Assembly (NCBI GenBank): GCA_944392965.1
Contig: CALXYM010000009.1
Location: 1 to 64,000, forward strand
Origin: an uncultured Spirochaetaceae bacterium
GTDB taxonomy: Bacteria; Spirochaetota; Spirochaetia; Sphaerochaetales; Sphaerochaetaceae
Length of the DNA: 64,000 nucleotides
Direction of reading: 5' to 3'
Shown: positions 1 through 64,000 of the stretch, piece after piece
How positions within the stretch are numbered: position 1 is the first letter of the stretch
Layout of the letters: every line of letters starts with the position of its first letter
The notes under the pieces: model-generated
What the model saw: only the letters and a program-made list of their open reading frames with translations
Databases searched by the model: none
Told to the model about the DNA's origin: nothing
Translations under genes and position numbers: made by a program

Positions 1-134
1 TCTCTTCCCCTGCGCTTCTGATCTCTAAAAATCTCTCGTGCTCCTCAGCACGCTATGACAATTTAGCCCAATTCTTCCTTCCGTGTCAATTATTTTTTCT
101 AAAAAAATTTCACTTTTTTTAGCAGACAACCTAA

Positions 135-166
135 ACTTCTCAATAACTATATACGTTATGAGAAGT
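135..166. other. Imperfect hairpin in the left-edge spacer
   Basis: The arms at 135-142 and 159-166 are exact inverted repeats. They extend by four more pairs (144-147 with 155-158) around a single bulged A and a 7-base loop. No U-tract follows on either strand, so it is not a standard terminator. The rest of 1-340 is AT-rich and shows no convincing reading frame; the left neighbour gene lies outside the window. Function unknown. Confidence 0.3.
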
Positions 167-341
167 AAGCTAAACATCATATTTTCAACATTCTTTACTT
201 ATTAAGAATGAATGAAAGTTTTTGCCCACAATGTAGTGAGGTATTTGTTAGTTTACCACAGATTTCCCAGTTGTAAAGAAAAAAATAAAACAACAAATTT
301 TGTAAAAAAGGCATTAAAGAAAACTAAGATATACGTAAATG

Positions 342-371
342 AAAAAGGCTACCCGTATCATCGGATAGCCT
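342..371 (-). terminator. Rho-independent terminator of the tRNA unit
   Basis: On the minus strand the transcript AGGCTATCCG-loop-CGGGTAGCCT folds into a ten-pair stem (with a wobble pair) and is followed at once by a run of five T. It begins 5 bases after the 3' end of tRNA-Glu, so it ends the tRNA-Lys/tRNA-Glu transcript. Confidence 0.85.
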
Positions 372-375
372 AATC

Positions 376-447
376 CATCTCCTACCAGGATCGAACTGGT
401 GTTGACGGGATGAAAACCCGTTGTCCTAACCACTAGACGAAGGAGAC
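376..447 (-). tRNA. tRNA-Glu (anticodon TTC)
   Basis: The minus-strand sequence folds as a full cloverleaf. The acceptor stem pairs GTCTCCT with AGGAGAT, the T arm carries GTTCGATCC, and the anticodon loop reads TTTTCAT with anticodon TTC, which decodes GAA/GAG. No CCA is encoded, so CCA must be added after transcription. It lies 10 bases downstream of tRNA-Lys and the two are probably cotranscribed. Confidence 0.95.
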
Positions 448-457
448 AAGAGTTACG

Positions 458-530
458 TGAGCCGCATTGGATTCGAACCAATGACCCACGCCTTAAAAGG
501 GCGTTGCTCTACCTGCTGAGCTAGCGGCCC
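458..530 (-). tRNA. tRNA-Lys (anticodon TTT)
   Basis: The minus strand folds as a cloverleaf with acceptor GGGCCGC/GCGGCTC, D-arm motif GCTCAGCAGGTAGAGC, T-arm GGTTCGAATCC and anticodon loop CTTTTAA, giving anticodon TTT for AAA/AAG. The discriminator base is A and CCA is not encoded. It is the first gene of the two-tRNA unit. Confidence 0.95.
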
Positions 531-545
531 AAATGCAACGTTTAG

Positions 546-574
546 AAGTTAACAAAATTAAATATACGTGTCAA
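546..574 (-). promoter_or_regulatory. Sigma70-type promoter of the tRNA-Lys/Glu unit
   Basis: On the minus strand a perfect TTGACA (569-574) is followed after 17 bases by TAACTT (546-551), 15 bases before the tRNA-Lys 5' end. The -35 part sits inside the last codons of the upstream MATE gene, so the tRNA unit has its own promoter embedded in that gene's 3' end. Confidence 0.65.
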
Positions 575-1949
575 CTGTTTTTTTCGCAATTTTTTCTTCT
601 CTTCGCAAAGTAAACCTTTTTTCTATTTTTCTAATATAATGGAAATAACATATAGGACAGATCATCCCTGCAGCGACCCATGCGATTGGACTTGCAAGTA
701 CCACCCCTAAATACCCCAATATTCCTGGAAGTGTAAAGGCGGCAATAACCCTAGCAACAAGTTCAGAAATACTGCTTACCATGGGAATCATCCCGGAACC
801 AAGCCCCTGGCAACCTGTTCTGTAAATGAAGATGAGTCCCAGAAAGAGAAAGAATTTTGATATCGTCCGTACATAAAAAATACAGTTTTCAATTATCTCA
901 GGATCAGTCGTGTTCCTGTCAACGAATAGATATGCCATCGGTTCCGTAATGAAATATGCAAGAACCATGGTTAGCACGGTCGCCCCAACCATCATCCAGA
1001 AAGCAACATTGAAACCATGTCTGATTCTCTTAAAATCCCCTGCCCCGAGATTCTGCCCAGCGAACGTGCTGATAGCCATTCCAAGAACAGAGAATACGAC
1101 AGTGATAACATTCTCAATCTTTGTCCCTACACTGTAAGCGGCAACGACGTTAGACCCGAAGCTGTTAATCGCAGCCTGGACGATTATCACACCGATGGCG
1201 CAAACGGAGAACTGTAACGCACCGGGAAGTCCGATTGCGAAAAGCCTTTTACATAAAGCATGGTCTATCGCCATATCAGAGCGAGAAAGGCGGAACATGG
1301 GATATTTCTTCTTTATATAAAAATAACAGAGAAGCGCGCTGATTATCTGTGAGATTATCGTTGCAAAGGCTACACCAAAAACACCGAAAGGTACGACGAT
1401 CACGAAAAAGAGATCAAGTACGATATTCAGCACGCTTGAGATCAGAAGAAAGATAAGAGGACTCTTAGAATCCCCTACTGCCCTCAATATTGAAGAAAAA
1501 AGATTATAATATATAGGTGCGGCAAGCCCTATATATATTGTTATGATATATAGGTTGGCATCACCGATTATGTTCTCTGGCGTCTGGATAAGACGTAAAA
1601 GAGGTAAACTCAGAAGAGCAAAAAGAAGAGAGACCACTAGAGAGGATATAAGGGAACAGATAATGCTCATAGCATATGCTTTTCTCATTGTATCATAATC
1701 CCCCGCCCCGTAACGCTGGCTTACTATTACGGAAAAGCCCATCGTGAGACCTTGTGAAAACCCCAGAACCATGAAGGAAAAACCACTTGTAGCACCAACG
1801 GCAGCAAGCGCATTGATTCCTACAAAACGGCCGACAACGATGGTGTCGACCATGCTGTAAAACTGCTGAAACTCATTTCCTATCAGAAGAGGAATACTGA
1901 ATAAAAGCATCAACTTGAAAGGCGAACCTTTCGTCATATTGGTGTCCAT
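558..1949 (-). CDS. MATE family cation/drug antiporter
   Basis: This 463-residue polytopic membrane protein has the usual MATE length. It is built of two similar halves of about six hydrophobic segments, beginning with the N-terminal segment that carries FQQFYSMVDTIVVGRFVG near residue 30, a family signature (the position-by-position match to P..I.....F...V D...VG). MATE proteins export cationic drugs and metabolites using Na+ or H+ gradients across the inner membrane. The gene stands alone: the next gene downstream is a tRNA, and the RND operon ends 170 bases upstream. A promoter lies so close to the ATG (9 bases) that the mRNA is probably leaderless; no Shine-Dalgarno is visible. A second in-frame ATG four codons in is possible. 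Substrate cannot be told from sequence. Confidence 0.92.
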   Translation of the reverse strand: MDTNMTKGSPFKLMLLFSIPLLIGNEFQQFYSMVDTIVVGRFVGINALAAVGATSGFSFMVLGFSQGLTMGFSVIVSQRYGAGDYDTMRKAYAMSIICSLISSLVVSLLFALLSLPLLRLIQTPENIIGDANLYIITIYIGLAAPIYYNLFSSILRAVGDSKSPLIFLLISSVLNIVLDLFFVIVVPFGVFGVAFATIISQIISALLCYFYIKKKYPMFRLSRSDMAIDHALCKRLFAIGLPGALQFSVCAIGVIIVQAAINSFGSNVVAAYSVGTKIENVITVVFSVLGMAISTFAGQNLGAGDFKRIRHGFNVAFWMMVGATVLTMVLAYFITEPMAYLFVDRNTTDPEIIENCIFYVRTISKFFLFLGLIFIYRTGCQGLGSGMIPMVSSISELVARVIAAFTLPGILGYLGVVLASPIAWVAAGMICPICYFHYIRKIEKRFTLRREEKIAKKTVDTYI

Positions 1950-1958
1950 AGCCGTATT

Positions 1959-1987
1959 GTATTAATAAGTTTTTTGTTCTTAGTCAA
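1959..1987 (-). promoter_or_regulatory. Promoter of the MATE gene, adjoining the start codon
   Basis: On the minus strand TTGACT (1982-1987) is followed after 17 bases by TAATAC (1959-1964), then 9 bases to the ATG. Transcription would start within about two bases of the ATG, giving a leaderless or nearly leaderless mRNA. Confidence 0.55.
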
Positions 1988-2081
1988 TCACAAAAAAAAT
2001 TTTCCCTTACCTCTTTAACAGAGATTCTGAAAAAATATTAATTGCTTTCCTTTTCCAGAGTTTCATTAAATATGTTGAGAC

Positions 2082-2113
2082 AAAAATTAACCGCCCCTTA
2101 AAGGAGCGGTTAA
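2082..2113 (-). terminator. Terminator of the RND efflux operon
   Basis: The minus strand carries TTAACCGCTCC and GGGGCGGTTAA (arms within 2087-2113) around a short loop, followed by five T. It begins 4 bases past the stop codon of the TolC-like gene and closes the three-gene efflux operon. Confidence 0.88.
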
Positions 2114-2117
2114 CAGA

Positions 2118-3482
2118 TCACCTAAGACCGGCGATATATTCAACAGCCAAAGAAGCCTGCATGAGATTTGCCTTCTCTTGGAGAAGTGATATCTGGTTTT
2201 GATATATCTCTATCTGCTTCTGCAGTATATCACTCTCTCCGGCATAGCCGATATCATGCTGCTTATTCAATGTCTCAAGCTCACTAGTAAGAACATCATT
2301 CCTTGTCTGGTAATAGTTTATCCTTGAGATTGCGAGATCCATGTTTCTAAAGTTCTCCTCAAGTGCCATGCTCAGCTGACTCTTAGCGTTCTCAAGCGTT
2401 ATATTCGCAGATGTTATCTGGCTCTTTGAACGATCGATGTTGTTTAAAACTTTTCCACCATCCCAGAGCGTCGTCTGCAGACCAACAGATATATTAAGGC
2501 TGTAATCACCACTGTGCTCCCATCCGCTGCCGACGAATCCTGTATAACCAAGACCGACCTGTAGTGCGAGATCAGGTTTTCCGTACATGCTACCCTTGGC
2601 AATATCCTCCCCGAGTTCCGCCGCTTCAACAGACATGGAAGCCATCTTGATATTACTATTTGCGTTGCTGACGGCTCTTGCTCTCAAATCCGTCCTATCC
2701 ATCTTGGCAACCTCATAATAATGGGCTTCATCAGGGACGAAGGTGAAATCCTCCTCCGCCATATCTACCCCGACAGTCTTCTCAAGATTATCCATCAGCG
2801 ATGCGATCTGCACCTCTGCCTCGGTAATCCCCATATCAAGCTCACTCTTGGAAAGACGCGCCTCGTTATAATCATCGATAAGCATGACACCGTTCTCATA
2901 TCCGCTCTGAGCGATCTCGATAAGCCTATCAGCATCCTCTCCTGCCTTATTCAGCAGATCAAGAATTTCTCTTGCGTAATATAATCCACCAAGATACCCC
3001 TCTAGCTCGACAGAAAGGCTGTTTATCTTGTCCTCCTTCTCAACCTGTCTTATCTCCAATATCTTCTCATAAAGCTTTACGGCATTCGTCACCTTACCCC
3101 ATGTGAAGATGGGCTGTGTAAGATTGAGTTGGGCAGAATACATGAACGGTTTATCGATGATTTTCAATCGATCTAAATCTTCTCCTATAAGATTACCAAA
3201 CATAGGATTTACTTGGTTTAAAACAGACAGTAAATCATCCCTAGAAATCGATGGTGGATTCACCATATACGTTCCACTAACCTGTAAGTCAATGGTCGGT
3301 GAATAGTTCGCCTTTGCGTCCTTAACATCAAGAGAGGCAGTTTTAATCACCTCATCCTGAGTAAGGAGTTCAAGGTTGTTCACATTCATTATCGCGAGCA
3401 GATCCTCGTAAGTGTACGACTCTGCGAAAATGGAGAAAGAGACTATTAATAGAATTAATACGAAAACAGCTGTTTTTCTCAT
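2118..3482 (-). CDS. TolC-family outer membrane efflux protein
   Basis: A 454-residue protein with a Sec signal peptide (hydrophobic residues 5-20 ending SIFAES) and long amphipathic helices with regularly spaced Leu, Ala and Gln, the pattern of outer membrane factors. TolC-type trimers form the outer-membrane duct and periplasmic tunnel of tripartite pumps. It is the last gene of the operon: its ATG overlaps the RND gene stop by 4 bases, so translation is probably coupled. The ending ASLAVEYIAGLR resembles the end of other TolC repeats (parse of the last helix). Its presence implies a diderm envelope. No individual substrate can be assigned. Confidence 0.88.
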   Translation of the reverse strand: MRKTAVFVLILLIVSFSIFAESYTYEDLLAIMNVNNLELLTQDEVIKTASLDVKDAKANYSPTIDLQVSGTYMVNPPSISRDDLLSVLNQVNPMFGNLIGEDLDRLKIIDKPFMYSAQLNLTQPIFTWGKVTNAVKLYEKILEIRQVEKEDKINSLSVELEGYLGGLYYAREILDLLNKAGEDADRLIEIAQSGYENGVMLIDDYNEARLSKSELDMGITEAEVQIASLMDNLEKTVGVDMAEEDFTFVPDEAHYYEVAKMDRTDLRARAVSNANSNIKMASMSVEAAELGEDIAKGSMYGKPDLALQVGLGYTGFVGSGWEHSGDYSLNISVGLQTTLWDGGKVLNNIDRSKSQITSANITLENAKSQLSMALEENFRNMDLAISRINYYQTRNDVLTSELETLNKQHDIGYAGESDILQKQIEIYQNQISLLQEKANLMQASLAVEYIAGLR

Positions 3483-6400
3483 TTCCCCTTCCTCCTGTTA
3501 TATTTCCTGTTCATCCTTCTTCTCTCACTTCTGAAATAGAAGATAGGCATGATTATGAGTGTGATGAAGGTACTTGTGGTAAGACCTCCCATGATTACCT
3601 GACCAAGAGGTGCATATACCTCTGCACCCTCACCTCTTGCTATCGCCATCGGGATTACTCCGAGAATGGTAGTAAGGCTACTCATGAGTATAGGTCTCAA
3701 GCGGCTCGTCGTTCCCTCCTTGATATTCTCCTTAAGCATTGACATCTCCTCATCATAAGGAAGAAGTCCGAAGGAGCCATCGACCTTATCATATTCTATT
3801 TCCCTCTCCTTTAGCTTTTGATCCCTCTTTTCTTCCTGCAGCTGGTTAATGTAATCGACGAGGATGATACCGTTGTTTACAAGCATACCGAAGAGCGTGA
3901 TGACTCCCATGATCGAGACCATGTTGAGAGAAGAGCCGAATACAGAGAGCGAAAGGAGAACTCCTATCGCACAGAAAGGAATCGTAAGCATTATCAGCAG
4001 AGGATGCTTGAAGCGCTCGAATACGAGAACCATGACCATGTACACTAGGAATAGTCCTATAAGACCTGCCTGCAGCATCGGAACGATGGAATCGTTCAAG
4101 AGCTCTCCCATACCTCCTGTTTGCGTTGTAATGGAAGGATCAAGCGGATTTTCTGCAAGATACTGGTTCACCCGTTCTGTGACTGAGCTGGTACTCTCTC
4201 CAACAAGTTGAGCGGAGACGGTGACTGTTCTTGCCCTGTCGGTATGGTTAATCTGGGAAAGCTCGGTCTGTATGTCGAAATCTGCAATGGAAGCGAACGG
4301 GACATCTGCTCCTGCCTGACTTACCAAATGAAGCGAGTTGAGCATGTTCTCATTTATCGGCTCATCTGTGACATCACTTGTAAGCCTGATATTATAATTC
4401 TTTCCAAGGGATGGATCCTTATATAGTCCGATATCCATTCCATTGAAGAGGATAGCTGTCGTCATTCCCGCCTCATAGCTCGAGATTCCCATGTTCGACA
4501 TGTTCTCGTAACTTGCATTCAAGATTGCGGTCCTGGTGTCATAGTTGGAATTAATCGAAGTGCTGAGGACCTCTGGATCTGTCTTGAGAAAATCCTCTAT
4601 CCTTCTTGCTTCCCTGTAAAGGAGTTCACTGTCATCCCCTACGAGTGTTAGGCCATAACCTCCACCACCAGAGATATAGCCAACAAGATTATCATAACCA
4701 CCGTTCTTGACCTGTACTGTAGCACCAGGAAGGACAGCGGATATCTTATACTGCAGATCGATTATTATGTCATGTATATCCCTCTCCCTCTCTGCGACAG
4801 GTACCAAAATCGCATGGATACTGCCCTTGTTGGTTGAAGAGGTACTGAAATCAAGCATGTCTGTTCCCCTTCCCGAGTACATGACATAGGTACGGAGCTC
4901 TGGAACATTTTCAAGCATGATACTCTCCGCTACAGCCATCCCATTATCCGTATTCTCCAGGGTATAACCATAGGGGAATGTGATGTTGATATAAAAGTCG
5001 CTGTTATCTGTACTTGGAATGAACGCGAATCCAACATAGAAGAAAAGATATACGGTTAAGAGAAGTATCAGAAGCGCGGCAACCACTACAAAGGTACTGT
5101 GCTCAAGACATGATCCGATGAGCCTCTTATAAAGGGCCTCGACCTTATGAAGACCTTTTACGATGAAGCTCTCCTTCTCTAGCCTCCTGTTCTTCTCATC
5201 ATTGGGAAGGAATTTCTTCAAGAAGAACGGAATGAATATGATAGCGACGATGAGGGAAGCAGCAATCGAGATCATGAAGGTCATAGATACCGGATAAAGT
5301 ATCATACCCACGATACCTGAGAGCATCGCAAGAGGAATAAATACGATTACCGTAGTCAGGTTACTTCCTATGACGGATTTATCGACGATAGCAGTGCCAC
5401 GGAAAATGGACTGGTTCACCGTATATGGGAAGGATCCATCAGGATTTCTCTTCTGATAGAACTTATATATCTGATCAAGAACTACGATTGAGGCATCTAC
5501 TATGCTTCCTAATGATACGACGATACCTGATATACTCATGAGGTTTATCGAGATTCCTGCAATCCTCATTCCTATGAATGTAAAGAAGATGGAAAGAGGA
5601 ATCGAGAGAGCAATAACCATTGTAGCCCTCAGATCATTAAGGAATATGAAAATGATTATGACAGCAATCAGTATGCCAAGCACGCCCGACTGGATTACGG
5701 TTGAAAGGCTGGATATGATGGTCTGACTGTCATCATTTATCGTGGTAAAAGTCACTGCCCCGTTGAACTTTTTCGACTCCGCATCAAGGATTGTCTCAAT
5801 CTCATTGATGATTCTTAATGTGTTCTCCCCTGACCTCTTCGAGACCTCGACATGTACCACATCCTCTCCGTAACTTGTTACATGATAAGAACTTTCAGGA
5901 TAACCGAATGTGATATCCGCGACATCGCTCAGTCTGATGATCTTACCCTCTGCGGTCGCACCGATGGTGAGATTAGCTATATCGCTGAGAGAATCGAACG
6001 ATCCATCATATCGTATTGAAATCTCACTGCCCGCGTATTCTCCCGTCGAAAGAGGAACAGAAAGATTGCTGGCAGATAAGACCTGATAGACCTGGAGAAC
6101 GCTGACTTTGAGAAGATTCATTCTCTCTAGATTGAGAGTGATATCCACCTCTGGTTCTATAGTACCATTCACGCTGACGGTGGAGACACCGGGTATTCTC
6201 GTGATCTGAGGTAGAAAATCATCATTCACATAACTGGAAATATTCGCCAAATCACTTCCCGCACTCACTGTGAAGGAGTATATCGGGAGCATGGATGCAC
6301 CTCCAACCAGCGCCGTTGGCGTGCCAGACAGTCCGCTTGGAAGCTCACTCTCCATCTCCGTTATCCTGTTTCTGACCTCAGGAAGCATATCATAAGGGTC

Positions 6401-6697
6401 TATCCCCTCCTGGAAAGAGAGGATGACCACACCGACGCTGTTCGACGCCTGGCTCTCCATGCTGGAAAAGCCTTCAAGGGTTACGAAATTATCCTCCATG
6501 ACGTCTATGACGGTTTCCTCTATATCCTGGCTACTTGCCCCCGGATAGATGGAGACCACATAAACCTGCGGGATGTTTATATCGCTCATGAACTCGATGT
6601 TCACATCATAGATGCTGACAAAGCCGAACACGGCAAGAGCTATCAGAATCATCCCGATTATTACGGGATGTTCTACAGAAAACCTAGATATTTTCAC
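3479..6697 (-). CDS. RND (HAE1/AcrB-like) efflux pump inner-membrane subunit
   Basis: The 1072-residue protein has full RND length: one transmembrane segment at 12-32, a large periplasmic porter domain, transmembrane segments around 335-500, a second periplasmic domain and a final bundle around 870-1055. The start MKISRFSVEHPVIIG is a typical HAE1 start (Phe-x-Val-x-x-Pro). The proton-relay helix reads SIVDASIVVLDQI, with one Asp where AcrB has two adjacent Asp, a variant often found in HAE1 members outside proteobacteria. Such pumps use the proton gradient to expel drugs, lipids or siderophores. It overlaps the upstream membrane-fusion gene by 14 bases and the downstream TolC gene by 4, so all three are one translationally coupled operon. 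Confidence 0.95.
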   Translation of the reverse strand: MKISRFSVEHPVIIGMILIALAVFGFVSIYDVNIEFMSDINIPQVYVVSIYPGASSQDIEETVIDVMEDNFVTLEGFSSMESQASNSVGVVILSFQEGIDPYDMLPEVRNRITEMESELPSGLSGTPTALVGGASMLPIYSFTVSAGSDLANISSYVNDDFLPQITRIPGVSTVSVNGTIEPEVDITLNLERMNLLKVSVLQVYQVLSASNLSVPLSTGEYAGSEISIRYDGSFDSLSDIANLTIGATAEGKIIRLSDVADITFGYPESSYHVTSYGEDVVHVEVSKRSGENTLRIINEIETILDAESKKFNGAVTFTTINDDSQTIISSLSTVIQSGVLGILIAVIIIFIFLNDLRATMVIALSIPLSIFFTFIGMRIAGISINLMSISGIVVSLGSIVDASIVVLDQIYKFYQKRNPDGSFPYTVNQSIFRGTAIVDKSVIGSNLTTVIVFIPLAMLSGIVGMILYPVSMTFMISIAASLIVAIIFIPFFLKKFLPNDEKNRRLEKESFIVKGLHKVEALYKRLIGSCLEHSTFVVVAALLILLLTVYLFFYVGFAFIPSTDNSDFYINITFPYGYTLENTDNGMAVAESIMLENVPELRTYVMYSGRGTDMLDFSTSSTNKGSIHAILVPVAERERDIHDIIIDLQYKISAVLPGATVQVKNGGYDNLVGYISGGGGYGLTLVGDDSELLYREARRIEDFLKTDPEVLSTSINSNYDTRTAILNASYENMSNMGISSYEAGMTTAILFNGMDIGLYKDPSLGKNYNIRLTSDVTDEPINENMLNSLHLVSQAGADVPFASIADFDIQTELSQINHTDRARTVTVSAQLVGESTSSVTERVNQYLAENPLDPSITTQTGGMGELLNDSIVPMLQAGLIGLFLVYMVMVLVFERFKHPLLIMLTIPFCAIGVLLSLSVFGSSLNMVSIMGVITLFGMLVNNGIILVDYINQLQEEKRDQKLKEREIEYDKVDGSFGLLPYDEEMSMLKENIKEGTTSRLRPILMSSLTTILGVIPMAIARGEGAEVYAPLGQVIMGGLTTSTFITLIIMPIFYFRSERRRMNRKYNRRKGK

Positions 6698-7751
6698 CAG
6701 AGTCCTCCAAGATTCTTACTTCCTGTCCATCGAAGAGACTGTTCTGACCTTCTATGACGAACAGGACATCTTCCATCCCTTCAGGAGCGTTAAAAAGCTC
6801 ATCATTCTTGTAAAGCGGAGTGTACTCCATATGTCTTGCAATGCCATCTTCAACGTAATAAAGGGAATTATCGAGTCTCAATACCGAGGCAGGGAGGGTA
6901 TATACATCCTCAATACTCTCATACACTATTCTAACATTGACAGCCGATCCGATCGTAAAGAGGGAGGAATCGTCTAGTTTAAGGCGGAGGTTGAAACTCC
7001 TGCTTAGAGGATCGACATATGGTGCATATGATACAACGGAAGCAGAGCTTGAGATGCCTCTCGATTCATCAGTGACCGTGATTTCAAGACTGTCTATGTT
7101 GTTTACGATCATATCATAATAGCGGGAAGAAACACTCAGGTTCACGATCAGGTTATCCATATCCGCAATAATGGCCAGATAATCGGTATTAGTGGCAACA
7201 GAACCGACCGTACCACGGCTTATGACGACTGTGCCATCAGCAGGGGCCTTCACATCAGCATATGACAGCTGCAGATCAGCAAGCTCCTTTTGTGCAGTAG
7301 CCGCATCCCTCTGAGCAACGACCGCCTCGTACTCCTGCAACGTCACTGCATTCGCCTCGTAAAGATTCTCCATCCGTCTATAGGTACTCTCATACGCTGT
7401 CGCCTGCGCTTCAGCCTGAGCAGCCTGTAACCTATACGGCTCGCTGTCTATCCTTGCGACCACGTCATCCTTTTTCACCTTAGACCCTTCCTCGATATCG
7501 TATTCGAGTATCGTCCCACTGACAAAAGGAACAATCGGTACCATCTTCTCAGATTCTATATAACCGGTGATGGTTATCTCCTCTTCTATCGAACCGAGCG
7601 TAGCCCCACACACGCGAACGGGAGTTGTAGGAGATGAGTAGGTAACGCTCTCCTTGGAGGAAAAATAGTATCTCAATCCAAGGAATGCTGCTAAAAGTAC
7701 GATGATCAAAATCGTAACACGGAGTATTGCAGAGCCAACTTTATTTTTCAT
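6684..7751 (-). CDS. RND efflux membrane-fusion (periplasmic adaptor) protein
   Basis: A 355-residue protein with an N-terminal membrane anchor (about residues 10-30), a lipoyl/barrel-sandwich half motif (GTILEYDIEEGSKVKKDDVV around 79-98), an alpha-helical hairpin rich in Ala, Glu and Gln (110-155), the second lipoyl half (VKAPADGTVV) and a beta-barrel domain with the usual DPLSRSFNLRLKL stretch. This is the HlyD/AcrA architecture that bridges the inner-membrane pump and TolC. It is the first gene of the operon and diverges from the aldehyde dehydrogenase gene. There is only a weak Shine-Dalgarno; the spacer upstream is AT-rich and includes repeats that could be regulator sites. Confidence 0.93.
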   Translation of the reverse strand: MKNKVGSAILRVTILIIVLLAAFLGLRYYFSSKESVTYSSPTTPVRVCGATLGSIEEEITITGYIESEKMVPIVPFVSGTILEYDIEEGSKVKKDDVVARIDSEPYRLQAAQAEAQATAYESTYRRMENLYEANAVTLQEYEAVVAQRDAATAQKELADLQLSYADVKAPADGTVVISRGTVGSVATNTDYLAIIADMDNLIVNLSVSSRYYDMIVNNIDSLEITVTDESRGISSSASVVSYAPYVDPLSRSFNLRLKLDDSSLFTIGSAVNVRIVYESIEDVYTLPASVLRLDNSLYYVEDGIARHMEYTPLYKNDELFNAPEGMEDVLFVIEGQNSLFDGQEVRILEDSGENI

Positions 7752-7896
7752 GAAACTTACCCTTTTCTATACCTAAATATTAAAAACAAAAACTGTTACA
7801 AACTAGTTAAGATTCAAAAATTCACAAAAAAAATTAAAACAGTTATACAAAATCATACAGATTATCCATTTTTGTCCAATTTGAATCCTTTTATCA

Positions 7897-7925
7897 AACA
7901 TTGATAATGAATATTAACATTGATA
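7897..7925. repeat. Direct repeat AACATTGATA in a divergent promoter region
   Basis: The 10-mer AACATTGATA occurs at 7897-7906 and again at 7916-7925, 19 bases apart or nearly two DNA turns, just upstream of the -35 box of the aldehyde dehydrogenase gene and between it and the efflux operon. Tandem binding by a regulator is possible; chance in an AT-rich spacer cannot be excluded. Confidence 0.3.
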
Positions 7926-7939
7926 TAACATCGCTTTTC

Positions 7940-7967
7940 TTGACACATATAGGCAATCTTGTAAAAA
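7940..7967 (+). promoter_or_regulatory. Promoter of the aldehyde dehydrogenase gene
   Basis: A perfect TTGACA (7940-7945) is followed after 16 bases by TAAAAA (7962-7967). The ATG is 7 bases past the -10 box, so transcription would start at the start codon (leaderless). Confidence 0.55.
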
Positions 7968-7974
7968 TTAAGCC

Positions 7975-9345
7975 ATGAGTTCAATCCAGGAAGTTTACGA
8001 TAAGCAGCAAAGGTTCTTTAACAGTGGTAAGAGCCGCGACATCTCATTTAGAAAAGAGAACCTGAAAAAATTCAGAAATGCGATAATAAGATATGAGGGG
8101 AAACTGAAAGAGGCACTGCGCCTTGATCTCGGGAAATGTCCAACAGAGAGTTATGCGACCGAGATAGGCATCGTGCTCTCAGAGCTCGGTAATACGATGA
8201 AACATTTTGAGAAGTGGGCGAAGAGGAAAAGGGTTCATACCGCACTACTCCACTTCCCTTCAAAATCCTACATAGAAACGGAACCTCTCGGAGTCAGCCT
8301 CATCATGAGTCCATGGAACTATCCCGTGCAGCTTACACTCGTTCCATTAATCGGTGCTATAAGCTCAGGATGCACAGCCGTGATAAAGCCTTCTCGATAT
8401 AGCGAGAACACCTCAAGGGTTCTTAAGCAGATGATAGAGGAGACTTTTGATGAGGAGTACATCGCGCTCTTTCTCGGAGGAAGGGATGTCAATAGCGAGC
8501 TCTTATCCTACAAATGGGATTACATCTTCTTCACCGGTAGCGTGAACGTCGGACGGATCGTTGCAGAGAAAGCAGGACGAGATCTGACGAAGGCAACCTT
8601 AGAACTCGGGGGGAAAAGCCCCGTGATAATAGACGAGAGTGCGAACCTGAAAGTGACTACGACGCGTCTGGCATTCGCTAAGTTCATAAACGCAGGTCAG
8701 ACCTGCGTCGCACCCGACTACTTCTTCGTTCATAAATCGAAGAGCAAGGAATTCCTTTCGCTCATGGTGAAGGCCATAGAAAAGAGCTATGGGGATGATC
8801 AGACGAGTAATCCCGAGTTTGGAAAAATCATAAACCGCCATCACTTTGAACGTATCAGCGCTCTCATCGACTCATCTCCCGTATACTACGGGGGAAAGAG
8901 GGATGAGAAGCAGAATAAGATCGGGGCGACGATACTCTTTCCTGTAAAAGAGGATGAACCTGTGATGCAGGAGGAGATATTCGGCCCGGTGATGGCCGTC
9001 ATGGAATATGAAAACCTCGATGATGTCATCACATTCATAAGAAACAGGCCTCATCCCCTGGCACTCTACGTGTTCAGCGAGAATAAGGCAAACATCAGGA
9101 AGATACACTCATCACTCATCTTCGGAGGTGGGTGTATAAACGATGCGGTAATGCACCTTGTAAGCCATGGCCTTCCATTCGGAGGCGTCGGAGACTCGGG
9201 TCTTGGAGCCTATCATGGGAAGAGGACGTTTTTGGACTTCTCTCATGAAAAAGGGATTCTTGATCACTTTACCGCACTGGATATCACTCTCCGCTCTGCC
9301 CCGTACGGGAAGAAGGAGAAGATCATAAGAACAATGCTTCACTAG
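7975..9345 (+). CDS. Aldehyde dehydrogenase, class 3-like
   Basis: The 456-residue protein matches the short ALDH3-type group, which oxidises aldehydes (often fatty or aromatic) to acids with NAD(P)+. Visible motifs are the fold signature SPWNYPVQL near residue 105, GSVNVGR in the cofactor-binding loop, LELGGKSPV containing the general base Glu, NAGQTCVAPDY containing the nucleophilic Cys, and the late EEIFGPVMAV motif. The C-terminal tail has no strong membrane anchor. There is no Shine-Dalgarno sequence; the promoter abuts the ATG. The next gene begins 10 bases after the stop with a good ribosome site, so the two are probably cotranscribed. Physiological substrate unknown. Confidence 0.93.
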   Translation: MSSIQEVYDKQQRFFNSGKSRDISFRKENLKKFRNAIIRYEGKLKEALRLDLGKCPTESYATEIGIVLSELGNTMKHFEKWAKRKRVHTALLHFPSKSYIETEPLGVSLIMSPWNYPVQLTLVPLIGAISSGCTAVIKPSRYSENTSRVLKQMIEETFDEEYIALFLGGRDVNSELLSYKWDYIFFTGSVNVGRIVAEKAGRDLTKATLELGGKSPVIIDESANLKVTTTRLAFAKFINAGQTCVAPDYFFVHKSKSKEFLSLMVKAIEKSYGDDQTSNPEFGKIINRHHFERISALIDSSPVYYGGKRDEKQNKIGATILFPVKEDEPVMQEEIFGPVMAVMEYENLDDVITFIRNRPHPLALYVFSENKANIRKIHSSLIFGGGCINDAVMHLVSHGLPFGGVGDSGLGAYHGKRTFLDFSHEKGILDHFTALDITLRSAPYGKKEKIIRTMLH

Positions 9346-9355
9346 GAGGAGTTTG

Positions 9356-10255
9356 ATGAAAAGACTGTTGACATTACTCTCAGTCCTGCTGCTTTCCACA
9401 GCGCTTTTCGCCGTATTCAATCCTGAATACAGCGATTACCTCTTTTATACGCTGGAGGATTTCAATTCGGATGAGGAATATCTTGCCCAGGCCTATGAAG
9501 GCTCAACCGATGATGGGGAAAGAAGTGAAATAAGATGGAGGCAGAGCCGCAATAGTCTCACCCAGGGCGATCAGCTGGATGAGAATGATAAGAGTGGACG
9601 CTTTGCAATGTATGAAGAGGCCCAGGCATACGCGGAGGAATCCCTCGCTCTCAAGGAGAACCCGGATGCATATCACTGGCTGAGCTCAGCAATCGGCCGA
9701 TGGGGACAGACAAAGGGAGTTCTGGAATCTCTCTCAAGGGCAGAAGAGATGAGGGACTACGAGCTCAAGGCCATCGACGGTTACGGTTATGACCATACGG
9801 ATACATGGTATGTACTCGGACTTCTATATAACCAGCTTCCAGGGTGGCCCATCAGTTTCGGAAACGATAACTGGGCTATAAGCTACATGAGACGGAGCCT
9901 TGATACACAGATTCAGGGAAGAGGACTATTCCTGACGCTCTATAAGGAACTCTCAGATCAGCTTTATGCAAGGAACTGGGACGCGAAGAAGCGCAGTTCC
10001 GAGATAGGAAAAATGAAAAAGGAATATGATAAGAACACTATTCTTTCCGAGAAGATGAGGTATTACGAGGGAGCCGATGGTGCTTCAAAGGTTCCATTCT
10101 ATTCCACCGTATCACTTGCAGAAATGTCTGATAGGCAGGAGGCTGCGATGCTCTTGATGTATGCAGATGCAGTCTTTAAGACAAAGAGCGAGCCACTTGC
10201 ATCTGAGATAGAAAAGCACGATGAGATTATTGCACGTCTTGAAGAGATAACATAA
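9356..10255 (+). CDS. Secreted helical-repeat (TPR-like) protein, unknown function
   Basis: A 299-residue protein with a clear signal peptide (MKRLLTLLSVLLLSTALFAV) and a mature part of amphipathic helices with TPR-like spacing (for example EAQAYAEESLALKENPDAYHW, read as helix-turn-helix near residues 90-110; and WYVLGLLYNQLPGWPISFGN). Proteins of this kind in spirochaetes are annotated as periplasmic tetratricopeptide scaffolds. The ATG at 9356 was preferred to an in-frame TTG one codon earlier because AGGAGG ends 6 bases before it. It follows the dehydrogenase gene closely and precedes the CLC gene by 11 bases. I do not recognise a specific function. Confidence 0.75.
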   Translation: MKRLLTLLSVLLLSTALFAVFNPEYSDYLFYTLEDFNSDEEYLAQAYEGSTDDGERSEIRWRQSRNSLTQGDQLDENDKSGRFAMYEEAQAYAEESLALKENPDAYHWLSSAIGRWGQTKGVLESLSRAEEMRDYELKAIDGYGYDHTDTWYVLGLLYNQLPGWPISFGNDNWAISYMRRSLDTQIQGRGLFLTLYKELSDQLYARNWDAKKRSSEIGKMKKEYDKNTILSEKMRYYEGADGASKVPFYSTVSLAEMSDRQEAAMLLMYADAVFKTKSEPLASEIEKHDEIIARLEEIT

Positions 10256-10266
10256 TATCTTCTCTT

Positions 10267-11490
10267 ATGGAGACACATATAAAGAACGCTACAAGGGGGC
10301 TTCTGACGGGCCTCCTTTCTGCGCCGTTCATAACACTTTTTTCCAATCTTGTAACGTGGGCGAATGAATTTAATTCGCTAAACCGCTATCTCATATTATT
10401 CCTGCCGGTAGGAGCGCTTGTGATCATATTTACTTATCATAAGCTCGGCTATCAGAGCAAGAAGATAACAAGTATGGCGATAAGCCAGATCCACTATGGA
10501 GAGGATGGAAACACGGGTATGAGAGAGGAAGGAAGGATCACTGTCAAGATGGCAGCGACAAGCTTCTTCAACTCTGTTCTCTCTCACTTCCTTGGAGCCT
10601 CGGTCGGCAAGGAAGGCGTCGGTGTACAGATAGGTTTTTCCGCTGCCTCTATCCTTGACAGGGCAGAAGAGAGACTTCTCGGATCAAGTAGGAGGGACTA
10701 CTATCTCATGAGTGGCGCCTCCGCAGCATTCTCTTCCCTTTTCGGAGCTCCTGTCGCGGGAACCCTTTTCGGAATTCACCTCGCATCCCCGCGTCTTGCC
10801 CGTTTCGATGCTCTGCTGCCTGCACTCTTCGCATCCTTCTCTTCGTTTTATTTTTCAAAACTTCTCGGCATCCATGTACTGACCATCCCCTCTTTCAGAC
10901 CACTTGAGCTATCCCTGGGCAACACAGCTACCGTGTTCCTGTTCGCAATCGCAATAGGCATCGTCTGCTCTTTAAGTTGCAAATTACTCGAATTCTTCAA
11001 GGAAAAGCTCAATGGGCTCTATCCAGGGAGCGAGGCATTCAAGGCCGTAATTCCCGCAGTTCTTCTTACCCTATTCTCCGTCCTGATCTTCATAATCACA
11101 GGGAGATTCTGGTACAATGGCCTCTCTGTCGATCTTATCAGGCTCTCGATGTTCCGGGCTGCTGGGATAGAGGATTTTGTCATAAAACTGGTTATGGTAC
11201 TGCTCTCTCTTGCAGCAGGATTCCAAGGCGGTGAGGTCGTTCCCCTGCTCGTACTCGGCTCTACATTCACATCGTTCCTTGCAACCGTGTTCGGTCTTGA
11301 CGCATCTGCGTTCTCTGTTCTCGGAGCAATCGGTTTCCTCTCTGCAGGAATGAAGCTTCCCCTCGTCACCTTCGCACTGGGAATGGAACTCTTTGGATAC
11401 ACGGAACCGGCTCTCCTTTTCCTCATGTCCACAACTGCCCTGATTGCATCAGGCAAAACGGGAATATACTCCCATCAGAGAATCTACTGA
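10267..11490 (+). CDS. CLC-family anion channel/antiporter, probably CLC-F type
   Basis: The 407-residue polytopic membrane protein carries CLC signatures: GASVGKEGVGVQIG around residue 112 (the G-K/R-E-G motif with the gating Glu), GASAAFSSLFGAPVAG around 150, GGEVVPLLVLGSTF around 320 and SAGMKLPLVTFALGMELFG near the end. The short length, the absence of an N-terminal G-S-G-I-P motif and the order of residues around the Glu resemble the fluoride/proton antiporter branch (CLC-F) more than classical chloride ClcA; that is inference. No fluoride riboswitch was recognised upstream. It probably shares a transcript with the two preceding genes, having no good ribosome site or promoter of its own. 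Confidence 0.85.
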   Translation: METHIKNATRGLLTGLLSAPFITLFSNLVTWANEFNSLNRYLILFLPVGALVIIFTYHKLGYQSKKITSMAISQIHYGEDGNTGMREEGRITVKMAATSFFNSVLSHFLGASVGKEGVGVQIGFSAASILDRAEERLLGSSRRDYYLMSGASAAFSSLFGAPVAGTLFGIHLASPRLARFDALLPALFASFSSFYFSKLLGIHVLTIPSFRPLELSLGNTATVFLFAIAIGIVCSLSCKLLEFFKEKLNGLYPGSEAFKAVIPAVLLTLFSVLIFIITGRFWYNGLSVDLIRLSMFRAAGIEDFVIKLVMVLLSLAAGFQGGEVVPLLVLGSTFTSFLATVFGLDASAFSVLGAIGFLSAGMKLPLVTFALGMELFGYTEPALLFLMSTTALIASGKTGIYSHQRIY

Positions 11491-11525
11491 GAGAAAATTC
11501 ATATTTATAAAGAAATAATTATAAA

Positions 11526-11554
11526 TTTACACTTTTTACTTGTTCTGCTAAGAT
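11526..11554 (+). promoter_or_regulatory. Promoter of the EF-G gene
   Basis: TTTACA (11526-11531), 17 bases, TAAGAT (11549-11554), then 7 bases to the ATG. No Shine-Dalgarno lies between, so the transcript is predicted to begin at or next to the start codon. Confidence 0.65.
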
Positions 11555-11561
11555 AAGTCGC

Positions 11562-13589
11562 ATGGATGAGAGCAAAATTCGTAATATCGGTATAATGGCA
11601 CATATCGATGCAGGTAAGACAACGACGACAGAGAGAATCCTTTTTTATACGGGAGAGAACCATAGGATCGGTGAGGTTGACAACGGCGAAGCGACCATGG
11701 ACTGGATGCAGCAAGAGCAGGACAGGGGAATAACCATCACCAGTGCTGCAACCACCTGTTATTGGAAGGATCATCAGATAAACATCATCGACACCCCGGG
11801 ACATGTTGATTTCACGGCAGAGGTTGAACGCTCATTAAGAGTACTGGATGGAGCGGTCGCGGTATTCTGCGCCGTAGGTGGTGTCGAACCTCAGAGTGAG
11901 ACGGTTTGGAGACAGGCTGATACATACAATGTTCCTCGCCTTGCGTTCATAAACAAGATGGATAGGCTCGGGGCAAATTTCTTCGCAGTCCTTGAGGACA
12001 TGAGAAAGAAGCTGGGGGCGAACCCGGTGCCGTTATTCATCCCGATTGGAAGCGAGAATTCATTCTCCGGGATTATAGACCTGATGAAGATGAAGAAGCT
12101 CTCATTCTCGGAGGCTGACCAGGGATCTACCATCAAGGAAGAGGAAATTCCCGAAGAAGAGATGGAGAGAGCAGAAGAATGGAGGGAAAAGCTGATAGAC
12201 AGCGCATCTTCATTCTCCGATGAGATAACTGAACTCTATTTTGAAGGTAAGGAAATTCCCGAAGATTTAATCTATTCGGCACTGAGGAAGGCGACCCTCG
12301 AGAGAGAGGCGATTCCGGTATTCGTCGGTTCCTCGCTGAAAAATATCGGAGTACAGACGCTTCTTGATGGAATCATAAGACTCCTTCCGTCCCCTCAGGA
12401 TGTACCTGACGTGGAAGCTCATGATGCAAGAAATGGCAAGAGCGTGATGATACACCATAGCGCTAATGGCAATCTTGAGGCACTCATATTCAAGATCCAG
12501 TTTGACCCGCAAGCGGGAGCCATGTGTTTTGTACGTGTATATTCAGGTGTCCTGAAGAAGGGCATCTCCATCTATAATGCTACAAAGGGAAAAAAAGAGA
12601 GGGTGAACAGGCTTTTGAGAATGCATGCCGATAGAAGCGAGGAGCTCAGCGAGATAAGGGCTGGAGATATCGGCGTGATAATAGGATTCAAGAACGCACA
12701 GACGGGAGATACTCTCGCGACAGAGAGCTCCCCTAACCTCCTTGAAAACATGGTATTTCCTAAACCTGTTATCTCGATAGCAATAGAACCTAAGACAACG
12801 GATGCTCAGGAAAAACTCAAGAAGGCCCTTGAGGTCTTTGCGATGGAGGATCCGACATTCTCATATAAGGATGACAGCGAGACTGGTCAGCTCATAATCT
12901 CTGGCATGGGAGAGCTTCATCTCGACGTTCTCGTGACGAGAATAACAAAGGAGATGAAGATCGATGCAAGAGTTGGAAACCCACAGGTGAGCTACAGGGA
13001 GTCCATCAGAGAGGAAAAGACTTTGAGCGAGGAATTCTCCAAGCAGATTGCAGGAAAGGAGAATTATGCCGGACTCACCTTGACAGTCAAGCCGAATGAG
13101 AGGGGCAAGGGAAATGAATACATCGTTTCAGCTAAGACGAGGGACATTCCATCAGAGATTCTTGACGCGATAAAGATGGGAATCGAAGGCTCGTTCTCAA
13201 GCGGCATAAAGTTCGGCTACGAGACGACTGACATCATAGCGGATGTGAAGGATATAAAATATGACGAGCTTACGAGCACTCCGTTTGCATTCACAAGCTG
13301 TGCATCCCTCACCTTTGACAAGGCATGTCAGGCAGCAGGGCCAATACTGATGGAACCCATAGTGAAAGTCCAGGTAGTCAGTCCTAGCGAGTATATCGGC
13401 GATGTGATAAGTTCCATCACACAGAGAAACGGTATCGTTGAAAGCATGGAGAGCAAAACTGGTGGAGACATTGTGAGCGCACAGGTTCCGCTTGAAAAGA
13501 TGTTCGGCTACTCTACTGTACTCCGATCATCCACACAGGGAAGAGGCAGCTTCTCCATGGAGTTCAGCCATTATCAGGAAAAACTATAA
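11562..13589 (+). CDS. fusA: Elongation factor G (translational GTPase)
   Basis: The 675-residue protein has the complete EF-G domain order: GTPase domain with AHIDAGKTT (G1, about 13-21), DTPGHVDF (G3, with the catalytic His) and NKMD (G4), then domain II, domain III, domain IV and the C-terminal domain V. EF-G moves tRNAs and mRNA during translocation and acts in ribosome recycling. Spirochaetes usually keep two EF-G forms with split roles (the spdEFG1/spdEFG2 pair), and this protein could be either; only a tree would tell. It is about 15-20 residues shorter than typical EF-G. It is a single gene with its own leaderless-type promoter, followed by an XRE regulator that may be read through from it. 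Confidence 0.93.
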
Positions 13590-13590
13590 T

Positions 13591-13604
13591 CAATCATTTG
13601 ATTG
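13591..13604. promoter_or_regulatory. Palindrome CAATCA-TT-TGATTG before the XRE gene
   Basis: Six-base inverted arms with a two-base centre lie directly after the EF-G stop codon and 26 bases before the start of the XRE regulator. The position suits an autoregulatory operator of that protein, but there is no further evidence. Confidence 0.3.
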
Positions 13605-13630
13605 TTAACAAAGCATCAGGAGAACGCAAC

Positions 13631-13945
13631 ATGAAAAAAGTTAGCAACCTACAGCAGATTTTCGCAGCAAACGTGAAGATCAGACGTAAGAAGAAGGGGC
13701 TTACCCAGGCAGAACTGGCAAAGCTCATCGGCGTTTCAACCTCCTTCATAACAGAGATTGAGACAATCCGCAAAGCTCCTTCTTTCTCGACCATTGAGAA
13801 GATCGCGGATGTCCTAGAGACACCGGCATGGACTCTTTTCAGCGAATACAGTGAGAAGATTAGGGACGCGCAGGAAGGCGATGAGCTTTTGAAGTTCCTA
13901 TTGAAGAACAAGATAAATGACGCTATCGAAGAGATAATGAGATAG
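13631..13945 (+). CDS. Small XRE-family transcriptional regulator
   Basis: A 104-residue protein whose residues 8-65 form a Cro/C1-type helix-turn-helix: KIRRKKKGLTQAELAKLIGV, then STSFITEIET as the recognition helix, then PSFSTIEKIADVLE. A short charged tail follows. Start chosen at 13631 because AGGAG lies 8 bases upstream; an upstream in-frame extension of eleven residues has no ribosome site. It sits between the two EF-G genes on the same strand and is followed by a strong terminator. Single-domain regulators of this size often regulate themselves; the target is unknown. Confidence 0.85.
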   Translation: MKKVSNLQQIFAANVKIRRKKKGLTQAELAKLIGVSTSFITEIETIRKAPSFSTIEKIADVLETPAWTLFSEYSEKIRDAQEGDELLKFLLKNKINDAIEEIMR

Positions 13946-13952
13946 TAGAGAT

Positions 13953-13983
13953 GCCCTCCTCATGATGAAGAGAGGGCTTTTCT
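13953..13983 (+). terminator. Rho-independent terminator after the XRE gene
   Basis: GCCCTC (13953-13958) and GAGGGC (13972-13977) form a GC-rich stem around a 13-base loop with further partial pairing, followed by TTTTCT. It lies 8 bases after the XRE stop. Confidence 0.85.
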
Positions 13984-14046
13984 ATCACACTTGATTCTCC
14001 TCCTTCCTTTCAGAGATTATAAACCGTTCAAATTCCTAGAAATAAT

Positions 14047-14075
14047 TTGACTTTGCTTTATTGAGGTTTTAATCT
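14047..14075 (+). promoter_or_regulatory. Promoter of the EF-G-like gene
   Basis: TTGACT (14047-14052), 17 bases, TAATCT (14070-14075). Unlike the leaderless genes nearby, this one leaves a leader of about 28 bases with a strong AGGAGG ribosome site. Confidence 0.55.
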
Positions 14076-14110
14076 TTTAAAAAGGCTTTAATTTTCAAAA
14101 GGAGGAAATG

Positions 14111-16192
14111 ATGAGCATTGACACGAAAGACATCAGGAATGTGGCAATCATCGGCCATAATGGGACGGGAAAGACTAACCTCATAGAACAGATGCTGTTC
14201 TATACAGGTGTTCTTTCCCGTGCCGAGACAGTTGATAGTGGTAAAACCACGAGCGATTATACAGAAGAGGAAATCCAGAGGAAGATAAGCATTCATACCA
14301 CACTTGCATCTACAGAGTGGGATGGTAAGAGGATAAACATACTCGATACGCCGGGAACGGCGGACTTCATTGGAGAAGCTATTTCCGCATTCAGGGCTAC
14401 AGAGGCAGCACTGATGGTCGTCGACGGAAGAGAGGGTGCTCAGATTGAGACTATAAAACTGTGGAGAAGGCTTGATCAGAGGAATAAGCCAAGAGCCGTA
14501 TTCATCAACAAGATGGATAAGGAGAGGGCCAGCTTCCGCCACACGATTGATTCTCTAGTTGAGGAATTCGGTGCCCATTTCGTACCGGTTGTAATAGCAC
14601 TTGGAGAGGCAGAGGAATTCCGTGGGGTTATTAACCTTATTGAGAATCAGGCATATGAGTACCATGAAGGGGGAAAAGAGACTGCTATCCCTATTCCAGA
14701 GAAATACACGGCAGTCGTAGAGGATTTCAGAAACAGGCTCATTGAGAACGCGGCAGAGGGAACTGATGAGCTTATAGAGAAATATTTCGAAGAAGGCACA
14801 CTTGAGCCCGATGACATCCGTCACGGCCTTGCAGTAGGCATGAGGGAAAACAGGGTTGTTCCAGTATTCTGTGGTGCTACTGATAAGGGTGCAGGTATAA
14901 CGTCGCTACTTAATTTCATCAAGAACAACTTCCCATGGCCGCTTGGAATAGAGGAATACATCATCGGACATGAGGGTGAGGAGACGACGCTCGAGATAGA
15001 TCCGGAAAAGCCGTTCTCCGCATACTGCTTCAAGACTGCTATCGACCAGTTCTCAGGTAAGATGAGCTTCATAAAGGTCGTTACCGGCACGCTTACCCCT
15101 GATACAGACATATATAACAATGAGATTGGAAAGAAGGCGAAACCCGGTAAACTTTACAGGGCAGTAGGAAAGAAACTTATAGAAACGGCAGCTCTCCCGG
15201 CAGGAGATATCGGAATCATAACGAAGTGCGACATCATCAGCACAAACTCCACTCTCGTTGCAGGTCCAGAATTCAAGAGACGTTTCCGCCCTCTGAATCT
15301 TCCACAGCCGATTTACCAGCTTGCAATCAGTGCAGAGGACAAGAAGAGCGAGGATAAGATGAATGAGGCTCTGCATAGAGTGCAGGAAGAGGATCTCACA
15401 TTCCAGATGAGCTACAATGAGGAGACGAGGGAATCTATCATTGGAGGAATGGGAGAACTTCATATCAACATGATCCTTGATCGTATCAGGGACAAGCAGA
15501 AGGTCGTCATACACACGAAGACTCCTAAGATCGCATATCGTGAGACGATTACAAAAAAGAGCGGACTTGCAGAGTACTCCCACAAGAAGCAGAGCGGTGG
15601 ACATGGACAGTTTGGTCGTGTCGTTCTGGAAATCGAACCTCTTGAAAGAGGCAAGTACTATGAATTTGAGAACGTGATCAAAGGTGGCTCCATCTCGAAG
15701 GGATACATTCCGGGAATTGAGAAGGGACTGCATGAGAAGATGGAGGAAGGATACCTTGCCGGATATCCTCTCGTCGATATCAAGATCACCCTCGTAGATG
15801 GAAAGGAACATCCTGTAGACTCCTCGGAAATGGCCTTCAAGCTCGCTGCGAAAGGTGCGATGGAAGCTGCTCTTGCAAAGGCAGGATGCGTACTTCTTGA
15901 GCCATTCATGCGCCTTGAGGTATTTATTGACAACGAATACCTTGGTTCAATCCTCTCGGACCTCTCCAGCAAGAGGGGAAGGGTCCTTGGACAGGAGGAG
16001 AAAGGACATGTCGTCGCGGTAAAGGCTGAAGTTCCGATGGCTGAGCTGAGAAACTATGCTATTGAGCTTAAGAGCATGACGAGCGGCACAGGATCATTTG
16101 AACTGGAGTTCGACCACTATGAGATACTGCAGGGAAAACTTGCGGATGACGTGATCGCAGAAGCAAAAAGGGAAAAAGAGGCGAATGCCTGA
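14111..16192 (+). CDS. EF-G-like GTPase (EF-G2 type)
   Basis: The protein of about 693 residues has the full EF-G domain order but a diverged GTPase core. The P-loop reads GHNGTGKT instead of AHIDAGKT, and the G3 motif reads DTPGTADF, so Thr replaces the catalytic His of [12 protein letters not shown] is intact. This pattern marks the EF-G-like subfamily whose role is not settled; reported members bind ribosomes with weak or altered GTPase activity. Domain IV (around 480-600) and domain V are present. A strong AGGAGG precedes two adjacent ATG codons at 14108 and 14111; the second gives better spacing and was chosen. A bidirectional terminator follows. Confidence 0.9.
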   Translation: MSIDTKDIRNVAIIGHNGTGKTNLIEQMLFYTGVLSRAETVDSGKTTSDYTEEEIQRKISIHTTLASTEWDGKRINILDTPGTADFIGEAISAFRATEAALMVVDGREGAQIETIKLWRRLDQRNKPRAVFINKMDKERASFRHTIDSLVEEFGAHFVPVVIALGEAEEFRGVINLIENQAYEYHEGGKETAIPIPEKYTAVVEDFRNRLIENAAEGTDELIEKYFEEGTLEPDDIRHGLAVGMRENRVVPVFCGATDKGAGITSLLNFIKNNFPWPLGIEEYIIGHEGEETTLEIDPEKPFSAYCFKTAIDQFSGKMSFIKVVTGTLTPDTDIYNNEIGKKAKPGKLYRAVGKKLIETAALPAGDIGIITKCDIISTNSTLVAGPEFKRRFRPLNLPQPIYQLAISAEDKKSEDKMNEALHRVQEEDLTFQMSYNEETRESIIGGMGELHINMILDRIRDKQKVVIHTKTPKIAYRETITKKSGLAEYSHKKQSGGHGQFGRVVLEIEPLERGKYYEFENVIKGGSISKGYIPGIEKGLHEKMEEGYLAGYPLVDIKITLVDGKEHPVDSSEMAFKLAAKGAMEAALAKAGCVLLEPFMRLEVFIDNEYLGSILSDLSSKRGRVLGQEEKGHVVAVKAEVPMAELRNYAIELKSMTSGTGSFELEFDHYEILQGKLADDVIAEAKREKEANA

Positions 16193-16199
16193 CGCCCTG

Positions 16200-16228
16200 G
16201 GCGGGAGATATCCCGCCTATTTTTTTTC
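16200..16228 (+). terminator. Bidirectional terminator shared by EF-G2 and trmB
   Basis: GGCGGGA (16200-16206) and TCCCGCC (16211-16217) pair perfectly around a 4-base loop and are followed by TATTTTTTTT. The T-run on the plus strand is at the same time the final Lys codons and stop of trmB on the opposite strand. Confidence 0.88.
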
Positions 16229-16924
16229 AACCCAGATCTCCCTCACCTCATGATTCTTCTCAAGGCCCTTCTTCTCGAACTTCGTATTCGGCCTCCATTG
16301 GATGTGAGGGGCAAATCCCTTATGAGGATTCTCAATCCTTTCATTCCCATTGAAAAGGGAGAGAACCTCATCTGCATACTCCACCCAATCTGTGACGAAA
16401 TATATGTATCCTCCCCTATCCAGCTTATCTATGAGGAGATTTATGAAGTCCGGGTTCATCAGTCTTCTCTTATGGTGCTTCTTCTTCATCCAAGGATCGG
16501 GAAAGAAGATATGGAATCCGGCAATGCTTCCATCGCTGATCATATGCTCAAGAACATCTACTGCATTGAAGCGCATCACCTTCAAATTTGAAAGAGATGC
16601 ATCATTCAACCTTTTCAGTAGTTTTATGACACCATCCAGATACACCTCCAGTCCAAGATAGTTATACGCATCCCTGTTCCTGGCTATCTCAAGGGTCGCA
16701 GTTCCCATTCCAAAACCAATCTCGATAATAAGAGGCTTATCGTTACCGAACAGAGTCCGGGAATTCAAGAGCGTACCATCCTCATAGTAGACAACGTATT
16801 TTCCGGCCTCTTCCAGAACCTTCTCCCCTTTATCATCGAGGACATTACTCCTTAATACATAGCTTTTTATCGTCCTCTCCCTGCCTTCCCTGAGTTCTAT
16901 CTTGAAAATTCTCGGATCTATCAT
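16217..16924 (-). CDS. trmB: tRNA (guanine-N7-)-methyltransferase
   Basis: The 235-residue protein makes m7G46 in the variable loop of tRNAs using S-adenosylmethionine. The SAM-binding motif EIGFGMGTATLEIAR is near residue 67, the family motif HIFFPDPWMKKKHHKRRL near 140, and the C-terminal part carries the substrate loop (FVTDWVEYADEV). Length and motifs are standard. Its ATG overlaps the mfd stop by 4 bases, so it is coupled to mfd in one transcript. The last codons lie inside the terminator stem and tract shared with the convergent EF-G-like gene. Confidence 0.95.
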   Translation of the reverse strand: MIDPRIFKIELREGRERTIKSYVLRSNVLDDKGEKVLEEAGKYVVYYEDGTLLNSRTLFGNDKPLIIEIGFGMGTATLEIARNRDAYNYLGLEVYLDGVIKLLKRLNDASLSNLKVMRFNAVDVLEHMISDGSIAGFHIFFPDPWMKKKHHKRRLMNPDFINLLIDKLDRGGYIYFVTDWVEYADEVLSLFNGNERIENPHKGFAPHIQWRPNTKFEKKGLEKNHEVREIWVEKK

Positions 16925-19900
16925 TCGAGCCTCCTGAGCTGTTCGAGTATGAAGAGCGCCTTATCCTTAAGACTCACGCTGGAACTCTTCATCTTGATAT
17001 AATTCATCCTCTTCGGATCAAGTGACACCTTACCACCACTTAACTGTATCAGGTTCACCAGCCTGCCTGGATCTATTGAGCTGACACGGGAGAGCTCGAA
17101 CTCAATCTCTCCGTTCTTCTCCTTTATGTTATATATGTCCAGGGATGCTGCTAGTATCTTTATCTCGGCTATGCAGAGAAGATTATCAACATCCTCGGGA
17201 ATGGGTCCGAAACGGTCCTCAATCTCCGCTCTAAGACTTTCAAGCTGCTCAGAACTCTTGACAGATGCGATCTTCTTATATATCTCAAACTTCTCAACGC
17301 CACTTGAGATGTAGGAATCGGGAATGAAGCCGGAGTAATCAAGTTCAAGAAGAACTTCCCTGCGGATGTCTTCATTTCCACTGAGTCTGTCTATCTCCTC
17401 ATCCAGAAGCTTCATGTACATATCAAGACCAACAGCTTCGAGGTGACCTGACTGTTCACGTCCGAGGATATTTCCGGCACCGCGTATCTCCATATCCTTC
17501 ATTGCGATCTTGAATCCTGAACCTAGAGCAGTGTTCTCACTCATCACCCTAAGTCTCTTGAGCGCATCATCATTCAGATTCGCCCTATCCTTATAAAAGA
17601 GATAGCAGTAGGCCTTCTTATCTGATCGCCCTACCCTTCCCCGGAGCTGATAGAGCTGTGAAAGCCCAAGACGCTCTGCCCTGTCTATTATGATCGTATT
17701 CACGTTCGGGATATCTATGCCGTTTTCGATTATCGTCGTGGAGACGAGGATCTGGACACCTTCATATATGAAACGGTGCATGACATCCTCAAGATCATCA
17801 GAATCCATCTGCCCATGTGCGAACTCGACTATTGCCTCAGGTATCTCCCTCCTGATTTCCATCACGACCTCTTCAAGGTCTTCAATACGGTTATGAAGAT
17901 AGAATACCTGACCACCACGTCTGAGTTCTGTCCTCATCGCATCCACAGCCCGATTGAAATTGAATGCCTCGATATATGTCTCTATGGGAAGACGTTCACG
18001 GGGAGCGGTCGTCAAAAGACTCATGTCACGGACCTTTAAAAGGGACATGTATAGGGTCCTTGGAATCGGAGTCGCACTCAAGGTCAGGCAGTCGATGTTC
18101 GTCTTCATCTGCTTGATCCGCTCCTTATCCTTGACACCAAAACGCTGCTCCTCATCGACGATCAGAAGTCCCAGATCCTTGAATGTAATCTTATTGAGGA
18201 TCTTATGAGTACCGAAAAGCACGTCAATCTCTCCATCCTTCAAACGGGAGAGTATCTTCCTCTGCTCCTTCGTAGAAACGAAACGGGTAAGCAGTGCTGC
18301 ATTGACAGGAAACTGGCCTAACCTTTCTCGGAAGTTATTGTAATGCTGCTCTGCAAGAATTACCGTCGGAGCCAGGAACGCCACCTGCTTACCCGAAAGT
18401 ACCGCCTTGAAAGCGGCACGGAATGCGAGCTCAGTCTTACCATAACCCACATCTCCACAGACGAGACGGTCCATGACCTTCTTCGTCTCCATGTCCTTCT
18501 TTATCTCATCAAGGCATTTTATCTGATCGGGAGTCTCAGAGAACGGGAAGGATGCCTCAAACTCAAGCTGCCAGTCGTTATCCGGATTGAATGGGAATCC
18601 CTCCGTCCTCTCCCTCTCTGCATAGAGCCTTACAAGCTCCTTGGCAAGCTCCTCCGCACTCTTGAGCGCCCTCTCCTTCTTCTTGGACCATGATGAGGAC
18701 CCCAGCTTCTCAAGTTTTGGAATTCTCTGGTCGTTTCCTATGTATTTCTGTACGAGGTTCGCCTGTTCGATTGGAACATAGATGAATTCCTTATCGGCAT
18801 ATTCGATTTTTATGTAATCTCTTTCGGTATAAAAGCCCTTGACCCTGTCGATCTTGACAAAGCGTCCTATGCCGTAGTTCACATGGACGACATAATCCCC
18901 TTCTTTCAGGTCAACGAAGCTCTCAAGCGGAGAAGAGGATGTGTCTACGAGTTTTTCTGCCCTGTGTTTCTTCCTTCCGAATATCTCGTTATCAAGTACG
19001 ACAAGAAGAGCCTCATCCTCAATCACGAATCCTGAGGAGATGTCCTTCACGAGTATGTTGACCTTAAAATCCTTAAGCACAGAATCCAGCCTGTCCTTCT
19101 GTACGGAAGATGGAGCAAGGACGTAAACATCCCAGTCCTCTTTCAAAAGAGCCGTGATATCATCCTTGAAATATGTGACATTTCCAAAATAAGAGCGGGA
19201 TGACGTGACTGAAAAATGATGATAATCGTTCTTCTTGATGTCATAAAGAGTCAGCGAAGGACGGGATGAAGAGATGAACGTGTCCCAGGAAAGGAGGATG
19301 TCAGAGGGCTTTTTGACATCCTGATGAGCCCTGTAGGCATCCTTATAACGCGCCTCCGCCTCTTTTAAAAGGGACGTGTAACTCGTCTCAAGGCGTTCTG
19401 AACCTATATACACGAAATAGTCATCATTCCTTATGAACGAGGAAAAAGTCGTATAACTGTCACCGGAGGCTGCATTTAAAAGCGATATACCTATCTTTGA
19501 AAGTTCTTTTACCGTTTTCTGGGTGAGTGCATCGAAAATCCTTATCTGAGAGACCTCATCCCATTCTGTATTTATCCTGACAGGATTATCTTCCCCGAAA
19601 GGATAGACGTCTATAATCTCACCTCTTACAGTATATGTGCCCTCTTCATAACAGGAACTTACCCTCTCATAACCAGATGATGCCAAGCGGGATGCAATCG
19701 AATCGGGACTGATGTTATCGTGGAGGGAGAGAGGGAGGGTCATATCGTCCATCATCTTTCTTGAGAGGACTGGAGAAATGAAAGCTCTCAGGGAGGTCAC
19801 GATAATACCCCTGCTCATCCCTTCCATTTCCAGAAGGGCTTTTTTCGCATCATTATCTCCACTGCTGATTCCACTGCTATAGAGCATTTTCCCACTTGAG

Positions 19901-20151
19901 GGATAGTATACCGTCTTAAGATTCTCCACGTCTTTTAAATCTATGAAGAGTGCTTTCGCGCTCTCCTCGGTGGCGGTAATGGCAAATAAACGAGAGCCCC
20001 ACTTCTCATCCATGAGCTTTATTAGCCTCGAGAGTGGGTAGTTCGATATCCCGTCTGCCCTTAAAGGCTCCCTGGGATTCTTTGTAAATGCTTTATAAAC
20101 ACTGCTCTTTCTGATATAATCCGAGCAAATGCCGTCCAGAGTTTTTTCCAC
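16921..20151 (-). CDS. mfd: Transcription-repair coupling factor Mfd
   Basis: This large ATPase (about 1076 residues) removes stalled RNA polymerase from DNA and recruits UvrA. In order it has a degenerate UvrB-like N-terminal module, an RNA-polymerase interaction domain (GDYVVHVNYGIGRF is the Tudor-like start), a RecG-type helicase core with GDVGYGKTELAFRA (Walker A), VDEEQRFGV (DEEQ box) and QLRGRVGRS (motif VI), and the C-terminal TRCF domain. I place the start at the GTG at 20151, not at an in-frame TTG at 20187. A promoter TTGTCA-17-TATATT ends 7 bases before the GTG, and the TTG lies inside its -35 box. The mRNA would be leaderless. It is coupled to trmB downstream. Confidence 0.93.
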   Translation of the reverse strand: MEKTLDGICSDYIRKSSVYKAFTKNPREPLRADGISNYPLSRLIKLMDEKWGSRLFAITATEESAKALFIDLKDVENLKTVYYPSSGKMLYSSGISSGDNDAKKALLEMEGMSRGIIVTSLRAFISPVLSRKMMDDMTLPLSLHDNISPDSIASRLASSGYERVSSCYEEGTYTVRGEIIDVYPFGEDNPVRINTEWDEVSQIRIFDALTQKTVKELSKIGISLLNAASGDSYTTFSSFIRNDDYFVYIGSERLETSYTSLLKEAEARYKDAYRAHQDVKKPSDILLSWDTFISSSRPSLTLYDIKKNDYHHFSVTSSRSYFGNVTYFKDDITALLKEDWDVYVLAPSSVQKDRLDSVLKDFKVNILVKDISSGFVIEDEALLVVLDNEIFGRKKHRAEKLVDTSSSPLESFVDLKEGDYVVHVNYGIGRFVKIDRVKGFYTERDYIKIEYADKEFIYVPIEQANLVQKYIGNDQRIPKLEKLGSSSWSKKKERALKSAEELAKELVRLYAERERTEGFPFNPDNDWQLEFEASFPFSETPDQIKCLDEIKKDMETKKVMDRLVCGDVGYGKTELAFRAAFKAVLSGKQVAFLAPTVILAEQHYNNFRERLGQFPVNAALLTRFVSTKEQRKILSRLKDGEIDVLFGTHKILNKITFKDLGLLIVDEEQRFGVKDKERIKQMKTNIDCLTLSATPIPRTLYMSLLKVRDMSLLTTAPRERLPIETYIEAFNFNRAVDAMRTELRRGGQVFYLHNRIEDLEEVVMEIRREIPEAIVEFAHGQMDSDDLEDVMHRFIYEGVQILVSTTIIENGIDIPNVNTIIIDRAERLGLSQLYQLRGRVGRSDKKAYCYLFYKDRANLNDDALKRLRVMSENTALGSGFKIAMKDMEIRGAGNILGREQSGHLEAVGLDMYMKLLDEEIDRLSGNEDIRREVLLELDYSGFIPDSYISSGVEKFEIYKKIASVKSSEQLESLRAEIEDRFGPIPEDVDNLLCIAEIKILAASLDIYNIKEKNGEIEFELSRVSSIDPGRLVNLIQLSGGKVSLDPKRMNYIKMKSSSVSLKDKALFILEQLRRLE

Positions 20152-20158
20152 TAGGGCA

Positions 20159-20187
20159 AATATAAATAAAAAGGTAGAAAATGACAA
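20159..20187 (-). promoter_or_regulatory. mfd promoter overlapping the suhB-like start codon
   Basis: On the minus strand TTGTCA (20182-20187), 17 bases, TATATT (20159-20164), then 7 bases to the GTG start of mfd. The -35 box covers the start codon of the divergent gene at 20181, so the two genes compete for the same DNA. Confidence 0.6.
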
Positions 20188-20993
20188 TAAATACTTTAGA
20201 TATCGAGAAACTTGAAGAGCTTTACTCCTTTCTTATCGACATGAGCCGTTATGCAAGGGACAAGCAGAAGAACATAAAAAGGGAGTTTAAGAGTGATGGT
20301 TCGGTACTCACAGAGACCGACGTCCATATCTCAAGGGAGATATCTAAGAAGATAAGAAAGCTCTTTCCGGATGTGAACGTGATAAGCGAGGAGGAAGAGA
20401 GTGTTTTCTTTAAGGACAAGGAATATACTTTCATCCTCGATCCCATCGACGGGACGGATGTGTATTCGCAGGGAATGCCGAGCTATGCTACAGCCCTTGG
20501 TATCCTCGACAGGGATAGAAATCCAGTCGGGGCTATGATCGCTGCCCCACGTTTCGGGATCGGAGAGGAGGAACTGCGAATAAAGCTCTTCCCCGGTGGT
20601 AAATGTTATATCAACTCAGAAGAACTCATAAGAGAGCCAAAAAGCGAGGAGATAAACCAGATAATGATGACGAGCCATGGAATATCCAAATATGACTTCT
20701 CTGCATTTGAAGGGAAGATAAGAGTTGTAGGCTCTTCCATACTTCACATCCTCTCCCCTGTCATCTTTCCCCAGATCGATGCGTCGATTACACAGGCATG
20801 CTATGCATGGGATCTAGCCGCAAGCCATGCCGTACTCAGACATTATGGGATGGACCTCTTCTATAATGACGGGACAAGACTCACATATACGGATGAGATG
20901 CTGATTGAAAGGAAAAAGTGCAGAAGTACAACCTATGCCGCAGAGGAAGAGAAAGCAAAACGCCTGATGAGACTCATTCCGTTCATGCCGTAG
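20181..20993 (+). CDS. Inositol monophosphatase family phosphatase
   Basis: The 270-residue protein has the three metal-binding motifs of the inositol monophosphatase/FBPase superfamily: ISEEEES near residue 70, FILDPIDGTDVYSQG near 90 (the D-P-x-D-G-T signature), and YAWDLAASHAVLRHYG near 213 (W-D-x-A-A). Members hydrolyse inositol-1-phosphate, PAP or sugar phosphates with Mg2+. Which of these applies here is not shown by sequence (SuhB, CysQ and others are alternatives). It diverges from mfd with overlapping promoters and converges on the ACT-domain gene with an 11-base tail overlap. Confidence 0.88.
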   Translation: MTINTLDIEKLEELYSFLIDMSRYARDKQKNIKREFKSDGSVLTETDVHISREISKKIRKLFPDVNVISEEEESVFFKDKEYTFILDPIDGTDVYSQGMPSYATALGILDRDRNPVGAMIAAPRFGIGEEELRIKLFPGGKCYINSEELIREPKSEEINQIMMTSHGISKYDFSAFEGKIRVVGSSILHILSPVIFPQIDASITQACYAWDLAASHAVLRHYGMDLFYNDGTRLTYTDEMLIERKKCRSTTYAAEEEKAKRLMRLIPFMP

Positions 20994-21648
20994 TATCTTC
21001 CAAAAATGTCTGAAGCACCTCGTAAGCCTTCATGCTCTCTGCACGCTCAATTACGAATGTAAGCACATTCATCGTGCTGAGTATCTCTATGACGTTTATA
21101 TTCTCAAGAGCAAGTTTTCTTACTGCAAGATATACAAGTCCCGGAGTCTCTACGAAGTTCCCGGAAAAGGCGATGTTTATAGCAACAAGATCACTGAATT
21201 CATTCAGAACGCTCTCTTCCTTCACCAGTTCCTTCAATACCCCCGCGTACTTATCGCTTACGGATATGCTCATCTCAAAAGTCCCTAAGCTCACATTCAA
21301 GAAATCACCCTTCTCAAGCTGTACTTTCTCATAGAGAAGGTTCAGTATCCTGATGGAGTTCTCATTTCTCAAGAGATTCACATCATAGATGTTCGTCTTC
21401 ATGCTCAACTCATACCGCATCTTCATTTTAGGCCTCTTCTGAACCTCTTCACGGAGCTCCTCAGCATGACGACGCAGGGCCATGACGACAGCAGGAGGAT
21501 TCACGCTCTTTCCAAGGCGCTCCTCCACACGGGGTCTTATCTCATTCGCAAGATTCGAATAGCTCACAATATCCCGGATGAGCATCTCCGAGAGAAACGG
21601 ACTCTTCGCTATTATATCCTTTACTTCCTGACTGACGGTTCCTGACAT
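20983..21648 (-). CDS. ACT-domain protein, possible regulatory protein
   Basis: A protein of 221 residues. The N-terminal third is a helical, winged-helix-like segment (SPFLSEMLIRDIVSYSNLA, then VVMALRRHAEEL), and the C-terminal part (about residues 120-215) looks like an ACT domain, ending with ETPGLVYLAVRKLALENINV followed by the amphipathic strand and helix found in aspartate kinases. ACT domains usually sense amino acids. The ligand is unknown and there is no catalytic domain. The start at 21648 follows GAGGTG; an earlier in-frame TTG was not used. A perfect 24-base palindrome lies just upstream and could be its operator. Family identity is recognised from pattern only. Confidence 0.65.
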   Translation of the reverse strand: MSGTVSQEVKDIIAKSPFLSEMLIRDIVSYSNLANEIRPRVEERLGKSVNPPAVVMALRRHAEELREEVQKRPKMKMRYELSMKTNIYDVNLLRNENSIRILNLLYEKVQLEKGDFLNVSLGTFEMSISVSDKYAGVLKELVKEESVLNEFSDLVAINIAFSGNFVETPGLVYLAVRKLALENINVIEILSTMNVLTFVIERAESMKAYEVLQTFLEDTTA

Positions 21649-21660
21649 TATACACCTCAA

Positions 21661-21684
21661 AAACTGTTAAAATAATAACAGTTT
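21661..21684. promoter_or_regulatory. Perfect palindrome AAACTGTTA-N6-TAACAGTTT
   Basis: Nine-base arms at 21661-21669 and 21676-21684 are exact inverted repeats around AAATAA. The site lies 12 bases upstream of the ACT-domain gene start and upstream of the divergent gene at 21745, where a dimeric regulator would act on both. The half-site AACTGTTA/TAACAGTT recurs in spacers near 7791, 30068, 30280 and 38455. Confidence 0.5.
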
Positions 21685-21709
21685 GTTAAATTAGTGTCAA
21701 AACATTTTA

Positions 21710-21738
21710 TTGCGTTACATTCTGTATCATATTAAAAT
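21710..21738 (+). promoter_or_regulatory. Promoter of the gene at 21745
   Basis: TTGCGT (21710-21715), 17 bases, TAAAAT (21733-21738), followed after 6 bases by the ATG. No Shine-Dalgarno; predicted leaderless. Confidence 0.55.
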
Positions 21739-21744
21739 ATAACT

Positions 21745-22926
21745 ATGTTAGAAGATGGCATATTTCGTCTTTACAAGCAGGGAAGTCCTTTCCTCATAAG
21801 CGCCGATGATAAGGATGTACTGTATCTGAGGAAGGCTGTAGCCCATTCGGACCTCTGTGTTCTGAGGCATCAGACAAAGAAGTCAGTTGATTTTCTCATT
21901 TCAAAGCTTATCCATAAGACACGCGGTTCTTATGAAAATGCGATGAAAGAGATAAAAAGTTATGTAAAGGGTGTCCTTGATGGGAAGGAGGACATGAAAA
22001 AACACATGTCGATACTCTCCTATCTAGCCAGATGCCATGAAGCATGTGAGAATCCGTATCTCAGGACGATGCTTCTCTCACTGCACACACATATCGGAGG
22101 ACTGTATCACGAACATTTGTATATGGATGCGGTTCTTCTGGAACTCTCATCTGTATTCTATGCCAGAGTAAAGGATGAGAAAGTTTTCAAAGATGATTTT
22201 GATGAAATAAGAGCAGAGATCCTGTGCTCAGTAAATGAACTTACAGAAACACTCAGAAGGGAGATGGCAGGACGGGAGCACACTCCAATACACCCGAATA
22301 CGGAGTTTCTCAGGTTCTACGGGCCGAAGAAGGAAGATTTGAAGGCTATGGAGGAAGGAAGGGAAAAGCACAGGATAAAAGATTGCAAAGAGAAGGCCAT
22401 GCTTCAGAAAGAGAAGGAGAAGAGGCTGGAACGCTGTCTACGCGTACATGTCCATGATCTCAGAGGGGAAATTGAGACTCTTTACAGGATGCTGAATGCT
22501 CTTGATGATAGAGAAAGAAGGGAATATCACCACCTTCTATATGAGGAGATCAAGGAACAGCTCAAAGGATGTGACAAGAGATATGAGAAACCATTTATAG
22601 AGATAGAATATCACCTAGAGAAGGTAAAGAGCGGAAAGGCCTCGAAAAGAAGCCTCCATCTGAAAACAATACCGATTTTGAGGACAGCATCAAAAAGAGG
22701 TCGTGATGAGCTAAGACAGGCAAAACTCATCTCTCCTCTTTTGATGAGGATTCTCGACGGAGATGTCAGGAAGGATGATATCAGATTTCTCTTCGACATC
22801 GCTTCAGATGAAAGAGCGAGAGCTGAATTAATTCTGAAAAGAGAGAACAGGAGAATCTCCTTGATCAGGCAATCAGGGTCATGTCTCCCGGCTTTATCCA
22901 GCCCTTCTTCCTCATCATCTCGCTGA
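21745..22926 (+). CDS. Charged helical protein of unknown function
   Basis: A 393-residue protein I do not recognise. It has no signal peptide or membrane segment. It is almost all alpha-helical and highly charged: His/Cys-containing helices in residues 40-140, a Lys/Glu-rich coiled-coil stretch around 195-235, and basic repeats towards the end. The last 15-20 residues (ending in a Ser-rich tail) are encoded within the 3' end of the convergent membrane gene, a 62-base overlap. That suggests the reading frame has drifted past its original stop. It has its own leaderless-type promoter. Codon use looks like that of its neighbours. Confidence 0.7.
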   Translation: MLEDGIFRLYKQGSPFLISADDKDVLYLRKAVAHSDLCVLRHQTKKSVDFLISKLIHKTRGSYENAMKEIKSYVKGVLDGKEDMKKHMSILSYLARCHEACENPYLRTMLLSLHTHIGGLYHEHLYMDAVLLELSSVFYARVKDEKVFKDDFDEIRAEILCSVNELTETLRREMAGREHTPIHPNTEFLRFYGPKKEDLKAMEEGREKHRIKDCKEKAMLQKEKEKRLERCLRVHVHDLRGEIETLYRMLNALDDRERREYHHLLYEEIKEQLKGCDKRYEKPFIEIEYHLEKVKSGKASKRSLHLKTIPILRTASKRGRDELRQAKLISPLLMRILDGDVRKDDIRFLFDIASDERARAELILKRENRRISLIRQSGSCLPALSSPSSSSSR

Positions 22927-23887
22927 ATACAAAAGACAGAATAGCGGGCAGTATGAAATGAACAAGGAGAATCGCCGGGATGCAGCTGCTACCCATGACG
23001 GCAACGGCGTTAAACTGACCGACAAGTCCACTTGTACCCATTCCTGCACCACTGGAATTGTTTTCAAGATGGAAAACACATGTACTTATGGGACCCGTGA
23101 TAGCACTTGCCAGTGTTGGTGGAATCCATATTTTCCAGTTTCTCCAGATGTTCGGGATCTGCAGCATGCTCGTACCAAGCCCCTGCCCTATGAGACCACC
23201 TATCCTGTTCTCCCTGTAAGAGGAGACTGCAAATCCTACCATCTGTGCGGCACAGCCAGCACATGCGGCTCCTGCTGCAAGCCCACTCAGACCTAGGGAG
23301 ATACAGATGGCAGCACTGGAGATCGGCAGTGTCAGGACCATTCCTACAACAACGGAGACGAGGATTCCCATGAAGAAGGGATAGAGCATCGTAAGACTGT
23401 TGATGAAAGCTCCGATCGCATTCATAAGTGCACTTACCACAGGAGATATGAACTCTCCGACAAGGCCTCCGACCAGTATAGTAATTATTGGAACAAGGAT
23501 GATATCGACCTTAGTTTTACCGGAGATCGCCTTTCCCGCAAGAGCACCGGAGAGTGCCGCGATGCATGCACCAAGAGGTTCGCCAAGAGCGAGGGACACG
23601 GAACCGTTTAAAAAAGTTATGGTACGAGCCCCTATCGCTCCTGCCGCGGCAGATGAGAAGAGAGCCAGATTCGGAGCTTTTATGCTCATTGCGACTCCTA
23701 TACCAATCGCCGGTCCTGTCATATATTCCGCAATCTGTCCAAAACGAACAAGGATATCAAGACCGGTATAAGTTCCGATCTGCAAGATAATCAGCCCGAT
23801 TATGAGCGATGAGAAAAGGCCCTGGGCCATCCCGTTAAGCACGACAACGACAAAAGAGCCCATGCCGTGGTTCTTCTTCTCTTCCAT
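22865..23887 (-). CDS. PfoR/PTS_EIIC_2-like membrane protein
   Basis: A 340-residue protein with about nine or ten hydrophobic segments rich in Gly, Ala and Ile. The pattern (GLFSSLIIGLIILQIGTYTG at the start, GPAIGIGVAMSIKAPNLALF, IGGLIGQGLGTSMLQIPNIW, and a late GAGMGTSGLVGQF) matches the PTS_EIIC_2 family, COG3641, related to Clostridium PfoR. Members are membrane-embedded permease-like proteins without the phosphorylation domains of a PTS; their substrate is not established. The start at 23887 (MEEKKNHG) has GGAG 7 bases upstream; a longer frame reaching 24163 would run into nrdR and lacks signals. Its 3' end overlaps the convergent gene at 22926. Confidence 0.82.
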   Translation of the reverse strand: MEEKKNHGMGSFVVVVLNGMAQGLFSSLIIGLIILQIGTYTGLDILVRFGQIAEYMTGPAIGIGVAMSIKAPNLALFSSAAAGAIGARTITFLNGSVSLALGEPLGACIAALSGALAGKAISGKTKVDIILVPIITILVGGLVGEFISPVVSALMNAIGAFINSLTMLYPFFMGILVSVVVGMVLTLPISSAAICISLGLSGLAAGAACAGCAAQMVGFAVSSYRENRIGGLIGQGLGTSMLQIPNIWRNWKIWIPPTLASAITGPISTCVFHLENNSSGAGMGTSGLVGQFNAVAVMGSSCIPAILLVHFILPAILSFVFSEMMRKKGWIKPGDMTLIA

Positions 23888-24012
23888 GATAAAACTCCAG
23901 TTGATGTAAGGGAATTCAGGATGACAGACACCGGGGGAAAAGCATCTAACCACCGGAGGCCTCCATAGAATGTTTGCATTGATGATATTGACTTTAACCG
24001 TTCTCGTCAATA

Positions 24013-24040
24013 TTGCAAATTCAATTAAAAAGTATAAAAT
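24013..24040 (+). promoter_or_regulatory. nrdR promoter
   Basis: TTGCAA (24013-24018), 16 bases, TAAAAT (24035-24040), then 7 bases to the ATG of nrdR. Predicted leaderless, as no ribosome site precedes the ATG. Confidence 0.55.
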
Positions 24041-24047
24041 TGTTAAT

Positions 24048-24521
24048 ATGAAATGTCCTCGTTGTGGGTGTCTTTTAGACAAGGTTATAGAATCCCGTCC
24101 GGGAAAAGACGGGATGAGCATCAGACGCAGAAGGGAATGCACCTCCTGTGGATGCAGGTTCACCAGTTATGAACGCGTGGAGCTAAAACCGATAATCGTC
24201 GTAAAAAAGAACGGCAAGCATCAGAGCTTCGACATAAACAAGGTTGAACATGGAATAAGGGTCTGTACAGACAAGATAAACATAGATCCCGATGCATTGC
24301 AGAGGACTCTCATCAACATTGAGAACAGGATCACGGATCTCGCAGGAGCGAAGAGAACCGTCACCAGTGCCATGATCGGAGAAGAGACACTTAAAGAGCT
24401 TTATAAGCTCAATCCCGTGGCATATGTACGTTTTGCAGCCGTATACAGGGCGTTTGATGACGTGGGTCAGTTCATCAGTGAGATAGAGAAGATTGCAAAA
24501 GAAAGCAAGGATGAATCATAA
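24048..24521 (+). CDS. nrdR: Transcriptional repressor NrdR
   Basis: The 157-residue protein is a full-length NrdR: a zinc ribbon with Cys3, Cys6, Cys31 and Cys34 (MKCPRCG and CTSCG), a basic linker, then an ATP-cone domain (VVKKNGKHQSFDINKVEHGI, around 50-70, through residue 140). It senses dATP/ATP and represses ribonucleotide reductase genes by binding paired NrdR boxes. A longer frame starting at 23970 is rejected because the zinc ribbon must be N-terminal and the promoter ends just before 24048. No nrd gene lies in the window, so its targets are elsewhere. Confidence 0.95.
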   Translation: MKCPRCGCLLDKVIESRPGKDGMSIRRRRECTSCGCRFTSYERVELKPIIVVKKNGKHQSFDINKVEHGIRVCTDKINIDPDALQRTLINIENRITDLAGAKRTVTSAMIGEETLKELYKLNPVAYVRFAAVYRAFDDVGQFISEIEKIAKESKDES

Positions 24522-24552
24522 AAAAGAGGGAGGCATGCACTTTGCCCCCCTC
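24519..24552 (-). terminator. Terminator of the adenine deaminase gene
   Basis: On the minus strand GAGGGGGGC (24544-24552) pairs with GCCTCCCTC (24526-24534) with one mismatch and is followed by a run of six T (24520-24525, flanking base included). It starts just after the deaminase stop and overlaps the nrdR stop; the hairpin could serve nrdR too but lacks a U-tract on that side. Confidence 0.8.
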
Positions 24553-24556
24553 AGAA

Positions 24557-26293
24557 TCAGAGACTGTTATCCACGAAAGAGAACGATCGTACATCGAACA
24601 GACCGGAATCTGTCAATTTATAGGACGGGATTACAGGAAGAGCCATGAAACAGAGTGTCATGAATGGATCAATCGATGGATTTACTCCCAGCTGCTTAAG
24701 TGCTTTATCATGCATCTGATCAAGACAGGAAGTCACCTCCTCTAAGGAGAGATCCGTCATAAGTCCCGCGATCTCCAGCCGATGCGTCCCTATTTCACAT
24801 CCATCCTTGAACATCGTTATTCCACCACCGATTTCGATGAGTTTTTTCACAGCTAGAACCATGTCAGAATCATTATCCCCGACCACAATTATGTTATGAG
24901 AATCATGAGCTATTGAAGTGGCAACAGCACCATGACGCATGCCATAACCACGAATCAATGCGGTAGCATGGTGACCTGTTCCATGATGACGCTCGATAAC
25001 CGCGAGTTTCAGGATATCCACATCCGGCTCATGGATCCACTCACCATCCTTATCGATTTTCACACTCGCCTCTCCGGCTCCTGTCACGACACCACCTGGA
25101 ATTATATCTATGACCCTTGCCCTGTTTCCTTTCAATCTGAGTGAGAGTGCCGAGGCCGAAAAATCCTTCACATCCATCCGGCCTGAGACGTTCTGGGCAG
25201 GGACCTGTCTTGCCTTTTCAAGTATCATGCCGTTTTGGGCGACAAGTTTTCCAGAGAGGAACACATCTTCAGCTTTTATACCATCCTTTATTGAGGAGGT
25301 AAGGAAGAAGTCCGCCCTCTTGCCAGGGGCTATCGCTCCCCGGTCTCTGAGACGGTAACAGGTAGCGGCATTGAGCGTCGCCATCGATATTGCAACGACG
25401 GGATCTAGACCGTTTTTTATTGCAAGGGAAACCCCGTAGCTCACATGTCCCTCCCTTGTAATAGACTGTGGTTGCCTGTCATCGGTACAGAAGAGGAAAC
25501 GCGAGAAATTCTTCCCTGTGACCGCAGGAAGCAGCTGTACGACGTTCTGACATGCCGTCCCCTGCCTAAGCATTACATACATGCCCTTCCTTATCTTGTC
25601 CTGCGCCTCTTCCGGAGTCTCACACTCATGATCTGTTTCGATCGATGCAACGACATAGCTGTCAAGTGCAGACCCTTTGATGGATGGTGCATGACCGTCA
25701 ATAATCTTATCCCTCTTATATGCCTCCTCTAGTTTTTCCAGAACAGTATTATCTGCTCCGCTTACACCGGGGTAATTCATCATCTCTCCCAGCCCTAGCA
25801 CACGAGGATTGTCGATATACTTTCTGACCTCCTCTGCAGTCAGTACTGCTCCTGAATGTTCAAAAGGAGTAGCAGGAACGCAGGAAGGAAACATGAGATA
25901 GACCGAAAGAGGGATATCCTCAGAGGCTCTGAGCATGTATTCCATACCATCTAACCCGGTAACATTGCAAATCTCATGAGGATCGGCAATCACACATCCC
26001 GTTCCAGAAGGAACTACAGCATCTGAGAACGCCGCAGGTGAGAGATGTGAAGATTCTATGTGGCAGTGTGCATCTATCAAGGAAGGAACAAGATACCTTC
26101 CTCCGGCATCAAACTCTTCAAGAGCTTTCCTTCCTCCATCAAATCCGACTATGTATCCATCCTTTACAAACACATCTGAAGTGAATACATCCCTGTTATA
26201 AACATCTATGACTTTCGCATTGGTAATCTTTAGGTCAGCCACTTCCCTGGATGCGGCCACATCTATGAGATTCTTTACTTTTTCAATATCCAT
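24557..26293 (-). CDS. ade: Adenine deaminase
   Basis: The 578-residue amidohydrolase converts adenine to hypoxanthine and ammonia in purine salvage. It shows the metal-binding motif LIDAHCHIESSHLSP near residue 72, VIADPHEICNVTG near 120, GHAPSIKG and the second-domain FCTDDRQP near 285. The C-terminal adenine-deaminase domain follows (SIAHDSHNIIVVGDND near 460). Length is normal. A strong ribosome site (GGAGGAGG) precedes the ATG and a perfect TATAAT is at 26315-26320 on the minus strand. The LysR gene lies just upstream on the same strand, 61 bases away. No purine riboswitch could be made out in this short leader. Confidence 0.95.
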   Translation of the reverse strand: MDIEKVKNLIDVAASREVADLKITNAKVIDVYNRDVFTSDVFVKDGYIVGFDGGRKALEEFDAGGRYLVPSLIDAHCHIESSHLSPAAFSDAVVPSGTGCVIADPHEICNVTGLDGMEYMLRASEDIPLSVYLMFPSCVPATPFEHSGAVLTAEEVRKYIDNPRVLGLGEMMNYPGVSGADNTVLEKLEEAYKRDKIIDGHAPSIKGSALDSYVVASIETDHECETPEEAQDKIRKGMYVMLRQGTACQNVVQLLPAVTGKNFSRFLFCTDDRQPQSITREGHVSYGVSLAIKNGLDPVVAISMATLNAATCYRLRDRGAIAPGKRADFFLTSSIKDGIKAEDVFLSGKLVAQNGMILEKARQVPAQNVSGRMDVKDFSASALSLRLKGNRARVIDIIPGGVVTGAGEASVKIDKDGEWIHEPDVDILKLAVIERHHGTGHHATALIRGYGMRHGAVATSIAHDSHNIIVVGDNDSDMVLAVKKLIEIGGGITMFKDGCEIGTHRLEIAGLMTDLSLEEVTSCLDQMHDKALKQLGVNPSIDPFMTLCFMALPVIPSYKLTDSGLFDVRSFSFVDNSL

Positions 26294-26354
26294 ATCAAAT
26301 CTCCTCCTCCCTCCATTATAATTTAAATATTTTATTTATGGAGTTTTCTTTTCT

Positions 26355-27221
26355 CTAAAGATTCCCAAGCTCCTTTATAGATGAAAGAAAAGCATGGAAA
26401 GGAGGAGACTTATAATACCCCTCGAGATAGGAACAGTATATTTCCCTTTTAGGAATTTCATCCTTTATTCTTATTATCTTCACATTGAAATTCCCCAGTC
26501 CTTCCGTAAGAGGAACAACCGCTATGCCGAAACCATGGGCGACAAATGCTGAGATGACATCATCTTCAAGTATTTCATACTTTACCTTAACCCTCAGATC
26601 CAGAGCCTTAAAAATACCATCTATTGCATCATGCAGTCCACTCTCTTTGGAAAAATATACATACTCATATCCACTCGTCTCAAATAAGCTGATCTCATCA
26701 TACATTGCCAGAGGATGATCGGTGGGAACAATCAGAACAAAATCCTCTTCTTTTATCCGCATGCTATGAATTCCCTCTTTTTTTGGAAGGGAAGAGAAGA
26801 TCAGGTCCACCTGCCTTTTCTCAAGCATCGTCACAAGTTGATCCGTAGTTCCAGAGAAGAAGGAAAATGAAAGCCCCCTATTATCATAGTGACGGATTAA
26901 AGACGGAATGAAATCCAGTCCGAGAGTCCTCAGATGCCCGATTCTGATCAGATCAAAGCCATCCCTTACCGCCTTGATGGAGTCAATTCCTGAATCAAGC
27001 ACGGAAAGGCTTATCTCAACACTTGATAGAAATATCCTTCCGTATTCGGTAAGTTCATTATGCCTTCCAATCTTTTCAAATAAGACGATTCCTAGTTCCT
27101 CTTCAAGACTCTTTATAGCCAGAGTCAGACTTGGCTGTGTTATGGAAAGTATTTTCGCAGCAAGTGAATAATTTCCTACTTTTGCAAGTGTTACAAAATA
27201 TCGCAGGTGATATAGATTCAT
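26355..27221 (-). CDS. LysR-family transcriptional regulator
   Basis: A 288-residue regulator with the N-terminal winged helix-turn-helix (MNLYHLRYFVTLAKVGNYSL through ITQPSLTLAIKSLEEELGI, residues 1-46) and a periplasmic-binding-like effector domain from about residue 88. It diverges from the YczE-like membrane gene with an 80-base spacer, the classic LysR arrangement, so it probably controls that gene. The adenine deaminase downstream on the same strand is another candidate. Shine-Dalgarno AGGTG precedes the ATG. The ligand is unknown. Confidence 0.92.
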   Translation of the reverse strand: MNLYHLRYFVTLAKVGNYSLAAKILSITQPSLTLAIKSLEEELGIVLFEKIGRHNELTEYGRIFLSSVEISLSVLDSGIDSIKAVRDGFDLIRIGHLRTLGLDFIPSLIRHYDNRGLSFSFFSGTTDQLVTMLEKRQVDLIFSSLPKKEGIHSMRIKEEDFVLIVPTDHPLAMYDEISLFETSGYEYVYFSKESGLHDAIDGIFKALDLRVKVKYEILEDDVISAFVAHGFGIAVVPLTEGLGNFNVKIIRIKDEIPKREIYCSYLEGYYKSPPFHAFLSSIKELGNL

Positions 27222-27301
27222 AGTTTACACCTATAGTTTTATAAATATTATTAATTTGTTTCAAACTACACAACTGATTATAATCTCCTCGGAGAAAAAA
27301 A

Positions 27302-27955
27302 ATGAGAGAAAAGCATATAACCGTCAGAGGAGAACTCGCACTTGCAATAGCAGTCATCATCAATACGCTCGGAGTCGTATTAATGCTCAAATCAGGAGCA
27401 GGAATATCTGCCATCTCAAGTGTCCCCTATGCATTTAATGTCGTTTTCCCTTCCTTGAGTCTAGGAACTTGGACATACATCTTTCAGACAACACTTATAC
27501 TCCTATTGATGCTGCTGAGACATAGGTTCGTATTCTCATACCTGTTCAGCTTCCTAGTGGGCTTTGTATTCGGTGTTTTCATGGATATCCACGAAACATG
27601 GATCATGGCACTCCCTTCCTCCCCTGCTCTGAATATTCTCTACTTCATAATGAGCTATGTATTGATCTCATTCGGTATCGCAGTATCAAATAGGTGCAGA
27701 CTTCCAATAATCCCGACAGACCTTTTTCCAAGAGAACTTGAAATGATCACTAAAGTACCATATTCAAAAGTGAAGATATCCTTTGACCTGATCTGTCTTG
27801 CCATAACAGCACTGCTGACATATGTATTTACAGGAAGAATCATGGGTCTTGGTATAGGTACAGTCGCTGCTGCATTCACAATGGGAAAAGCAATATCTTT
27901 AATAGGGAAACAGATAGATAAGAAATTCAAATTTGTATCTTTCTTATCAAAATAG
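27302..27955 (+). CDS. YczE/YitT-like integral membrane protein
   Basis: A 217-residue protein with about five transmembrane segments (residues 10-35, 45-70, 75-100, 110-135, 165-190) and motifs of the YczE/YyaS family: GVVLMLKSGAGISAISSVPY near the start and CRLPIIPTDLFPRELE near 140. The family is membrane-embedded and may transport an undefined solute; no catalytic motif is visible. A GGAG ribosome site precedes the ATG. It is divergent from the LysR regulator and is followed by a 2.4-kb gene-poor region. Confidence 0.8.
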   Translation: MREKHITVRGELALAIAVIINTLGVVLMLKSGAGISAISSVPYAFNVVFPSLSLGTWTYIFQTTLILLLMLLRHRFVFSYLFSFLVGFVFGVFMDIHETWIMALPSSPALNILYFIMSYVLISFGIAVSNRCRLPIIPTDLFPRELEMITKVPYSKVKISFDLICLAITALLTYVFTGRIMGLGIGTVAAAFTMGKAISLIGKQIDKKFKFVSFLSK

Positions 27956-28398
27956 TAATTTTCACTGAATTAAATTATAGAAATAATATTATTATGCTAT
28001 AGTATTGATACTATTATTGTATTTTTTACCAATAAGATACTATTGTTAATATGCAATAACTAATCTTTTACTTAATTAAAAATATTGTTTTAAATCAAAA
28101 TCAGTAATCAAATTAATATAAAAGATACTGGCATAGAATAAAATTAGATAAGTCATATATTGTAATTTACTGGAATTATTAAGAATTTTATTGAATATTA
28201 ATTTGAGTAATATCATAGCAACTGAATTTTAAACATCTCAGCTATCAGTTCTGTTTAGGAACTGCATATAACTTGTATTGGAGTGTTGTTCAACCTTCTC
28301 CGCGTAACATGCATCACAGGTACATCATCAACAATCCATCAATCATGGTCCATAGACCAGAACCTACCTGTATTTCATGCCTGGATGATGTAGCTATC

Positions 28399-28554
28399 TC
28401 AGATGCCGGCCACCACATTAGTGCCTACATACATCCTGCTGTCACAATGACTGTATATGCAACGTTTTTTACTTCCTTGCACCTTATCCAACGTCCTGCA
28501 CTTCGAACAATCCCGGCTTACATACCTCGCCTCCTTTATCCTGTCCTCGGTCAT
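28399..28554 (-). pseudogene. Possible transposase remnant (Cys-rich segment)
   Basis: A minus-strand frame of 51 codons includes ARYVSRDCSKCRTLDKVQGS and then KKRC. The paired Cys spacing and the Lys/Arg context recall the Cys-containing segment of IS1182-type DDE transposases. There is no ribosome site, the frame ends abruptly, and a second fragment with a similar Cys pair (KTCQDC) lies on the opposite strand near 28680. If correct, it is an old, broken insertion sequence; the match is weak. Confidence 0.25.
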
Positions 28555-29125
28555 TTACACCTGATCCTATAGTCAAAATCCGCGTATGAAAAAATTGTTG
28601 GCCATATCCACATTACTCCTACATCATAAAGACCTACTCATTCGAAAAGGAGCGGTTAAGGTGAAGGAAAAAGCAAAACCTGCCAGGACTGTGCATAGTA
28701 TGGAAGACGTAAAAAATACATCGAAAATCAAAAGACAGACGTTCTGGATAAGGAAAGCCGCCCTTTTAAATAATAACAGGATAACACTCAAATACATTTC
28801 AGATATCGATTGTCTATAGAATGTCTCATATTCCTCCTCTCTTATCTTTTAAAATTGATTGGAATTTCTTTATTAGTAAGCTGTCCATATGTTGAAAGTC
28901 CTTTTCCATATTCAAACGAATTATGAGCAGCGATATATTTCATAATCATTTTCTAACAGTATGCCCAATTTGTTTTTTCAGAGGTAAGAAAATATATTGA
29001 AAAATTTTTATATAGAAAATATTACAGAATGATTTCTTATAAGATATTATAAAGGTGAACACACCAAGAACAGAGCGCACCTCAAAGGATTATACATCAA
29101 CTGCCTCTAATTAACGAATTGAAGC

Positions 29126-29200
29126 CTTGGAATAGAAAAATCATTCTTTTCCAAGTCGCTTATGATTCTGTCCTGTAATGAGGATTACTGGACAGGTTTT
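29126..29200 (+). ncRNA. Tandem hairpins ending in a U-tract, candidate small RNA
   Basis: Hairpin 1 pairs CTTGGAA (29126-29132) with TTCCAAG (29149-29155), extended by AGAA/TTCT. Hairpin 2 pairs CTGTCCTGTAAT (29168-29179) with ATTACTGGACAG (29184-29195) around a GAGG loop, and is followed by GTTTT, so it can act as a terminator. No gene precedes it closely and none follows on the same strand. It may be a small RNA with an intrinsic terminator or the remnant of one. No promoter could be fixed with confidence. Confidence 0.35.
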
Positions 29201-30214
29201 CTGACCACGGAGATCTAATCAAAGATCATGACATCAGAGACAATCCATGAGAGAATTTATATGTTAAGAAATTGAGCCAACTTAACAAACCCATTTTCTG
29301 TTGACTGATAAATGTTTTCAATTTCTCCTTTAAAACAGGAACTCATATTCCTGCATGAATTGATCAACGTGGAAGAAGGAAGAAATTTGAGAATAATCTG
29401 TTATCGGTTGTCTTGTAACAACTGGGCTTTTTATTTTTCTATAAAGCCCCAGTGATTTAGTTTCAGGAGGATTACTTCCTTCTGCTACAAGATAAAGCCT
29501 AAGATCAGGGGGAGACCAAGATTACTAGCTCTATTTAACCTAGCAAGTAACTCAGTATTATTCAGTTTCTTTGCTAAACGTACTTTTGCCAGCTGCTACT
29601 GCTGAGTCGATATACTCCCTTATAATGCTACATCTCTGCCTGAAAAGTAAGTATAGCCGGAGGAAACATATATGAAATTATTGCAACTGTGATGACACTC
29701 AATTATCAGCAATGCTGAAACAATATTACCCATATAATATGTAAATAGATAAGTACAACATAAAATGATATTATAACATAGCAAATAAATATTATTTCTA
29801 TGTTGTAATCATATGATTTAATTTAGTTTTCTTATGATATAGATAATATTATTATAGTGAATATATCTAAAACAAATATCTATAGATATATAAAACAATT
29901 TGAAAATTTTATAAAACTTAATGTTTTTATCAATTTAGATATTATTGCACAGGTAAGGTATCGGAGATGTTCATCTTTGAAGTTGATTGCTTGAAATAGA
30001 TTCACCGTTACGAGATTCAAATATAAGATTTCTTATTTTACTTATAAGAATAATTGGATAAGCGAAATATGAAATTTTGATATCATAACAGTTTAATACA
30101 ATACCTGACCTAGTTTAAATAAATATGTAAAAAACAGAAAATAAATTATTAAAATATCATTTAATTATATTTTTCAATATAATTATTATTAATATACTAT
30201 TTAAATTTATATAT

Positions 30215-30255
30215 TTAATATAATAACAATACTAAAATAATATTGTTTATATTAA
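30215..30255. other. AT-only long hairpin upstream of dgt 3' end
   Basis: TTAATATAATAACAATA (30215-30231) pairs with TATTGTTTATATTAA (30241-30255) except for a two-base bulge. It lies in very AT-rich DNA about 100 bases beyond the dgt stop codon. It could be a weak transcript end or a cruciform; the low GC content makes chance likely. Confidence 0.25.
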
Positions 30256-30359
30256 GTATAATAAAGCAAATAAATTGTAACAGTTTTAAACAGTATTTAA
30301 TTGATGTATAAATGGCATAAAACAAATAAATTAAATACAGATTTTAAGTTTCATTACAA

Positions 30360-31520
30360 TCAATAAGGGGCATCAAACCACTTACCGGTTTGACTCATCT
30401 CTATCTCATCGTTCAGATGCTCGGGTTTTATAATCTCATTTGCACAATCCAGACAGAAGTTATCGGTCATACCGGCGACATAATCGATAATCATACGCTT
30501 GTCATCACCTTCTTTCTCGATATATTGAGGCTGCATATCTCTTATGTGGTTATAAAAACCAGCAGCCAGCATGTTTTTTTCAGAAAGATATCCTTTTTCA
30601 TCAAGACCATAGGATGAATATATATCCTCAAGATAATTAACAATAAGATTGATTAACCTAGTAAAATATCGAGTGTATCCATTAAGGATATCAGAACGAT
30701 AGATATGCCTATAGTTGAACTCACTGAAGGCACTTACAGCCTCGAAGATATCATCCGAGAATCCAATACCATTATCTACACTCGCACCTTCGATGAGATC
30801 GTTGACCAGAGTATTTATTATGCTCCCATTACTCTCTCCTAGCCTATCCTTCACGATTTGCGGTAAGGAAAGTCCCTTCAGGATTCCGAGACGCTTTGCA
30901 TCCTCGTAGTCTCGACCAAGATAAGCAATAGTATCAGAGAATCGAACGACAGCACCTTCAAATGTCGCAGGTATCAAACCTTTTCTTGAAGTAATGGAAT
31001 TCAGATCCTTTATCTGATATGTGGGAATGATGCGTTTTCTTAAATCCTCGCCGTTATGGGAGACTATTCCATCCCTGACGGCATATGTCAGATTCAATCC
31101 CTTACCATTATTGGAAAGAAAATCGACGACACGTAGACTGTTGACCTCATGTTCAAATTCACCCAATCCCCGTTCAAGAGATAATTTTGAGATTATCCTC
31201 TCTCCTACATGTCCAAACGGAGTGTGTCCAAGATCGTGGCCCATTCCGATCGCCCAGGCAAGTTCCGTATCTAGCCCAAGGGGACGACAGATTGTAGAAG
31301 CAATGGAGGCAACGTGAAGAACATGTTCCATCCTCGTACAGATATGGTCGTTGCTTGGAGCAAAGAAAACCTGTGTTTTATGTTTCAGACGTCTGAATGC
31401 GGATGAGTGTATTATGGCAGTGGTATCACGGTAATATGCACCGCGTATATCTTCTATTCTCTCCCTCTTCCTTGATTTAAGCAGGGAAAGAAGCGATTCT
31501 TCAATCTTTAAGCCTTCCAT
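30360..31520 (-). CDS. dgt: Deoxyguanosinetriphosphate triphosphohydrolase-like protein
   Basis: The 386-residue HD-domain enzyme hydrolyses dGTP (or other dNTPs) to the nucleoside and tripolyphosphate. Metal ligands are visible in RMEHVLHVASIAS (His) and in GMGHDLGHTPFGHVGE (the HD pair) near residues 65-108. The substrate region SSAFRRLKHKTQVF is near 36-49, and a later Asp is in VVRFSDTIAYLGRDYEDA near 187-204. Length suits the dGTPase-like group lacking the long insert of the Escherichia enzyme. No Shine-Dalgarno precedes the ATG, but TATCAT lies 6 bases upstream, so it too may be leaderless. It diverges from the small membrane gene starting 38 bases away. Confidence 0.92.
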   Translation of the reverse strand: MEGLKIEESLLSLLKSRKRERIEDIRGAYYRDTTAIIHSSAFRRLKHKTQVFFAPSNDHICTRMEHVLHVASIASTICRPLGLDTELAWAIGMGHDLGHTPFGHVGERIISKLSLERGLGEFEHEVNSLRVVDFLSNNGKGLNLTYAVRDGIVSHNGEDLRKRIIPTYQIKDLNSITSRKGLIPATFEGAVVRFSDTIAYLGRDYEDAKRLGILKGLSLPQIVKDRLGESNGSIINTLVNDLIEGASVDNGIGFSDDIFEAVSAFSEFNYRHIYRSDILNGYTRYFTRLINLIVNYLEDIYSSYGLDEKGYLSEKNMLAAGFYNHIRDMQPQYIEKEGDDKRMIIDYVAGMTDNFCLDCANEIIKPEHLNDEIEMSQTGKWFDAPY

Positions 31521-31558
31521 GCTATAATGATACCATATACAGTGAGGAGTAAAAAGAT

Positions 31559-32026
31559 TTGATTGCCTATATTATTCCGTTAATCTGCCTGATATTAACT
31601 ATTATGGCTACTTTAACCTGTCTCAGGTTCATTTTAACGCGTGAAGGGATCTATTGGATCATCCCATGTATAATATCAATCATCCTTACTCTCGAGAACA
31701 TGGATACGCTTCTTGTAAGTGCGGAAACTGCAACCATGCCGGACTACAGGACGATGAGAAACATTGCTCCTGTCCTGATTGCGTTCTTCTGGTACATGAT
31801 GATAATCACATTCCATTATGCGCTCCGCTTCAAGATAAAGGTCAATCGATATCGAAATGAGAACAGAAAGAACAGGAAGGAAGCAGAGTTCATAGAGAAG
31901 ATGGAGAGAAGGAAAAGAAGAAAGGAATACATCCTGGAAGAGAAGAACAGGGAGAATAAAGCAGAAAAGCCAAAACTATATCAGGAAAAAGAAGAGGAAG
32001 AATGGACGAGTCTGTTCCCAGACTAG
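31559..32026 (+). CDS. Small membrane protein with charged coiled-coil tail
   Basis: A 155-residue protein with a TTG start; GAGGAG lies 9 bases upstream. Residues 3-20, 31-48 and 67-87 are hydrophobic segments. From residue 95 on the protein is an almost unbroken run of Lys, Arg and Glu (KNRKEAEFIEKMERRKRRKE and similar) that should form a cytoplasmic coiled coil. I do not recognise a family. It is the first gene of a run leading to aroK, aroC and the XPB-like helicase, 43 bases before aroK, and may be cotranscribed with them. Confidence 0.65.
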   Translation: MIAYIIPLICLILTIMATLTCLRFILTREGIYWIIPCIISIILTLENMDTLLVSAETATMPDYRTMRNIAPVLIAFFWYMMIITFHYALRFKIKVNRYRNENRKNRKEAEFIEKMERRKRRKEYILEEKNRENKAEKPKLYQEKEEEEWTSLFPD

Positions 32027-32069
32027 AAGGAATTTTATCAATCTGCTAAAATATCTCTTTAAGGAAAAT

Positions 32070-32597
32070 ATGCGGAACTTATTCATCTTAGGGATAAAAC
32101 ACTCGGGCAAGACCACATTCGCCCGTCTTCTGGCAGAGAAATTGCACATACAGTCCATCGATTCGGATGATCTCATTGCTGAAAGAATAAAGCCCCTCAG
32201 CGTAAGGGATTATTTCAGGGAACATGGAGAGAATAACTTCAAGGAAATGGAAAGTACTGTTGTGAGGGAATATCTTGAGGACGATAAGGGTCCCTTGGTC
32301 ATGAGTCTTGGTGGAGGAGCATCAGATAACGAAGTCCTCATAAAGACGATAAAAGAACATGGATACCTCATATATCTCCGCAGAAAAGAATCTGATATGC
32401 TCCCCGTCATACTTAAACACGGTATACCTGCGTTCTTGGATGGGAATGATCTAGAGGGTTCTTTTCATCAGCTCTATAAAAGAAGGGATTCCATCTATCT
32501 TGAAATTTCAGACAGGGTGATAGATATGGGACCGTACAGGGACCGGGGAGAGACACTTGAAGCAATGATGAGCGAGCTAGGAGATCTGATAACATGA
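32070..32597 (+). CDS. aroK: Shikimate kinase
   Basis: The 175-residue enzyme phosphorylates shikimate at the 3-hydroxyl with ATP, the fifth step towards chorismate. The P-loop GIKHSGKTTFARLLAEKL is at residues 6-23, the shikimate-binding Asp pair is in SIDSDDLIAER near 30, and the GGGAS loop is near 80. The lid-region Arg is in LYKRRDSIY near 137. Ribosome site AAGGA precedes the ATG. The stop overlaps the aroC start by 4 bases (ATGA), indicating translational coupling. Confidence 0.93.
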   Translation: MRNLFILGIKHSGKTTFARLLAEKLHIQSIDSDDLIAERIKPLSVRDYFREHGENNFKEMESTVVREYLEDDKGPLVMSLGGGASDNEVLIKTIKEHGYLIYLRRKESDMLPVILKHGIPAFLDGNDLEGSFHQLYKRRDSIYLEISDRVIDMGPYRDRGETLEAMMSELGDLIT

Positions 32598-33646
32598 GTG
32601 CAAATACATTTGGAAATAATTTCAGGATCACGACATTCGGGGAATCTCATGGAAAGGCAATCGGCGTCATTATAGACGGTTGTCCCAGTGGAGTGGACTT
32701 TGATATTGCATATATTCAGAGTGAACTGGACAGAAGACGTCCAGGGAGTACTGATATAGGAACGAAAAGAAACGAAAAAGACAAAGTTGAGGTACTCTCC
32801 GGAGTATTTGAAGAAAGGACGGAAGGCACCCCGATAGCCCTTGTAATCTTCAACAATGATCAGAAAAGCCATGATTACAGCACAATAAAAGACGTGTTCC
32901 GTCCAGGCCATGCCGATTATACCTATTTCCGGAAATATGGCATAAGGGATTACCGGGGAGGAGGAAGATCATCAGGAAGAGAGACAGCCTCACGTGTCGC
33001 GGCGGGAGCCGTGGCAAAACTAGTTTTAAAAGATTATGGAATAAGTGTTCATGCTGGCATAAGAAGCGTGAAGGACATTGACATAAAGGGGGATTTCCAT
33101 CCTCCGTTCAAGGCTCCTCTTTATACCATATCAAATGAGCATGATGATGAGATACTTACACTCATCGAAGAGACTAAAAAGAAAAAGGACAGCCTCGGTG
33201 GAGTTGTCGAATGCCATATAACTGGAGTTCCCGCAGGACTTGGAGAGCCGGTTTTTGATAAGGCAGAGGCCCTTATCGCACATGCTGTTATGTCCATAGG
33301 AGCGGTAAAGGGAATCGAGTTTGGCCTCGGATTCGCATCCACAAAGCTCTACGGAAGCGAGAATAATGATGAAATCAGCAGAAAAGGTTTTCTCTCCAAC
33401 AACGCAGGCGGCATTCTTGGTGGAATCACCAACGGAGAGGAAATAATCTTCCGTGCTGCTTTCAAGCCTACCCCGTCGATAGCACAAAAACAGCATACGA
33501 TAGACATAAATGGAATGGAAAAGGAAATAGAGATAATAGGAAGGCATGATCCTTTAATCCTTGTCCGTGCCTTACCTGTCGTAGAAGCGATGAGTGCGCT
33601 GGTCGTCCTGGATCTGTTACTGGAGAACAACAAATATGGCAGATAA
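32594..33646 (+). CDS. aroC: Chorismate synthase
   Basis: The 350-residue enzyme removes phosphate from EPSP to give chorismate, using reduced FMN. The three family signatures are present: GESHGKAIGVIIDGCPSG near residue 14, the FRPGHADYTY and GGRSSGRETASRVAAGAVA stretches around 100-135, and SNNAGGILGGITNGEEI with FKPTPSIAQKQ near 265-300. Length is typical. It overlaps aroK by 4 bases and the helicase gene by 11 bases, so the shikimate genes and the helicase are one operon. Confidence 0.96.
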   Translation: MSANTFGNNFRITTFGESHGKAIGVIIDGCPSGVDFDIAYIQSELDRRRPGSTDIGTKRNEKDKVEVLSGVFEERTEGTPIALVIFNNDQKSHDYSTIKDVFRPGHADYTYFRKYGIRDYRGGGRSSGRETASRVAAGAVAKLVLKDYGISVHAGIRSVKDIDIKGDFHPPFKAPLYTISNEHDDEILTLIEETKKKKDSLGGVVECHITGVPAGLGEPVFDKAEALIAHAVMSIGAVKGIEFGLGFASTKLYGSENNDEISRKGFLSNNAGGILGGITNGEEIIFRAAFKPTPSIAQKQHTIDINGMEKEIEIIGRHDPLILVRALPVVEAMSALVVLDLLLENNKYGR

Positions 33647-35288
33647 TATGAAACCGCTTTTGGTACAGAGCGACAGGACGATCCTGCTTGATCTTGCAAG
33701 TGCGGATGCAGAACGTGCCAGACTCGATATCATTCCATTTTCAGAGCTGGTAAAAAGCCCTGAACACATGCACACATATACGCTCTCACCTCTCTCTCTT
33801 TGGAATGCGATCAGTGCAGGATTGACTTCAGATGAGATAATATCCCGGCTGAAAAAATGGTCACGCTATGACATAGATCAGAGGGTGATCTTCTTCATAG
33901 AGGACACATCATCCCGCTATGGGAATTTCATCATGAGCGAAGACGAGAGTGATCCTGAGAGACTGCTCTTGACAGTAAAGAGAAAACTTTTTTTCCTCCA
34001 GCTATCATCATCTCACCTTGCAAAGAAATATCTGAGGGTTGAGGATGAGAACACGTTCTCCCTCTCACGACTCGACAGGGGTAAGATAAAGGTAGAACTT
34101 ATAAAAATGGGATTTCCTGTCGATGATAGAATTCCTCTGAACAAGGGGGAACACATCGACATAAGCCTATCTGAGTCCTTTCAAGCAAGGGAATACCAGG
34201 AGAGTGCTGTAAATAGCCTCTTGGGAAAGGGAGAGAGCGGTACGGGATTTGGTACGATTGTGCTTCCATGCGGATCGGGTAAGACCATAGTTGGACTGCT
34301 TGCAATGTCCAGACTTCAGACCCGTACACTCATACTTTGTCCGAACGTACAGAGCGTACATCAGTGGATGAGGGAGATCGGAGAGAAAACAAATATTCCA
34401 AGGGAAATGGTTGGTGAATACTCTGGAGATGTGAAGGAGATAAAACCAATAACGGTATCCACATATCAGATACTGACCTACCGCAAACCAGGAGAGGAGG
34501 AATATGCTCATTTCTCCCTTTTAAGAGACGGCAAATGGGGATTTATTATCTATGATGAGGTTCATATGCTTCCTGCCCCCGTATTCAGGATTACGGCAGA
34601 GCTGCAGAGTATCTACCGACTCGGTCTTACAGCAACCCTGATAAGAGAAGATGGCCGGGAGGATGAGGTGTTCTCACTCGTGGGTCCGAAAAGATACGAC
34701 TGCCCTTGGTCTGAGCTTGCCCAGAAAGGATTCATTGCAGAGGCTTTCTGCCATGAAATAAGAGTTCCTCTTAACGAGGATGAAGAGGTGAAATACGCAC
34801 TTGCTTCAAAGAGGGAGAAATACAGGATTGCAAGTGTGAACAATAGGAAGCTCGATATCGTCGATTACCTTGTAAAGAAACATGCGGATGACTCCATACT
34901 CATTATCGGGCAGTATATAGAACAGCTTGAAGAGATTAAAAAGCGATTCTCATGGCCAATAGTGACGGGAAAAACAGGCAACAAGGCCAGAGATGAGATA
35001 TATCAGAAATTCCGTACAAAGGAGATAAGAGTCCTCATTGTCTCAAAGGTCGCGAATTTTGCAATCGACCTTCCCGATTGTTCTGTGGCAATCCAGGTCT
35101 CAGGGACGTTCGGATCCCGTCAGGAGGAGGCACAGAGGCTTGGCAGGATACTCCGTCCAAAGGAAAGGTCAAGCCATTTCTACACGATAATAACCGAGTA
35201 TTCCGAAGAGGAGGAATTTGCAATGAACAGGCAGAAATTCCTCTCTGAGCAGGGATACAGTTATACGCTGGAGCGATACGATGTCTAA
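33636..35288 (+). CDS. XPB/Rad25-like superfamily 2 DNA helicase
   Basis: The 550-residue protein is a bacterial XPB-type 3'-5' helicase. An N-terminal domain of about 170 residues precedes the damage-recognition-like region. The two RecA domains carry LPCGSGKTIVGLL (motif I), YDEVHMLPAP (motif II, DEVH), GLTATLIREDGREDEVF (motif III with the R-E-D element typical of XPB) and EEAQRLGRILRPK (motif VI). Archaeal and eukaryotic XPB open DNA in nucleotide-excision repair or transcription; the role in bacteria is not well defined. The ATG at 33636 lies within the end of aroC and has GGAG 10 bases upstream. It overlaps the next gene by 8 bases, so that protein is a likely partner. Confidence 0.9.
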   Translation: MADNMKPLLVQSDRTILLDLASADAERARLDIIPFSELVKSPEHMHTYTLSPLSLWNAISAGLTSDEIISRLKKWSRYDIDQRVIFFIEDTSSRYGNFIMSEDESDPERLLLTVKRKLFFLQLSSSHLAKKYLRVEDENTFSLSRLDRGKIKVELIKMGFPVDDRIPLNKGEHIDISLSESFQAREYQESAVNSLLGKGESGTGFGTIVLPCGSGKTIVGLLAMSRLQTRTLILCPNVQSVHQWMREIGEKTNIPREMVGEYSGDVKEIKPITVSTYQILTYRKPGEEEYAHFSLLRDGKWGFIIYDEVHMLPAPVFRITAELQSIYRLGLTATLIREDGREDEVFSLVGPKRYDCPWSELAQKGFIAEAFCHEIRVPLNEDEEVKYALASKREKYRIASVNNRKLDIVDYLVKKHADDSILIIGQYIEQLEEIKKRFSWPIVTGKTGNKARDEIYQKFRTKEIRVLIVSKVANFAIDLPDCSVAIQVSGTFGSRQEEAQRLGRILRPKERSSHFYTIITEYSEEEEFAMNRQKFLSEQGYSYTLERYDV

Positions 35289-36990
35289 GGATGAGAACAT
35301 CAGGCTCCTGGAAGGGCTGTATCCAGAGAACGGTGAGAGCCTTGAGGAGTTTTATTCACGCAACGAGAATGAGATAGCTGCTAACGTCTCGGATGAGGAG
35401 GGAGAGATAATCTCCGCCTATCATCTAGCAGGTGGTGCGGATAAGAACCTTCTACGACTCATATTCCCCTCGATAAAAGAGAGAAAGCTCGAGAACCTGA
35501 GCGAGCGTGGGGTATTCAAGATAAGAATAGAGAAGATAGTCTCGATATATCCGCTTTTTGGAAAAGATATAAATGTTCCATGGACGCTCACATTGAGTGA
35601 TGTCGTGAAGGCAATACTGAGCCTGATAGGAATAGAAGAGCTCTATTTGAATGAGAGAAGGATGAGTACATTCTTTTCCTCTCCTTCCTATCATTCCATC
35701 TTTCCATCCTTTGAAAGAGAAGAACTTGATAATCTCACACATAAGATAGTGTCAAATCTGTTTGAACTAGAAATCCTCATGAAAGAAGGAAAGCGGATGA
35801 AGATGGATAAGAAGAAAGCCTTTGACCTGATGGGGCTGGATGATGTCAGACTCTCTTCCTACATACTGTTTCCAACCTTGGATGAATGGGTCAGGAAAAA
35901 AAGTTTTTTCTTCATACATCTGATAAAAAAAATAAGAGGGATTGAAGAAAGCAGGATAGATGAATATATAAACAGGGCTGCTTTGATCTCTGGTTTCTCA
36001 TTCCATAACAGGGAGGATCTTTTCACACTGCTCCTTCTACAGAATCATGAGGGAATGATCTTCTCTCCCTCAGACGAAAGCTCAGAAGGTCCCCTCATGA
36101 TCTCAAATGACTACAGCATATCTATCCTTGGTGCGGTTCCTCCCCTGATAAGCCTTCTTGCAGAGCCCGTAAGCATGGACAGGATGAAGATATTCAGGCT
36201 TTCAAAAGAGAGCATACTCAATGCATTCAGACTTTCATACAACGATAAGGATATAATCGGTTTCCTTGAATCCATATCAGATTATAAGCTCTCACCCATG
36301 CTTTCAGAGCGGATAGCAATCTGGTATGGGGAGTATTCAAGAATCTCCTTTGAGAGGGCTCTGATACTGAGAGCAGATGAGAAGAGTGCAAAGATAATAA
36401 AGAACCTTCCTCAGATGAAGGAGTATATCCTGGAAGATCTTGGGGGAGGAATATTCATCATGGACAGCCTCTCTGAAAGCGAATGGAGGATGGTGTTGAG
36501 AAATGCATCCTTTGACATGCTTTCCATGACCAAAGGTCCAGAATTCAACTACTCTTCCTATGAGAAGGAGGAATATTTCATCGACTCCCCTGCCCTAATT
36601 GATCTGGGAAAGGAAAGAAGTGTTCCATTTGATGAAGAGAAAAGAAAAAGTCTCTCAGCATCTCTCGAAGAGAAGGATCCGCTCATAAAAAGGATCAAGG
36701 AGATGATGATAACTAGCGGCATCATATTCAGCCCATCACAGCTTGAAAAGAAGCTGGAGATTGAAATTGCAGATGCGTTCAACTACGGAGAGAAACACCG
36801 ACTCATAGAGAAAGCATATAAGGATAAGAGCCTTGCACTGGCAGTTGAGAACCACAACGGAAGGACCGCTGTCGGAAAGGTTGAAATGGTAGAGAGCTTT
36901 GAGGAGGGAGACCACATGATACTCAGCCACAAGGTACTATCCATATCACGGCTGTACAGGGTTGCCCTCGTCCCATCATCCTTCTTATAA
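35281..36990 (+). CDS. Helicase-associated (Helicase_C_3-like) partner of XPB
   Basis: A 569-residue protein without signal peptide or membrane segment. Residues about 275-400 (SNDYSISILGAVPPLISLLA, then FRLSKESILNAFRLSYNDKD, then a helix ending AIWYGEYSR) follow the pattern of the XPB/Ssl2-like helicase-associated domain (PF13625) found next to XPB in actinobacteria and firmicutes. The N-terminal half is helical and matches nothing I know; a winged-helix fold is plausible. It overlaps the XPB gene by 8 bases, supporting a functional pair, and its 3' end overlaps the convergent aroDE gene by 6. The domain call comes from pattern recall, not from a search. Confidence 0.7.
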   Translation: MSKDENIRLLEGLYPENGESLEEFYSRNENEIAANVSDEEGEIISAYHLAGGADKNLLRLIFPSIKERKLENLSERGVFKIRIEKIVSIYPLFGKDINVPWTLTLSDVVKAILSLIGIEELYLNERRMSTFFSSPSYHSIFPSFEREELDNLTHKIVSNLFELEILMKEGKRMKMDKKKAFDLMGLDDVRLSSYILFPTLDEWVRKKSFFFIHLIKKIRGIEESRIDEYINRAALISGFSFHNREDLFTLLLLQNHEGMIFSPSDESSEGPLMISNDYSISILGAVPPLISLLAEPVSMDRMKIFRLSKESILNAFRLSYNDKDIIGFLESISDYKLSPMLSERIAIWYGEYSRISFERALILRADEKSAKIIKNLPQMKEYILEDLGGGIFIMDSLSESEWRMVLRNASFDMLSMTKGPEFNYSSYEKEEYFIDSPALIDLGKERSVPFDEEKRKSLSASLEEKDPLIKRIKEMMITSGIIFSPSQLEKKLEIEIADAFNYGEKHRLIEKAYKDKSLALAVENHNGRTAVGKVEMVESFEEGDHMILSHKVLSISRLYRVALVPSSFL

Positions 36991-38427
36991 TCCGCTATCC
37001 ACCCAATGCGGATAGTGGTATCCGGTAAAAGCCTCGAACTGAAGTTTGCCTTGCTCAAGAAGCATCTCAGAGCCGTAATGCAAGATACAGCCGGCCTTTT
37101 GAGCCTCCTTGAGGAGCTTCGTCATCCTGGGTTTATAGATTATGTCATATACGATTTCCTTGCCCGAGAACCTGAACCCCTCGATTGGATTCTGATCCAC
37201 ATCGGGGAAAAGACCAACACTCGTGGTCTGAACAATCAGATCGACTTTCCCCGAGTACTTATTCGCATTCTCTATCCTGTCGAAATCACATACGTTAAGC
37301 CGAGCAATATCCTCTGCTCGGGAGAGCGTCCTGTTCAGGATCGTCACCTTGACCCCATAGTTTCTGAGAGCCCATACGATGGCATGGCTAGCGCCTCCTG
37401 CACCAATCACAAGGGCATTCTTTATCCTGCCTGAGTCTATATCCGTCATTATTGGTTTTATGAATCCGTAATAATCAGTATTGATTCCTTTCCACATACC
37501 AGGGACCCGCACGACCGTATTGCATGATCCAATCTGCTTAACCTCTCTGGTTATATTGCCCAGATAGGAAAGGACATCCACCTTGAAAGGAACGGTTACG
37601 GAGAATCCCCTCATCTTCACATATTCTGCGAACATGAAGAAGCTCCTGACGTTATCAACGAGGAAAGGAACATAGATTGCATTAAAATTGATTGCCTTGA
37701 ATCCCCTGTTATGAAGGACAGGAGAAGCTGAATGCATCACGGGATTTCCTATTATCCCGTAGATGGCTGTACGCTCGTTAACCTGATCAGCCCTGTATTC
37801 TATCTTCATCTTCTCCGCGCTGATCTGCCCGGGAGCAACCTCATTCGCACTTACGAACGTGAGCATTGAGCCAAGTCTCTTATAAAGAATCCTCGTACAG
37901 ACCCCATAATCTCCCATACCGATTACGATCTTCTCTACTCCCTTGAGCTCTTCCTCAACCCTGAAAAGGGTCAGCACATCCTGGAAAGAACGCGGTGTGA
38001 CAGCAACCTTCGCGATATCACCCTTTTCTGCAAGATGATAGAGTCTGGAGAAGATATCCTCGGGAACCCTTTCAAAGTCATGAAGGCTTCTTATGATCCT
38101 GATCCCCTTGCTTCTAGCCTTCTCTTCAACCTCGCTTCTTTTCACATCCTCTTCGATATCGACATAGCTGAAAGAACCGTCAAGAGCCTGGAACATCAGG
38201 CTTCTCCGTCCTTTCTCAGAGATTGAGCATTTTCCACCATCCTGGATACGGCGGAATGTCAGGATCACTGGGAGGTCAACCATCTGGGGAAAGAGGGATG
38301 CTCTCTTCTGTTCCTTATCATCAAGATAGTCAAGTCTCAGTTCACATAAATCAATATACTCGCGGTTCTTCTTAACACAGGAAGCAGCATCCTCAAGAGT
38401 TCTTTCTGCAAGGGTTAGGCAAATCAT
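36985..38427 (-). CDS. aroDE: Bifunctional 3-dehydroquinate dehydratase/shikimate dehydrogenase
   Basis: The 480-residue fusion joins a type I dehydroquinate dehydratase (about residues 1-210) to an NADP-dependent shikimate dehydrogenase (about 218-480). In the first half the general-base His is in IIRSLHDFE and the Schiff-base Lys in DIAKVAVTPRS. In the second half the substrate loop is GIIGNPVMHSASPVLHNRGF, the catalytic Lys is in VTVPFKVDVL, and the NADP site is VIGAGGASHAIVWAL. It catalyses steps three and four of the shikimate pathway. The fusion is known from plants, chlamydiae and some spirochaete-related bacteria. It is convergent with the aroK-aroC-XPB operon, so both shikimate units sit together on opposite strands. 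Confidence 0.95.
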   Translation of the reverse strand: MICLTLAERTLEDAASCVKKNREYIDLCELRLDYLDDKEQKRASLFPQMVDLPVILTFRRIQDGGKCSISEKGRRSLMFQALDGSFSYVDIEEDVKRSEVEEKARSKGIRIIRSLHDFERVPEDIFSRLYHLAEKGDIAKVAVTPRSFQDVLTLFRVEEELKGVEKIVIGMGDYGVCTRILYKRLGSMLTFVSANEVAPGQISAEKMKIEYRADQVNERTAIYGIIGNPVMHSASPVLHNRGFKAINFNAIYVPFLVDNVRSFFMFAEYVKMRGFSVTVPFKVDVLSYLGNITREVKQIGSCNTVVRVPGMWKGINTDYYGFIKPIMTDIDSGRIKNALVIGAGGASHAIVWALRNYGVKVTILNRTLSRAEDIARLNVCDFDRIENANKYSGKVDLIVQTTSVGLFPDVDQNPIEGFRFSGKEIVYDIIYKPRMTKLLKEAQKAGCILHYGSEMLLEQGKLQFEAFTGYHYPHWVDSGL

Positions 38428-38436
38428 CAGTGCTCC

Positions 38437-38465
38437 TTGAAAATTACATGATTAACTGTTATCAA
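38437..38465 (+). promoter_or_regulatory. Promoter of the ABC-F gene
   Basis: TTGAAA (38437-38442), 17 bases, TATCAA (38460-38465). Transcription would begin near 38472, which rules out the in-frame ATG at 38465 and supports the start at 38501, 10 bases after AAGGTG. The half-site AACTGTTA lies between the two boxes. Confidence 0.55.
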
Positions 38466-38500
38466 TGATAGCGATTACTCATAAAAGGTGCAATGTTGCT

Positions 38501-40402
38501 ATGAAAAATTTACAGGTTCAGAACCTCTCACTTTCCTTTGGCGAGAGAAGGATCCTATCAGACATATCGTTCAACCTCTCAGAAAGATCAAGAGTCGCTC
38601 TGATGGGTTCAAACGGATCGGGAAAATCCACGCTGCTTAAGGCGATAAGTAATAACATAGAAGCTGAGAGCCTTAATATCGCACTGACGAAAGGAGCACG
38701 AATCTCCTACCTTCCACAAAGCGACATCGTTCCCGAAGGTTCTAGCGTATATGAAGCGGCAGAACATGGATTCGACAGGTTCATTCCAAAGATAAGGGAA
38801 CTCGAAAGGCTGGAAAGCATGGAGGCCAGTTTAAAGAATGCAGAGGCTATAGCCACACTACACGAGGAGCTGACAGAGGGCGGTTACTATGGAAGGAAGA
38901 GGAAGATAGAGCAGGTTCTTCTCGGTCTTGGTTTTGAGATGAAAGACATGACAAGGTCGGTAGAGGATTTCTCAGGCGGCTATCAGATGAGGATCGCCCT
39001 TGCAAAAGTACTTTTAGAAGAGAGTGACTTCCTGCTTCTCGACGAGCCTACGAACTATCTCGATATCGATGCCCTCACCTACCTTGAAGGATATATAAAA
39101 TCTTTTTCGGGTGGCCTTGTCCTCGTTTCCCACGATCAGGATTTCATTGACAGCACCTGTAATGAGATATTCAGCCTCGATAGAGGAAAGCTCAAGATCT
39201 ACAAGGGAAACTATGAGAGCTATATAAGACAGAGAGAGGAAGAGAGGATCGAGAGGGAGAAGAACTACATAAGGCAGAAGGAGGAAAGGGAGAGGACTGA
39301 GGCCTTCATAGAGCGTTTCAGATACAAGGCGACGAAGGCAAAACAGGTCCAATCAAGGATAAAAGCCCTTGAGAAGATGGAGGATACGGAACTTGAAGAA
39401 AAGAGTAAGAGCGTCTCCTTCTCATTTCCAGAAGCCCCTAGAAGTGGAGATGATGTGCTCATCATAGATGGCCTTCATAAGGCATATGGGGACAATGTAA
39501 TCTATGATGACTTCTCAATGATCATAAACCGTGGAGAGCGTGTGGCGATCACGGGAAGGAATGGAAGCGGCAAATCCACCCTGCTGAGAATGCTTGCAGG
39601 AGCAGACACTTCTTATACAGGAACAATCAGATACGGCTCAAACGTTAAAATCGGATATTATGCACAGGACAGCAGTGAGTCGATAAACCCGGATAACACG
39701 GTTCTCGAAGAGATTGAGAGTATCGCGGACACGAAGGACATTCCCCGAGTAAGAAACATGCTTGGAGCATTCCTGTTCTCAGGTGATGATGTTGCCAAGA
39801 AATGCTCAGTCCTCTCTGGTGGAGAGAAATCACGGCTTGCACTGTTGAAAATATTAATGCATCCTGCAAATCTCTTGATCCTCGACGAACCTACGAACCA
39901 CCTTGATATCGGAACAAAGGAGATACTTCTTAATGCCGTTAACAAATTCGAGGGAACCGTTGTATTCGTAAGCCATGACAAGCATTTCATATCGCATCTT
40001 GCAACGAGGATCCTCTATCTAAACGGGAAAGAGAGGGAGGAATACGTCGGGGACTGGGACTACTTCAACTACAAGCTGAAGGAGAAAGAAGCCAAATTCC
40101 TCAGCCAGGGGGAAGAGAGGAAAAAAGACGAGAGCGTCAAAGTGAAATCCGATTATGAGGCAGATAAGGCGAAGAAGAACAGGCGTAAAAAGCTAGAACG
40201 GGAATTGAAAGAGACAGAGGATCTCATGGCAAAACTTGATAAAGAGATACAAGAACTCGAAGAAGAGAGCATGAGAAGCGAAGTCTATTCAGATGCGAAG
40301 AAAATAAATGAAGTCCTCTCCCGGAAGGCTCAGATAGAAAAGAAGAAGGAAGAGGCCGAAGAACGCTGGCTAAAAATCACGGAGGAGCTTGAAAGTGAAT
40401 AG
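38501..40402 (+). CDS. ABC-F family ATPase (ribosome-associated)
   Basis: A soluble protein of 633 residues with two ABC ATPase domains and no membrane segment. Domain 1 has GSNGSGKSTLLKAIS (Walker A, near 36), signature FSGGYQMRIALAK and LLLDEPTNYLDIDAL (Walker B). An arm/linker rich in Arg, Lys and Glu follows (about 230-310). Domain 2 has GRNGSGKSTLLRML, LSGGEKSRLALLK and LILDEPTNHLDI. A C-terminal coiled coil (about 545-633) ends the protein, as in Uup. ABC-F proteins act on ribosomal E-site states or DNA; the coiled coil favours an Uup-like type, though antibiotic-protection types are an alternative. It is followed by maf with an 8-base overlap. Confidence 0.92.
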   Translation: MKNLQVQNLSLSFGERRILSDISFNLSERSRVALMGSNGSGKSTLLKAISNNIEAESLNIALTKGARISYLPQSDIVPEGSSVYEAAEHGFDRFIPKIRELERLESMEASLKNAEAIATLHEELTEGGYYGRKRKIEQVLLGLGFEMKDMTRSVEDFSGGYQMRIALAKVLLEESDFLLLDEPTNYLDIDALTYLEGYIKSFSGGLVLVSHDQDFIDSTCNEIFSLDRGKLKIYKGNYESYIRQREEERIEREKNYIRQKEERERTEAFIERFRYKATKAKQVQSRIKALEKMEDTELEEKSKSVSFSFPEAPRSGDDVLIIDGLHKAYGDNVIYDDFSMIINRGERVAITGRNGSGKSTLLRMLAGADTSYTGTIRYGSNVKIGYYAQDSSESINPDNTVLEEIESIADTKDIPRVRNMLGAFLFSGDDVAKKCSVLSGGEKSRLALLKILMHPANLLILDEPTNHLDIGTKEILLNAVNKFEGTVVFVSHDKHFISHLATRILYLNGKEREEYVGDWDYFNYKLKEKEAKFLSQGEERKKDESVKVKSDYEADKAKKNRRKKLERELKETEDLMAKLDKEIQELEEESMRSEVYSDAKKINEVLSRKAQIEKKKEEAEERWLKITEELESE

Positions 40403-41033
40403 GATAACAGAACCGGATGAGACGGAACTCGCATTCTCCCGTCTTTTTCCAAAGATAGTACTTGCAAGCAGGAGCGAGAACAGGAGAAAGCTCATGGAAT
40501 GCGGAGGCTCCACCGTATATCAACTTCCGATGGAGACAAAAGAGGAGAGGAAAGGGAAAACAGCGGAAGAAACAGTGCTGAACATAGCAAGAGCAAAGAT
40601 GGAGGCATACCTCACATCAGACAAGAAGATCCCTACCCTGCCTGCGCTGACGGCAGACACCCTTGTCCTATTCTCAGGAAGCCTCATTGGGAAAGCAGGA
40701 ACGGAAAAAGAGGCAAAGGAAAGGATAAAATCCTTCTCAGGAAAAAAGCAGAGTGTCATAACAGCTTCCCTGCTCTATCTTCCTGATGACGGAATATCTG
40801 AGATTGTGGACACAGCTGATGTCTGGTTCAAAAAGCTCAGCGATGAGGAGATCGACGCATATATCGCAACAGGAGACTGGATAGAGGCCGCAGGCTCATA
40901 CCGCCTACAGCGAAACGGATGGAGTATAGTAGAGCGAATCGACGGAGATTGGACGACCGTCGTGGGCCTTCCAATGAAGAAGATCATTGAGAATATGAAT
41001 GGGAAAAAACATCTTAATCATATCTGTTACTGA
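40395..41033 (+). CDS. maf: Maf-family nucleoside triphosphate pyrophosphatase
   Basis: The 212-residue protein has the Maf signature VLASRSENRRKLME near residue 21 (the usual S-x-S-x-x-R is LASRSENRR here), the catalytic Asp region LTADTLVLFSG near 80, and the later ETADV/YRLQRNGWSIVERIDGD segments. Maf proteins hydrolyse dTTP, UTP or modified nucleotides and so house-clean pools. The GTG at 40395 was chosen because GGAGGAG ends 7 bases upstream; an in-frame TTG at 40389 is too close. The start overlaps the ABC-F stop, so it is coupled to that gene. Confidence 0.9.
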   Translation: MNRITEPDETELAFSRLFPKIVLASRSENRRKLMECGGSTVYQLPMETKEERKGKTAEETVLNIARAKMEAYLTSDKKIPTLPALTADTLVLFSGSLIGKAGTEKEAKERIKSFSGKKQSVITASLLYLPDDGISEIVDTADVWFKKLSDEEIDAYIATGDWIEAAGSYRLQRNGWSIVERIDGDWTTVVGLPMKKIIENMNGKKHLNHICY

Positions 41034-41080
41034 TTTTTTCTTAATACTTCTTCATATCGTATATCTTATAATAAGCCCTT

Positions 41081-41149
41081 CTTCCTCCATTCCTCTTCAC
41101 CTTTCGCATCTCTTAGAAGATGGAGAGGGATGAAGGTAAAGATTGAAAC
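41081..41149 (+). repeat. Dispersed 68-base repeat, copy A
   Basis: Bases 41081-41149 resemble 50053-50120 over about 68 bases, with roughly four in five identical by eye, sharing CACCTTTCGC, CTCTTAGAAGATGGAGA and GTAAAG-TTGAAA. The other copy adjoins an IS200/IS605 element on the side upstream of its tnpA gene. This one stands alone and forms the 3' end of a truncated hydrolase reading frame. It is probably a solo element end. Confidence 0.6.
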
Positions 41150-41516
41150 TTGATAACAGATATTCGGTGAGGGTGATGGTATCAATAGCTGAACGCATGC
41201 CCCAGTCCATGAGCTGGGGAGAGACTATTATCATCTGCTCATCATATCTCATCGCCTCAAATACGAAATCCTCATTTCTCAAATTCTCTCCGATACCTTG
41301 GAAATAAAGCCCTTCATAACCGGGAAGAGATATAAAAAGGGAATATGCTTTAGTCCCATCATAAGACGAAGGTACATAGATGGCATAATGGATATCCCCA
41401 TCAGAGCTCTCCAGCGTCTCAAAAGAGAAATCCCTGTATGCAGGAGAGGAGAAAAGCATGCAAGATGAAAAGATCAACAGAAATAGAACTGATGAAAACA
41501 CTCGTATTCTTCTCAT
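41097..41516 (-). CDS. Truncated secreted alpha/beta-hydrolase-like protein
   Basis: About 139 residues with a lipoprotein-like signal (LFLLIFSSCMLFSS) and a start resembling PHB-depolymerase/feruloyl-esterase type hydrolases: IHYAIYVPSSYDGTKAYSLF then ISLPGYEGLYFQG near residue 65. The frame stops after about 110 mature residues, before the G-x-S-x-G nucleophile elbow, His or acid residue, so it cannot be a working hydrolase. The last 15 or so codons lie inside the dispersed repeat 41081-41149, which suggests truncation by insertion. GGAGG precedes two ATG codons; the second (41516) has the better spacing. Confidence 0.55.
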   Translation of the reverse strand: MRRIRVFSSVLFLLIFSSCMLFSSPAYRDFSFETLESSDGDIHYAIYVPSSYDGTKAYSLFISLPGYEGLYFQGIGENLRNEDFVFEAMRYDEQMIIVSPQLMDWGMRSAIDTITLTEYLLSSFNLYLHPSPSSKRCER

Positions 41517-41697
41517 CATCGCCTCCAAGAGAAAATTTCCCTCAGATTAATTTAATTGGTTTAAAAGTAATAAAGAAGTCTAAATTTGTATTTCTATTAT
41601 AACCAGAAGTTTTAACTCTAAATGAATGTGGTATGACTTTTGAAGCTCTATGAGTCAGAGCCACCAATTTGATAGGAATTCAAATCTTTTTTCAATC

Positions 41698-41713
41698 ATA
41701 TTCATATGAATAT
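41698..41713. promoter_or_regulatory. Perfect palindrome ATATTCATATGAATAT
   Basis: The 16-base sequence is its own reverse complement. It lies between the ArsR regulator stop and the truncated hydrolase start and shares the ATATTC/GAATAT arms with a second site at the regulator's own start codon. ArsR/SmtB proteins bind such AT-rich palindromes, so it is a plausible operator. Confidence 0.45.
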
Positions 41714-41765
41714 AATATTGTTATTATATAAATATGATATTTTTATAATTAAAATTATAATGGAT

Positions 41766-42071
41766 TTACAACAGTTCCTTATAATGTTCCATTCCAAGGG
41801 TAAGGATCTTGTTTATATGCTCATCACAGAGCCTGTAATAGGAGTTCTTCCCATCTTTCCTGAATTTCACAAGTCTACTCTGACGGAGAACTTTCAACTG
41901 CTGGGATATAGCGGACTGGCTCATGGAGAGGCGTTCAGCTATTGAAGAGACGGAAACCTCACTCTCCTCAACAAGATAGAATAGGATTTTCAATCTAGTC
42001 GCATCCCCGAATACCTTAAAAAAATCTGCGAGATCGACAATCACCTCTTCACTGATATTTTCATTCTGCAT
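41766..42071 (-). CDS. ArsR/SmtB-family transcriptional regulator
   Basis: The 101-residue protein is a single winged helix-turn-helix: FFKVFGDATRLKILFYLVEE (helices 1-2), VSSIAERLSMSQSAISQQLKVLRQS (recognition region, about 37-61), then the wing LVKFRKDGKNSYYRL. The canonical metal site ELCVCDL is replaced by EESEVSVS, with no Cys, so it probably senses something other than metals through that helix; a C-terminal site is possible. The start codon overlaps a palindrome resembling its operator, suggesting autorepression. The only Shine-Dalgarno candidate is weak and TATATT lies 6 bases upstream. Confidence 0.88.
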   Translation of the reverse strand: MQNENISEEVIVDLADFFKVFGDATRLKILFYLVEESEVSVSSIAERLSMSQSAISQQLKVLRQSRLVKFRKDGKNSYYRLCDEHINKILTLGMEHYKELL

Positions 42072-42082
42072 ATTCTGAATAT
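42070..42082. promoter_or_regulatory. ArsR operator-like palindrome ATATTC-T-GAATAT
   Basis: Six-base arms around one central base overlap the ArsR start codon and its putative -10 box (TATATT on the minus strand). Binding here would block the gene's own transcription. Confidence 0.45.
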
Positions 42083-42129
42083 ACTAAAATTTTCAGAAAA
42101 ATGTAATAAGAACTCTTGATACCGGATTG

Positions 42130-42158
42130 TTTTCATATTTCCTCTTTTTTGATAAGAT
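42130..42158 (+). promoter_or_regulatory. Promoter of the hydroxyisobutyrate dehydrogenase-like gene
   Basis: TTTTCA (42130-42135), 17 bases, TAAGAT (42153-42158), 6 bases, ATG. The -10 box and its distance to the ATG are the same as for EF-G at 11562. No Shine-Dalgarno; predicted leaderless. Confidence 0.45.
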
Positions 42159-42164
42159 TCGTGC

Positions 42165-43025
42165 ATGGAAGAAAGAATCGGATTCATAGGACTCGGAGTG
42201 ATGGGAAAGAGCATGGCCCACCTGCTCCTTCAGAATTTTAAAAGTATCAACATCTACTCGAGAACTAAAGAGAAGGCCCTACCCCTTATTGAAGAGGGAG
42301 CCACATGGTATCAGTCGGCAAAAGAGGTCGCAAAGAACTCTGACATCATATTCACAATCGTGGGCTATCCCAAGGATGTGAGAGAAGTATATGAGAACAT
42401 GATGGAGACCGACATTGAAGGGAAACTGTTCGTCGATATGACGACCACGGAGCCAAGCCTTGAGATCGAGCTAAGCAAAGCTCTTGAAAAAAAGGGAGCA
42501 TCCCTTATTGATGCACCAGTCTCAGGAGGAGACAAGGGAGCAAGGGAAGGAACCCTTTCCATAATGTGTGGTGGAAAAGATGAGGATATATCCAGGGCAA
42601 TGAAATACTTTGAAGTGATGGGAAAGAACATCAAGCACCTTGGACCGGTCGGAAGCGGACAACATACGAAGATGGCGAACCAGATCCTCATCGCCGGAAC
42701 GATGATAGGTCTCTCAGAGAGCCTCGTATATGCAAAGAACGCAGGATTGGATTTAAATGATGTGATAGCCACGATCTCAAAAGGAGCTGCTGGTTGTTGG
42801 AGTCTCGATAATTACGGTCCACGTATCGTAAACGGCGATTTTGAACCGGGATTCATGGTGAAGCATTTCGTAAAGGACATGAAGATAGCCCTTAGTGAGA
42901 GCAGGAAGATGGGATTGAATCTCAAAGGCCTTGATCTCGTTGAGAGAATCTACGAGGAGATGGAGAAAGAGGGAGAGGGGGATAAAGGCACGCAGTCTCT
43001 TTATAACGCCATTTCCAGGATATAG
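42165..43025 (+). CDS. 3-hydroxyisobutyrate dehydrogenase-family oxidoreductase
   Basis: The 286-residue protein belongs to the beta-hydroxyacid dehydrogenases: N-terminal dinucleotide fold IGFIGLGVMGKSMAHLLLQN (residues 5-24, with the signature G-L-G-x-M-G), substrate loop DAPVSGGDKGAREGTLSIM near 117, and the catalytic Lys in GSGQHTKMANQILIAG near 168. Enzymes of this group reduce or oxidise 3-hydroxyisobutyrate, tartronate semialdehyde or similar small hydroxyacids with NAD(P). The exact substrate is open. Citrate synthase follows 12 bases after the stop with its own ribosome site, and the two are probably cotranscribed. Confidence 0.88.
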   Translation: MEERIGFIGLGVMGKSMAHLLLQNFKSINIYSRTKEKALPLIEEGATWYQSAKEVAKNSDIIFTIVGYPKDVREVYENMMETDIEGKLFVDMTTTEPSLEIELSKALEKKGASLIDAPVSGGDKGAREGTLSIMCGGKDEDISRAMKYFEVMGKNIKHLGPVGSGQHTKMANQILIAGTMIGLSESLVYAKNAGLDLNDVIATISKGAAGCWSLDNYGPRIVNGDFEPGFMVKHFVKDMKIALSESRKMGLNLKGLDLVERIYEEMEKEGEGDKGTQSLYNAISRI

Positions 43026-43037
43026 GAGAGAGAAGAT

Positions 43038-44330
43038 ATGCAAGAAGAGAAAGCCAGACTTATTCTCCCTGATGGGAGGGAGGTACTCCTTCCCGTAATG
43101 ACGGATACGATGGGAGATAAGGCGGTAGACATAACCAGTTTAAGAAGCAGCACGAGATATATAACCTATGATCCGGGATTCGTGAACACGGGTTCCTGCA
43201 TGTCCAGCATATGCTACATTGACGGAGAGAAGGGAATACTAAGATACCGTGGTTATGACATCGAGGACCTTGTAGAACACTGCGATTTCATCGAGGTCGC
43301 ATATCTTCTTGTAAAAGGACAGCTGCCAACAACAGCAGAAAGAATCAATTATCAGAAGCTGCTGAACAAGCACTCCCTTCTGCATGTCAACATGAGGGAT
43401 TTCTTCAAGGCATACCCACATGACGGACATCCGATGGCGATTCTTGCCGCGATGGTCGCAAGCCTCTCGGCTTTCTACCCCGAGCTTGAAGAGAACGACA
43501 TCGAAGAGAACATCGACCTTACAGTTACGAGGCTTCTTTCAAAGATGAGAACGATAGCAGCGTTTGAGTACAGGCAGATGAATGGACTCGAGTTCGTCGA
43601 ACCACAATACAACTTCTCCTACTGTGCAAACTTCCTGAACATGATGTTCTATTCATCCGTGAACAATTACAGCCCTGATCCCCTCCATGTAAAGGCGTTG
43701 AACCAGCTTCTGATATTACATGCGGATCACGAGCAGAACTGTTCTACAAGTGCCGTCCGCCTCGTGGGAAGCAGTGAAGCGAACCTGTATGCGGCAGTTG
43801 CGGCAGGCTGCTGTGCGCTCTGGGGAAGCAAGCACGGAGGTGCTAACCAGGCCGTCATGGATATGCTCAACAGAATCATTAAGGAAGGAATCAGTGTTGA
43901 TGAGGTCATAAGAAAGGCAAAGGATAAGAATGATCCCTTCCGTCTCTCAGGTTTCGGTCACAGGGTCTATAAGACATTTGATCCTAGGGCGAAGATTGCC
44001 AAGAGGATATGCAAGGAGGTACTTGCGGATAATCCTTCATCAGATCCCCTGCTTGATATTGCACAGGAGATTGAAGAAAAGGCCACGCATGATGATTATT
44101 TCATTGAACGCAACCTCTATCCAAATGTCGATTTCTATACGGGAATAACATTCCATGCGATGAACATCCCCGTCTCGATGTTTACAGTCCTCTTTGCAAT
44201 GGGACGCCTTCCTGGATGGATTGCGCATTACCTGGAATGGAGACACGATCCATATCAGAAGATAGGACGCCCACGACAGGTATATATAGGGCCTGAGCTT
44301 AGAAAGGTCATCCCTATAAACGAGAGATAG
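43038..44330 (+). CDS. gltA: Citrate synthase
   Basis: The 430-residue type II-like citrate synthase condenses oxaloacetate and acetyl-CoA. Active-site motifs are in order: LRYRGYDIEDL near 72, the first catalytic His region LILHADHEQNCSTSAVRLVGS near 232, the second His in LSGFGHRVYKTFDPRAK near 304, and the Asp region PNVDFYTGITFHAM near 358. Length and the N-terminal strand domain agree with the bacterial GltA form. It has a clear AGGAG ribosome site and is followed by a strong terminator. With the isocitrate dehydrogenase and aconitase genes on the opposite strand it makes the oxidative branch to 2-oxoglutarate. No 2-oxoglutarate dehydrogenase is present here. Confidence 0.95.
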   Translation: MQEEKARLILPDGREVLLPVMTDTMGDKAVDITSLRSSTRYITYDPGFVNTGSCMSSICYIDGEKGILRYRGYDIEDLVEHCDFIEVAYLLVKGQLPTTAERINYQKLLNKHSLLHVNMRDFFKAYPHDGHPMAILAAMVASLSAFYPELEENDIEENIDLTVTRLLSKMRTIAAFEYRQMNGLEFVEPQYNFSYCANFLNMMFYSSVNNYSPDPLHVKALNQLLILHADHEQNCSTSAVRLVGSSEANLYAAVAAGCCALWGSKHGGANQAVMDMLNRIIKEGISVDEVIRKAKDKNDPFRLSGFGHRVYKTFDPRAKIAKRICKEVLADNPSSDPLLDIAQEIEEKATHDDYFIERNLYPNVDFYTGITFHAMNIPVSMFTVLFAMGRLPGWIAHYLEWRHDPYQKIGRPRQVYIGPELRKVIPINER

Positions 44331-44361
44331 CAGGAAAGCCTATACCATCAGAATCGATTAG

Positions 44362-44402
44362 AAAGCGGGTAAGAGGTCTAAGACTTCTTGCTCGCTTTTC
44401 CT
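44362..44402 (+). terminator. Terminator after citrate synthase
   Basis: A 17-pair stem (44362-44378 with 44382-44398, with G-T wobbles) around a three-base loop, followed by TTCCTT and preceded by A-rich bases. It starts 31 bases after the stop. Confidence 0.85.
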
Positions 44403-44583
44403 TATACCGCATGAACTGATGAACACATAGATTATGTCACATACTTTATCAGTACAAAATTATTGCTAGTTTTCAGAAACAGGTATCCTGCTTACTTCAT
44501 CGGTTTGTTAAATACGGAAGCAACCTACTCTGCAATTTCACGGTCCTGCACCTCACTTCCACCGCAAACCTCCCGCGATCGTC

Positions 44584-44624
44584 AAAAAAACAGGACAACA
44601 TAACTAATTCATCATGTCATCCTG
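44584..44624 (-). terminator. Terminator after isocitrate dehydrogenase
   Basis: On the minus strand CAGGATGACAT (44614-44624) pairs with ATGTTGTCCTG (44591-44601), two pairs being wobbles, and is followed by TTTTTTT (44584-44590). It lies 49 bases past the icd stop. The rest of 44403-44583 shows no gene or clear signal. Confidence 0.85.
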
Positions 44625-44673
44625 CAAGATTATACACTTATGAAAACGCCGCCAACACGGGACCACTTCCCTT

Positions 44674-45897
44674 TCAAATGAATGAGATTATCTCATCTGT
44701 AAATTCCTTGGTTGTAAGCGTTTTCGCCCTCTTTCCCTCTTTTACGAGCAGATCACGGAAATCCTTCGTCACATGCCTTGTGGCTATGGCCTTCCTAATT
44801 GCATCTAGAAGTACGGAAGAGGCTTCATTCCAACCGATATAGGAGAGCATCATCTCCGCAGATAGGATCATAGAAAGAGGATTAACGATGTTCTTACCTG
44901 CGATATCAGGGGCTGTCCCATGAGTCGCCTCAAACACCGCACATCCCGACTCATAGTTGATGTTAGCCCCGGGGGCGATCCCTATTCCGCCAACCTCAGC
45001 AGCAAGAGCATCGGAGATATAATCCCCGTTGAGATTAAGGGTCGCTATGACATCATACTCCTCCGGCTTGAGCAGGATATTCTGAAGGAACGCGTCGCAG
45101 ATAACGTCCTTGATCTCTATCCTTTCCCCATCGCTTACCGGTATGAATACCTTTCCATTCTCCATCACAGCACCATACTCATCCCTTGCAAGTTGATAGC
45201 CCCATTCACGGAAACCACCCTCGGTGAATTTCATGATATTCCCTTTATGGACGAGCGTAACACTCTTTCTCTTATTCTTGATAGCATACTCGATAGCTGC
45301 CTTTATAAGCCGTTTAGAACCATCAGGGCTCACGGGTTTCACACCTATGGCACTCGTCTCGGGAAAACGGATCTTATTCACCCCCATCTCCTTCTGAAGG
45401 AAAGAGATGACTTTCTTCACATCATCAGTACCACTCCTCCACTCGATTCCGGCATAGATATCCTCCGTGTTCTCCCTGAAAACGACCATATCCACGTTCT
45501 CAGGATGGCGCACGGGGCTCGGAACCCCTTCAAAATACACAACAGGGCGCAGACAGACATATAAATCAAGCTGCTGGCGCAAAGCAACATTCAGACTTCG
45601 TGCACCCTTGCCAACTGGGGTCGTAAGAGGCCCCTTTATGGCGATGAGATTATCGCGGATACAGCTAAGGGTCTTATCAGGAAGACTAGTCCCAACTTCC
45701 TTAAAGGCCTTCTCCCCCGCGAGAAGTTCCTGCCACTCAATCCGTTTCTTTGAATTATAAGCCTTTGAAACGGCGGCATTCACACACCTGATCATCTCTT
45801 CGGTGATCTCTTTCCCCACTCCATCCCCTTCGATATAGAGGATTGTCGGATTGTTTGGGACTTTCAAAGTCCCATTTTCCATTTTTACTCTCGACAT
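44674..45897 (-). CDS. icd: Isocitrate dehydrogenase (NADP-type)
   Basis: The 407-residue enzyme oxidises isocitrate to 2-oxoglutarate and CO2. It shows the N-terminal [14 protein letters not shown] motif, the phosphorylatable/substrate Ser region [20 protein letters not shown] (residues 94-113), the metal-binding Asp stretch [19 protein letters not shown] near 287, and the cofactor motif [14 protein letters not shown] near 320, where residues suggest NADP. Length fits the homodimeric bacterial type. Aconitase lies 2 bases upstream on the same strand, so the two are cotranscribed and this is the second gene. Confidence 0.95.
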
Positions 45898-45899
45898 TG

Positions 45900-47825
45900 T
45901 TAATCCTTAAGAAGATTCAGTTTCCCCCCCTTTATCAACATCTTTTTCTGCTCTTCGGATGCGAAAAGGTTTAATTTTATCTCCTTGTTTTTTGTTTTAT
46001 CGAATAAGGTGAATACACCTCTTTCAATCGAATCAATGACGTCATGTAATTCCAGTTCATCACCCTGTTCAATCAGATCATAGTCCCCTTCTGAATCAAA
46101 CAGCAGCGGCAATATACCGAAATTGCACAGATTCGCCTGATGGATACGTTCTATGGATTTAGCGATCACGGCCCTCAATCCGAGATACTGAGGACAGATC
46201 GCGGCATGCTCTCGGCTTGATCCCTGTCCATAAGATGAGCCTGCTATCACGAATACAGCCCTTTTCTCATCACGTAAAGCCTTTGCCCTGGATGGGAATG
46301 TAGGATCAACACCTTCAAAGACGAACTCGGAATAGGCTGGAATATTCGAGCGATACTTGAGTCTTGCGCCAGCAGGCATTATGTGATCCGTCGTGATCTT
46401 ATCACCGACCTTGAGCGTCGCAGTCCCTTTCAGTTCATTTGCCATCGGCATGGATGCCGGAGGAGCTCCAATATTCGGACCTCTTAAGATCTCCACCCCC
46501 TCAGAGCTCTTTGGAGGGAATATAAGCATGCTATCATCACAATAATAATGCTCAGGAAGAACTATCTCATCAAAAGGAACACGTCCCAGAGGACTGACCA
46601 GCTTCCCGCTTATCGCACTTAAGGCGGCCGTCTCAGGAGATACGAGATACACCTTGGCACTCTTCGTACCGCTTCTGCCCTCAAAGTTACGGTTATTCGT
46701 CCGCAGCGAGATGCTGTCGGTACCTGGACTCTGATGATTTCCAATACAGAATCCGCATGCACTCTCCAGTATCCTTGCCCCTGCCTTTATGAACGTAGTA
46801 AGACTTCCGTCCTCACTTATCATCTCAAAAACCTCTCTTGAACCTGGTGCGATTCCAAGAGAAACGCCGGGAGCAATGGTCTTTCCTTCCAGGATCTTGG
46901 CTACCTTCTTCAGATCCATGTAGCTGCTGTTCGTACAACTTCCGATAAGGACCTGATTGACCTTCATCCCTTCAAGCTCCCTGACACTGGATATGTTTCC
47001 AGGGCTGTGCGGTGTCGCAATAAGAGGTTCCAGTTCTGAGAGGTTTATCTCGTAGACATCATCGTAGAGAGCATCCTCATCAGCTCTTATCTCCCTATAT
47101 CCGTCCTCCCTGCCATGGGCTTTCAGAAACTCATATGTCCTCTCATCGGAGGGAAAAATAGAGAACGTAACCCCACACTCTGCACCCATGTTACAGATCG
47201 TAGCCCGTTCAGGGACGGAAAGACTGCTGACTGCAGGACCAAAATATTCGAACACTGAATTAACATTACCTTTCACCCCAAACTTCTCAAGGACTTTCAA
47301 TATAACATCCTTGGCACTGACTCCTGCCCTGAGTTTTCCCGTAAGTCTTATGCCTATGACTTTCGGACATATGATGGAAAAAGGAAGTCCAGCCATTGCA
47401 AGGGCCACATCAAGGCCTCCTGCACCTATCGCAATCTCTCCAAGTCCACCTTGCGTCGGCGTATGGCTGTCAGAACCGATAAGTGTTTTTCCTGGAAGAG
47501 CGAAACGCTCAAGCTGCACCTGATGGCAGATTCCGTTTCCTGCCCTTGAAAAGACAACACCTTTTTTCGCAGCAACCGTCCTTAAGTACTCATGATCATC
47601 AAAGTTCTCAAATCCAACCTGTACGGTATTGTGGTCGACATAGCTCACGGCAAGCTCATTTCTCACCCTGTCTATGTTCATCGATTCAAACTCCAAATAT
47701 GCCATAGTCCCTGTGGCATCCTGAGTAAGAGTCTGATCGATCCTGATTGAAATAGGCTCACCCTTTACGAGTCTCCCTTCCACCAGATGCTCTTTCAATA
47801 TCTTATAACAGATAGTCAATCCCAT
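45900..47825 (-). CDS. acn: Aconitate hydratase
   Basis: The 641-residue enzyme isomerises citrate to isocitrate on a 4Fe-4S cluster. The cluster ligands are the Cys in [13 protein letters not shown] near 328 and the two in [13 protein letters not shown] near 390. Substrate residues occur in [20 protein letters not shown] near 110 and [19 protein letters not shown] near 545. It is of the short type with the swivel domain at the end. Start chosen at 47825 where GGAGA precedes MGLTICYK; an upstream in-frame extension lacks a ribosome site. It is the first gene of the acn-icd unit. Confidence 0.94.
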
Positions 47826-47872
47826 GTATTCTCCTAAAAAACATTTCCATTTTATCCCTTTCTTCAAACATG

Positions 47873-49024
47873 TTAAAGGCTTATGCCTTTCTTCGAAAGA
47901 ATAAAAACGGCTGTCGTCTCTGCTATGAAGAACAGGAGCGCCACTGCAGAAAGGATATAAAGTATGGCCGTGAATGAGAAATGCTCATAAATTATTCCAC
48001 CTAGAGATGAGCCGGTCACCATACCGATGTTCAGAAGCACCTCATGGATTATCATACGCTTTTCCCTGTTCGAGGCTCCACTTGCACCATGGAAAATGCT
48101 CATCTGATATAAAAGTGCAAACACGATGCCGAATGCGATAAAAAAGAGTGCGATGGATAATGAAGAAGAAAGGAAAGAGAAGATAAAAAATAGAATTGAG
48201 AGTGCAAACTGAGAAAGAAGAACCGAGACTTTACTGAACTGCCAGAAAGGGAAACGGGAGAAGAAGATGAATGAGAAGCATGTTGTCATCCCCCTGAAAA
48301 GAAGCAGCGTCCCAGAGATGCTCTCTGAGAAGCCCAACACATCCATTGCATAAAGGGGGAAGATATTGATGAGAAGGGAATAGCACGAGTAATTGAGGAA
48401 ATTTCCACACCAGCTGAAATATCTGAGGAGAGTGGCACGTCCTGTACTCCCCTCCTCCTTCTTTCCATTTTTAACCTCAACTCTTGTGCCATCAAGTTTC
48501 AAGAGGAATGCCAGGACAAGCAGGAAGATAAGAGCACCTACGGCAATAGGCACGGATGGGGACATCTCTACCAGAAAACCTCCGACCATCGTGGAAAGCC
48601 CTGCTCCGAAAGACCATGAGAAGTTGAATCCACCTGTGGCTTTTGCAAGCTGTCTTCCTTCCTCTCCTTCCGTGATCCAGTCCTCGATATTGGGCCAGAG
48701 AAAGCTCATTGTCACTCCATAGAGGGCGAGCATGAGGTACATGAGCCCAACACTTGAAAAAGAGAGGATTATGATATTCGTCACTGCCATGCCAAAGAGG
48801 GCAATGAACGCCTTCGTTCTTCTTTTAAGGCGTGGATAGACCGGAGAGAAGGCAAGACATGAGATGAAATACGTGACAGTATATATGCTTGATGCGATTC
48901 CTATTACAGATGAGGAGAGTGAATACTTTTCTCTCATGAAATAGATCATCGCGAAATTCACCATGCATATGGAGAACTGTGAGAAAAAGGATGCTATGCA
49001 GAGTGCTATCTTCTTCTTGTTCAT
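47873..49024 (-). CDS. Major facilitator superfamily transporter
   Basis: A 383-residue protein with twelve predicted membrane segments; the central loop (VEVKNGKKEEGSTGRA) separates two halves near residue 195. The N-half loop reads YPRLKRRTKAFIALFG, comparable with the G-x-x-x-D/R-R-x-G-R-R motif A. Substrate unknown; drug and sugar exporters share this form. The start at 49024 is preferred to an in-frame TTG two codons upstream. An IS200/IS605 element sits just upstream between this gene and the divergent DUF212 gene. A promoter lies 11 bases from the ATG and there is no Shine-Dalgarno. Confidence 0.88.
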   Translation of the reverse strand: MNKKKIALCIASFFSQFSICMVNFAMIYFMREKYSLSSSVIGIASSIYTVTYFISCLAFSPVYPRLKRRTKAFIALFGMAVTNIIILSFSSVGLMYLMLALYGVTMSFLWPNIEDWITEGEEGRQLAKATGGFNFSWSFGAGLSTMVGGFLVEMSPSVPIAVGALIFLLVLAFLLKLDGTRVEVKNGKKEEGSTGRATLLRYFSWCGNFLNYSCYSLLINIFPLYAMDVLGFSESISGTLLLFRGMTTCFSFIFFSRFPFWQFSKVSVLLSQFALSILFFIFSFLSSSLSIALFFIAFGIVFALLYQMSIFHGASGASNREKRMIIHEVLLNIGMVTGSSLGGIIYEHFSFTAILYILSAVALLFFIAETTAVFILSKKGISL

Positions 49025-49035
49025 AGTCAAATGAG

Positions 49036-49063
49036 TTTATATGATAAGGTACTTACTGTTCAA
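49036..49063 (-). promoter_or_regulatory. Promoter of the MFS gene
   Basis: On the minus strand TTGAAC (49058-49063), 16 bases, TATAAA (49036-49041), then 11 bases to the ATG. The mRNA leader would be about four bases. Confidence 0.5.
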
Positions 49064-49074
49064 TAATCTAAAGC

Positions 49075-49180
49075 GGTGACTTACTCTCCACCCTGTCTCA
49101 CATTACTGTGAGCTTCTTCCCGCTCAAGACCCCTGTTGGAGCCAGTATCAACGAGCTATCCCCGCTAGCCCAGCGGTTCA
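49075..49180 (-). ncRNA. Possible omega-RNA/right-end region of the IS element
   Basis: Downstream of the tnpB remnant the minus strand is unusually GC-rich and structured: CTCAC-AGTAAT-GTGAG forms a hairpin near 49103-49120 and other G/C-rich segments (GCTGGGCTAGCGGGGATAGC) precede it. In intact IS605 elements this 3' region gives the guide RNA used by TnpB. Since TnpB here is broken, it is at most a relict. Only position and composition support this call. Confidence 0.3.
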
Positions 49181-49537
49181 GGATGTCTTTACCCTCATCC
49201 AGCAGTTTCTTGTCGCATTCTTGTCCCTGTCATGATGTGTACCACAGGATTTGCATGTCCATTCCCTATCTGCGAGCTTCAGCTGCGTGTTTATCAGGGC
49301 CATCGAATCGACTTCGGAAAGGAAAGGATTGTTCTTCTTCAGATGGGCTGGTGTAGAGTTGAGGAGCTTCCCCTTATTCATCTTCTCATAGCTGATGCGC
49401 TCATCAAGCAGATGGTTCCATACGAAGCGGCAGCATCCGAAGGTCTTCCAGATGAGCACCTTCTGCTCCATGGTTGGTTTGATCCTGAACTCCATGCACT
49501 TGGAGATGACGACTGTCTCAGCCTTTCCTACCGTCAT
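49178..49537 (-). pseudogene. tnpB: Internally deleted TnpB (RNA-guided nuclease remnant)
   Basis: An intact reading frame of 119 codons joins the N-terminal part of TnpB (MEFRIKPTMEQKVLIWKTFG, then FVWNHLLDERISYEK and LSEVDSMALINTQL, residues 15-86) directly to the C-terminal zinc-ribbon tail (WTCKSCGTHHDRDKNATRN, residues 93-111). About 250 residues are missing between them compared with a normal protein of near 370. The lost part holds RuvC-I and RuvC-II and the first Cys pair; only the last RuvC Asp (in HHDRDKNA) remains. It cannot cut DNA. It overlaps tnpA by 20 bases and has a good ribosome site. Confidence 0.8.
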
Positions 49538-49961
49538 AGTCTTCTCCTTGAGTCCTTATGTACTCCTTCAGAATCTCGAGAGGCGCTCCGCCTGCCGTTA
49601 TCAGACAATAGCTTCTTGACCAGAAATATTCCTTCCAGAGCTTGTCCCTTATCTCCGGGAAATCAGCCTTCACAAGCCTTGATGATGCACTCTTGTATGC
49701 GTTTATGAACCTCGACAGCTCGCTGTCAGGTTCAGCCCTGAAGAGGACATGCACATGGTCCTTGTCATGGTTCCATTCCGAGAGCGTGATCTTATACTTC
49801 GGCGCTACGTAGCAGAACATGTGCTTAAGATACTCCGATATGATATCGGTGATGACTTCTCTCCTGTATTTGACAATGAGGATGAGATGGTAGTTCAGGC
49901 TGAATACCGAATGGTTGTTCCCGTCCAGCTGCGTCATTATGTAGCTTTTCTTTCTGCTCAT
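49518..49961 (-). CDS. tnpA: IS200/IS605 Y1 transposase TnpA
   Basis: The 147-residue protein has the whole single-strand transposase fold: the HUH pair as HVH at residues 69-71 (in HDKDHVHVLFRAEP), the catalytic Tyr134 in LKEYIRTQGED, and the typical LWKEYFWSRSYCLITAGGAP segment before it. It appears intact and could still move the element or its relatives in trans. It begins 190 bases inside the DUF212-side end of the element. Confidence 0.92.
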   Translation of the reverse strand: MSRKKSYIMTQLDGNNHSVFSLNYHLILIVKYRREVITDIISEYLKHMFCYVAPKYKITLSEWNHDKDHVHVLFRAEPDSELSRFINAYKSASSRLVKADFPEIRDKLWKEYFWSRSYCLITAGGAPLEILKEYIRTQGEDYDGRKG

Positions 49962-50052
49962 CTTGGAATCAAGTATAGTACTGATTTGAGATTATTAATA
50001 CTATTTCTTTAACATAATAAAATTATTTTCATACCACTCATATCAACCGATC

Positions 50053-50120
50053 CTTTCTCCATTCATCTCCACCTTTCGCTCCTCTTAGAAGATGGAGACT
50101 CCTGGAGTAAAGGTTGAAAG
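50053..50120 (+). repeat. Dispersed 68-base repeat, copy B (IS left end)
   Basis: This copy lies at the tnpA-proximal end of the IS200/IS605 element and matches 41081-41149. It includes the hairpin CTCCTCTTAGAAGATGGAG. Its last bases, GTTGAAAG, contain the -35 box of the downstream DUF212 gene. Confidence 0.6.
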
Positions 50121-50142
50121 AAAACAGATGAAACAGTATCAT
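50114..50142 (+). promoter_or_regulatory. Promoter of the DUF212-rsmB-DUF362 unit, partly within an IS end
   Basis: TTGAAA (50114-50119), 17 bases, TATCAT (50137-50142), 8 bases, ATG. The -35 box lies within the dispersed repeat at the IS left end, so the insertion appears to supply part of the promoter. Confidence 0.5.
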
Positions 50143-50150
50143 CATATATC

Positions 50151-50606
50151 ATGGAAAACAACATCCTAGCAAACATCCCCCTGATGGCAGCGATAATAGC
50201 CTGCGTCACGGCACAGCTGTTAAAACCTATTTTCGCCATCCTTTCCGGGCATAAGTTCAGCTATCATCAGCTGCTTTCCACGGGAGGCATGCCATCAAGC
50301 CATACGTCGGCGGTAATCGCACTCACCTCCTCCATCGGTGCGATATACGGGGTTGGAAACGTTGCATTTGCAATCTCCTTCGTGTTCTCAATAATAGTAA
50401 TGCATGATGCGATGGGAATCCGTCTGGAGGCGGGAAAACAGGCTAAAGTGATAAACGAATGGTCTGAGATACTGAGCAAGATGCATAAGGACGGACCTTT
50501 TGAACCAACGAATCTTAAAACATTACTTGGACACTCGTTCGCCCAAGTCCTGGGTGGTGCAGTGCTGGGACTCATAATCGGACTCGTGTCAGCACTCTTC
50601 GCATAG
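50151..50606 (+). CDS. DUF212/PAP2-like membrane protein
   Basis: A 151-residue membrane protein of the DUF212 (YuiD-like) family, related to PAP2 acid phosphatases. The signature GGMPSSHTSAVIALTSSIGA is at residues 45-64 and MHDAMGIRLEAGKQAKVIN near 84-102. Four hydrophobic segments are visible. The GMPSSH motif parallels the PAP2 catalytic S-G-H motif, but activity has not been established for the family. It is the first gene of a run with the methyltransferase (6 bases apart) and the DUF362 gene. Confidence 0.88.
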   Translation: MENNILANIPLMAAIIACVTAQLLKPIFAILSGHKFSYHQLLSTGGMPSSHTSAVIALTSSIGAIYGVGNVAFAISFVFSIIVMHDAMGIRLEAGKQAKVINEWSEILSKMHKDGPFEPTNLKTLLGHSFAQVLGGAVLGLIIGLVSALFA

Positions 50607-50612
50607 CATAAG

Positions 50613-51389
50613 ATGAAACAGAAAAAGAGCAGAACGACATTCGATGAATTTTATAAAGAGATATATTGCGGCAGATGGGAGAGAATAAAAGAGAGTTTCT
50701 CTTTAGAGAAGGAGAACGTGAATCTCTCAGATGAACTAAAAAGGCCTTACTTCCTCGATCCCGCATCAAAAATGGTAGCATCCCTTCTTCCCGTTGAAAG
50801 GGGAGAGAGGATTCTCGACATGTGCGCGGCTCCGGGAGGAAAGACGCTTTCAATCGCACTTCGCCTGAAAGGAGAGGGTGAACTGGTGTCAAATGACAGG
50901 AGCCCGGATAGAAGGACAAGGCTTAAGACAGTTATAGAAGAGTGTCTTTGTGAGGAGTATAGGAGAATAATCACCATAAAAGGTTTTGATGCATCATCAT
51001 GGTGCCTCTATGAGCAGAATGCATATGATGCGGTCCTTCTTGATGCCCCCTGTTCTAGCGAGAGGCATGTATATCTAGATGCAAAACATCTTTCCCTGTG
51101 GTCCCCTTCCCGCCCTAAAAGGCTTGCGAAAGAACAGTTTGCACTACTCTCCTCTGCCTTGATCGTCGTGAAAAAAGGTGGATACATACTCTACTCCACA
51201 TGTTCCATAAATCCCGAGGAGGATGAAGGCGTCGTCGAGAAGCTTTTCAGCAGGCATGAGCAGGAGGTAGAGGAAATTCCCCTTGATCTCGAAACATCAG
51301 AAAGGAGGATGAGGGGAAGAATCATAATGCCGGATACGTCAAACGGACTTGGGCCGATGTATGCGTGTCTATTGAGGAAGAAGAAATGA
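50613..51389 (+). CDS. RsmB/NOL1-family RNA m5C methyltransferase
   Basis: A 258-residue SAM-dependent rRNA/tRNA cytosine-5 methyltransferase with the motifs in order: ILDMCAAPGGKTLSIALRL (SAM site, near 70), SNDRSPDRRTRLK, LLDAPCSSERHVYLD (catalytic Cys in P-C, near 146) and YSTCSINPEEDEGVVEKL (second Cys, near 197). The usual P-C-S-G is P-C-S-S-E-R here, as in the NSUN4-like group. It lacks an N-terminal PUA or C-terminal extension, being much shorter than RsmB or RsmF. Target site unknown. Its stop overlaps the DUF362 gene start by 4 bases. Confidence 0.88.
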   Translation: MKQKKSRTTFDEFYKEIYCGRWERIKESFSLEKENVNLSDELKRPYFLDPASKMVASLLPVERGERILDMCAAPGGKTLSIALRLKGEGELVSNDRSPDRRTRLKTVIEECLCEEYRRIITIKGFDASSWCLYEQNAYDAVLLDAPCSSERHVYLDAKHLSLWSPSRPKRLAKEQFALLSSALIVVKKGGYILYSTCSINPEEDEGVVEKLFSRHEQEVEEIPLDLETSERRMRGRIIMPDTSNGLGPMYACLLRKKK

Positions 51390-52474
51390 GCAGTGTGGCA
51401 ATAGCAAGAATAGATGAATATGAGAAGGAGAAGATAAAACAGATTCTTCTTGAAATGACAGGAAAGACGGCTTTTCCAGATGTCAGTGATAAGACCATCC
51501 TCATAAAGCCGAACATTCTCTCTGATGCACCAAAAGAGAAAGCGATAACGACAAATCCCGCAGTCGTTGAGGCTTTGATTGAAATCGTAAAAGAAAAAGG
51601 AGCGAGAAAGATCCTCGTCGGGGACTCCCCCGGACTTCATACTCCCACTTTCAATGCAAAGGCCTCTGGAATTAAGGACGTGATAGATAGGACTGGAGCG
51701 ATTTTTGAGGATTTTACGAGACGAAACAGGCAACATACCGTCTACAGGAAGCTGAAAGTACCAATGGCCGTTGCACTCGATGAAGCGGATGTCGTGATAA
51801 GCGTTGCAAAATTCAAGACCCATCAGCTCATGATGCAGACAGGAGCTGTGAAAAACATGTTCGGTCTTGTTCCTGGTCTGAATAAAAGTCCCATGCATCT
51901 GAAATGTCCCAGTGTTGAGGAATTCGCGAAACTCATAATCTCAATCTTCAGGGAAAGCCATACGGATTATGCCGTGATCGATGGGATAATAGGAATGGAG
52001 GGTGCAGGACCTGCAAATGGAACACCGAGAAAAGTCGGACTTCTGATATCATCGGAGGATGCATTTGCGGCAGATTATTCAGAGGCTGTGATAATGGGTT
52101 ATGAAAGAAAGGACATGCCTATTCTCAATGAGGCGATAAAAGAAGGCCTTACTGATATAAGAACGTACAGCTATCCGATCCTCAATCCGGATAACCTTGT
52201 GATAAAGGACTACAAGAGAATTGAAAGCAGAAAAAGATCCCTTTTCTCAGCTCTCATCCTCCCCTACTTCTCCCGTATCAGGGAAAAGAGAAAGGCTCAG
52301 AAGAGGAATGCTCCCACATTCCAGAACAACTGCGTGAAATGCAGACGATGTATTGATATATGTCCTGCAAAAGCACTCACGATGGGAGACCCCCATCCAG
52401 AGATAAATCTAAATGCATGCATACGCTGCTACTGCTGTCATGAGATGTGTCCTGTTGATGCGATAAAAATCTGA
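51386..52474 (+). CDS. DUF362 protein with ferredoxin-like 4Fe-4S domain
   Basis: A 362-residue protein with a DUF362 domain (IKPNILSDAPKEKAITTNPA near 40, ILVGDSPGLHTPT near 80, KFKTHQLMMQTGAVKNMFGL near 150, DGIIGMEGAGPANGTPR near 205) and a C-terminal double cluster ferredoxin: CVKCRRCIDICP and CIRCYCCHEMCP near 320-355. It is probably an iron-sulphur oxidoreductase or electron carrier; the family has no agreed reaction. The ATG at 51386 overlaps the methyltransferase stop and has GAGGAAG upstream. It converges on the acetyltransferase of the poly-gamma-glutamate operon, 5 bases apart. Confidence 0.88.
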   Translation: MSSVAIARIDEYEKEKIKQILLEMTGKTAFPDVSDKTILIKPNILSDAPKEKAITTNPAVVEALIEIVKEKGARKILVGDSPGLHTPTFNAKASGIKDVIDRTGAIFEDFTRRNRQHTVYRKLKVPMAVALDEADVVISVAKFKTHQLMMQTGAVKNMFGLVPGLNKSPMHLKCPSVEEFAKLIISIFRESHTDYAVIDGIIGMEGAGPANGTPRKVGLLISSEDAFAADYSEAVIMGYERKDMPILNEAIKEGLTDIRTYSYPILNPDNLVIKDYKRIESRKRSLFSALILPYFSRIREKRKAQKRNAPTFQNNCVKCRRCIDICPAKALTMGDPHPEINLNACIRCYCCHEMCPVDAIKI

Positions 52475-52479
52475 TTTAC

Positions 52480-52926
52480 TCAGAGGACCTTCCTTAATAC
52501 TATCATGTCAACAAGCCTTACTCCATCCTCATATATGGGATGGTCGTAATTCTCTAAAAAGAAATTCCGTCTGATTCCGGATTTCACAAATCCACATCTC
52601 TCATAAAACGGTATGGTCATAGGGCTGTTTCCCGTTCCTACTTGAAGAAAATAATATCTATTTCGATACTCATTCTCTAGGAACCTGATAAGGGAGCTTC
52701 CATATCCCATCCTCTGATAGCTAGGAAGAACAGAGAGATTCTTGATCTCAAGCGTGTCCACATCATCCTCAAGGACAACGCATTCTGCTCTCAGAGTTCC
52801 CCCATCAAGAAGGATGTACATCTCACCCTTATCCAGATAGCGTAAGACCATGTCCATACTCTCATCAGCAAGAAGCAGAAGATCAAGATACTCCCTTCTG
52901 CTTCCCTCTACTTTAAGAATCTCCAT
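52480..52926 (-). CDS. GNAT-family N-acetyltransferase
   Basis: A 148-residue single-domain acetyltransferase. The acetyl-CoA-binding motif is KNLSVLPSYQRMGYGSSLIRF at residues 60 to 80 (the pattern Q-x-x-G-x-G/S, with R-M-G-Y-G), and a late IPFYERCGFVKSG is the usual final helix-strand signature. It acetylates an unknown amine. It is the last gene of the eleven-gene operon, 6 bases after the zinc enzyme. A role in modifying free amino acids or peptides from the polymer, or in resistance, is only a guess. Confidence 0.85.
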   Translation of the reverse strand: MEILKVEGSRREYLDLLLLADESMDMVLRYLDKGEMYILLDGGTLRAECVVLEDDVDTLEIKNLSVLPSYQRMGYGSSLIRFLENEYRNRYYFLQVGTGNSPMTIPFYERCGFVKSGIRRNFFLENYDHPIYEDGVRLVDMIVLRKVL

Positions 52927-52932
52927 ACAACC

Positions 52933-54081
52933 TCACCGTATACTCAGAGATCCCTCATCATCCTCATGGATGAAAAAACCGACCCCTTTCTCTATTATTT
53001 CCTTGTAAGAAGGAAGGCTAATTGATACACCCTCCTCTCCTTTAAGCATACCAGCAACTTCAAGACACCTGTCCACTGTGACGACATGGGTTGCAACCCT
53101 TCTGGAAATATCTATACCCTCCTTAGGATAATCAACACCGGCAAAGCCGTATGAGGCGACCTTGTACAGGAACTCATCCCTGCCTGTCGTTATAAGGGAA
53201 GGCGTCATAGCCCCAGGCGTCCTGTCTATGAATGCAGTAGGAACCTCGATCAGAAACGGACATAAGCCTTCTATCCTGGACCATTCAAGATGTGTGTACC
53301 CCTTGTTACTTTCGCTGGTGGCTTCCACACTGAGCTCCACACCTTCCTCTTCCAGTAACAGGGACGCAAGATATGCGATATCGAAGGAGGACTCAGGAGC
53401 GACTATCGTCTGATTCACAGGATATGTGATTGAAGCCTCATGAAGATCGAAAGCGTAATCTATATCCTCCACCTGCAGAAACGTCATCACGGCATTCGAG
53501 GCTCGTTCAAGAAGCGAACCGTCATTTCTACCGGGGAATGTCCTGTTGATATTCCTCGCTTCCTCATAGCTTAGTCCCTGACGGGACGGGTAGTGGATAT
53601 AAAAAGGAGGATCAGGCCACTGGTCCAGGGGAGATGCGATGCGGGAACCGACCTTATACGTCTTCTCTCCCCAGCTCGTACGTATGGTATAACTCTCAGG
53701 ATATGCATAACCGGGAAGGGTTACCGAATACGCACTCATGTTCGCAACAGGCATTACGTATACCCTTCCCTTTTCAACATCGATGTTCTCCATTATAACA
53801 ATCGAAGAGAGTATTCCTCCCGATTCATTGGGATGAGTTCCTCCCATGATGAACACACTCTCTCCCGGGATGCTGGAATCAAAGACGAAAATCGGAGAGT
53901 CTGCACGTGTTCCTAAAAGGGAGGGATCGTAATTGGAAAGGTGAATCGTATGAGAATACGACGAAGATGGGCAGAACGTGTCATAAGTCTCCCTTTCCCT
54001 CAGAAAACAAAAAGAGGAGAGCAATGCGATGATGAGCATTGCGGTGACACATGAAATCTTAAACCTCAGCCTTCTTATCAT
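52933..54081 (-). CDS. Membrane-anchored zinc carboxypeptidase/aspartoacylase-like protein (1)
   Basis: A 382-residue protein with an N-terminal signal anchor (residues 9-26) and an M14/AstE-like domain outside the membrane. Zinc ligands can be placed at His83 and Glu86 in GGTHPNESGG and at His214 in AFDLHEASITYP. The substrate loop NINRTFPGR is at 178-186, as in aspartoacylase/succinylglutamate desuccinylase (N-x-N-R-x-F-P-G). These enzymes cleave amide bonds to Asp/Glu or C-terminal residues. It resembles the gene at 60096 in the same operon, with WPDPPFYIHYPS matching WPDPFVYVNYPS there. Its start lies 23 bases inside the upstream PgsW-like gene. Likely role: processing of poly-gamma-glutamate or a related peptide. 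Confidence 0.82.
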   Translation of the reverse strand: MIRRLRFKISCVTAMLIIALLSSFCFLRERETYDTFCPSSSYSHTIHLSNYDPSLLGTRADSPIFVFDSSIPGESVFIMGGTHPNESGGILSSIVIMENIDVEKGRVYVMPVANMSAYSVTLPGYAYPESYTIRTSWGEKTYKVGSRIASPLDQWPDPPFYIHYPSRQGLSYEEARNINRTFPGRNDGSLLERASNAVMTFLQVEDIDYAFDLHEASITYPVNQTIVAPESSFDIAYLASLLLEEEGVELSVEATSESNKGYTHLEWSRIEGLCPFLIEVPTAFIDRTPGAMTPSLITTGRDEFLYKVASYGFAGVDYPKEGIDISRRVATHVVTVDRCLEVAGMLKGEEGVSISLPSYKEIIEKGVGFFIHEDDEGSLSIR

Positions 54082-55150
54082 CTCTTTTTCTTATTACTCC
54101 GATACAGATAACACCTACCGCAAAGATCAGGAAAATCACTGGTATAGCAGTATTATACTCTATATCGGTATAGACACCACTCTCCCCTACAGGAGAAAAT
54201 GGGACAGCATCGTATACGATCCCATTATCGGCTGCCAGCTGACGAACGTTCAGAAGATTCAGAACGGGAATTCCTACTGCGGCGAACTCATAGTTCAATC
54301 CTCTGTCATCTGTAGTCGGTATTGTCGGTGGATCAAGGACAAGCCCCTGAGGAAAATTCAAGGTATAGGAACTCGTACCACAATTCGGACTTGCTCCCCC
54401 AATGTTCACGAACAAGCTGATATCATCACCATAGAGGTCAAAACGATATCGTATATTCTTAGCCATGTCATCAAAATAGATTACAGGGTAACCTGATTCC
54501 TCGCAGAGAGAGCGGGAAAGCTCCTTTGTACCAGAATATAGAACTCCCTCAAGTATTCCTCCTCCCTGATCATTATTTCCCCCTGGAGAGACGGCAAGAA
54601 CATCAAATGATGCAAAACCACCTCTTTCAAGGGCATGAAGGATATCAAAGATATTATATTCCGGCCTTGTCGCTCCATGCATTGACGCACCTAAGGAGCA
54701 GATGAGACGGACATTGAGATCCATTACATCGGCAGCTATTAGGGAAGCGATAAGAAGACCGGGGAATGATCCGCTGGATCCGATTGCTATCGTATCTCCT
54801 GCACTAAGCCCAGCATTGATGTAATAGCGGATGAGAAGAGCCGAAAAATCAGGACTTAAACTTGTTCTCTTGGCATCTACATCACCTGGAGTAGAAGTGA
54901 GTTCCGTGAATTCAGGCCCCAGAAGCCCGGTCTGATTAAGATCCTCGGCCTCGATGGGAATCCCAAGAGATAGGATCTCTTCTTTCATATAGGCCTCTGC
55001 ATCGAACATCCTCTGAGCAGCCTCAACCTGCAAATCCCTGTATGGATTATCCTCCTCATGCCGGGTGGTATAGGTGAGAACAGCACCGAGGAGCAGTATA
55101 AGGAATGCTGCTATGAGATATGTCTTACCTATTTTCTCTGGCTTCTTCAT
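54059..55150 (-). CDS. pgsW: Poly-gamma-glutamate system protein (PgsW-like)
   Basis: A 363-residue protein with one transmembrane segment near each end (about 12-26 and 337-355). The middle part is exported or cytoplasmic and Gly-rich: AIGSSGSFPGLLIASLIAAD near 124, VSPGGNNDQGGGILEG near 192, FVNIGGASPNCGTS near 252. This matches what is known as the poly-gamma-glutamate system protein (the family defined by TIGR04332) found next to pgsB and pgsC. No enzymatic activity has been assigned. Its start overlaps the pgsC stop by 4 bases (ATGA). It may take the place of PgsA, which is missing here. Confidence 0.82.
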   Translation of the reverse strand: MKKPEKIGKTYLIAAFLILLLGAVLTYTTRHEEDNPYRDLQVEAAQRMFDAEAYMKEEILSLGIPIEAEDLNQTGLLGPEFTELTSTPGDVDAKRTSLSPDFSALLIRYYINAGLSAGDTIAIGSSGSFPGLLIASLIAADVMDLNVRLICSLGASMHGATRPEYNIFDILHALERGGFASFDVLAVSPGGNNDQGGGILEGVLYSGTKELSRSLCEESGYPVIYFDDMAKNIRYRFDLYGDDISLFVNIGGASPNCGTSSYTLNFPQGLVLDPPTIPTTDDRGLNYEFAAVGIPVLNLLNVRQLAADNGIVYDAVPFSPVGESGVYTDIEYNTAIPVIFLIFAVGVICIGVIRKRDDKKAEV

Positions 55151-55584
55151 CGCGTCAGCACTCCCATATGCATACAGAGGAATATGGCGAAGGAGATTAT
55201 AAGGACCGTCAGCAGTGTCTTTATAACTCCCTGTTTCTGCATGTCATTCGCAATAAGACCGGGGATTATGTACCCGATAATCCTGAAATCCTGACTGATC
55301 CCAGAGACATATATGAAGTTGTTCTCTATGACCGCGGAGAGTATTATGCTCAAAAGTACCGTGAGCATAAACCTTCTTCTGCCATAGATGATGAGGAAAT
55401 TCTGTAAGAGTTTGACAGCATAACAGGTGGCGATGGCCAGAAGCAGCGTCGAGACCACCCTGTACGGCTGTTCAAAGAAGAATGCAAGATACCCCGCACT
55501 TACAATACCTCCGGGAAGAAGTCCAAGAAATTCTATGGAAACGAAACCAAGTATTATACTTAAAGCAACAGCTGAATGTAGCAT
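55147..55584 (-). CDS. pgsC: Poly-gamma-glutamate synthase subunit PgsC/CapC
   Basis: The protein of about 145 residues has five hydrophobic segments and the family hallmarks: GLLPGGIVSAGYLAFFFEQP near 22-41, YGRRRFMLTVLL near 70-82, and RIIGYIIPGLIANDMQKQG near 102-120. These line up with the Bacillus PgsC residues T/G-I-L-P-A-G, I-L-Y-G-R-R-K-F and P-G-L-I-A-N. PgsC forms the membrane part of the synthase complex with PgsB. The ATG at 55584 was chosen because AGGTGG precedes it and it lies just after the pgsB stop; an earlier ATG at 55602 overlaps pgsB without a ribosome site. Confidence 0.9.
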   Translation of the reverse strand: MLHSAVALSIILGFVSIEFLGLLPGGIVSAGYLAFFFEQPYRVVSTLLLAIATCYAVKLLQNFLIIYGRRRFMLTVLLSIILSAVIENNFIYVSGISQDFRIIGYIIPGLIANDMQKQGVIKTLLTVLIISFAIFLCMHMGVLTR

Positions 55585-55592
55585 AAGACCAC

Positions 55593-56675
55593 CTACATGC
55601 AAAGTTTTATGAGGTGCTCCCCCGCACCTTTTATATTTCCTAATCCAATGAAGATATCAGAAGTTCTCTCAAGCTCACCTCTGAGCTCCTCAGGATTCGA
55701 TATCACAGCGTCAATGGAACATTTTCTCCTGATATATCTGGCAACTTTGTTCCTATAGTCCCCGATGATGTAGACCTTTCCTATCTTATCCCTGTTCTTC
55801 TGGATAATATTTCTCAGATAATAAATTCTGAACTCCCTGTCTTTCCTATTATTGAATACAAGGGAAAGCCTCCTGCCTTTCTTCTTGAATTCCTCTATGA
55901 GGCGGGCATCCATGCTCTCTTCATCGTTTATGGAGAATGTTGGAATGAGAACAGATCCGCAGGGGAAGGTGATCTCATTATGGAGTCCGATATCAGGGGC
56001 CACGCTCAGAGAAGCTTTAAGAACATCATCCTCTCCGAGGCCGAAGTCTTTCAGGACCTCGACGGCAATAGACATGTCCTCATCTGGAATCGTCACAGGA
56101 GATGAGTGGTCGTAGTGACCGGTTTTAACCTTGTGAAGTTCTTTTACTTCAAGAGAATCATAAAGATCCTCACACACATAGAGTTTCGTATCTGGGGAAA
56201 CGGAACGGGAAAGGGTCCATGCGACCTCCTCCCTGCTATTACCCATGGCATCCATGTGATCAGAGAGAGTGTTAATAATGACCGTATGTGTCGGCTTGAT
56301 GAATTTAGAGGCCATGATCTTCTGACTCTCTTCATGCAAGGCCATGCACTCCACGACAATACATTCACATCCGGCTTTCTCCGCCTTTCTAACAAAGGCA
56401 ATATTCTCTGTGAGCCGTACGCCGAGCCTGCGTTTAAGGATTTCGATCTTCCCATCATCCTTGATGATCTCGGCATCGGATCCGGTGGTCTTGGCATATG
56501 TCCTTATCCCCTTCTCTCTCAAGGCTGCCGCAAGAAGACGCGTCGTCGTGGTCTTTCCACGGGTACCGTTTACAAGAATCCTAATGGGAATTTTCTTTAA
56601 TGCCCGCTGGTGCATCATGTTCTCGATGAAAGCCAGAATGAGCAGCAGGACCAACAAAGCAATAACAAGATTCAA
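55593..56675 (-). CDS. pgsB: Poly-gamma-glutamate synthase subunit PgsB/CapB
   Basis: The 360-residue amide ligase belongs to the Mur-ligase superfamily. Residues 3-18 form a membrane anchor, followed by LVNGTRGKTTTTR (P-loop, near 34-46), TYAKTTGSDAEI near 59-70, VVECMALHEE near 106-115 and INTLSDHMDAMG near 135-146, all of which match PgsB motifs. It activates the polymer end with ATP and adds glutamate through the gamma-carboxyl. It is some 30 residues shorter than Bacillus PgsB. The start is a TTG with GGAG 7 bases upstream. A rho-independent terminator lies only 12 bases upstream of it, so transcription into pgsB must depend on read-through. Confidence 0.9.
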   Translation of the reverse strand: MNLVIALLVLLLILAFIENMMHQRALKKIPIRILVNGTRGKTTTTRLLAAALREKGIRTYAKTTGSDAEIIKDDGKIEILKRRLGVRLTENIAFVRKAEKAGCECIVVECMALHEESQKIMASKFIKPTHTVIINTLSDHMDAMGNSREEVAWTLSRSVSPDTKLYVCEDLYDSLEVKELHKVKTGHYDHSSPVTIPDEDMSIAVEVLKDFGLGEDDVLKASLSVAPDIGLHNEITFPCGSVLIPTFSINDEESMDARLIEEFKKKGRRLSLVFNNRKDREFRIYYLRNIIQKNRDKIGKVYIIGDYRNKVARYIRRKCSIDAVISNPEELRGELERTSDIFIGLGNIKGAGEHLIKLCM

Positions 56676-56686
56676 TTCTACTCTCC

Positions 56687-56715
56687 AAAAAGGTCCACCT
56701 CATTCAAGGTGGACC
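56687..56715 (-). terminator. Internal terminator/attenuator between the C69 genes and pgsB
   Basis: On the minus strand GGTCCACCT (56707-56715) pairs perfectly with AGGTGGACC (56692-56700) around six bases, followed by TTTTT (56687-56691). It begins 28 bases after the second C69 peptidase stop and ends 12 bases before the pgsB start. No separate pgsB promoter fits between, so it should lower synthase expression relative to the upstream genes. Confidence 0.8.
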
Positions 56716-56742
56716 AGTTATTTCATTCAGGATTAATCCTTA

Positions 56743-58347
56743 TTACGGTCTTGGATTGTCAAGATTCTCATTGACAATGTCCGTCCACCACTGAGGATCG
56801 GTCTGAACCTTCATGTTTACACATCCGAACATCAGTTCGCTTCTGAGCTCAGCATCGAGATCCTTGTAAAGCTCGTGCCACTCGTTAGCTGTTGAGTTCG
56901 CATATGCTGTGAGCATGGATACAGCGGCATCCTTGTTACCAGCTTCAATCATGTCGCCAGCTACTTCCTGGATCATTGCCGTCTGCTCATAGATGCTCTC
57001 AAGGCGAGGATCACGTGCAGCCCTAACGATCTCGATAGCGGTCTCATAGTTGATTCTAGCAGTCTGCTGAACACCGGTAGCAACCCACCATGCAGAATCC
57101 TGGTTGTATGGTTCCGTCCTTAATCCCTGTCCGAACTGTGATGGGAAGGATGTCTGAGATGCCCATACAGGTGTGATGTAGTTTACACTTGGAGCGCCCC
57201 AACCAACCCAAACCAGACAGCGAGCTTCCTCAGGAAGCCATGCCTTTACGTTGGCAATCTGGAAATATGTCGTGTTGTACATGTTGGTTGGTCTGTAGAC
57301 GTAGTTTGGATGGAGGATATCACCGAATGGACCTGCGTTAACAGTTCTGGAGATATCAAACTCTGTTCCCTGATAGTAGTCAGAGCAGAGATTCTTAATG
57401 GTCTGTACGGACAGCTTCTCATCAGGTACGACGAAAAGTGGATACTCATCTGCATCACCATAAGGATCAAGTTTAAGATCAGCACAAAGATTGGAAAGAG
57501 CTCTCCATTCCCTGAGCGTGCATCCCATGTTGTCTTCCTTGTTAGGAGCATAAACGTTGTTTGGTTGGAATTCGCCTTCTCCGTCCCAGAGATCGTTCTC
57601 AAGAGCGAAATCAACAAGATTTGCACATGCGCGGAAGTTCTCAGTGTCTTCAAAATCAACATAATCGATTCTGCAGCGGTTAGCTGCTACGAATACAGCA
57701 TTGTCAGGAACACGAACTGCACACCAGATATGTCCGCCATAAGCCTCTAATATCCAGGTGTCGGTTCCATCTGTTATGTTGATACACTCAGCTGCACCGT
57801 TCCATCCATATTCCTCAATCATCTTTCCCATGAACTCAACAGCCTCAAGAGCCGTGGAACATGTCTCAAGAGTAAGATCCTGGATCATGTAGCAATCGAG
57901 GATACCTTCGTACTTACCCCATACTTCCTTGAGCTTCTGTCCCTGCTCAGAGGAACTGTCGTAACCACATGTACTCTCCCCCATTGCAAGACCCTTGTCG
58001 TTCATGAAGGAGTACATACCATGGATGTACTGGTTAGTGTCCTCTTCGTAGGTATAAGAACCGAGTACCATTCCACCTGTTCCATAGTCCTTGACTTCTG
58101 GGAACTGGGAATAATCAGCACCGGCTCTACCATTAAGAACGATGTCCCTCGTCGTACCTGCCTTCATAGAAGGAATGAGCCAGAGTCTAACATCGTCACC
58201 ACGGCTGTCACAGGTATGGCTAATCATCGTTGAGCCATCAACGGTCGCATCCTTTCCTACTGCGAAAATCGTACACGCAGCAAGACCCTGTGTTGCAATC
58301 ATAGCGAAAACAAGGAGGATAGCAAGAGCTTTTCCAATTTTCTTCAT
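56743..58347 (-). CDS. Secreted C69-family peptidase (PepD-like) 2
   Basis: A 534-residue Ntn-hydrolase. The signal peptide (KALAILLVFAMIATQGLAA) ends exactly before Cys25, so cleavage exposes the N-terminal nucleophile Cys in ACTIFAVGKDATVDGSTM. Further C69 motifs are GVSYEEDTNQ-type loop (SYTYEEDTNQYIHGMYSFMN near 114-133), NDKGLAMGESTCG and FVAANRCRIDYVDFED. C69 enzymes cleave dipeptides or act as acyl-amidases; here gamma-glutamyl peptides are a plausible but unproven substrate. It is a tandem paralogue of the gene at 58394. Start at 58347 has GGAG 6 bases upstream; a longer frame beginning in the intercistronic hairpin is rejected. Confidence 0.87.
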   Translation of the reverse strand: MKKIGKALAILLVFAMIATQGLAACTIFAVGKDATVDGSTMISHTCDSRGDDVRLWLIPSMKAGTTRDIVLNGRAGADYSQFPEVKDYGTGGMVLGSYTYEEDTNQYIHGMYSFMNDKGLAMGESTCGYDSSSEQGQKLKEVWGKYEGILDCYMIQDLTLETCSTALEAVEFMGKMIEEYGWNGAAECINITDGTDTWILEAYGGHIWCAVRVPDNAVFVAANRCRIDYVDFEDTENFRACANLVDFALENDLWDGEGEFQPNNVYAPNKEDNMGCTLREWRALSNLCADLKLDPYGDADEYPLFVVPDEKLSVQTIKNLCSDYYQGTEFDISRTVNAGPFGDILHPNYVYRPTNMYNTTYFQIANVKAWLPEEARCLVWVGWGAPSVNYITPVWASQTSFPSQFGQGLRTEPYNQDSAWWVATGVQQTARINYETAIEIVRAARDPRLESIYEQTAMIQEVAGDMIEAGNKDAAVSMLTAYANSTANEWHELYKDLDAELRSELMFGCVNMKVQTDPQWWTDIVNENLDNPRP

Positions 58348-58362
58348 AATTTCTCCTTTTAA

Positions 58363-58386
58363 ATGCTCTGCCATCAAGCAGAGCAT
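58363..58386 (-). other. Intercistronic hairpin between the two C69 genes
   Basis: ATGCTCTGC (58378-58386 on the minus strand reading) pairs perfectly with GCAGAGCAT (58363-58371) around a 6-base loop. It lies between the stop of the first and the ribosome site of the second C69 gene. Only TTT follows, so it is more likely an mRNA-processing or stabilising hairpin, or a weak attenuator, than a terminator. Confidence 0.65.
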
Positions 58387-58393
58387 TCAATTT

Positions 58394-60007
58394 TTAGTTC
58401 ATATTCTTTATAGCCTCATCACCTGCAGCAACAGCAGCATTCCACCAGTCAGGTGTCGCAGGTGTCGACATATCCTTATTTCCATGCATGTATGTCGAGA
58501 TGAGGTCATCAGCAAGATCCTTCCAGAGATCATGCCATGTATTTGCCTGAGCTGTTGAATAAGTGGTAAGCAGTTCAATAGCCATATCCGTATTACCAGC
58601 TTCAACCATCTCGGCCGCGGCCTGCTGTATGGCATTTGTCGCTACGTACTGATCAGCCATTCTCTGATCTCTTGCCTCATGGATTGTATTAATGGCATCC
58701 TGGTAGTTGATAGTAGCCGTCTGCTGAACAAGAGCCGTTACCCACCAGCCAGAATCCTCATTGTACGGTTCTTCTCTCAGGCCTATTCCAAACTGCTCAG
58801 GAAGAGAAGTCTGGGATGCCCAGATCGGTGTCAGATATGTCGAATCAGGTGCGCCCCATCCGAAATATGCAAGACATCTTACAGGCTCAGGAAGAGAAGC
58901 GTCCACGCATGCGATCTGAATATATGTACAGCGATAGCAGTTGATTGTTCTCTCTGCGTGTCTCGGATTGAGAGGATTGCCGAATGGCCCAGCTTCAACA
59001 GTCTTTGTCACATCATACGGTGTTCCCTGATAATAATTACTGGAGAGCTTGTGTATGGTATCCACACTCACCTTCTCCTGAGGTACTACGAACAGAGGCC
59101 AGTTCTCATCCGGATTCTTCTCCTCTGGATCGAGGTTGAGACTCGGATCGAGCAGCGTCATCGCCATCCACTCCCTTCTTGTGGAGTATGTCCTTTCCGG
59201 GTTGGGAGCATAGATCTTACATGGGATGAATTCGCCTTCTCCGTCCCAAAGTCCGTTCTCAAGTGCGAAGTCGACGATGTTCTCAGCATAGATATAGTTC
59301 TCATTGTCTTCGAAATCTATGTGATTGATCCTTGCCCTGTTTGCAGCTACAAATACCGCATCATCAGGAACACGAACTGCACACCAGATGTTTCCGCCGT
59401 ATGCCTCAAAGATCCAGGACTCGTTACCATCAGTGATGTTTATACACTCAGGAGTACCGTTCCAGCCATACTGGTTGAGGATTGATCCCATGAACTCAAC
59501 AGCCTCACGTGCCGTAGAACATGTCTCGAGCGCAAGATCCTGCAGCATGTAGCAATCTACGATTCCTTCATACCTGTCATATACCTCAGTCAGCTTCTGT
59601 CCCTGCTCGCTGGATCTGTCAAAAGAACATGTGCTCTCGCCCATTGCAAGTCCTTTGTCATTCATGAAGGAGTACATTCCATGTAGATACTGGTTGGAGT
59701 CCTCCTTGAATGTGTATGAACCGAGAACGAGGGAACCAGGTCCATAATTCTTCACCTCTGGGAACTGGGAATAGTCTGCCCCTGCCCTGCCATTGAGCAC
59801 GATGTCGCGTGTCGTACCGGCAGGCATTGATGGAATGAGCCACACTCTCAAGTCATCAGTCGTTGAATCACATGTATGACTGATCATAGTCGTGCCATCG
59901 ACACTTGCATTCTTTCCTACTGCAAATATCGTACAGGCAGCGAGACTTTCAGCTGCAATCAAAGCCATAACAAGCATGACTGCAAAAACTTTCCTCATTC
60001 GTTTCAT
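58394..60007 (-). CDS. Secreted C69-family peptidase (PepD-like) 1
   Basis: A 537-residue protein of the same form as its downstream neighbour: signal peptide (KVFAVMLVMALIAAESLAA), then Cys25 as the new N-terminal nucleophile in ACTIFAVGKNASVDGTTM, then SHTCDSTTDDLRVWLIPSM near 44-62, NDKGLAMGESTCSFDRSSEQ near 134-153 and FVAANRARINHIDFEDNE near 235-252. The pair share long identical stretches and arose by tandem duplication, with differences mainly in the middle part. Being secreted, they should work in the periplasm or on the surface. A strong AGGAGG ribosome site precedes the ATG. Confidence 0.88.
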   Translation of the reverse strand: MKRMRKVFAVMLVMALIAAESLAACTIFAVGKNASVDGTTMISHTCDSTTDDLRVWLIPSMPAGTTRDIVLNGRAGADYSQFPEVKNYGPGSLVLGSYTFKEDSNQYLHGMYSFMNDKGLAMGESTCSFDRSSEQGQKLTEVYDRYEGIVDCYMLQDLALETCSTAREAVEFMGSILNQYGWNGTPECINITDGNESWIFEAYGGNIWCAVRVPDDAVFVAANRARINHIDFEDNENYIYAENIVDFALENGLWDGEGEFIPCKIYAPNPERTYSTRREWMAMTLLDPSLNLDPEEKNPDENWPLFVVPQEKVSVDTIHKLSSNYYQGTPYDVTKTVEAGPFGNPLNPRHAERTINCYRCTYIQIACVDASLPEPVRCLAYFGWGAPDSTYLTPIWASQTSLPEQFGIGLREEPYNEDSGWWVTALVQQTATINYQDAINTIHEARDQRMADQYVATNAIQQAAAEMVEAGNTDMAIELLTTYSTAQANTWHDLWKDLADDLISTYMHGNKDMSTPATPDWWNAAVAAGDEAIKNMN

Positions 60008-60055
60008 ATTTCCTCCTTTTAAAAGTTAAGTTTTCCTCCAATGTTTTTCATCATG

Positions 60056-60078
60056 GCCCGGATGAGTCATCCGAGCCA
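60056..60078 (-). other. Intercistronic hairpin before the first C69 gene
   Basis: On the minus strand GGCTCGGAT pairs with ATCCGGGCC (one wobble) around a 5-base loop, between the stop of the zinc enzyme and the first C69 gene. No U-tract adjoins it. It is one of three such hairpins bordering the C69 genes. Confidence 0.6.
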
Positions 60079-60095
60079 GAAAATAAATGATTAAA

Positions 60096-61403
60096 TCAAT
60101 TCTCCCACTTGAGCATGTTATCGCCCACTGGTTCCTTGTAGATAACGTAGACATTGTCCGCGTTGGCAGGATCCTCCGGATTCTTCAGGAAGTGTCCAAT
60201 ACTATCCACACCCTGATTCTCCAGATCCTGCATCTCCAGGAATGTCGGCCATGTCGCTTCAACGGAGGTCTCTGGATAGAACATACTTGCCCATGTCAAA
60301 ACCTCAAGAGCTCCCGTCAAGTGACGGCCTGTGCGGTACCACATCGGTGTTCCGAACTCCATATCATACGGGAAGTACGTAAGTCCAGCATCCGTTACCT
60401 TCTGCAGGAACTCATCCTTACCTTCGGTCATAAGAGCCTCTGTCCTCGGTCCAGTGATCTTATCAATGAAGATCTCAGGAGTTTCCATGAGGATCGTCAT
60501 TGCATCCGACCAGTCTGCCCATTCCCTATGTGAGAGACCATGAAGTGTTGATGGGGATGCCTCACTCTTCATCAGGAACTGTCCAGAGAGGTTCATTCCA
60601 GCCATCATCGCAACATCGAGTGAGTTCTTCTCTGGTTCGACGTATACCATCTCACCAGTCTCCTCGAAATGCTCACGGTCAAGTACTGTCGCAGGTGCAA
60701 CATACGTAGATGTAACAGGATAAAGGATTTCAGCCTCATGCATGTCTATCGCGATGTCAACATTCTCCTGCCTTATTATCTCCATCACAGCATATGCAGC
60801 TCTCTCGGTAGGTGTTCCATCCTCCCTTCCAGGATACGTCCTGTTAAGATTCCTTATATCCTGATATGCCTGGCTCTGTCCTGACGGATAGTTGACATAT
60901 ACGAATGGATCTGGCCACTGGTCGAGTGGGTTCGTATACCTGTCTCCGATCCTGAAACGCGAGGTACCCCAGTCAGATTCGACATGGAAGTACATCGGAT
61001 AGGCATCTCCAAGCATTCCCTCAGTAGATCCGCTGTAGTTTGACCTTGGACATACGATTACCTTACCCTTGGTAACCTCTATGTTCTCCATGATCAGGTA
61101 AGCAGCCATCGTGGATGCAGGCTCATACGGGTGAGGTCCTCCATTGATGAATACCGTTCCACCCTCAACTCCCGAATCGAAGAAGAATACAGGAGTATCC
61201 AGCCATGTGCCCTTAAGTGATGGTACGTAGTCACTGAACCACTTAACATCTGTCAGAGCGTCAGAGACAACTACTGTCTCCTTAAAGTGCCTCAACTCCC
61301 AGAACTGTGCTCCGGCAATCGCGGCAATCACGAGGGCCACAACCAATATGATTATTTTAGATACAAGCCTCTTAGAGGGGCTTTTTTTCTCTTTCTTTTC
61401 CAT
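60096..61403 (-). CDS. Membrane-anchored zinc carboxypeptidase/aspartoacylase-like protein (2)
   Basis: A 435-residue protein with a Lys-rich cytoplasmic start, one transmembrane segment (about 15-32) and an M14/AstE-like exported domain. Probable zinc ligands are His91 and Glu94 in NGGPHPYEPAS and His223 in AIDMHEAEILYP. The loop NLNRTYPGR at 187-195 matches the aspartoacylase/desuccinylase signature. It is longer than, and paralogous to, the protein encoded at 52933. The start at 61403 has GGAGGGGAG just upstream; the longer frame to 61457 overlaps the small membrane gene and is rejected. Predicted to cut terminal or amide-linked acidic residues outside the inner membrane. Confidence 0.83.
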   Translation of the reverse strand: MEKKEKKSPSKRLVSKIIILVVALVIAAIAGAQFWELRHFKETVVVSDALTDVKWFSDYVPSLKGTWLDTPVFFFDSGVEGGTVFINGGPHPYEPASTMAAYLIMENIEVTKGKVIVCPRSNYSGSTEGMLGDAYPMYFHVESDWGTSRFRIGDRYTNPLDQWPDPFVYVNYPSGQSQAYQDIRNLNRTYPGREDGTPTERAAYAVMEIIRQENVDIAIDMHEAEILYPVTSTYVAPATVLDREHFEETGEMVYVEPEKNSLDVAMMAGMNLSGQFLMKSEASPSTLHGLSHREWADWSDAMTILMETPEIFIDKITGPRTEALMTEGKDEFLQKVTDAGLTYFPYDMEFGTPMWYRTGRHLTGALEVLTWASMFYPETSVEATWPTFLEMQDLENQGVDSIGHFLKNPEDPANADNVYVIYKEPVGDNMLKWEN

Positions 61404-61414
61404 CTCTCCCCTCC

Positions 61415-61588
61415 TCACTTGATATGCAGTACCCTTAGGAGGAACGGAATTATACAATAGGCATACATTATGTCGTATACCCAGTTCTCATTCTTCTTCC
61501 TCTTGAAAAGGCTCTTAAGCAGGCTTAACGCTATGAGGCCGGCCATCACGTAGTAGATTATCTGTACTAGGTTCTGTAGAAATATCAT
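61415..61588 (-). CDS. Small membrane protein, 57 residues
   Basis: This short gene lies exactly between the permease (12 bases) and the zinc enzyme (11 bases) with a GGGAGG ribosome site, so it is very probably translated. The product has a hydrophobic segment (NLVQIIYYVMAGLIALSLL, about residues 6-24), a basic loop SLFKRKKNEN and a second segment (IMYAYCIIPFLL, about 40-51), predicting a hairpin in the membrane. I know no family. The position suits a small partner of the DctM-like permease, although it is far shorter than DctQ. Confidence 0.7.
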   Translation of the reverse strand: MIFLQNLVQIIYYVMAGLIALSLLKSLFKRKKNENWVYDIMYAYCIIPFLLRVLHIK

Positions 61589-61600
61589 GGCTCGCCTCCC

Positions 61601-62908
61601 TTAATATAAGAAACTGAATGTCGCAGGCGTGATTATCATCACAACCGCAATAACTCCGAGTACGAGCATCGGAACCAGAGCACTCTTTAAGAAGCCCGCA
61701 TAGGAACCGGTGTACTTCGTCTCCTCGCATGCAAGACGACCTGTAATTCTTGATGGTGGAAGTCCATCGCCCATCGGGAAGATGAGAGAAAGGGCCGCAC
61801 AGATAACCGTAACATCCATTCCAAACGTGTTGAACATGAAGATGAGCGGTCCACCGAGAACAACAGATACTCCATAGTTGAAACATCCCTGCATGATTGG
61901 TCCGACTATGACGATCAGAGCATAGATCAGTACAAGCGGCAGTCCGAGGAATGTACTTCCGAGAAGTCCTCTTACTCCTGTTGCAGCCATCGCACTCTGC
62001 AACACTCCGATTGAGAGAACATTCGCAACCAGAGGGAATACCTGTTCCATCGTATTGTCGAGGATCTCCCCGTACTCTCTTACCGTAGTCTTCTTCGGGT
62101 TACAGATGAGAGCCACGATTGCAGAGATGACAAACATCAATGGCAGTCCGAGAACGGGCATGCTCCATGGCGCATATACAGCCAGAAGGAACAATGCGGC
62201 GATCACGACTACAGGAAGAAGTATTCTCCACCAAGTCATACCTTCCGTCTTCTCAGGAAGCTGTGCGAGAATATTCTCCTTGCTCTCTGGTTTTGCACCC
62301 CAGCCAACATACACGATACATACCGCACCCGCAATGATAATTGGGATCAACAGCAACCAGGAGAATCCGACATACGGCATGTTCGCCTGGGCACACATGA
62401 GCATCGTCCAGAGGTTTACAGGTGGCGCTGCAGCTGAGAGGATTGCAAAGAAGAATATGAAAACAGTTCTCTTCTTCTGATTCACTCCAAGGTGCATAAG
62501 TATGACGTCGACTAGTCCTCCAAGAACGAAGATGGAAACAGAACCTGCTCCGGTTATCGCACCCGGAAGCAGCATGAGCACGCCAAGAATAGACATCAGC
62601 AGCCACTTGTTCCCAACCTTATTTACAATTCCGCGCGTGAGTGTACTTATCGCTCCGCTATGGGCATAGATGTTTACGAATATGGATGCGGCAATGAACA
62701 GCATCGCGAGGTCAAGGTTAACAAACAGACCTTCTATCAGGTACCTCACGGGACTGCCCAGCTCCGGTACCGCGATCACTCCTGCAATCGCAAGTACCAC
62801 AGCCGCTATCACCATCGATATGTCAGGTGATTTCAACTTGATGCTGCTCAATATGAACGCAACAAGCATTATTATGAGCAGAATCAAAGTCAGCATTGTT
62901 GTAGACAT
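61601..62908 (-). CDS. DctM-like TRAP/ion-transporter superfamily permease
   Basis: A 435-residue protein with about eleven or twelve hydrophobic segments and the two-halved plan of DctM/CitMHS-type transporters: PGAITGAGSVSIFVLGGLVD near 114-133 in the first half and GPIMQGCFNYGVSVVLGGPL near 344-363 in the second, each ending in a Gly/Pro-rich re-entrant loop, and a late MGDGLPPSRITGRLA. It should carry an organic anion such as a dicarboxylate or amino acid across the inner membrane. A normal TRAP system needs DctQ and a periplasmic DctP; neither is found, but the secreted DUF6305-like protein precedes it and the 57-residue membrane protein follows. It could import products of polymer breakdown. 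Confidence 0.82.
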   Translation of the reverse strand: MSTTMLTLILLIIMLVAFILSSIKLKSPDISMVIAAVVLAIAGVIAVPELGSPVRYLIEGLFVNLDLAMLFIAASIFVNIYAHSGAISTLTRGIVNKVGNKWLLMSILGVLMLLPGAITGAGSVSIFVLGGLVDVILMHLGVNQKKRTVFIFFFAILSAAAPPVNLWTMLMCAQANMPYVGFSWLLLIPIIIAGAVCIVYVGWGAKPESKENILAQLPEKTEGMTWWRILLPVVVIAALFLLAVYAPWSMPVLGLPLMFVISAIVALICNPKKTTVREYGEILDNTMEQVFPLVANVLSIGVLQSAMAATGVRGLLGSTFLGLPLVLIYALIVIVGPIMQGCFNYGVSVVLGGPLIFMFNTFGMDVTVICAALSLIFPMGDGLPPSRITGRLACEETKYTGSYAGFLKSALVPMLVLGVIAVVMIITPATFSFLY

Positions 62909-62944
62909 TAGAAAAACTCTCCTTAATTCCGATTCTTTCCCGTC

Positions 62945-63553
62945 TTATTTAACGAAGATCTGCTGGCACAGCTGAGAGAACTCCAGAGCGGAGTCTACGA
63001 TTGTAAGAGGTATGCCATACTCCTCGCTGATTGCGTCGAAACGACCATCTGAGTTAGATGCTCTAAGAACGATCATCCATTCACTGACTGGGCATACAAG
63101 ATCAATGATTCTCTCGTTGCCATTTGTCTTAATCGTGGATCTCTTATCCTGCTCAATATGTACTGCGATGATTGGAATATCCATCTCCTGGCAGAGTGCA
63201 ATCACTTCTTCGAGATTCCTTATCTCGTCCTCGATTGTAATACCAGATGCGCCGAGTCCCTTATCAGTCGTTCCAATAACAGCCACTACGACCTTATACT
63301 TGCCACTCTTAATCTCATCAAGACGAGGAAGTGGTTCATCCTCAAGATAGAAGTCTTCTCCCAATACAAATGCCTTTGAAAGGTTGATCAAAAGCCTAAG
63401 CTGCTTTGATCCTGGCCCCTGACCAGCTGCAGTCAGCAGGAACGGACAGTCGTACTGCTGAATCGGTGCTCCTGTAACCTCAGCAAATAACTGTGCCGGT
63501 ACGAGAGCTAACATCATAACTAACAAAACAACAGATAATGCAAGTTTACGCAT
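62945..63553 (-). CDS. Secreted DUF6305-like protein
   Basis: A 202-residue protein, first gene of the operon, with signal peptide LSVVLLVMMLALVPAQLFAE and a mature alpha/beta fold: PFLLTAAGQGPGSKQLRLLI near 37-56, VVVAVIGTTDKGLGASGITI near 87-106, and DIPIIAVHIEQDKRS near 128-142. The alternating hydrophobic strands and Gly loops recall nucleotide- or ligand-binding folds. The family label DUF6305 is from memory and should be checked. It could be the periplasmic binding component for the DctM-like permease that follows. Strong AGGAGG ribosome site and a long AT-rich upstream region. Confidence 0.75.
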   Translation of the reverse strand: MRKLALSVVLLVMMLALVPAQLFAEVTGAPIQQYDCPFLLTAAGQGPGSKQLRLLINLSKAFVLGEDFYLEDEPLPRLDEIKSGKYKVVVAVIGTTDKGLGASGITIEDEIRNLEEVIALCQEMDIPIIAVHIEQDKRSTIKTNGNERIIDLVCPVSEWMIVLRASNSDGRFDAISEEYGIPLTIVDSALEFSQLCQQIFVK

Positions 63554-63609
63554 GTTCTCCTCCTATAAAAACACATGAAATAATTGTGCAAAATATGCAT
63601 TCTAATCGA

Positions 63610-63637
63610 ATGATATCACATGTTTTCAATAAAGCAA
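63610..63637 (-). promoter_or_regulatory. Candidate promoter of the eleven-gene operon
   Basis: On the minus strand TTGCTT (63632-63637), 16 bases, TATCAT (63610-63615), giving a leader of about 50 bases with a strong AGGAGG. Other weaker pairs exist nearby (TTGAAA with TAGAAT at 19 bases), so the assignment is tentative. Confidence 0.4.
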
Positions 63638-63961
63638 ATACAAAAATTTGAAACGCTAAAAATTGCGATTTACTTAAAAAAATGATAATAGAATTTGTGA
63701 AAAACTTAAAAATGCAACGTACTGCAACAAGAAGAAATACATTGAGGTATCGTAGTAATTCTTGCATACATAGAATGTTATAAAGAATTTGAAAAAAAAT
63801 GCAAATTTTGCTATATCAAATGCATAAAGATACCATCACAAAACCTTCAGGAAAATGAAGAAAAGTACAGAATCGATATATTTTTATCGCTTATTCTTTT
63901 ATTGGCAAAGAAATACAATGATCATATGACTTCATATAGCTGATAGAGATAAATATATATG

Positions 63962-63990
63962 TTTCTGTATCATGAAAAGAGGTGTATAAT
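63962..63990 (+). promoter_or_regulatory. Promoter reading out of the right edge
   Basis: TTTCTG (63962-63967), 17 bases, perfect TATAAT with an extended TG (63983-63990). It points to a gene beyond 64000, divergent from the poly-gamma-glutamate operon. Confidence 0.5.
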
Positions 63991-64000
63991 CCACAAGAGA

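What the first reader, a model, noticed from the sequence alone, without database searches (positions are those of the whole stretch)
52480..63553. Eleven-gene poly-gamma-glutamate-type synthesis, trimming and uptake operon
Seen: eleven minus-strand genes with overlaps or short gaps encode a DUF6305-like secreted protein, DctM-like permease, 57-residue membrane protein, zinc AstE/M14-like enzyme, two C69 peptidases, PgsB, PgsC, PgsW-like, a second zinc enzyme and a GNAT. Known: PgsB and PgsC make poly-gamma-glutamate; C69 and AstE/M14 families cut amide bonds, and DctM-type permeases move organic anions. Inferred: the cluster is a closed circuit that makes a gamma-linked acidic polymer or peptide, hydrolyses it outside the inner membrane and takes the products back. 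I know of no worked-out pathway with this composition.
Basis: partly seen in the sequence, partly recalled or inferred. Interest (0 to 1): 0.88.

Follow-up and report, generated by a model that had tools for sequence, protein, structure and literature searches.

The report
Gamma-glutamate polymer make-and-recycle gene cluster
A gut spirochaete carries an eleven-gene cluster that joins the machinery for making a glutamate chain linked through side-chain (gamma) bonds to secreted enzymes that probably cut such bonds and a transporter that probably takes the pieces back; its seven-gene core recurs in five spirochaete families and in a fusobacterium, and I found no published description of it.

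Summary
In detail: eleven co-directional minus-strand genes fill 52480-63553, with the families named. "One system" is well supported. DUF6305-permease-small membrane protein-AstE is a fixed block in 37 distinct relatives, and occurs with PgsB-PgsC-PgsW in five Spirochaetia families and in Cetobacterium (Fusobacteriota). In 139 genomes of the host's family, all 23 with DUF6305 also have PgsW, and none of the 114 without PgsW has it (p=3e-24). Outside a single clade that contains the window, the C69 slot is held by gamma-glutamyltransferase (GGT), another exported Ntn hydrolase; other loci add secreted C26 (gamma-glutamyl hydrolase family). This converges on gamma-glutamyl bonds. Corrections: the GNAT gene is not part of the conserved system, and the two arms look unequal. 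C69a, C69b, AstE1 and DUF6305 have codon usage close to ribosomal-protein genes, PgsBCW does not, and a terminator-like hairpin sits just before pgsB. The hydrolysis/uptake block also occurs alone with GGT. Best explanation: an envelope gamma-glutamyl polymer turnover system. The closed circuit, substrate and transport direction are inferred; scavenging-first is the main rival. New variant of a known kind (poly-gamma-glutamate operons).

The parts
62945..63553 (-). DUF6305 secreted protein (202 aa), first gene
   Evidence: PF19823 109 bits; signal peptide-like N-terminus; high CAI 0.695; followed by the permease in all 50 loci rows (37 distinct loci); Rossmann-like single domain by AlphaFold2, pLDDT 87.5
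61601..62908 (-). DctM-like (IT-superfamily) permease, about 13 hydrophobic segments
   Evidence: PF06808 weak in the window, 15 of 16 aligned members match, also CitMHS; hydropathy
61415..61588 (-). 57-residue membrane protein, permease partner, C-terminal LRxLxIK motif
   Evidence: Homologue of 47-63 aa directly follows the DctM-like permease in relatives, including Cetobacterium where it is a 'hypothetical'
60096..61403 (-). AstE1: membrane-anchored zinc amidohydrolase (AstE/AspA, M14-like)
   Evidence: PF24827 24.0 bits; HxxE...NR...H...E conserved in relatives; N-terminal anchor; high CAI 0.68
58394..60007 (-). C69a: exported Ntn hydrolase of peptidase family C69, nucleophile Cys25
   Evidence: PF03577 211 bits; Cys right after the signal peptide conserved 41/41; CAI 0.686
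56743..58347 (-). C69b: paralogue of C69a (63% identical)
   Evidence: PF03577 205 bits; identity; CAI 0.769, ribosomal-protein level
56692..56715 (-). Terminator-like hairpin (10 bp stem, TTTTT) between the two arms, directly before the pgsB ribosome site
   Evidence: hairpins of other sequence at the same place in L027, L028, L029, L111
58362..58387 (-). Hairpin between C69a and C69b
55593..56675 (-). PgsB: Mur-ligase-like ATP-dependent amide ligase with N-terminal membrane segment (TTG start)
   Evidence: TIGR04012 217.6 bits, PF08245 35.7; NGTRGK P-loop conserved; background CAI
55147..55602 (-). PgsC: membrane partner of PgsB (probable start at ATG near 55584)
   Evidence: PF14102 110 bits, TIGR04011 115.8
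54059..55150 (-). PgsW: membrane protein with a transmembrane helix at each end and a large domain between them
   Evidence: TIGR04332 278.8 bits; AlphaFold2 pLDDT 94.9, helices 9-28 and 335-362; no close solved fold stood out
52933..54081 (-). AstE2: second zinc amidohydrolase with N-terminal anchor
   Evidence: PF24827 40.6 bits; zinc motif conserved
52480..52926 (-). GNAT acetyltransferase: last gene, not part of the conserved system
   Evidence: PF13508 45.8 bits; absent from relatives' operons

Best explanation
A cell-envelope turnover system for a gamma-linked glutamate chain (or a closely related gamma-glutamyl compound). PgsB with PgsC, using ATP, makes the chain at the inner membrane and PgsW, with its large domain between two membrane helices, handles it outside the membrane. 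Exported Ntn hydrolases (C69a and C69b here; GGT in other relatives) and membrane-anchored zinc amidohydrolases (AstE1, AstE2) cut it into short gamma-glutamyl pieces and glutamate. The DctM-like permease with its 57-residue partner, probably helped by exported DUF6305, imports the acidic products. Shown by computation: gene content, order, co-occurrence, intact catalytic residues, export signals, interchange of C69 and GGT, biased codon usage of the hydrolase arm. Inferred: identity of the polymer, who cuts what, direction of transport, and that the circuit closes.
For: Block DUF6305-DctM-small MP-AstE found in all 37 distinct relatives except where contigs end, with Pgs genes alongside, in whole or part, in 15 of 17 other C69-type loci (the other two end at contig edges) and in 7 GGT-type loci. 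Genome co-occurrence in the family: DUF6305 and PgsW 23 both, 0 DUF6305 only, 2 PgsW only, 114 neither, p=2.7e-24; strong C69 likewise 20/0/5/114, p=7e-20. Same core in Cetobacterium somerae, Fusobacteriota: ggt-DUF6305-TRAP permease-47 aa-AstE-pgsB-pgsC-pgsW. GGT in place of C69 in L115, L118, L151-L154; secreted C26 after pgsW in L117, L134, L136; an N-formylglutamate amidohydrolase (PF05013) next to pgsB in L013. C69-type permeases form one clade, 100/100, so one exchange of Ntn hydrolase explains the pattern. Catalytic residues conserved. Poly-gamma-glutamate synthesis is reported for Fusobacterium nucleatum, and a gamma-glutamyltransferase (CapD) acts on the polymer in Bacillus (PMC3815933).
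Against: The hydrolase arm (C69a/b, AstE1, DUF6305) has codon usage above all 36 background genes while the synthase arm is at background (trend in relatives), odd for enzymes that only trim a home-made polymer. The block occurs without adjacent Pgs in 13 GGT-type loci. PgsBCW occurs without the block in other Spirochaetota. PgsB is below the curated equivalog cut-off. The C69 proteins are below the dipeptidase equivalog cut-off, and gamma-linked substrates are not established for C69 in general. DUF6305 has no known function; no solute-binding protein of TRAP type is present.
Confidence: 0.5

Rival explanations
1. Scavenging first. The exported hydrolases and the permease are a highly expressed nutrient pathway that digests outside gamma-glutamyl or other short peptides (glutathione, dietary or microbial polyglutamate, dipeptides) and imports glutamate-like products; PgsBCW is a low-level branch that stores or displays part of the glutamate.
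For: High CAI of C69a/b, AstE1, DUF6305 versus background for PgsBCW; lower ENC of the hydrolase arm in most relatives; hairpin before pgsB; GGT-type block without Pgs next to it.
Against: In the host's family every genome with the block (DUF6305 over cut-off) also has PgsW; PgsBC sit inside the same cluster in five families and in Fusobacteriota, which a pure scavenging role does not predict.
Confidence: 0.28
2. Capsule maturation. C69/GGT act like CapD: they cut the polymer and attach it to peptidoglycan or set its length; AstE enzymes trim ends; the permease does an unrelated uptake job.
For: CapD anchors polyglutamate to peptidoglycan in Bacillus (PMC3815933); GGT in the corresponding place in relatives.
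Against: Permease, small MP and DUF6305 stay with AstE and the Ntn hydrolase even where Pgs is absent, so uptake and hydrolysis seem to belong together.
Confidence: 0.14
3. Neighbours by accident: separate units with unrelated roles that happen to be adjacent.
For: Internal terminator-like hairpin; rearranged order in L036-L038 and L030-L035.
Against: Co-occurrence p about 1e-24 and recurrence across families and phyla.
Confidence: 0.03

Closest known systems
Poly-gamma-glutamate (PGA) capsule operons pgsBCA/capBCADE of Bacillus
   Same: PgsB and PgsC homologues; a gamma-glutamyl-cutting enzyme (CapD, GGT family) in the operon, as in the GGT-type relatives
   Different: No PgsA over cut-off in the host genome; PgsW instead; C69 instead of GGT in the window; AstE zinc enzymes, DUF6305, DctM-like permease and 57-aa protein have no counterpart that I know of
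Fusobacterial pgsB-pgsC-pgsW operon (Cetobacterium somerae plasmid; F. nucleatum reported to make polyglutamate)
   Same: Same core order DUF6305-permease-small MP-AstE-PgsB-PgsC-PgsW
   Different: GGT and a two-component system instead of C69a/b; one AstE
PgsBCW cluster of other Spirochaetota (L013-L021)
   Same: PgsB, PgsC, PgsW in order
   Different: No DUF6305 anywhere in those genomes; no C69, permease or AstE match within about 10 kb
TRAP transporters (DctPQM)
   Same: Large permease related to DctM; adjacent small membrane protein and exported protein
   Different: Permease under the DctM cut-off; partner is 47-63 aa, not a DctQ; DUF6305 is predicted as a single Rossmann-like domain, not a two-lobed DctP
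PghP gamma-PGA hydrolase (phage)
   Same: Zinc amidohydrolase related to carboxypeptidase A acting on gamma-PGA (PMC4497714), the kind of activity proposed for AstE1/2
   Different: Different family (PF05908 versus AstE_AspA); AstE proteins are membrane anchored and linked to Pgs genes

Membership tests
Poly-gamma-glutamate synthase | PgsB over TIGR04012 curated cut-off | tested here: not met
   217.6 bits against 222.7; full-length match, P-loop NGTRGK present
Poly-gamma-glutamate synthase | PgsC over TIGR04011 cut-off | tested here: met
   115.8 against 96.45
Poly-gamma-glutamate synthase | PgsA/CapA (PF09587) in the genome (accessory in some definitions) | tested here: not met
   only a 20.2-bit match under the 27-bit cut-off; genome 95% complete
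Poly-gamma-glutamate synthase | product is poly-gamma-glutamate | not testable with these tools
   needs chemistry on cells or membranes
PgsW (TIGR04332) | over curated cut-off | tested here: met
   278.8 against 100
Peptidase family C69 | PF03577 over cut-off and N-terminal Cys nucleophile after the signal peptide | tested here: met
   205 and 211 bits; Cys25 41/41
C69 dipeptidase (NF033678) | equivalog cut-off | tested here: not met
   200.8 and 208.2 against 250
AstE/AspA zinc amidohydrolases | PF24827 over cut-off | tested here: inconclusive
   AstE2 40.6 met, AstE1 24.0 against 25
AstE/AspA zinc amidohydrolases | HxxE, NR, H and E active-site residues | tested here: met
   H91, E94, R188, H222 in 74 of 74 rows; N187 in 69 (D in 5), E307 in 72
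TRAP transporter | DctM over PF06808 cut-off | tested here: not met
   19.5 against 23.8 in the window; 15 of 16 aligned members match at E<=0.01
TRAP transporter | DctP and DctQ partners in the operon | tested here: not met
   no such Pfam matches in the operon
DUF6305 | PF19823 over cut-off | tested here: met
   109.4 against 25

The most novel reading that the evidence does not exclude
A bacterial gamma-glutamyl cycle: the cell spends ATP on a gamma-glutamate chain outside the membrane, abundant Ntn enzymes (C69 or GGT) transfer gamma-glutamyl units from it to outside amino acids or peptides, and a new kind of permease (DctM-like plus a 50-residue subunit plus DUF6305) imports the tagged products, so that the polymer serves nutrient capture and not protection.
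Probability: 0.06. Interest if true: 0.88.

Novelty: new variant of a known kind. Interest (0 to 1): 0.64.

Why it matters
PGA is mostly known as a capsule or slime of Bacillus, while pgsBC genes in Gram-negative anaerobes (abundant in Fusobacteria and Synergistetes; PMC5542703) have, as far as I could find, no worked-out physiology. A conserved core that ties synthesis to exported gamma-glutamyl-type hydrolases and a dedicated permease suggests that in these bacteria the polymer or its pieces are turned over and taken back. It gives a likely context to DUF6305 and to a conserved small membrane protein, predicts gamma-glutamyl activity for a C69 subfamily and for anchored AstE enzymes, and is testable in a culturable organism (Cetobacterium somerae).

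Tried and rejected
GNAT as a system component: no homologue in relatives' operons. DUF6305 as a TRAP solute-binding protein: predicted fold is a single Rossmann/receiver-like domain; no decisive solved relative, so function left open. PgsW fold: confident model but no solved relative stood out (best Z 7.0). Permease and AstE by sequence against the PDB: no permease hit; AstE1/2 hit DoeB and succinylglutamate desuccinylase/aspartoacylase-type entries weakly; C69 hits dipeptidase 5iau. Viral contig scans with the permease and PgsW gave nothing. Plasmid tblastn gave only Cetobacterium. A second-permease query was cut in the wrong frame and is not used. Literature: no held paper mentions DUF6305, or pgsW together with poly-gamma-glutamate, and none describes this gene set; most subscription papers were not searchable. 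Phyla beyond Spirochaetota could not be sampled systematically.
Full report
What is there. Family assignments were checked with Pfam and NCBIfam. Hydropathy shows N-terminal signal or anchor segments on DUF6305, AstE1, AstE2, C69a and C69b, a membrane segment on PgsB, several on PgsC and about 13 on the permease; PgsW has a helix at each end and a large confident domain between them. Only GNAT has no hydrophobic segment. C69 and DUF6305 have no other copy in the 2.43 Mb host genome, GGT is absent from it and PgsA is not detected over cut-off. The nearest relatives by the permease are Candidatus Ornithospirochaeta and Candidatus Aphodenecus MAGs.

Is it one system? A scan of 84,980 species genomes with the C69 pair returned 17 loci, all Spirochaetota. 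Those long enough carry the block DUF6305-DctM-MP-AstE1-C69 in one order, with PgsB, PgsC and PgsW and often AstE2 beside it. The Pgs genes move: downstream as in the window (L027-L029, L031, L033, L034), split around the block (L036-L038), or with an extra divergent PgsW (L030, L032, L035). In the 139 genomes held for the host's family, PgsW was found in 25 and DUF6305 over cut-off in 23, all of them among the 25; none of the 114 others has it (Fisher p=2.7e-24; related genomes are not independent, so the p-value overstates). Strong C69 matches: 20 of 25 versus 0 of 114. One of the 20, G328, has its C69 on another contig and of a higher-scoring type, so its tie to the cluster is not shown.

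Beyond the family. In Spirochaetia outside the family DUF6305 is rare; five clear cases were read. Four (L151-L154, from four further families) carry PgsB, PgsC, PgsW, DUF6305, permease, small protein, AstE and a GGT within about 12 kb; the fifth (L150) has the block with GGT and no Pgs nearby. In Cetobacterium somerae (Fusobacteriota) the annotated order is two-component system, ggt, DUF6305, TRAP permease, 47-aa hypothetical, succinylglutamate desuccinylase, pgsB, pgsC, pgsW. So the core of seven genes crosses phyla. Nine other Spirochaetota genomes in three families have PgsBCW without the block and no DUF6305 at all, so PgsBCW can exist without it.

Which bond is cut? The telling feature is the exchange of Ntn hydrolases. 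C69-type loci form one clade of the permease tree (100/100), and the other loci have GGT where the contig is long enough. GGT cleaves or transfers gamma-glutamyl groups (established knowledge). Further neighbours point the same way: exported C26 proteins, a family that includes gamma-glutamyl hydrolases, directly after PgsW in L117, L134 and L136; an N-formylglutamate amidohydrolase next to pgsB in L013. AstE1 and AstE2 keep the zinc and substrate residues expected of succinylglutamate desuccinylase/aspartoacylase (residue roles from general knowledge), enzymes that cut amides of acidic amino acids. This makes gamma-glutamyl material the most likely common substrate, though no substrate was tested.

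Two arms. Codon adaptation against the host's ribosomal-protein-region and EF-Tu genes is 0.769 for C69b, 0.695 for DUF6305, 0.686 for C69a and 0.68 for AstE1, higher than every one of 36 other window genes (mean 0.56, maximum 0.66); PgsB, PgsC, PgsW, AstE2 and the permease are at or below background levels. Effective codon number shows the same split in most relatives. A 10-bp hairpin followed by TTTTT stands directly before the pgsB ribosome site, and hairpins of different sequence stand at the same place in L027, L028, L029 and L111, though not in L033. Terminator-like sites are in excess in the cluster, both strands counted (16 against 7.6 +- 2.9 in shuffles). I infer that the hydrolase arm is made in large amounts and the synthase arm in small amounts. 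This weighs against a simple capsule and leaves a scavenging-first role open. In addition, 13 loci of GGT type carry the block, often with two permeases, two small proteins and three AstE-like enzymes, without Pgs genes beside it.

How it most likely works. Shown: content, order, co-occurrence, catalytic residues, export signals. Inferred: PgsB/PgsC polymerise glutamate through gamma amide bonds at the membrane, PgsW handles the chain outside, C69 (or GGT) and AstE cut it, the permease with its small partner and DUF6305 imports the products. I put 0.5 on this turnover reading, 0.28 on scavenging first, 0.14 on CapD-like maturation.

Known and new. PGA operons, CapD, and PGA in Fusobacterium nucleatum are known (PMC3815933, read; the original 2009 paper was not read here). 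PGA systems have been counted as abundant in Synergistetes and Fusobacteria (PMC5542703). I found no description of the DUF6305/permease/small-protein/AstE partners or of the GGT-to-C69 exchange in the held literature. The window is therefore a new variant of a known kind, with strong comparative support for linkage and untested chemistry.

Noticed in passing
L101:254-4594 and L102:609-4949: In two relatives (G332, G323) a divergent PgsB-like gene (309 aa, no PgsC match) and a PgsW-like gene follow, in L102, genes matching V-type ATPase subunit I and ATP synthase subunit C; an unexplained pairing of a PgsW-like protein with rotary ATPase membrane subunits.
   Followed up: partly
window 49178-49961: IS200/IS605-type element: Y1 transposase (PF01797) and a short neighbouring ORF with a zinc-ribbon-like C-terminus that looks like a truncated accessory TnpB gene.
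   Followed up: no
L122-L133 (for example L125:4287-13103, L131:3441-12310): A second locus type in the same family: GGT, distant second DctM-like permease, its own small membrane protein, AstE, DUF6305, permease, small protein, AstE, third AstE-like protein; no Pgs genes nearby.
   Followed up: partly
L034:9867-11081 and L105:6868-8082: In a close relative a serine dehydratase gene sits between C69b and PgsB, with strong hairpins in the flanking gap.
   Followed up: no
L113:10778-11920 and L120:8438-9577: An M20 peptidase gene without signal peptide follows PgsW in some relatives; it might finish imported peptides.
   Followed up: no
L113:4870-5526 and 8934-9596: Two ~220-aa ORFs without Pfam match lie between the C69 genes and PgsW; unknown family.
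   Followed up: no
window 51365-52474: A convergent DUF362 plus ferredoxin-domain protein gene ends 5 nt from the GNAT stop.
   Followed up: no
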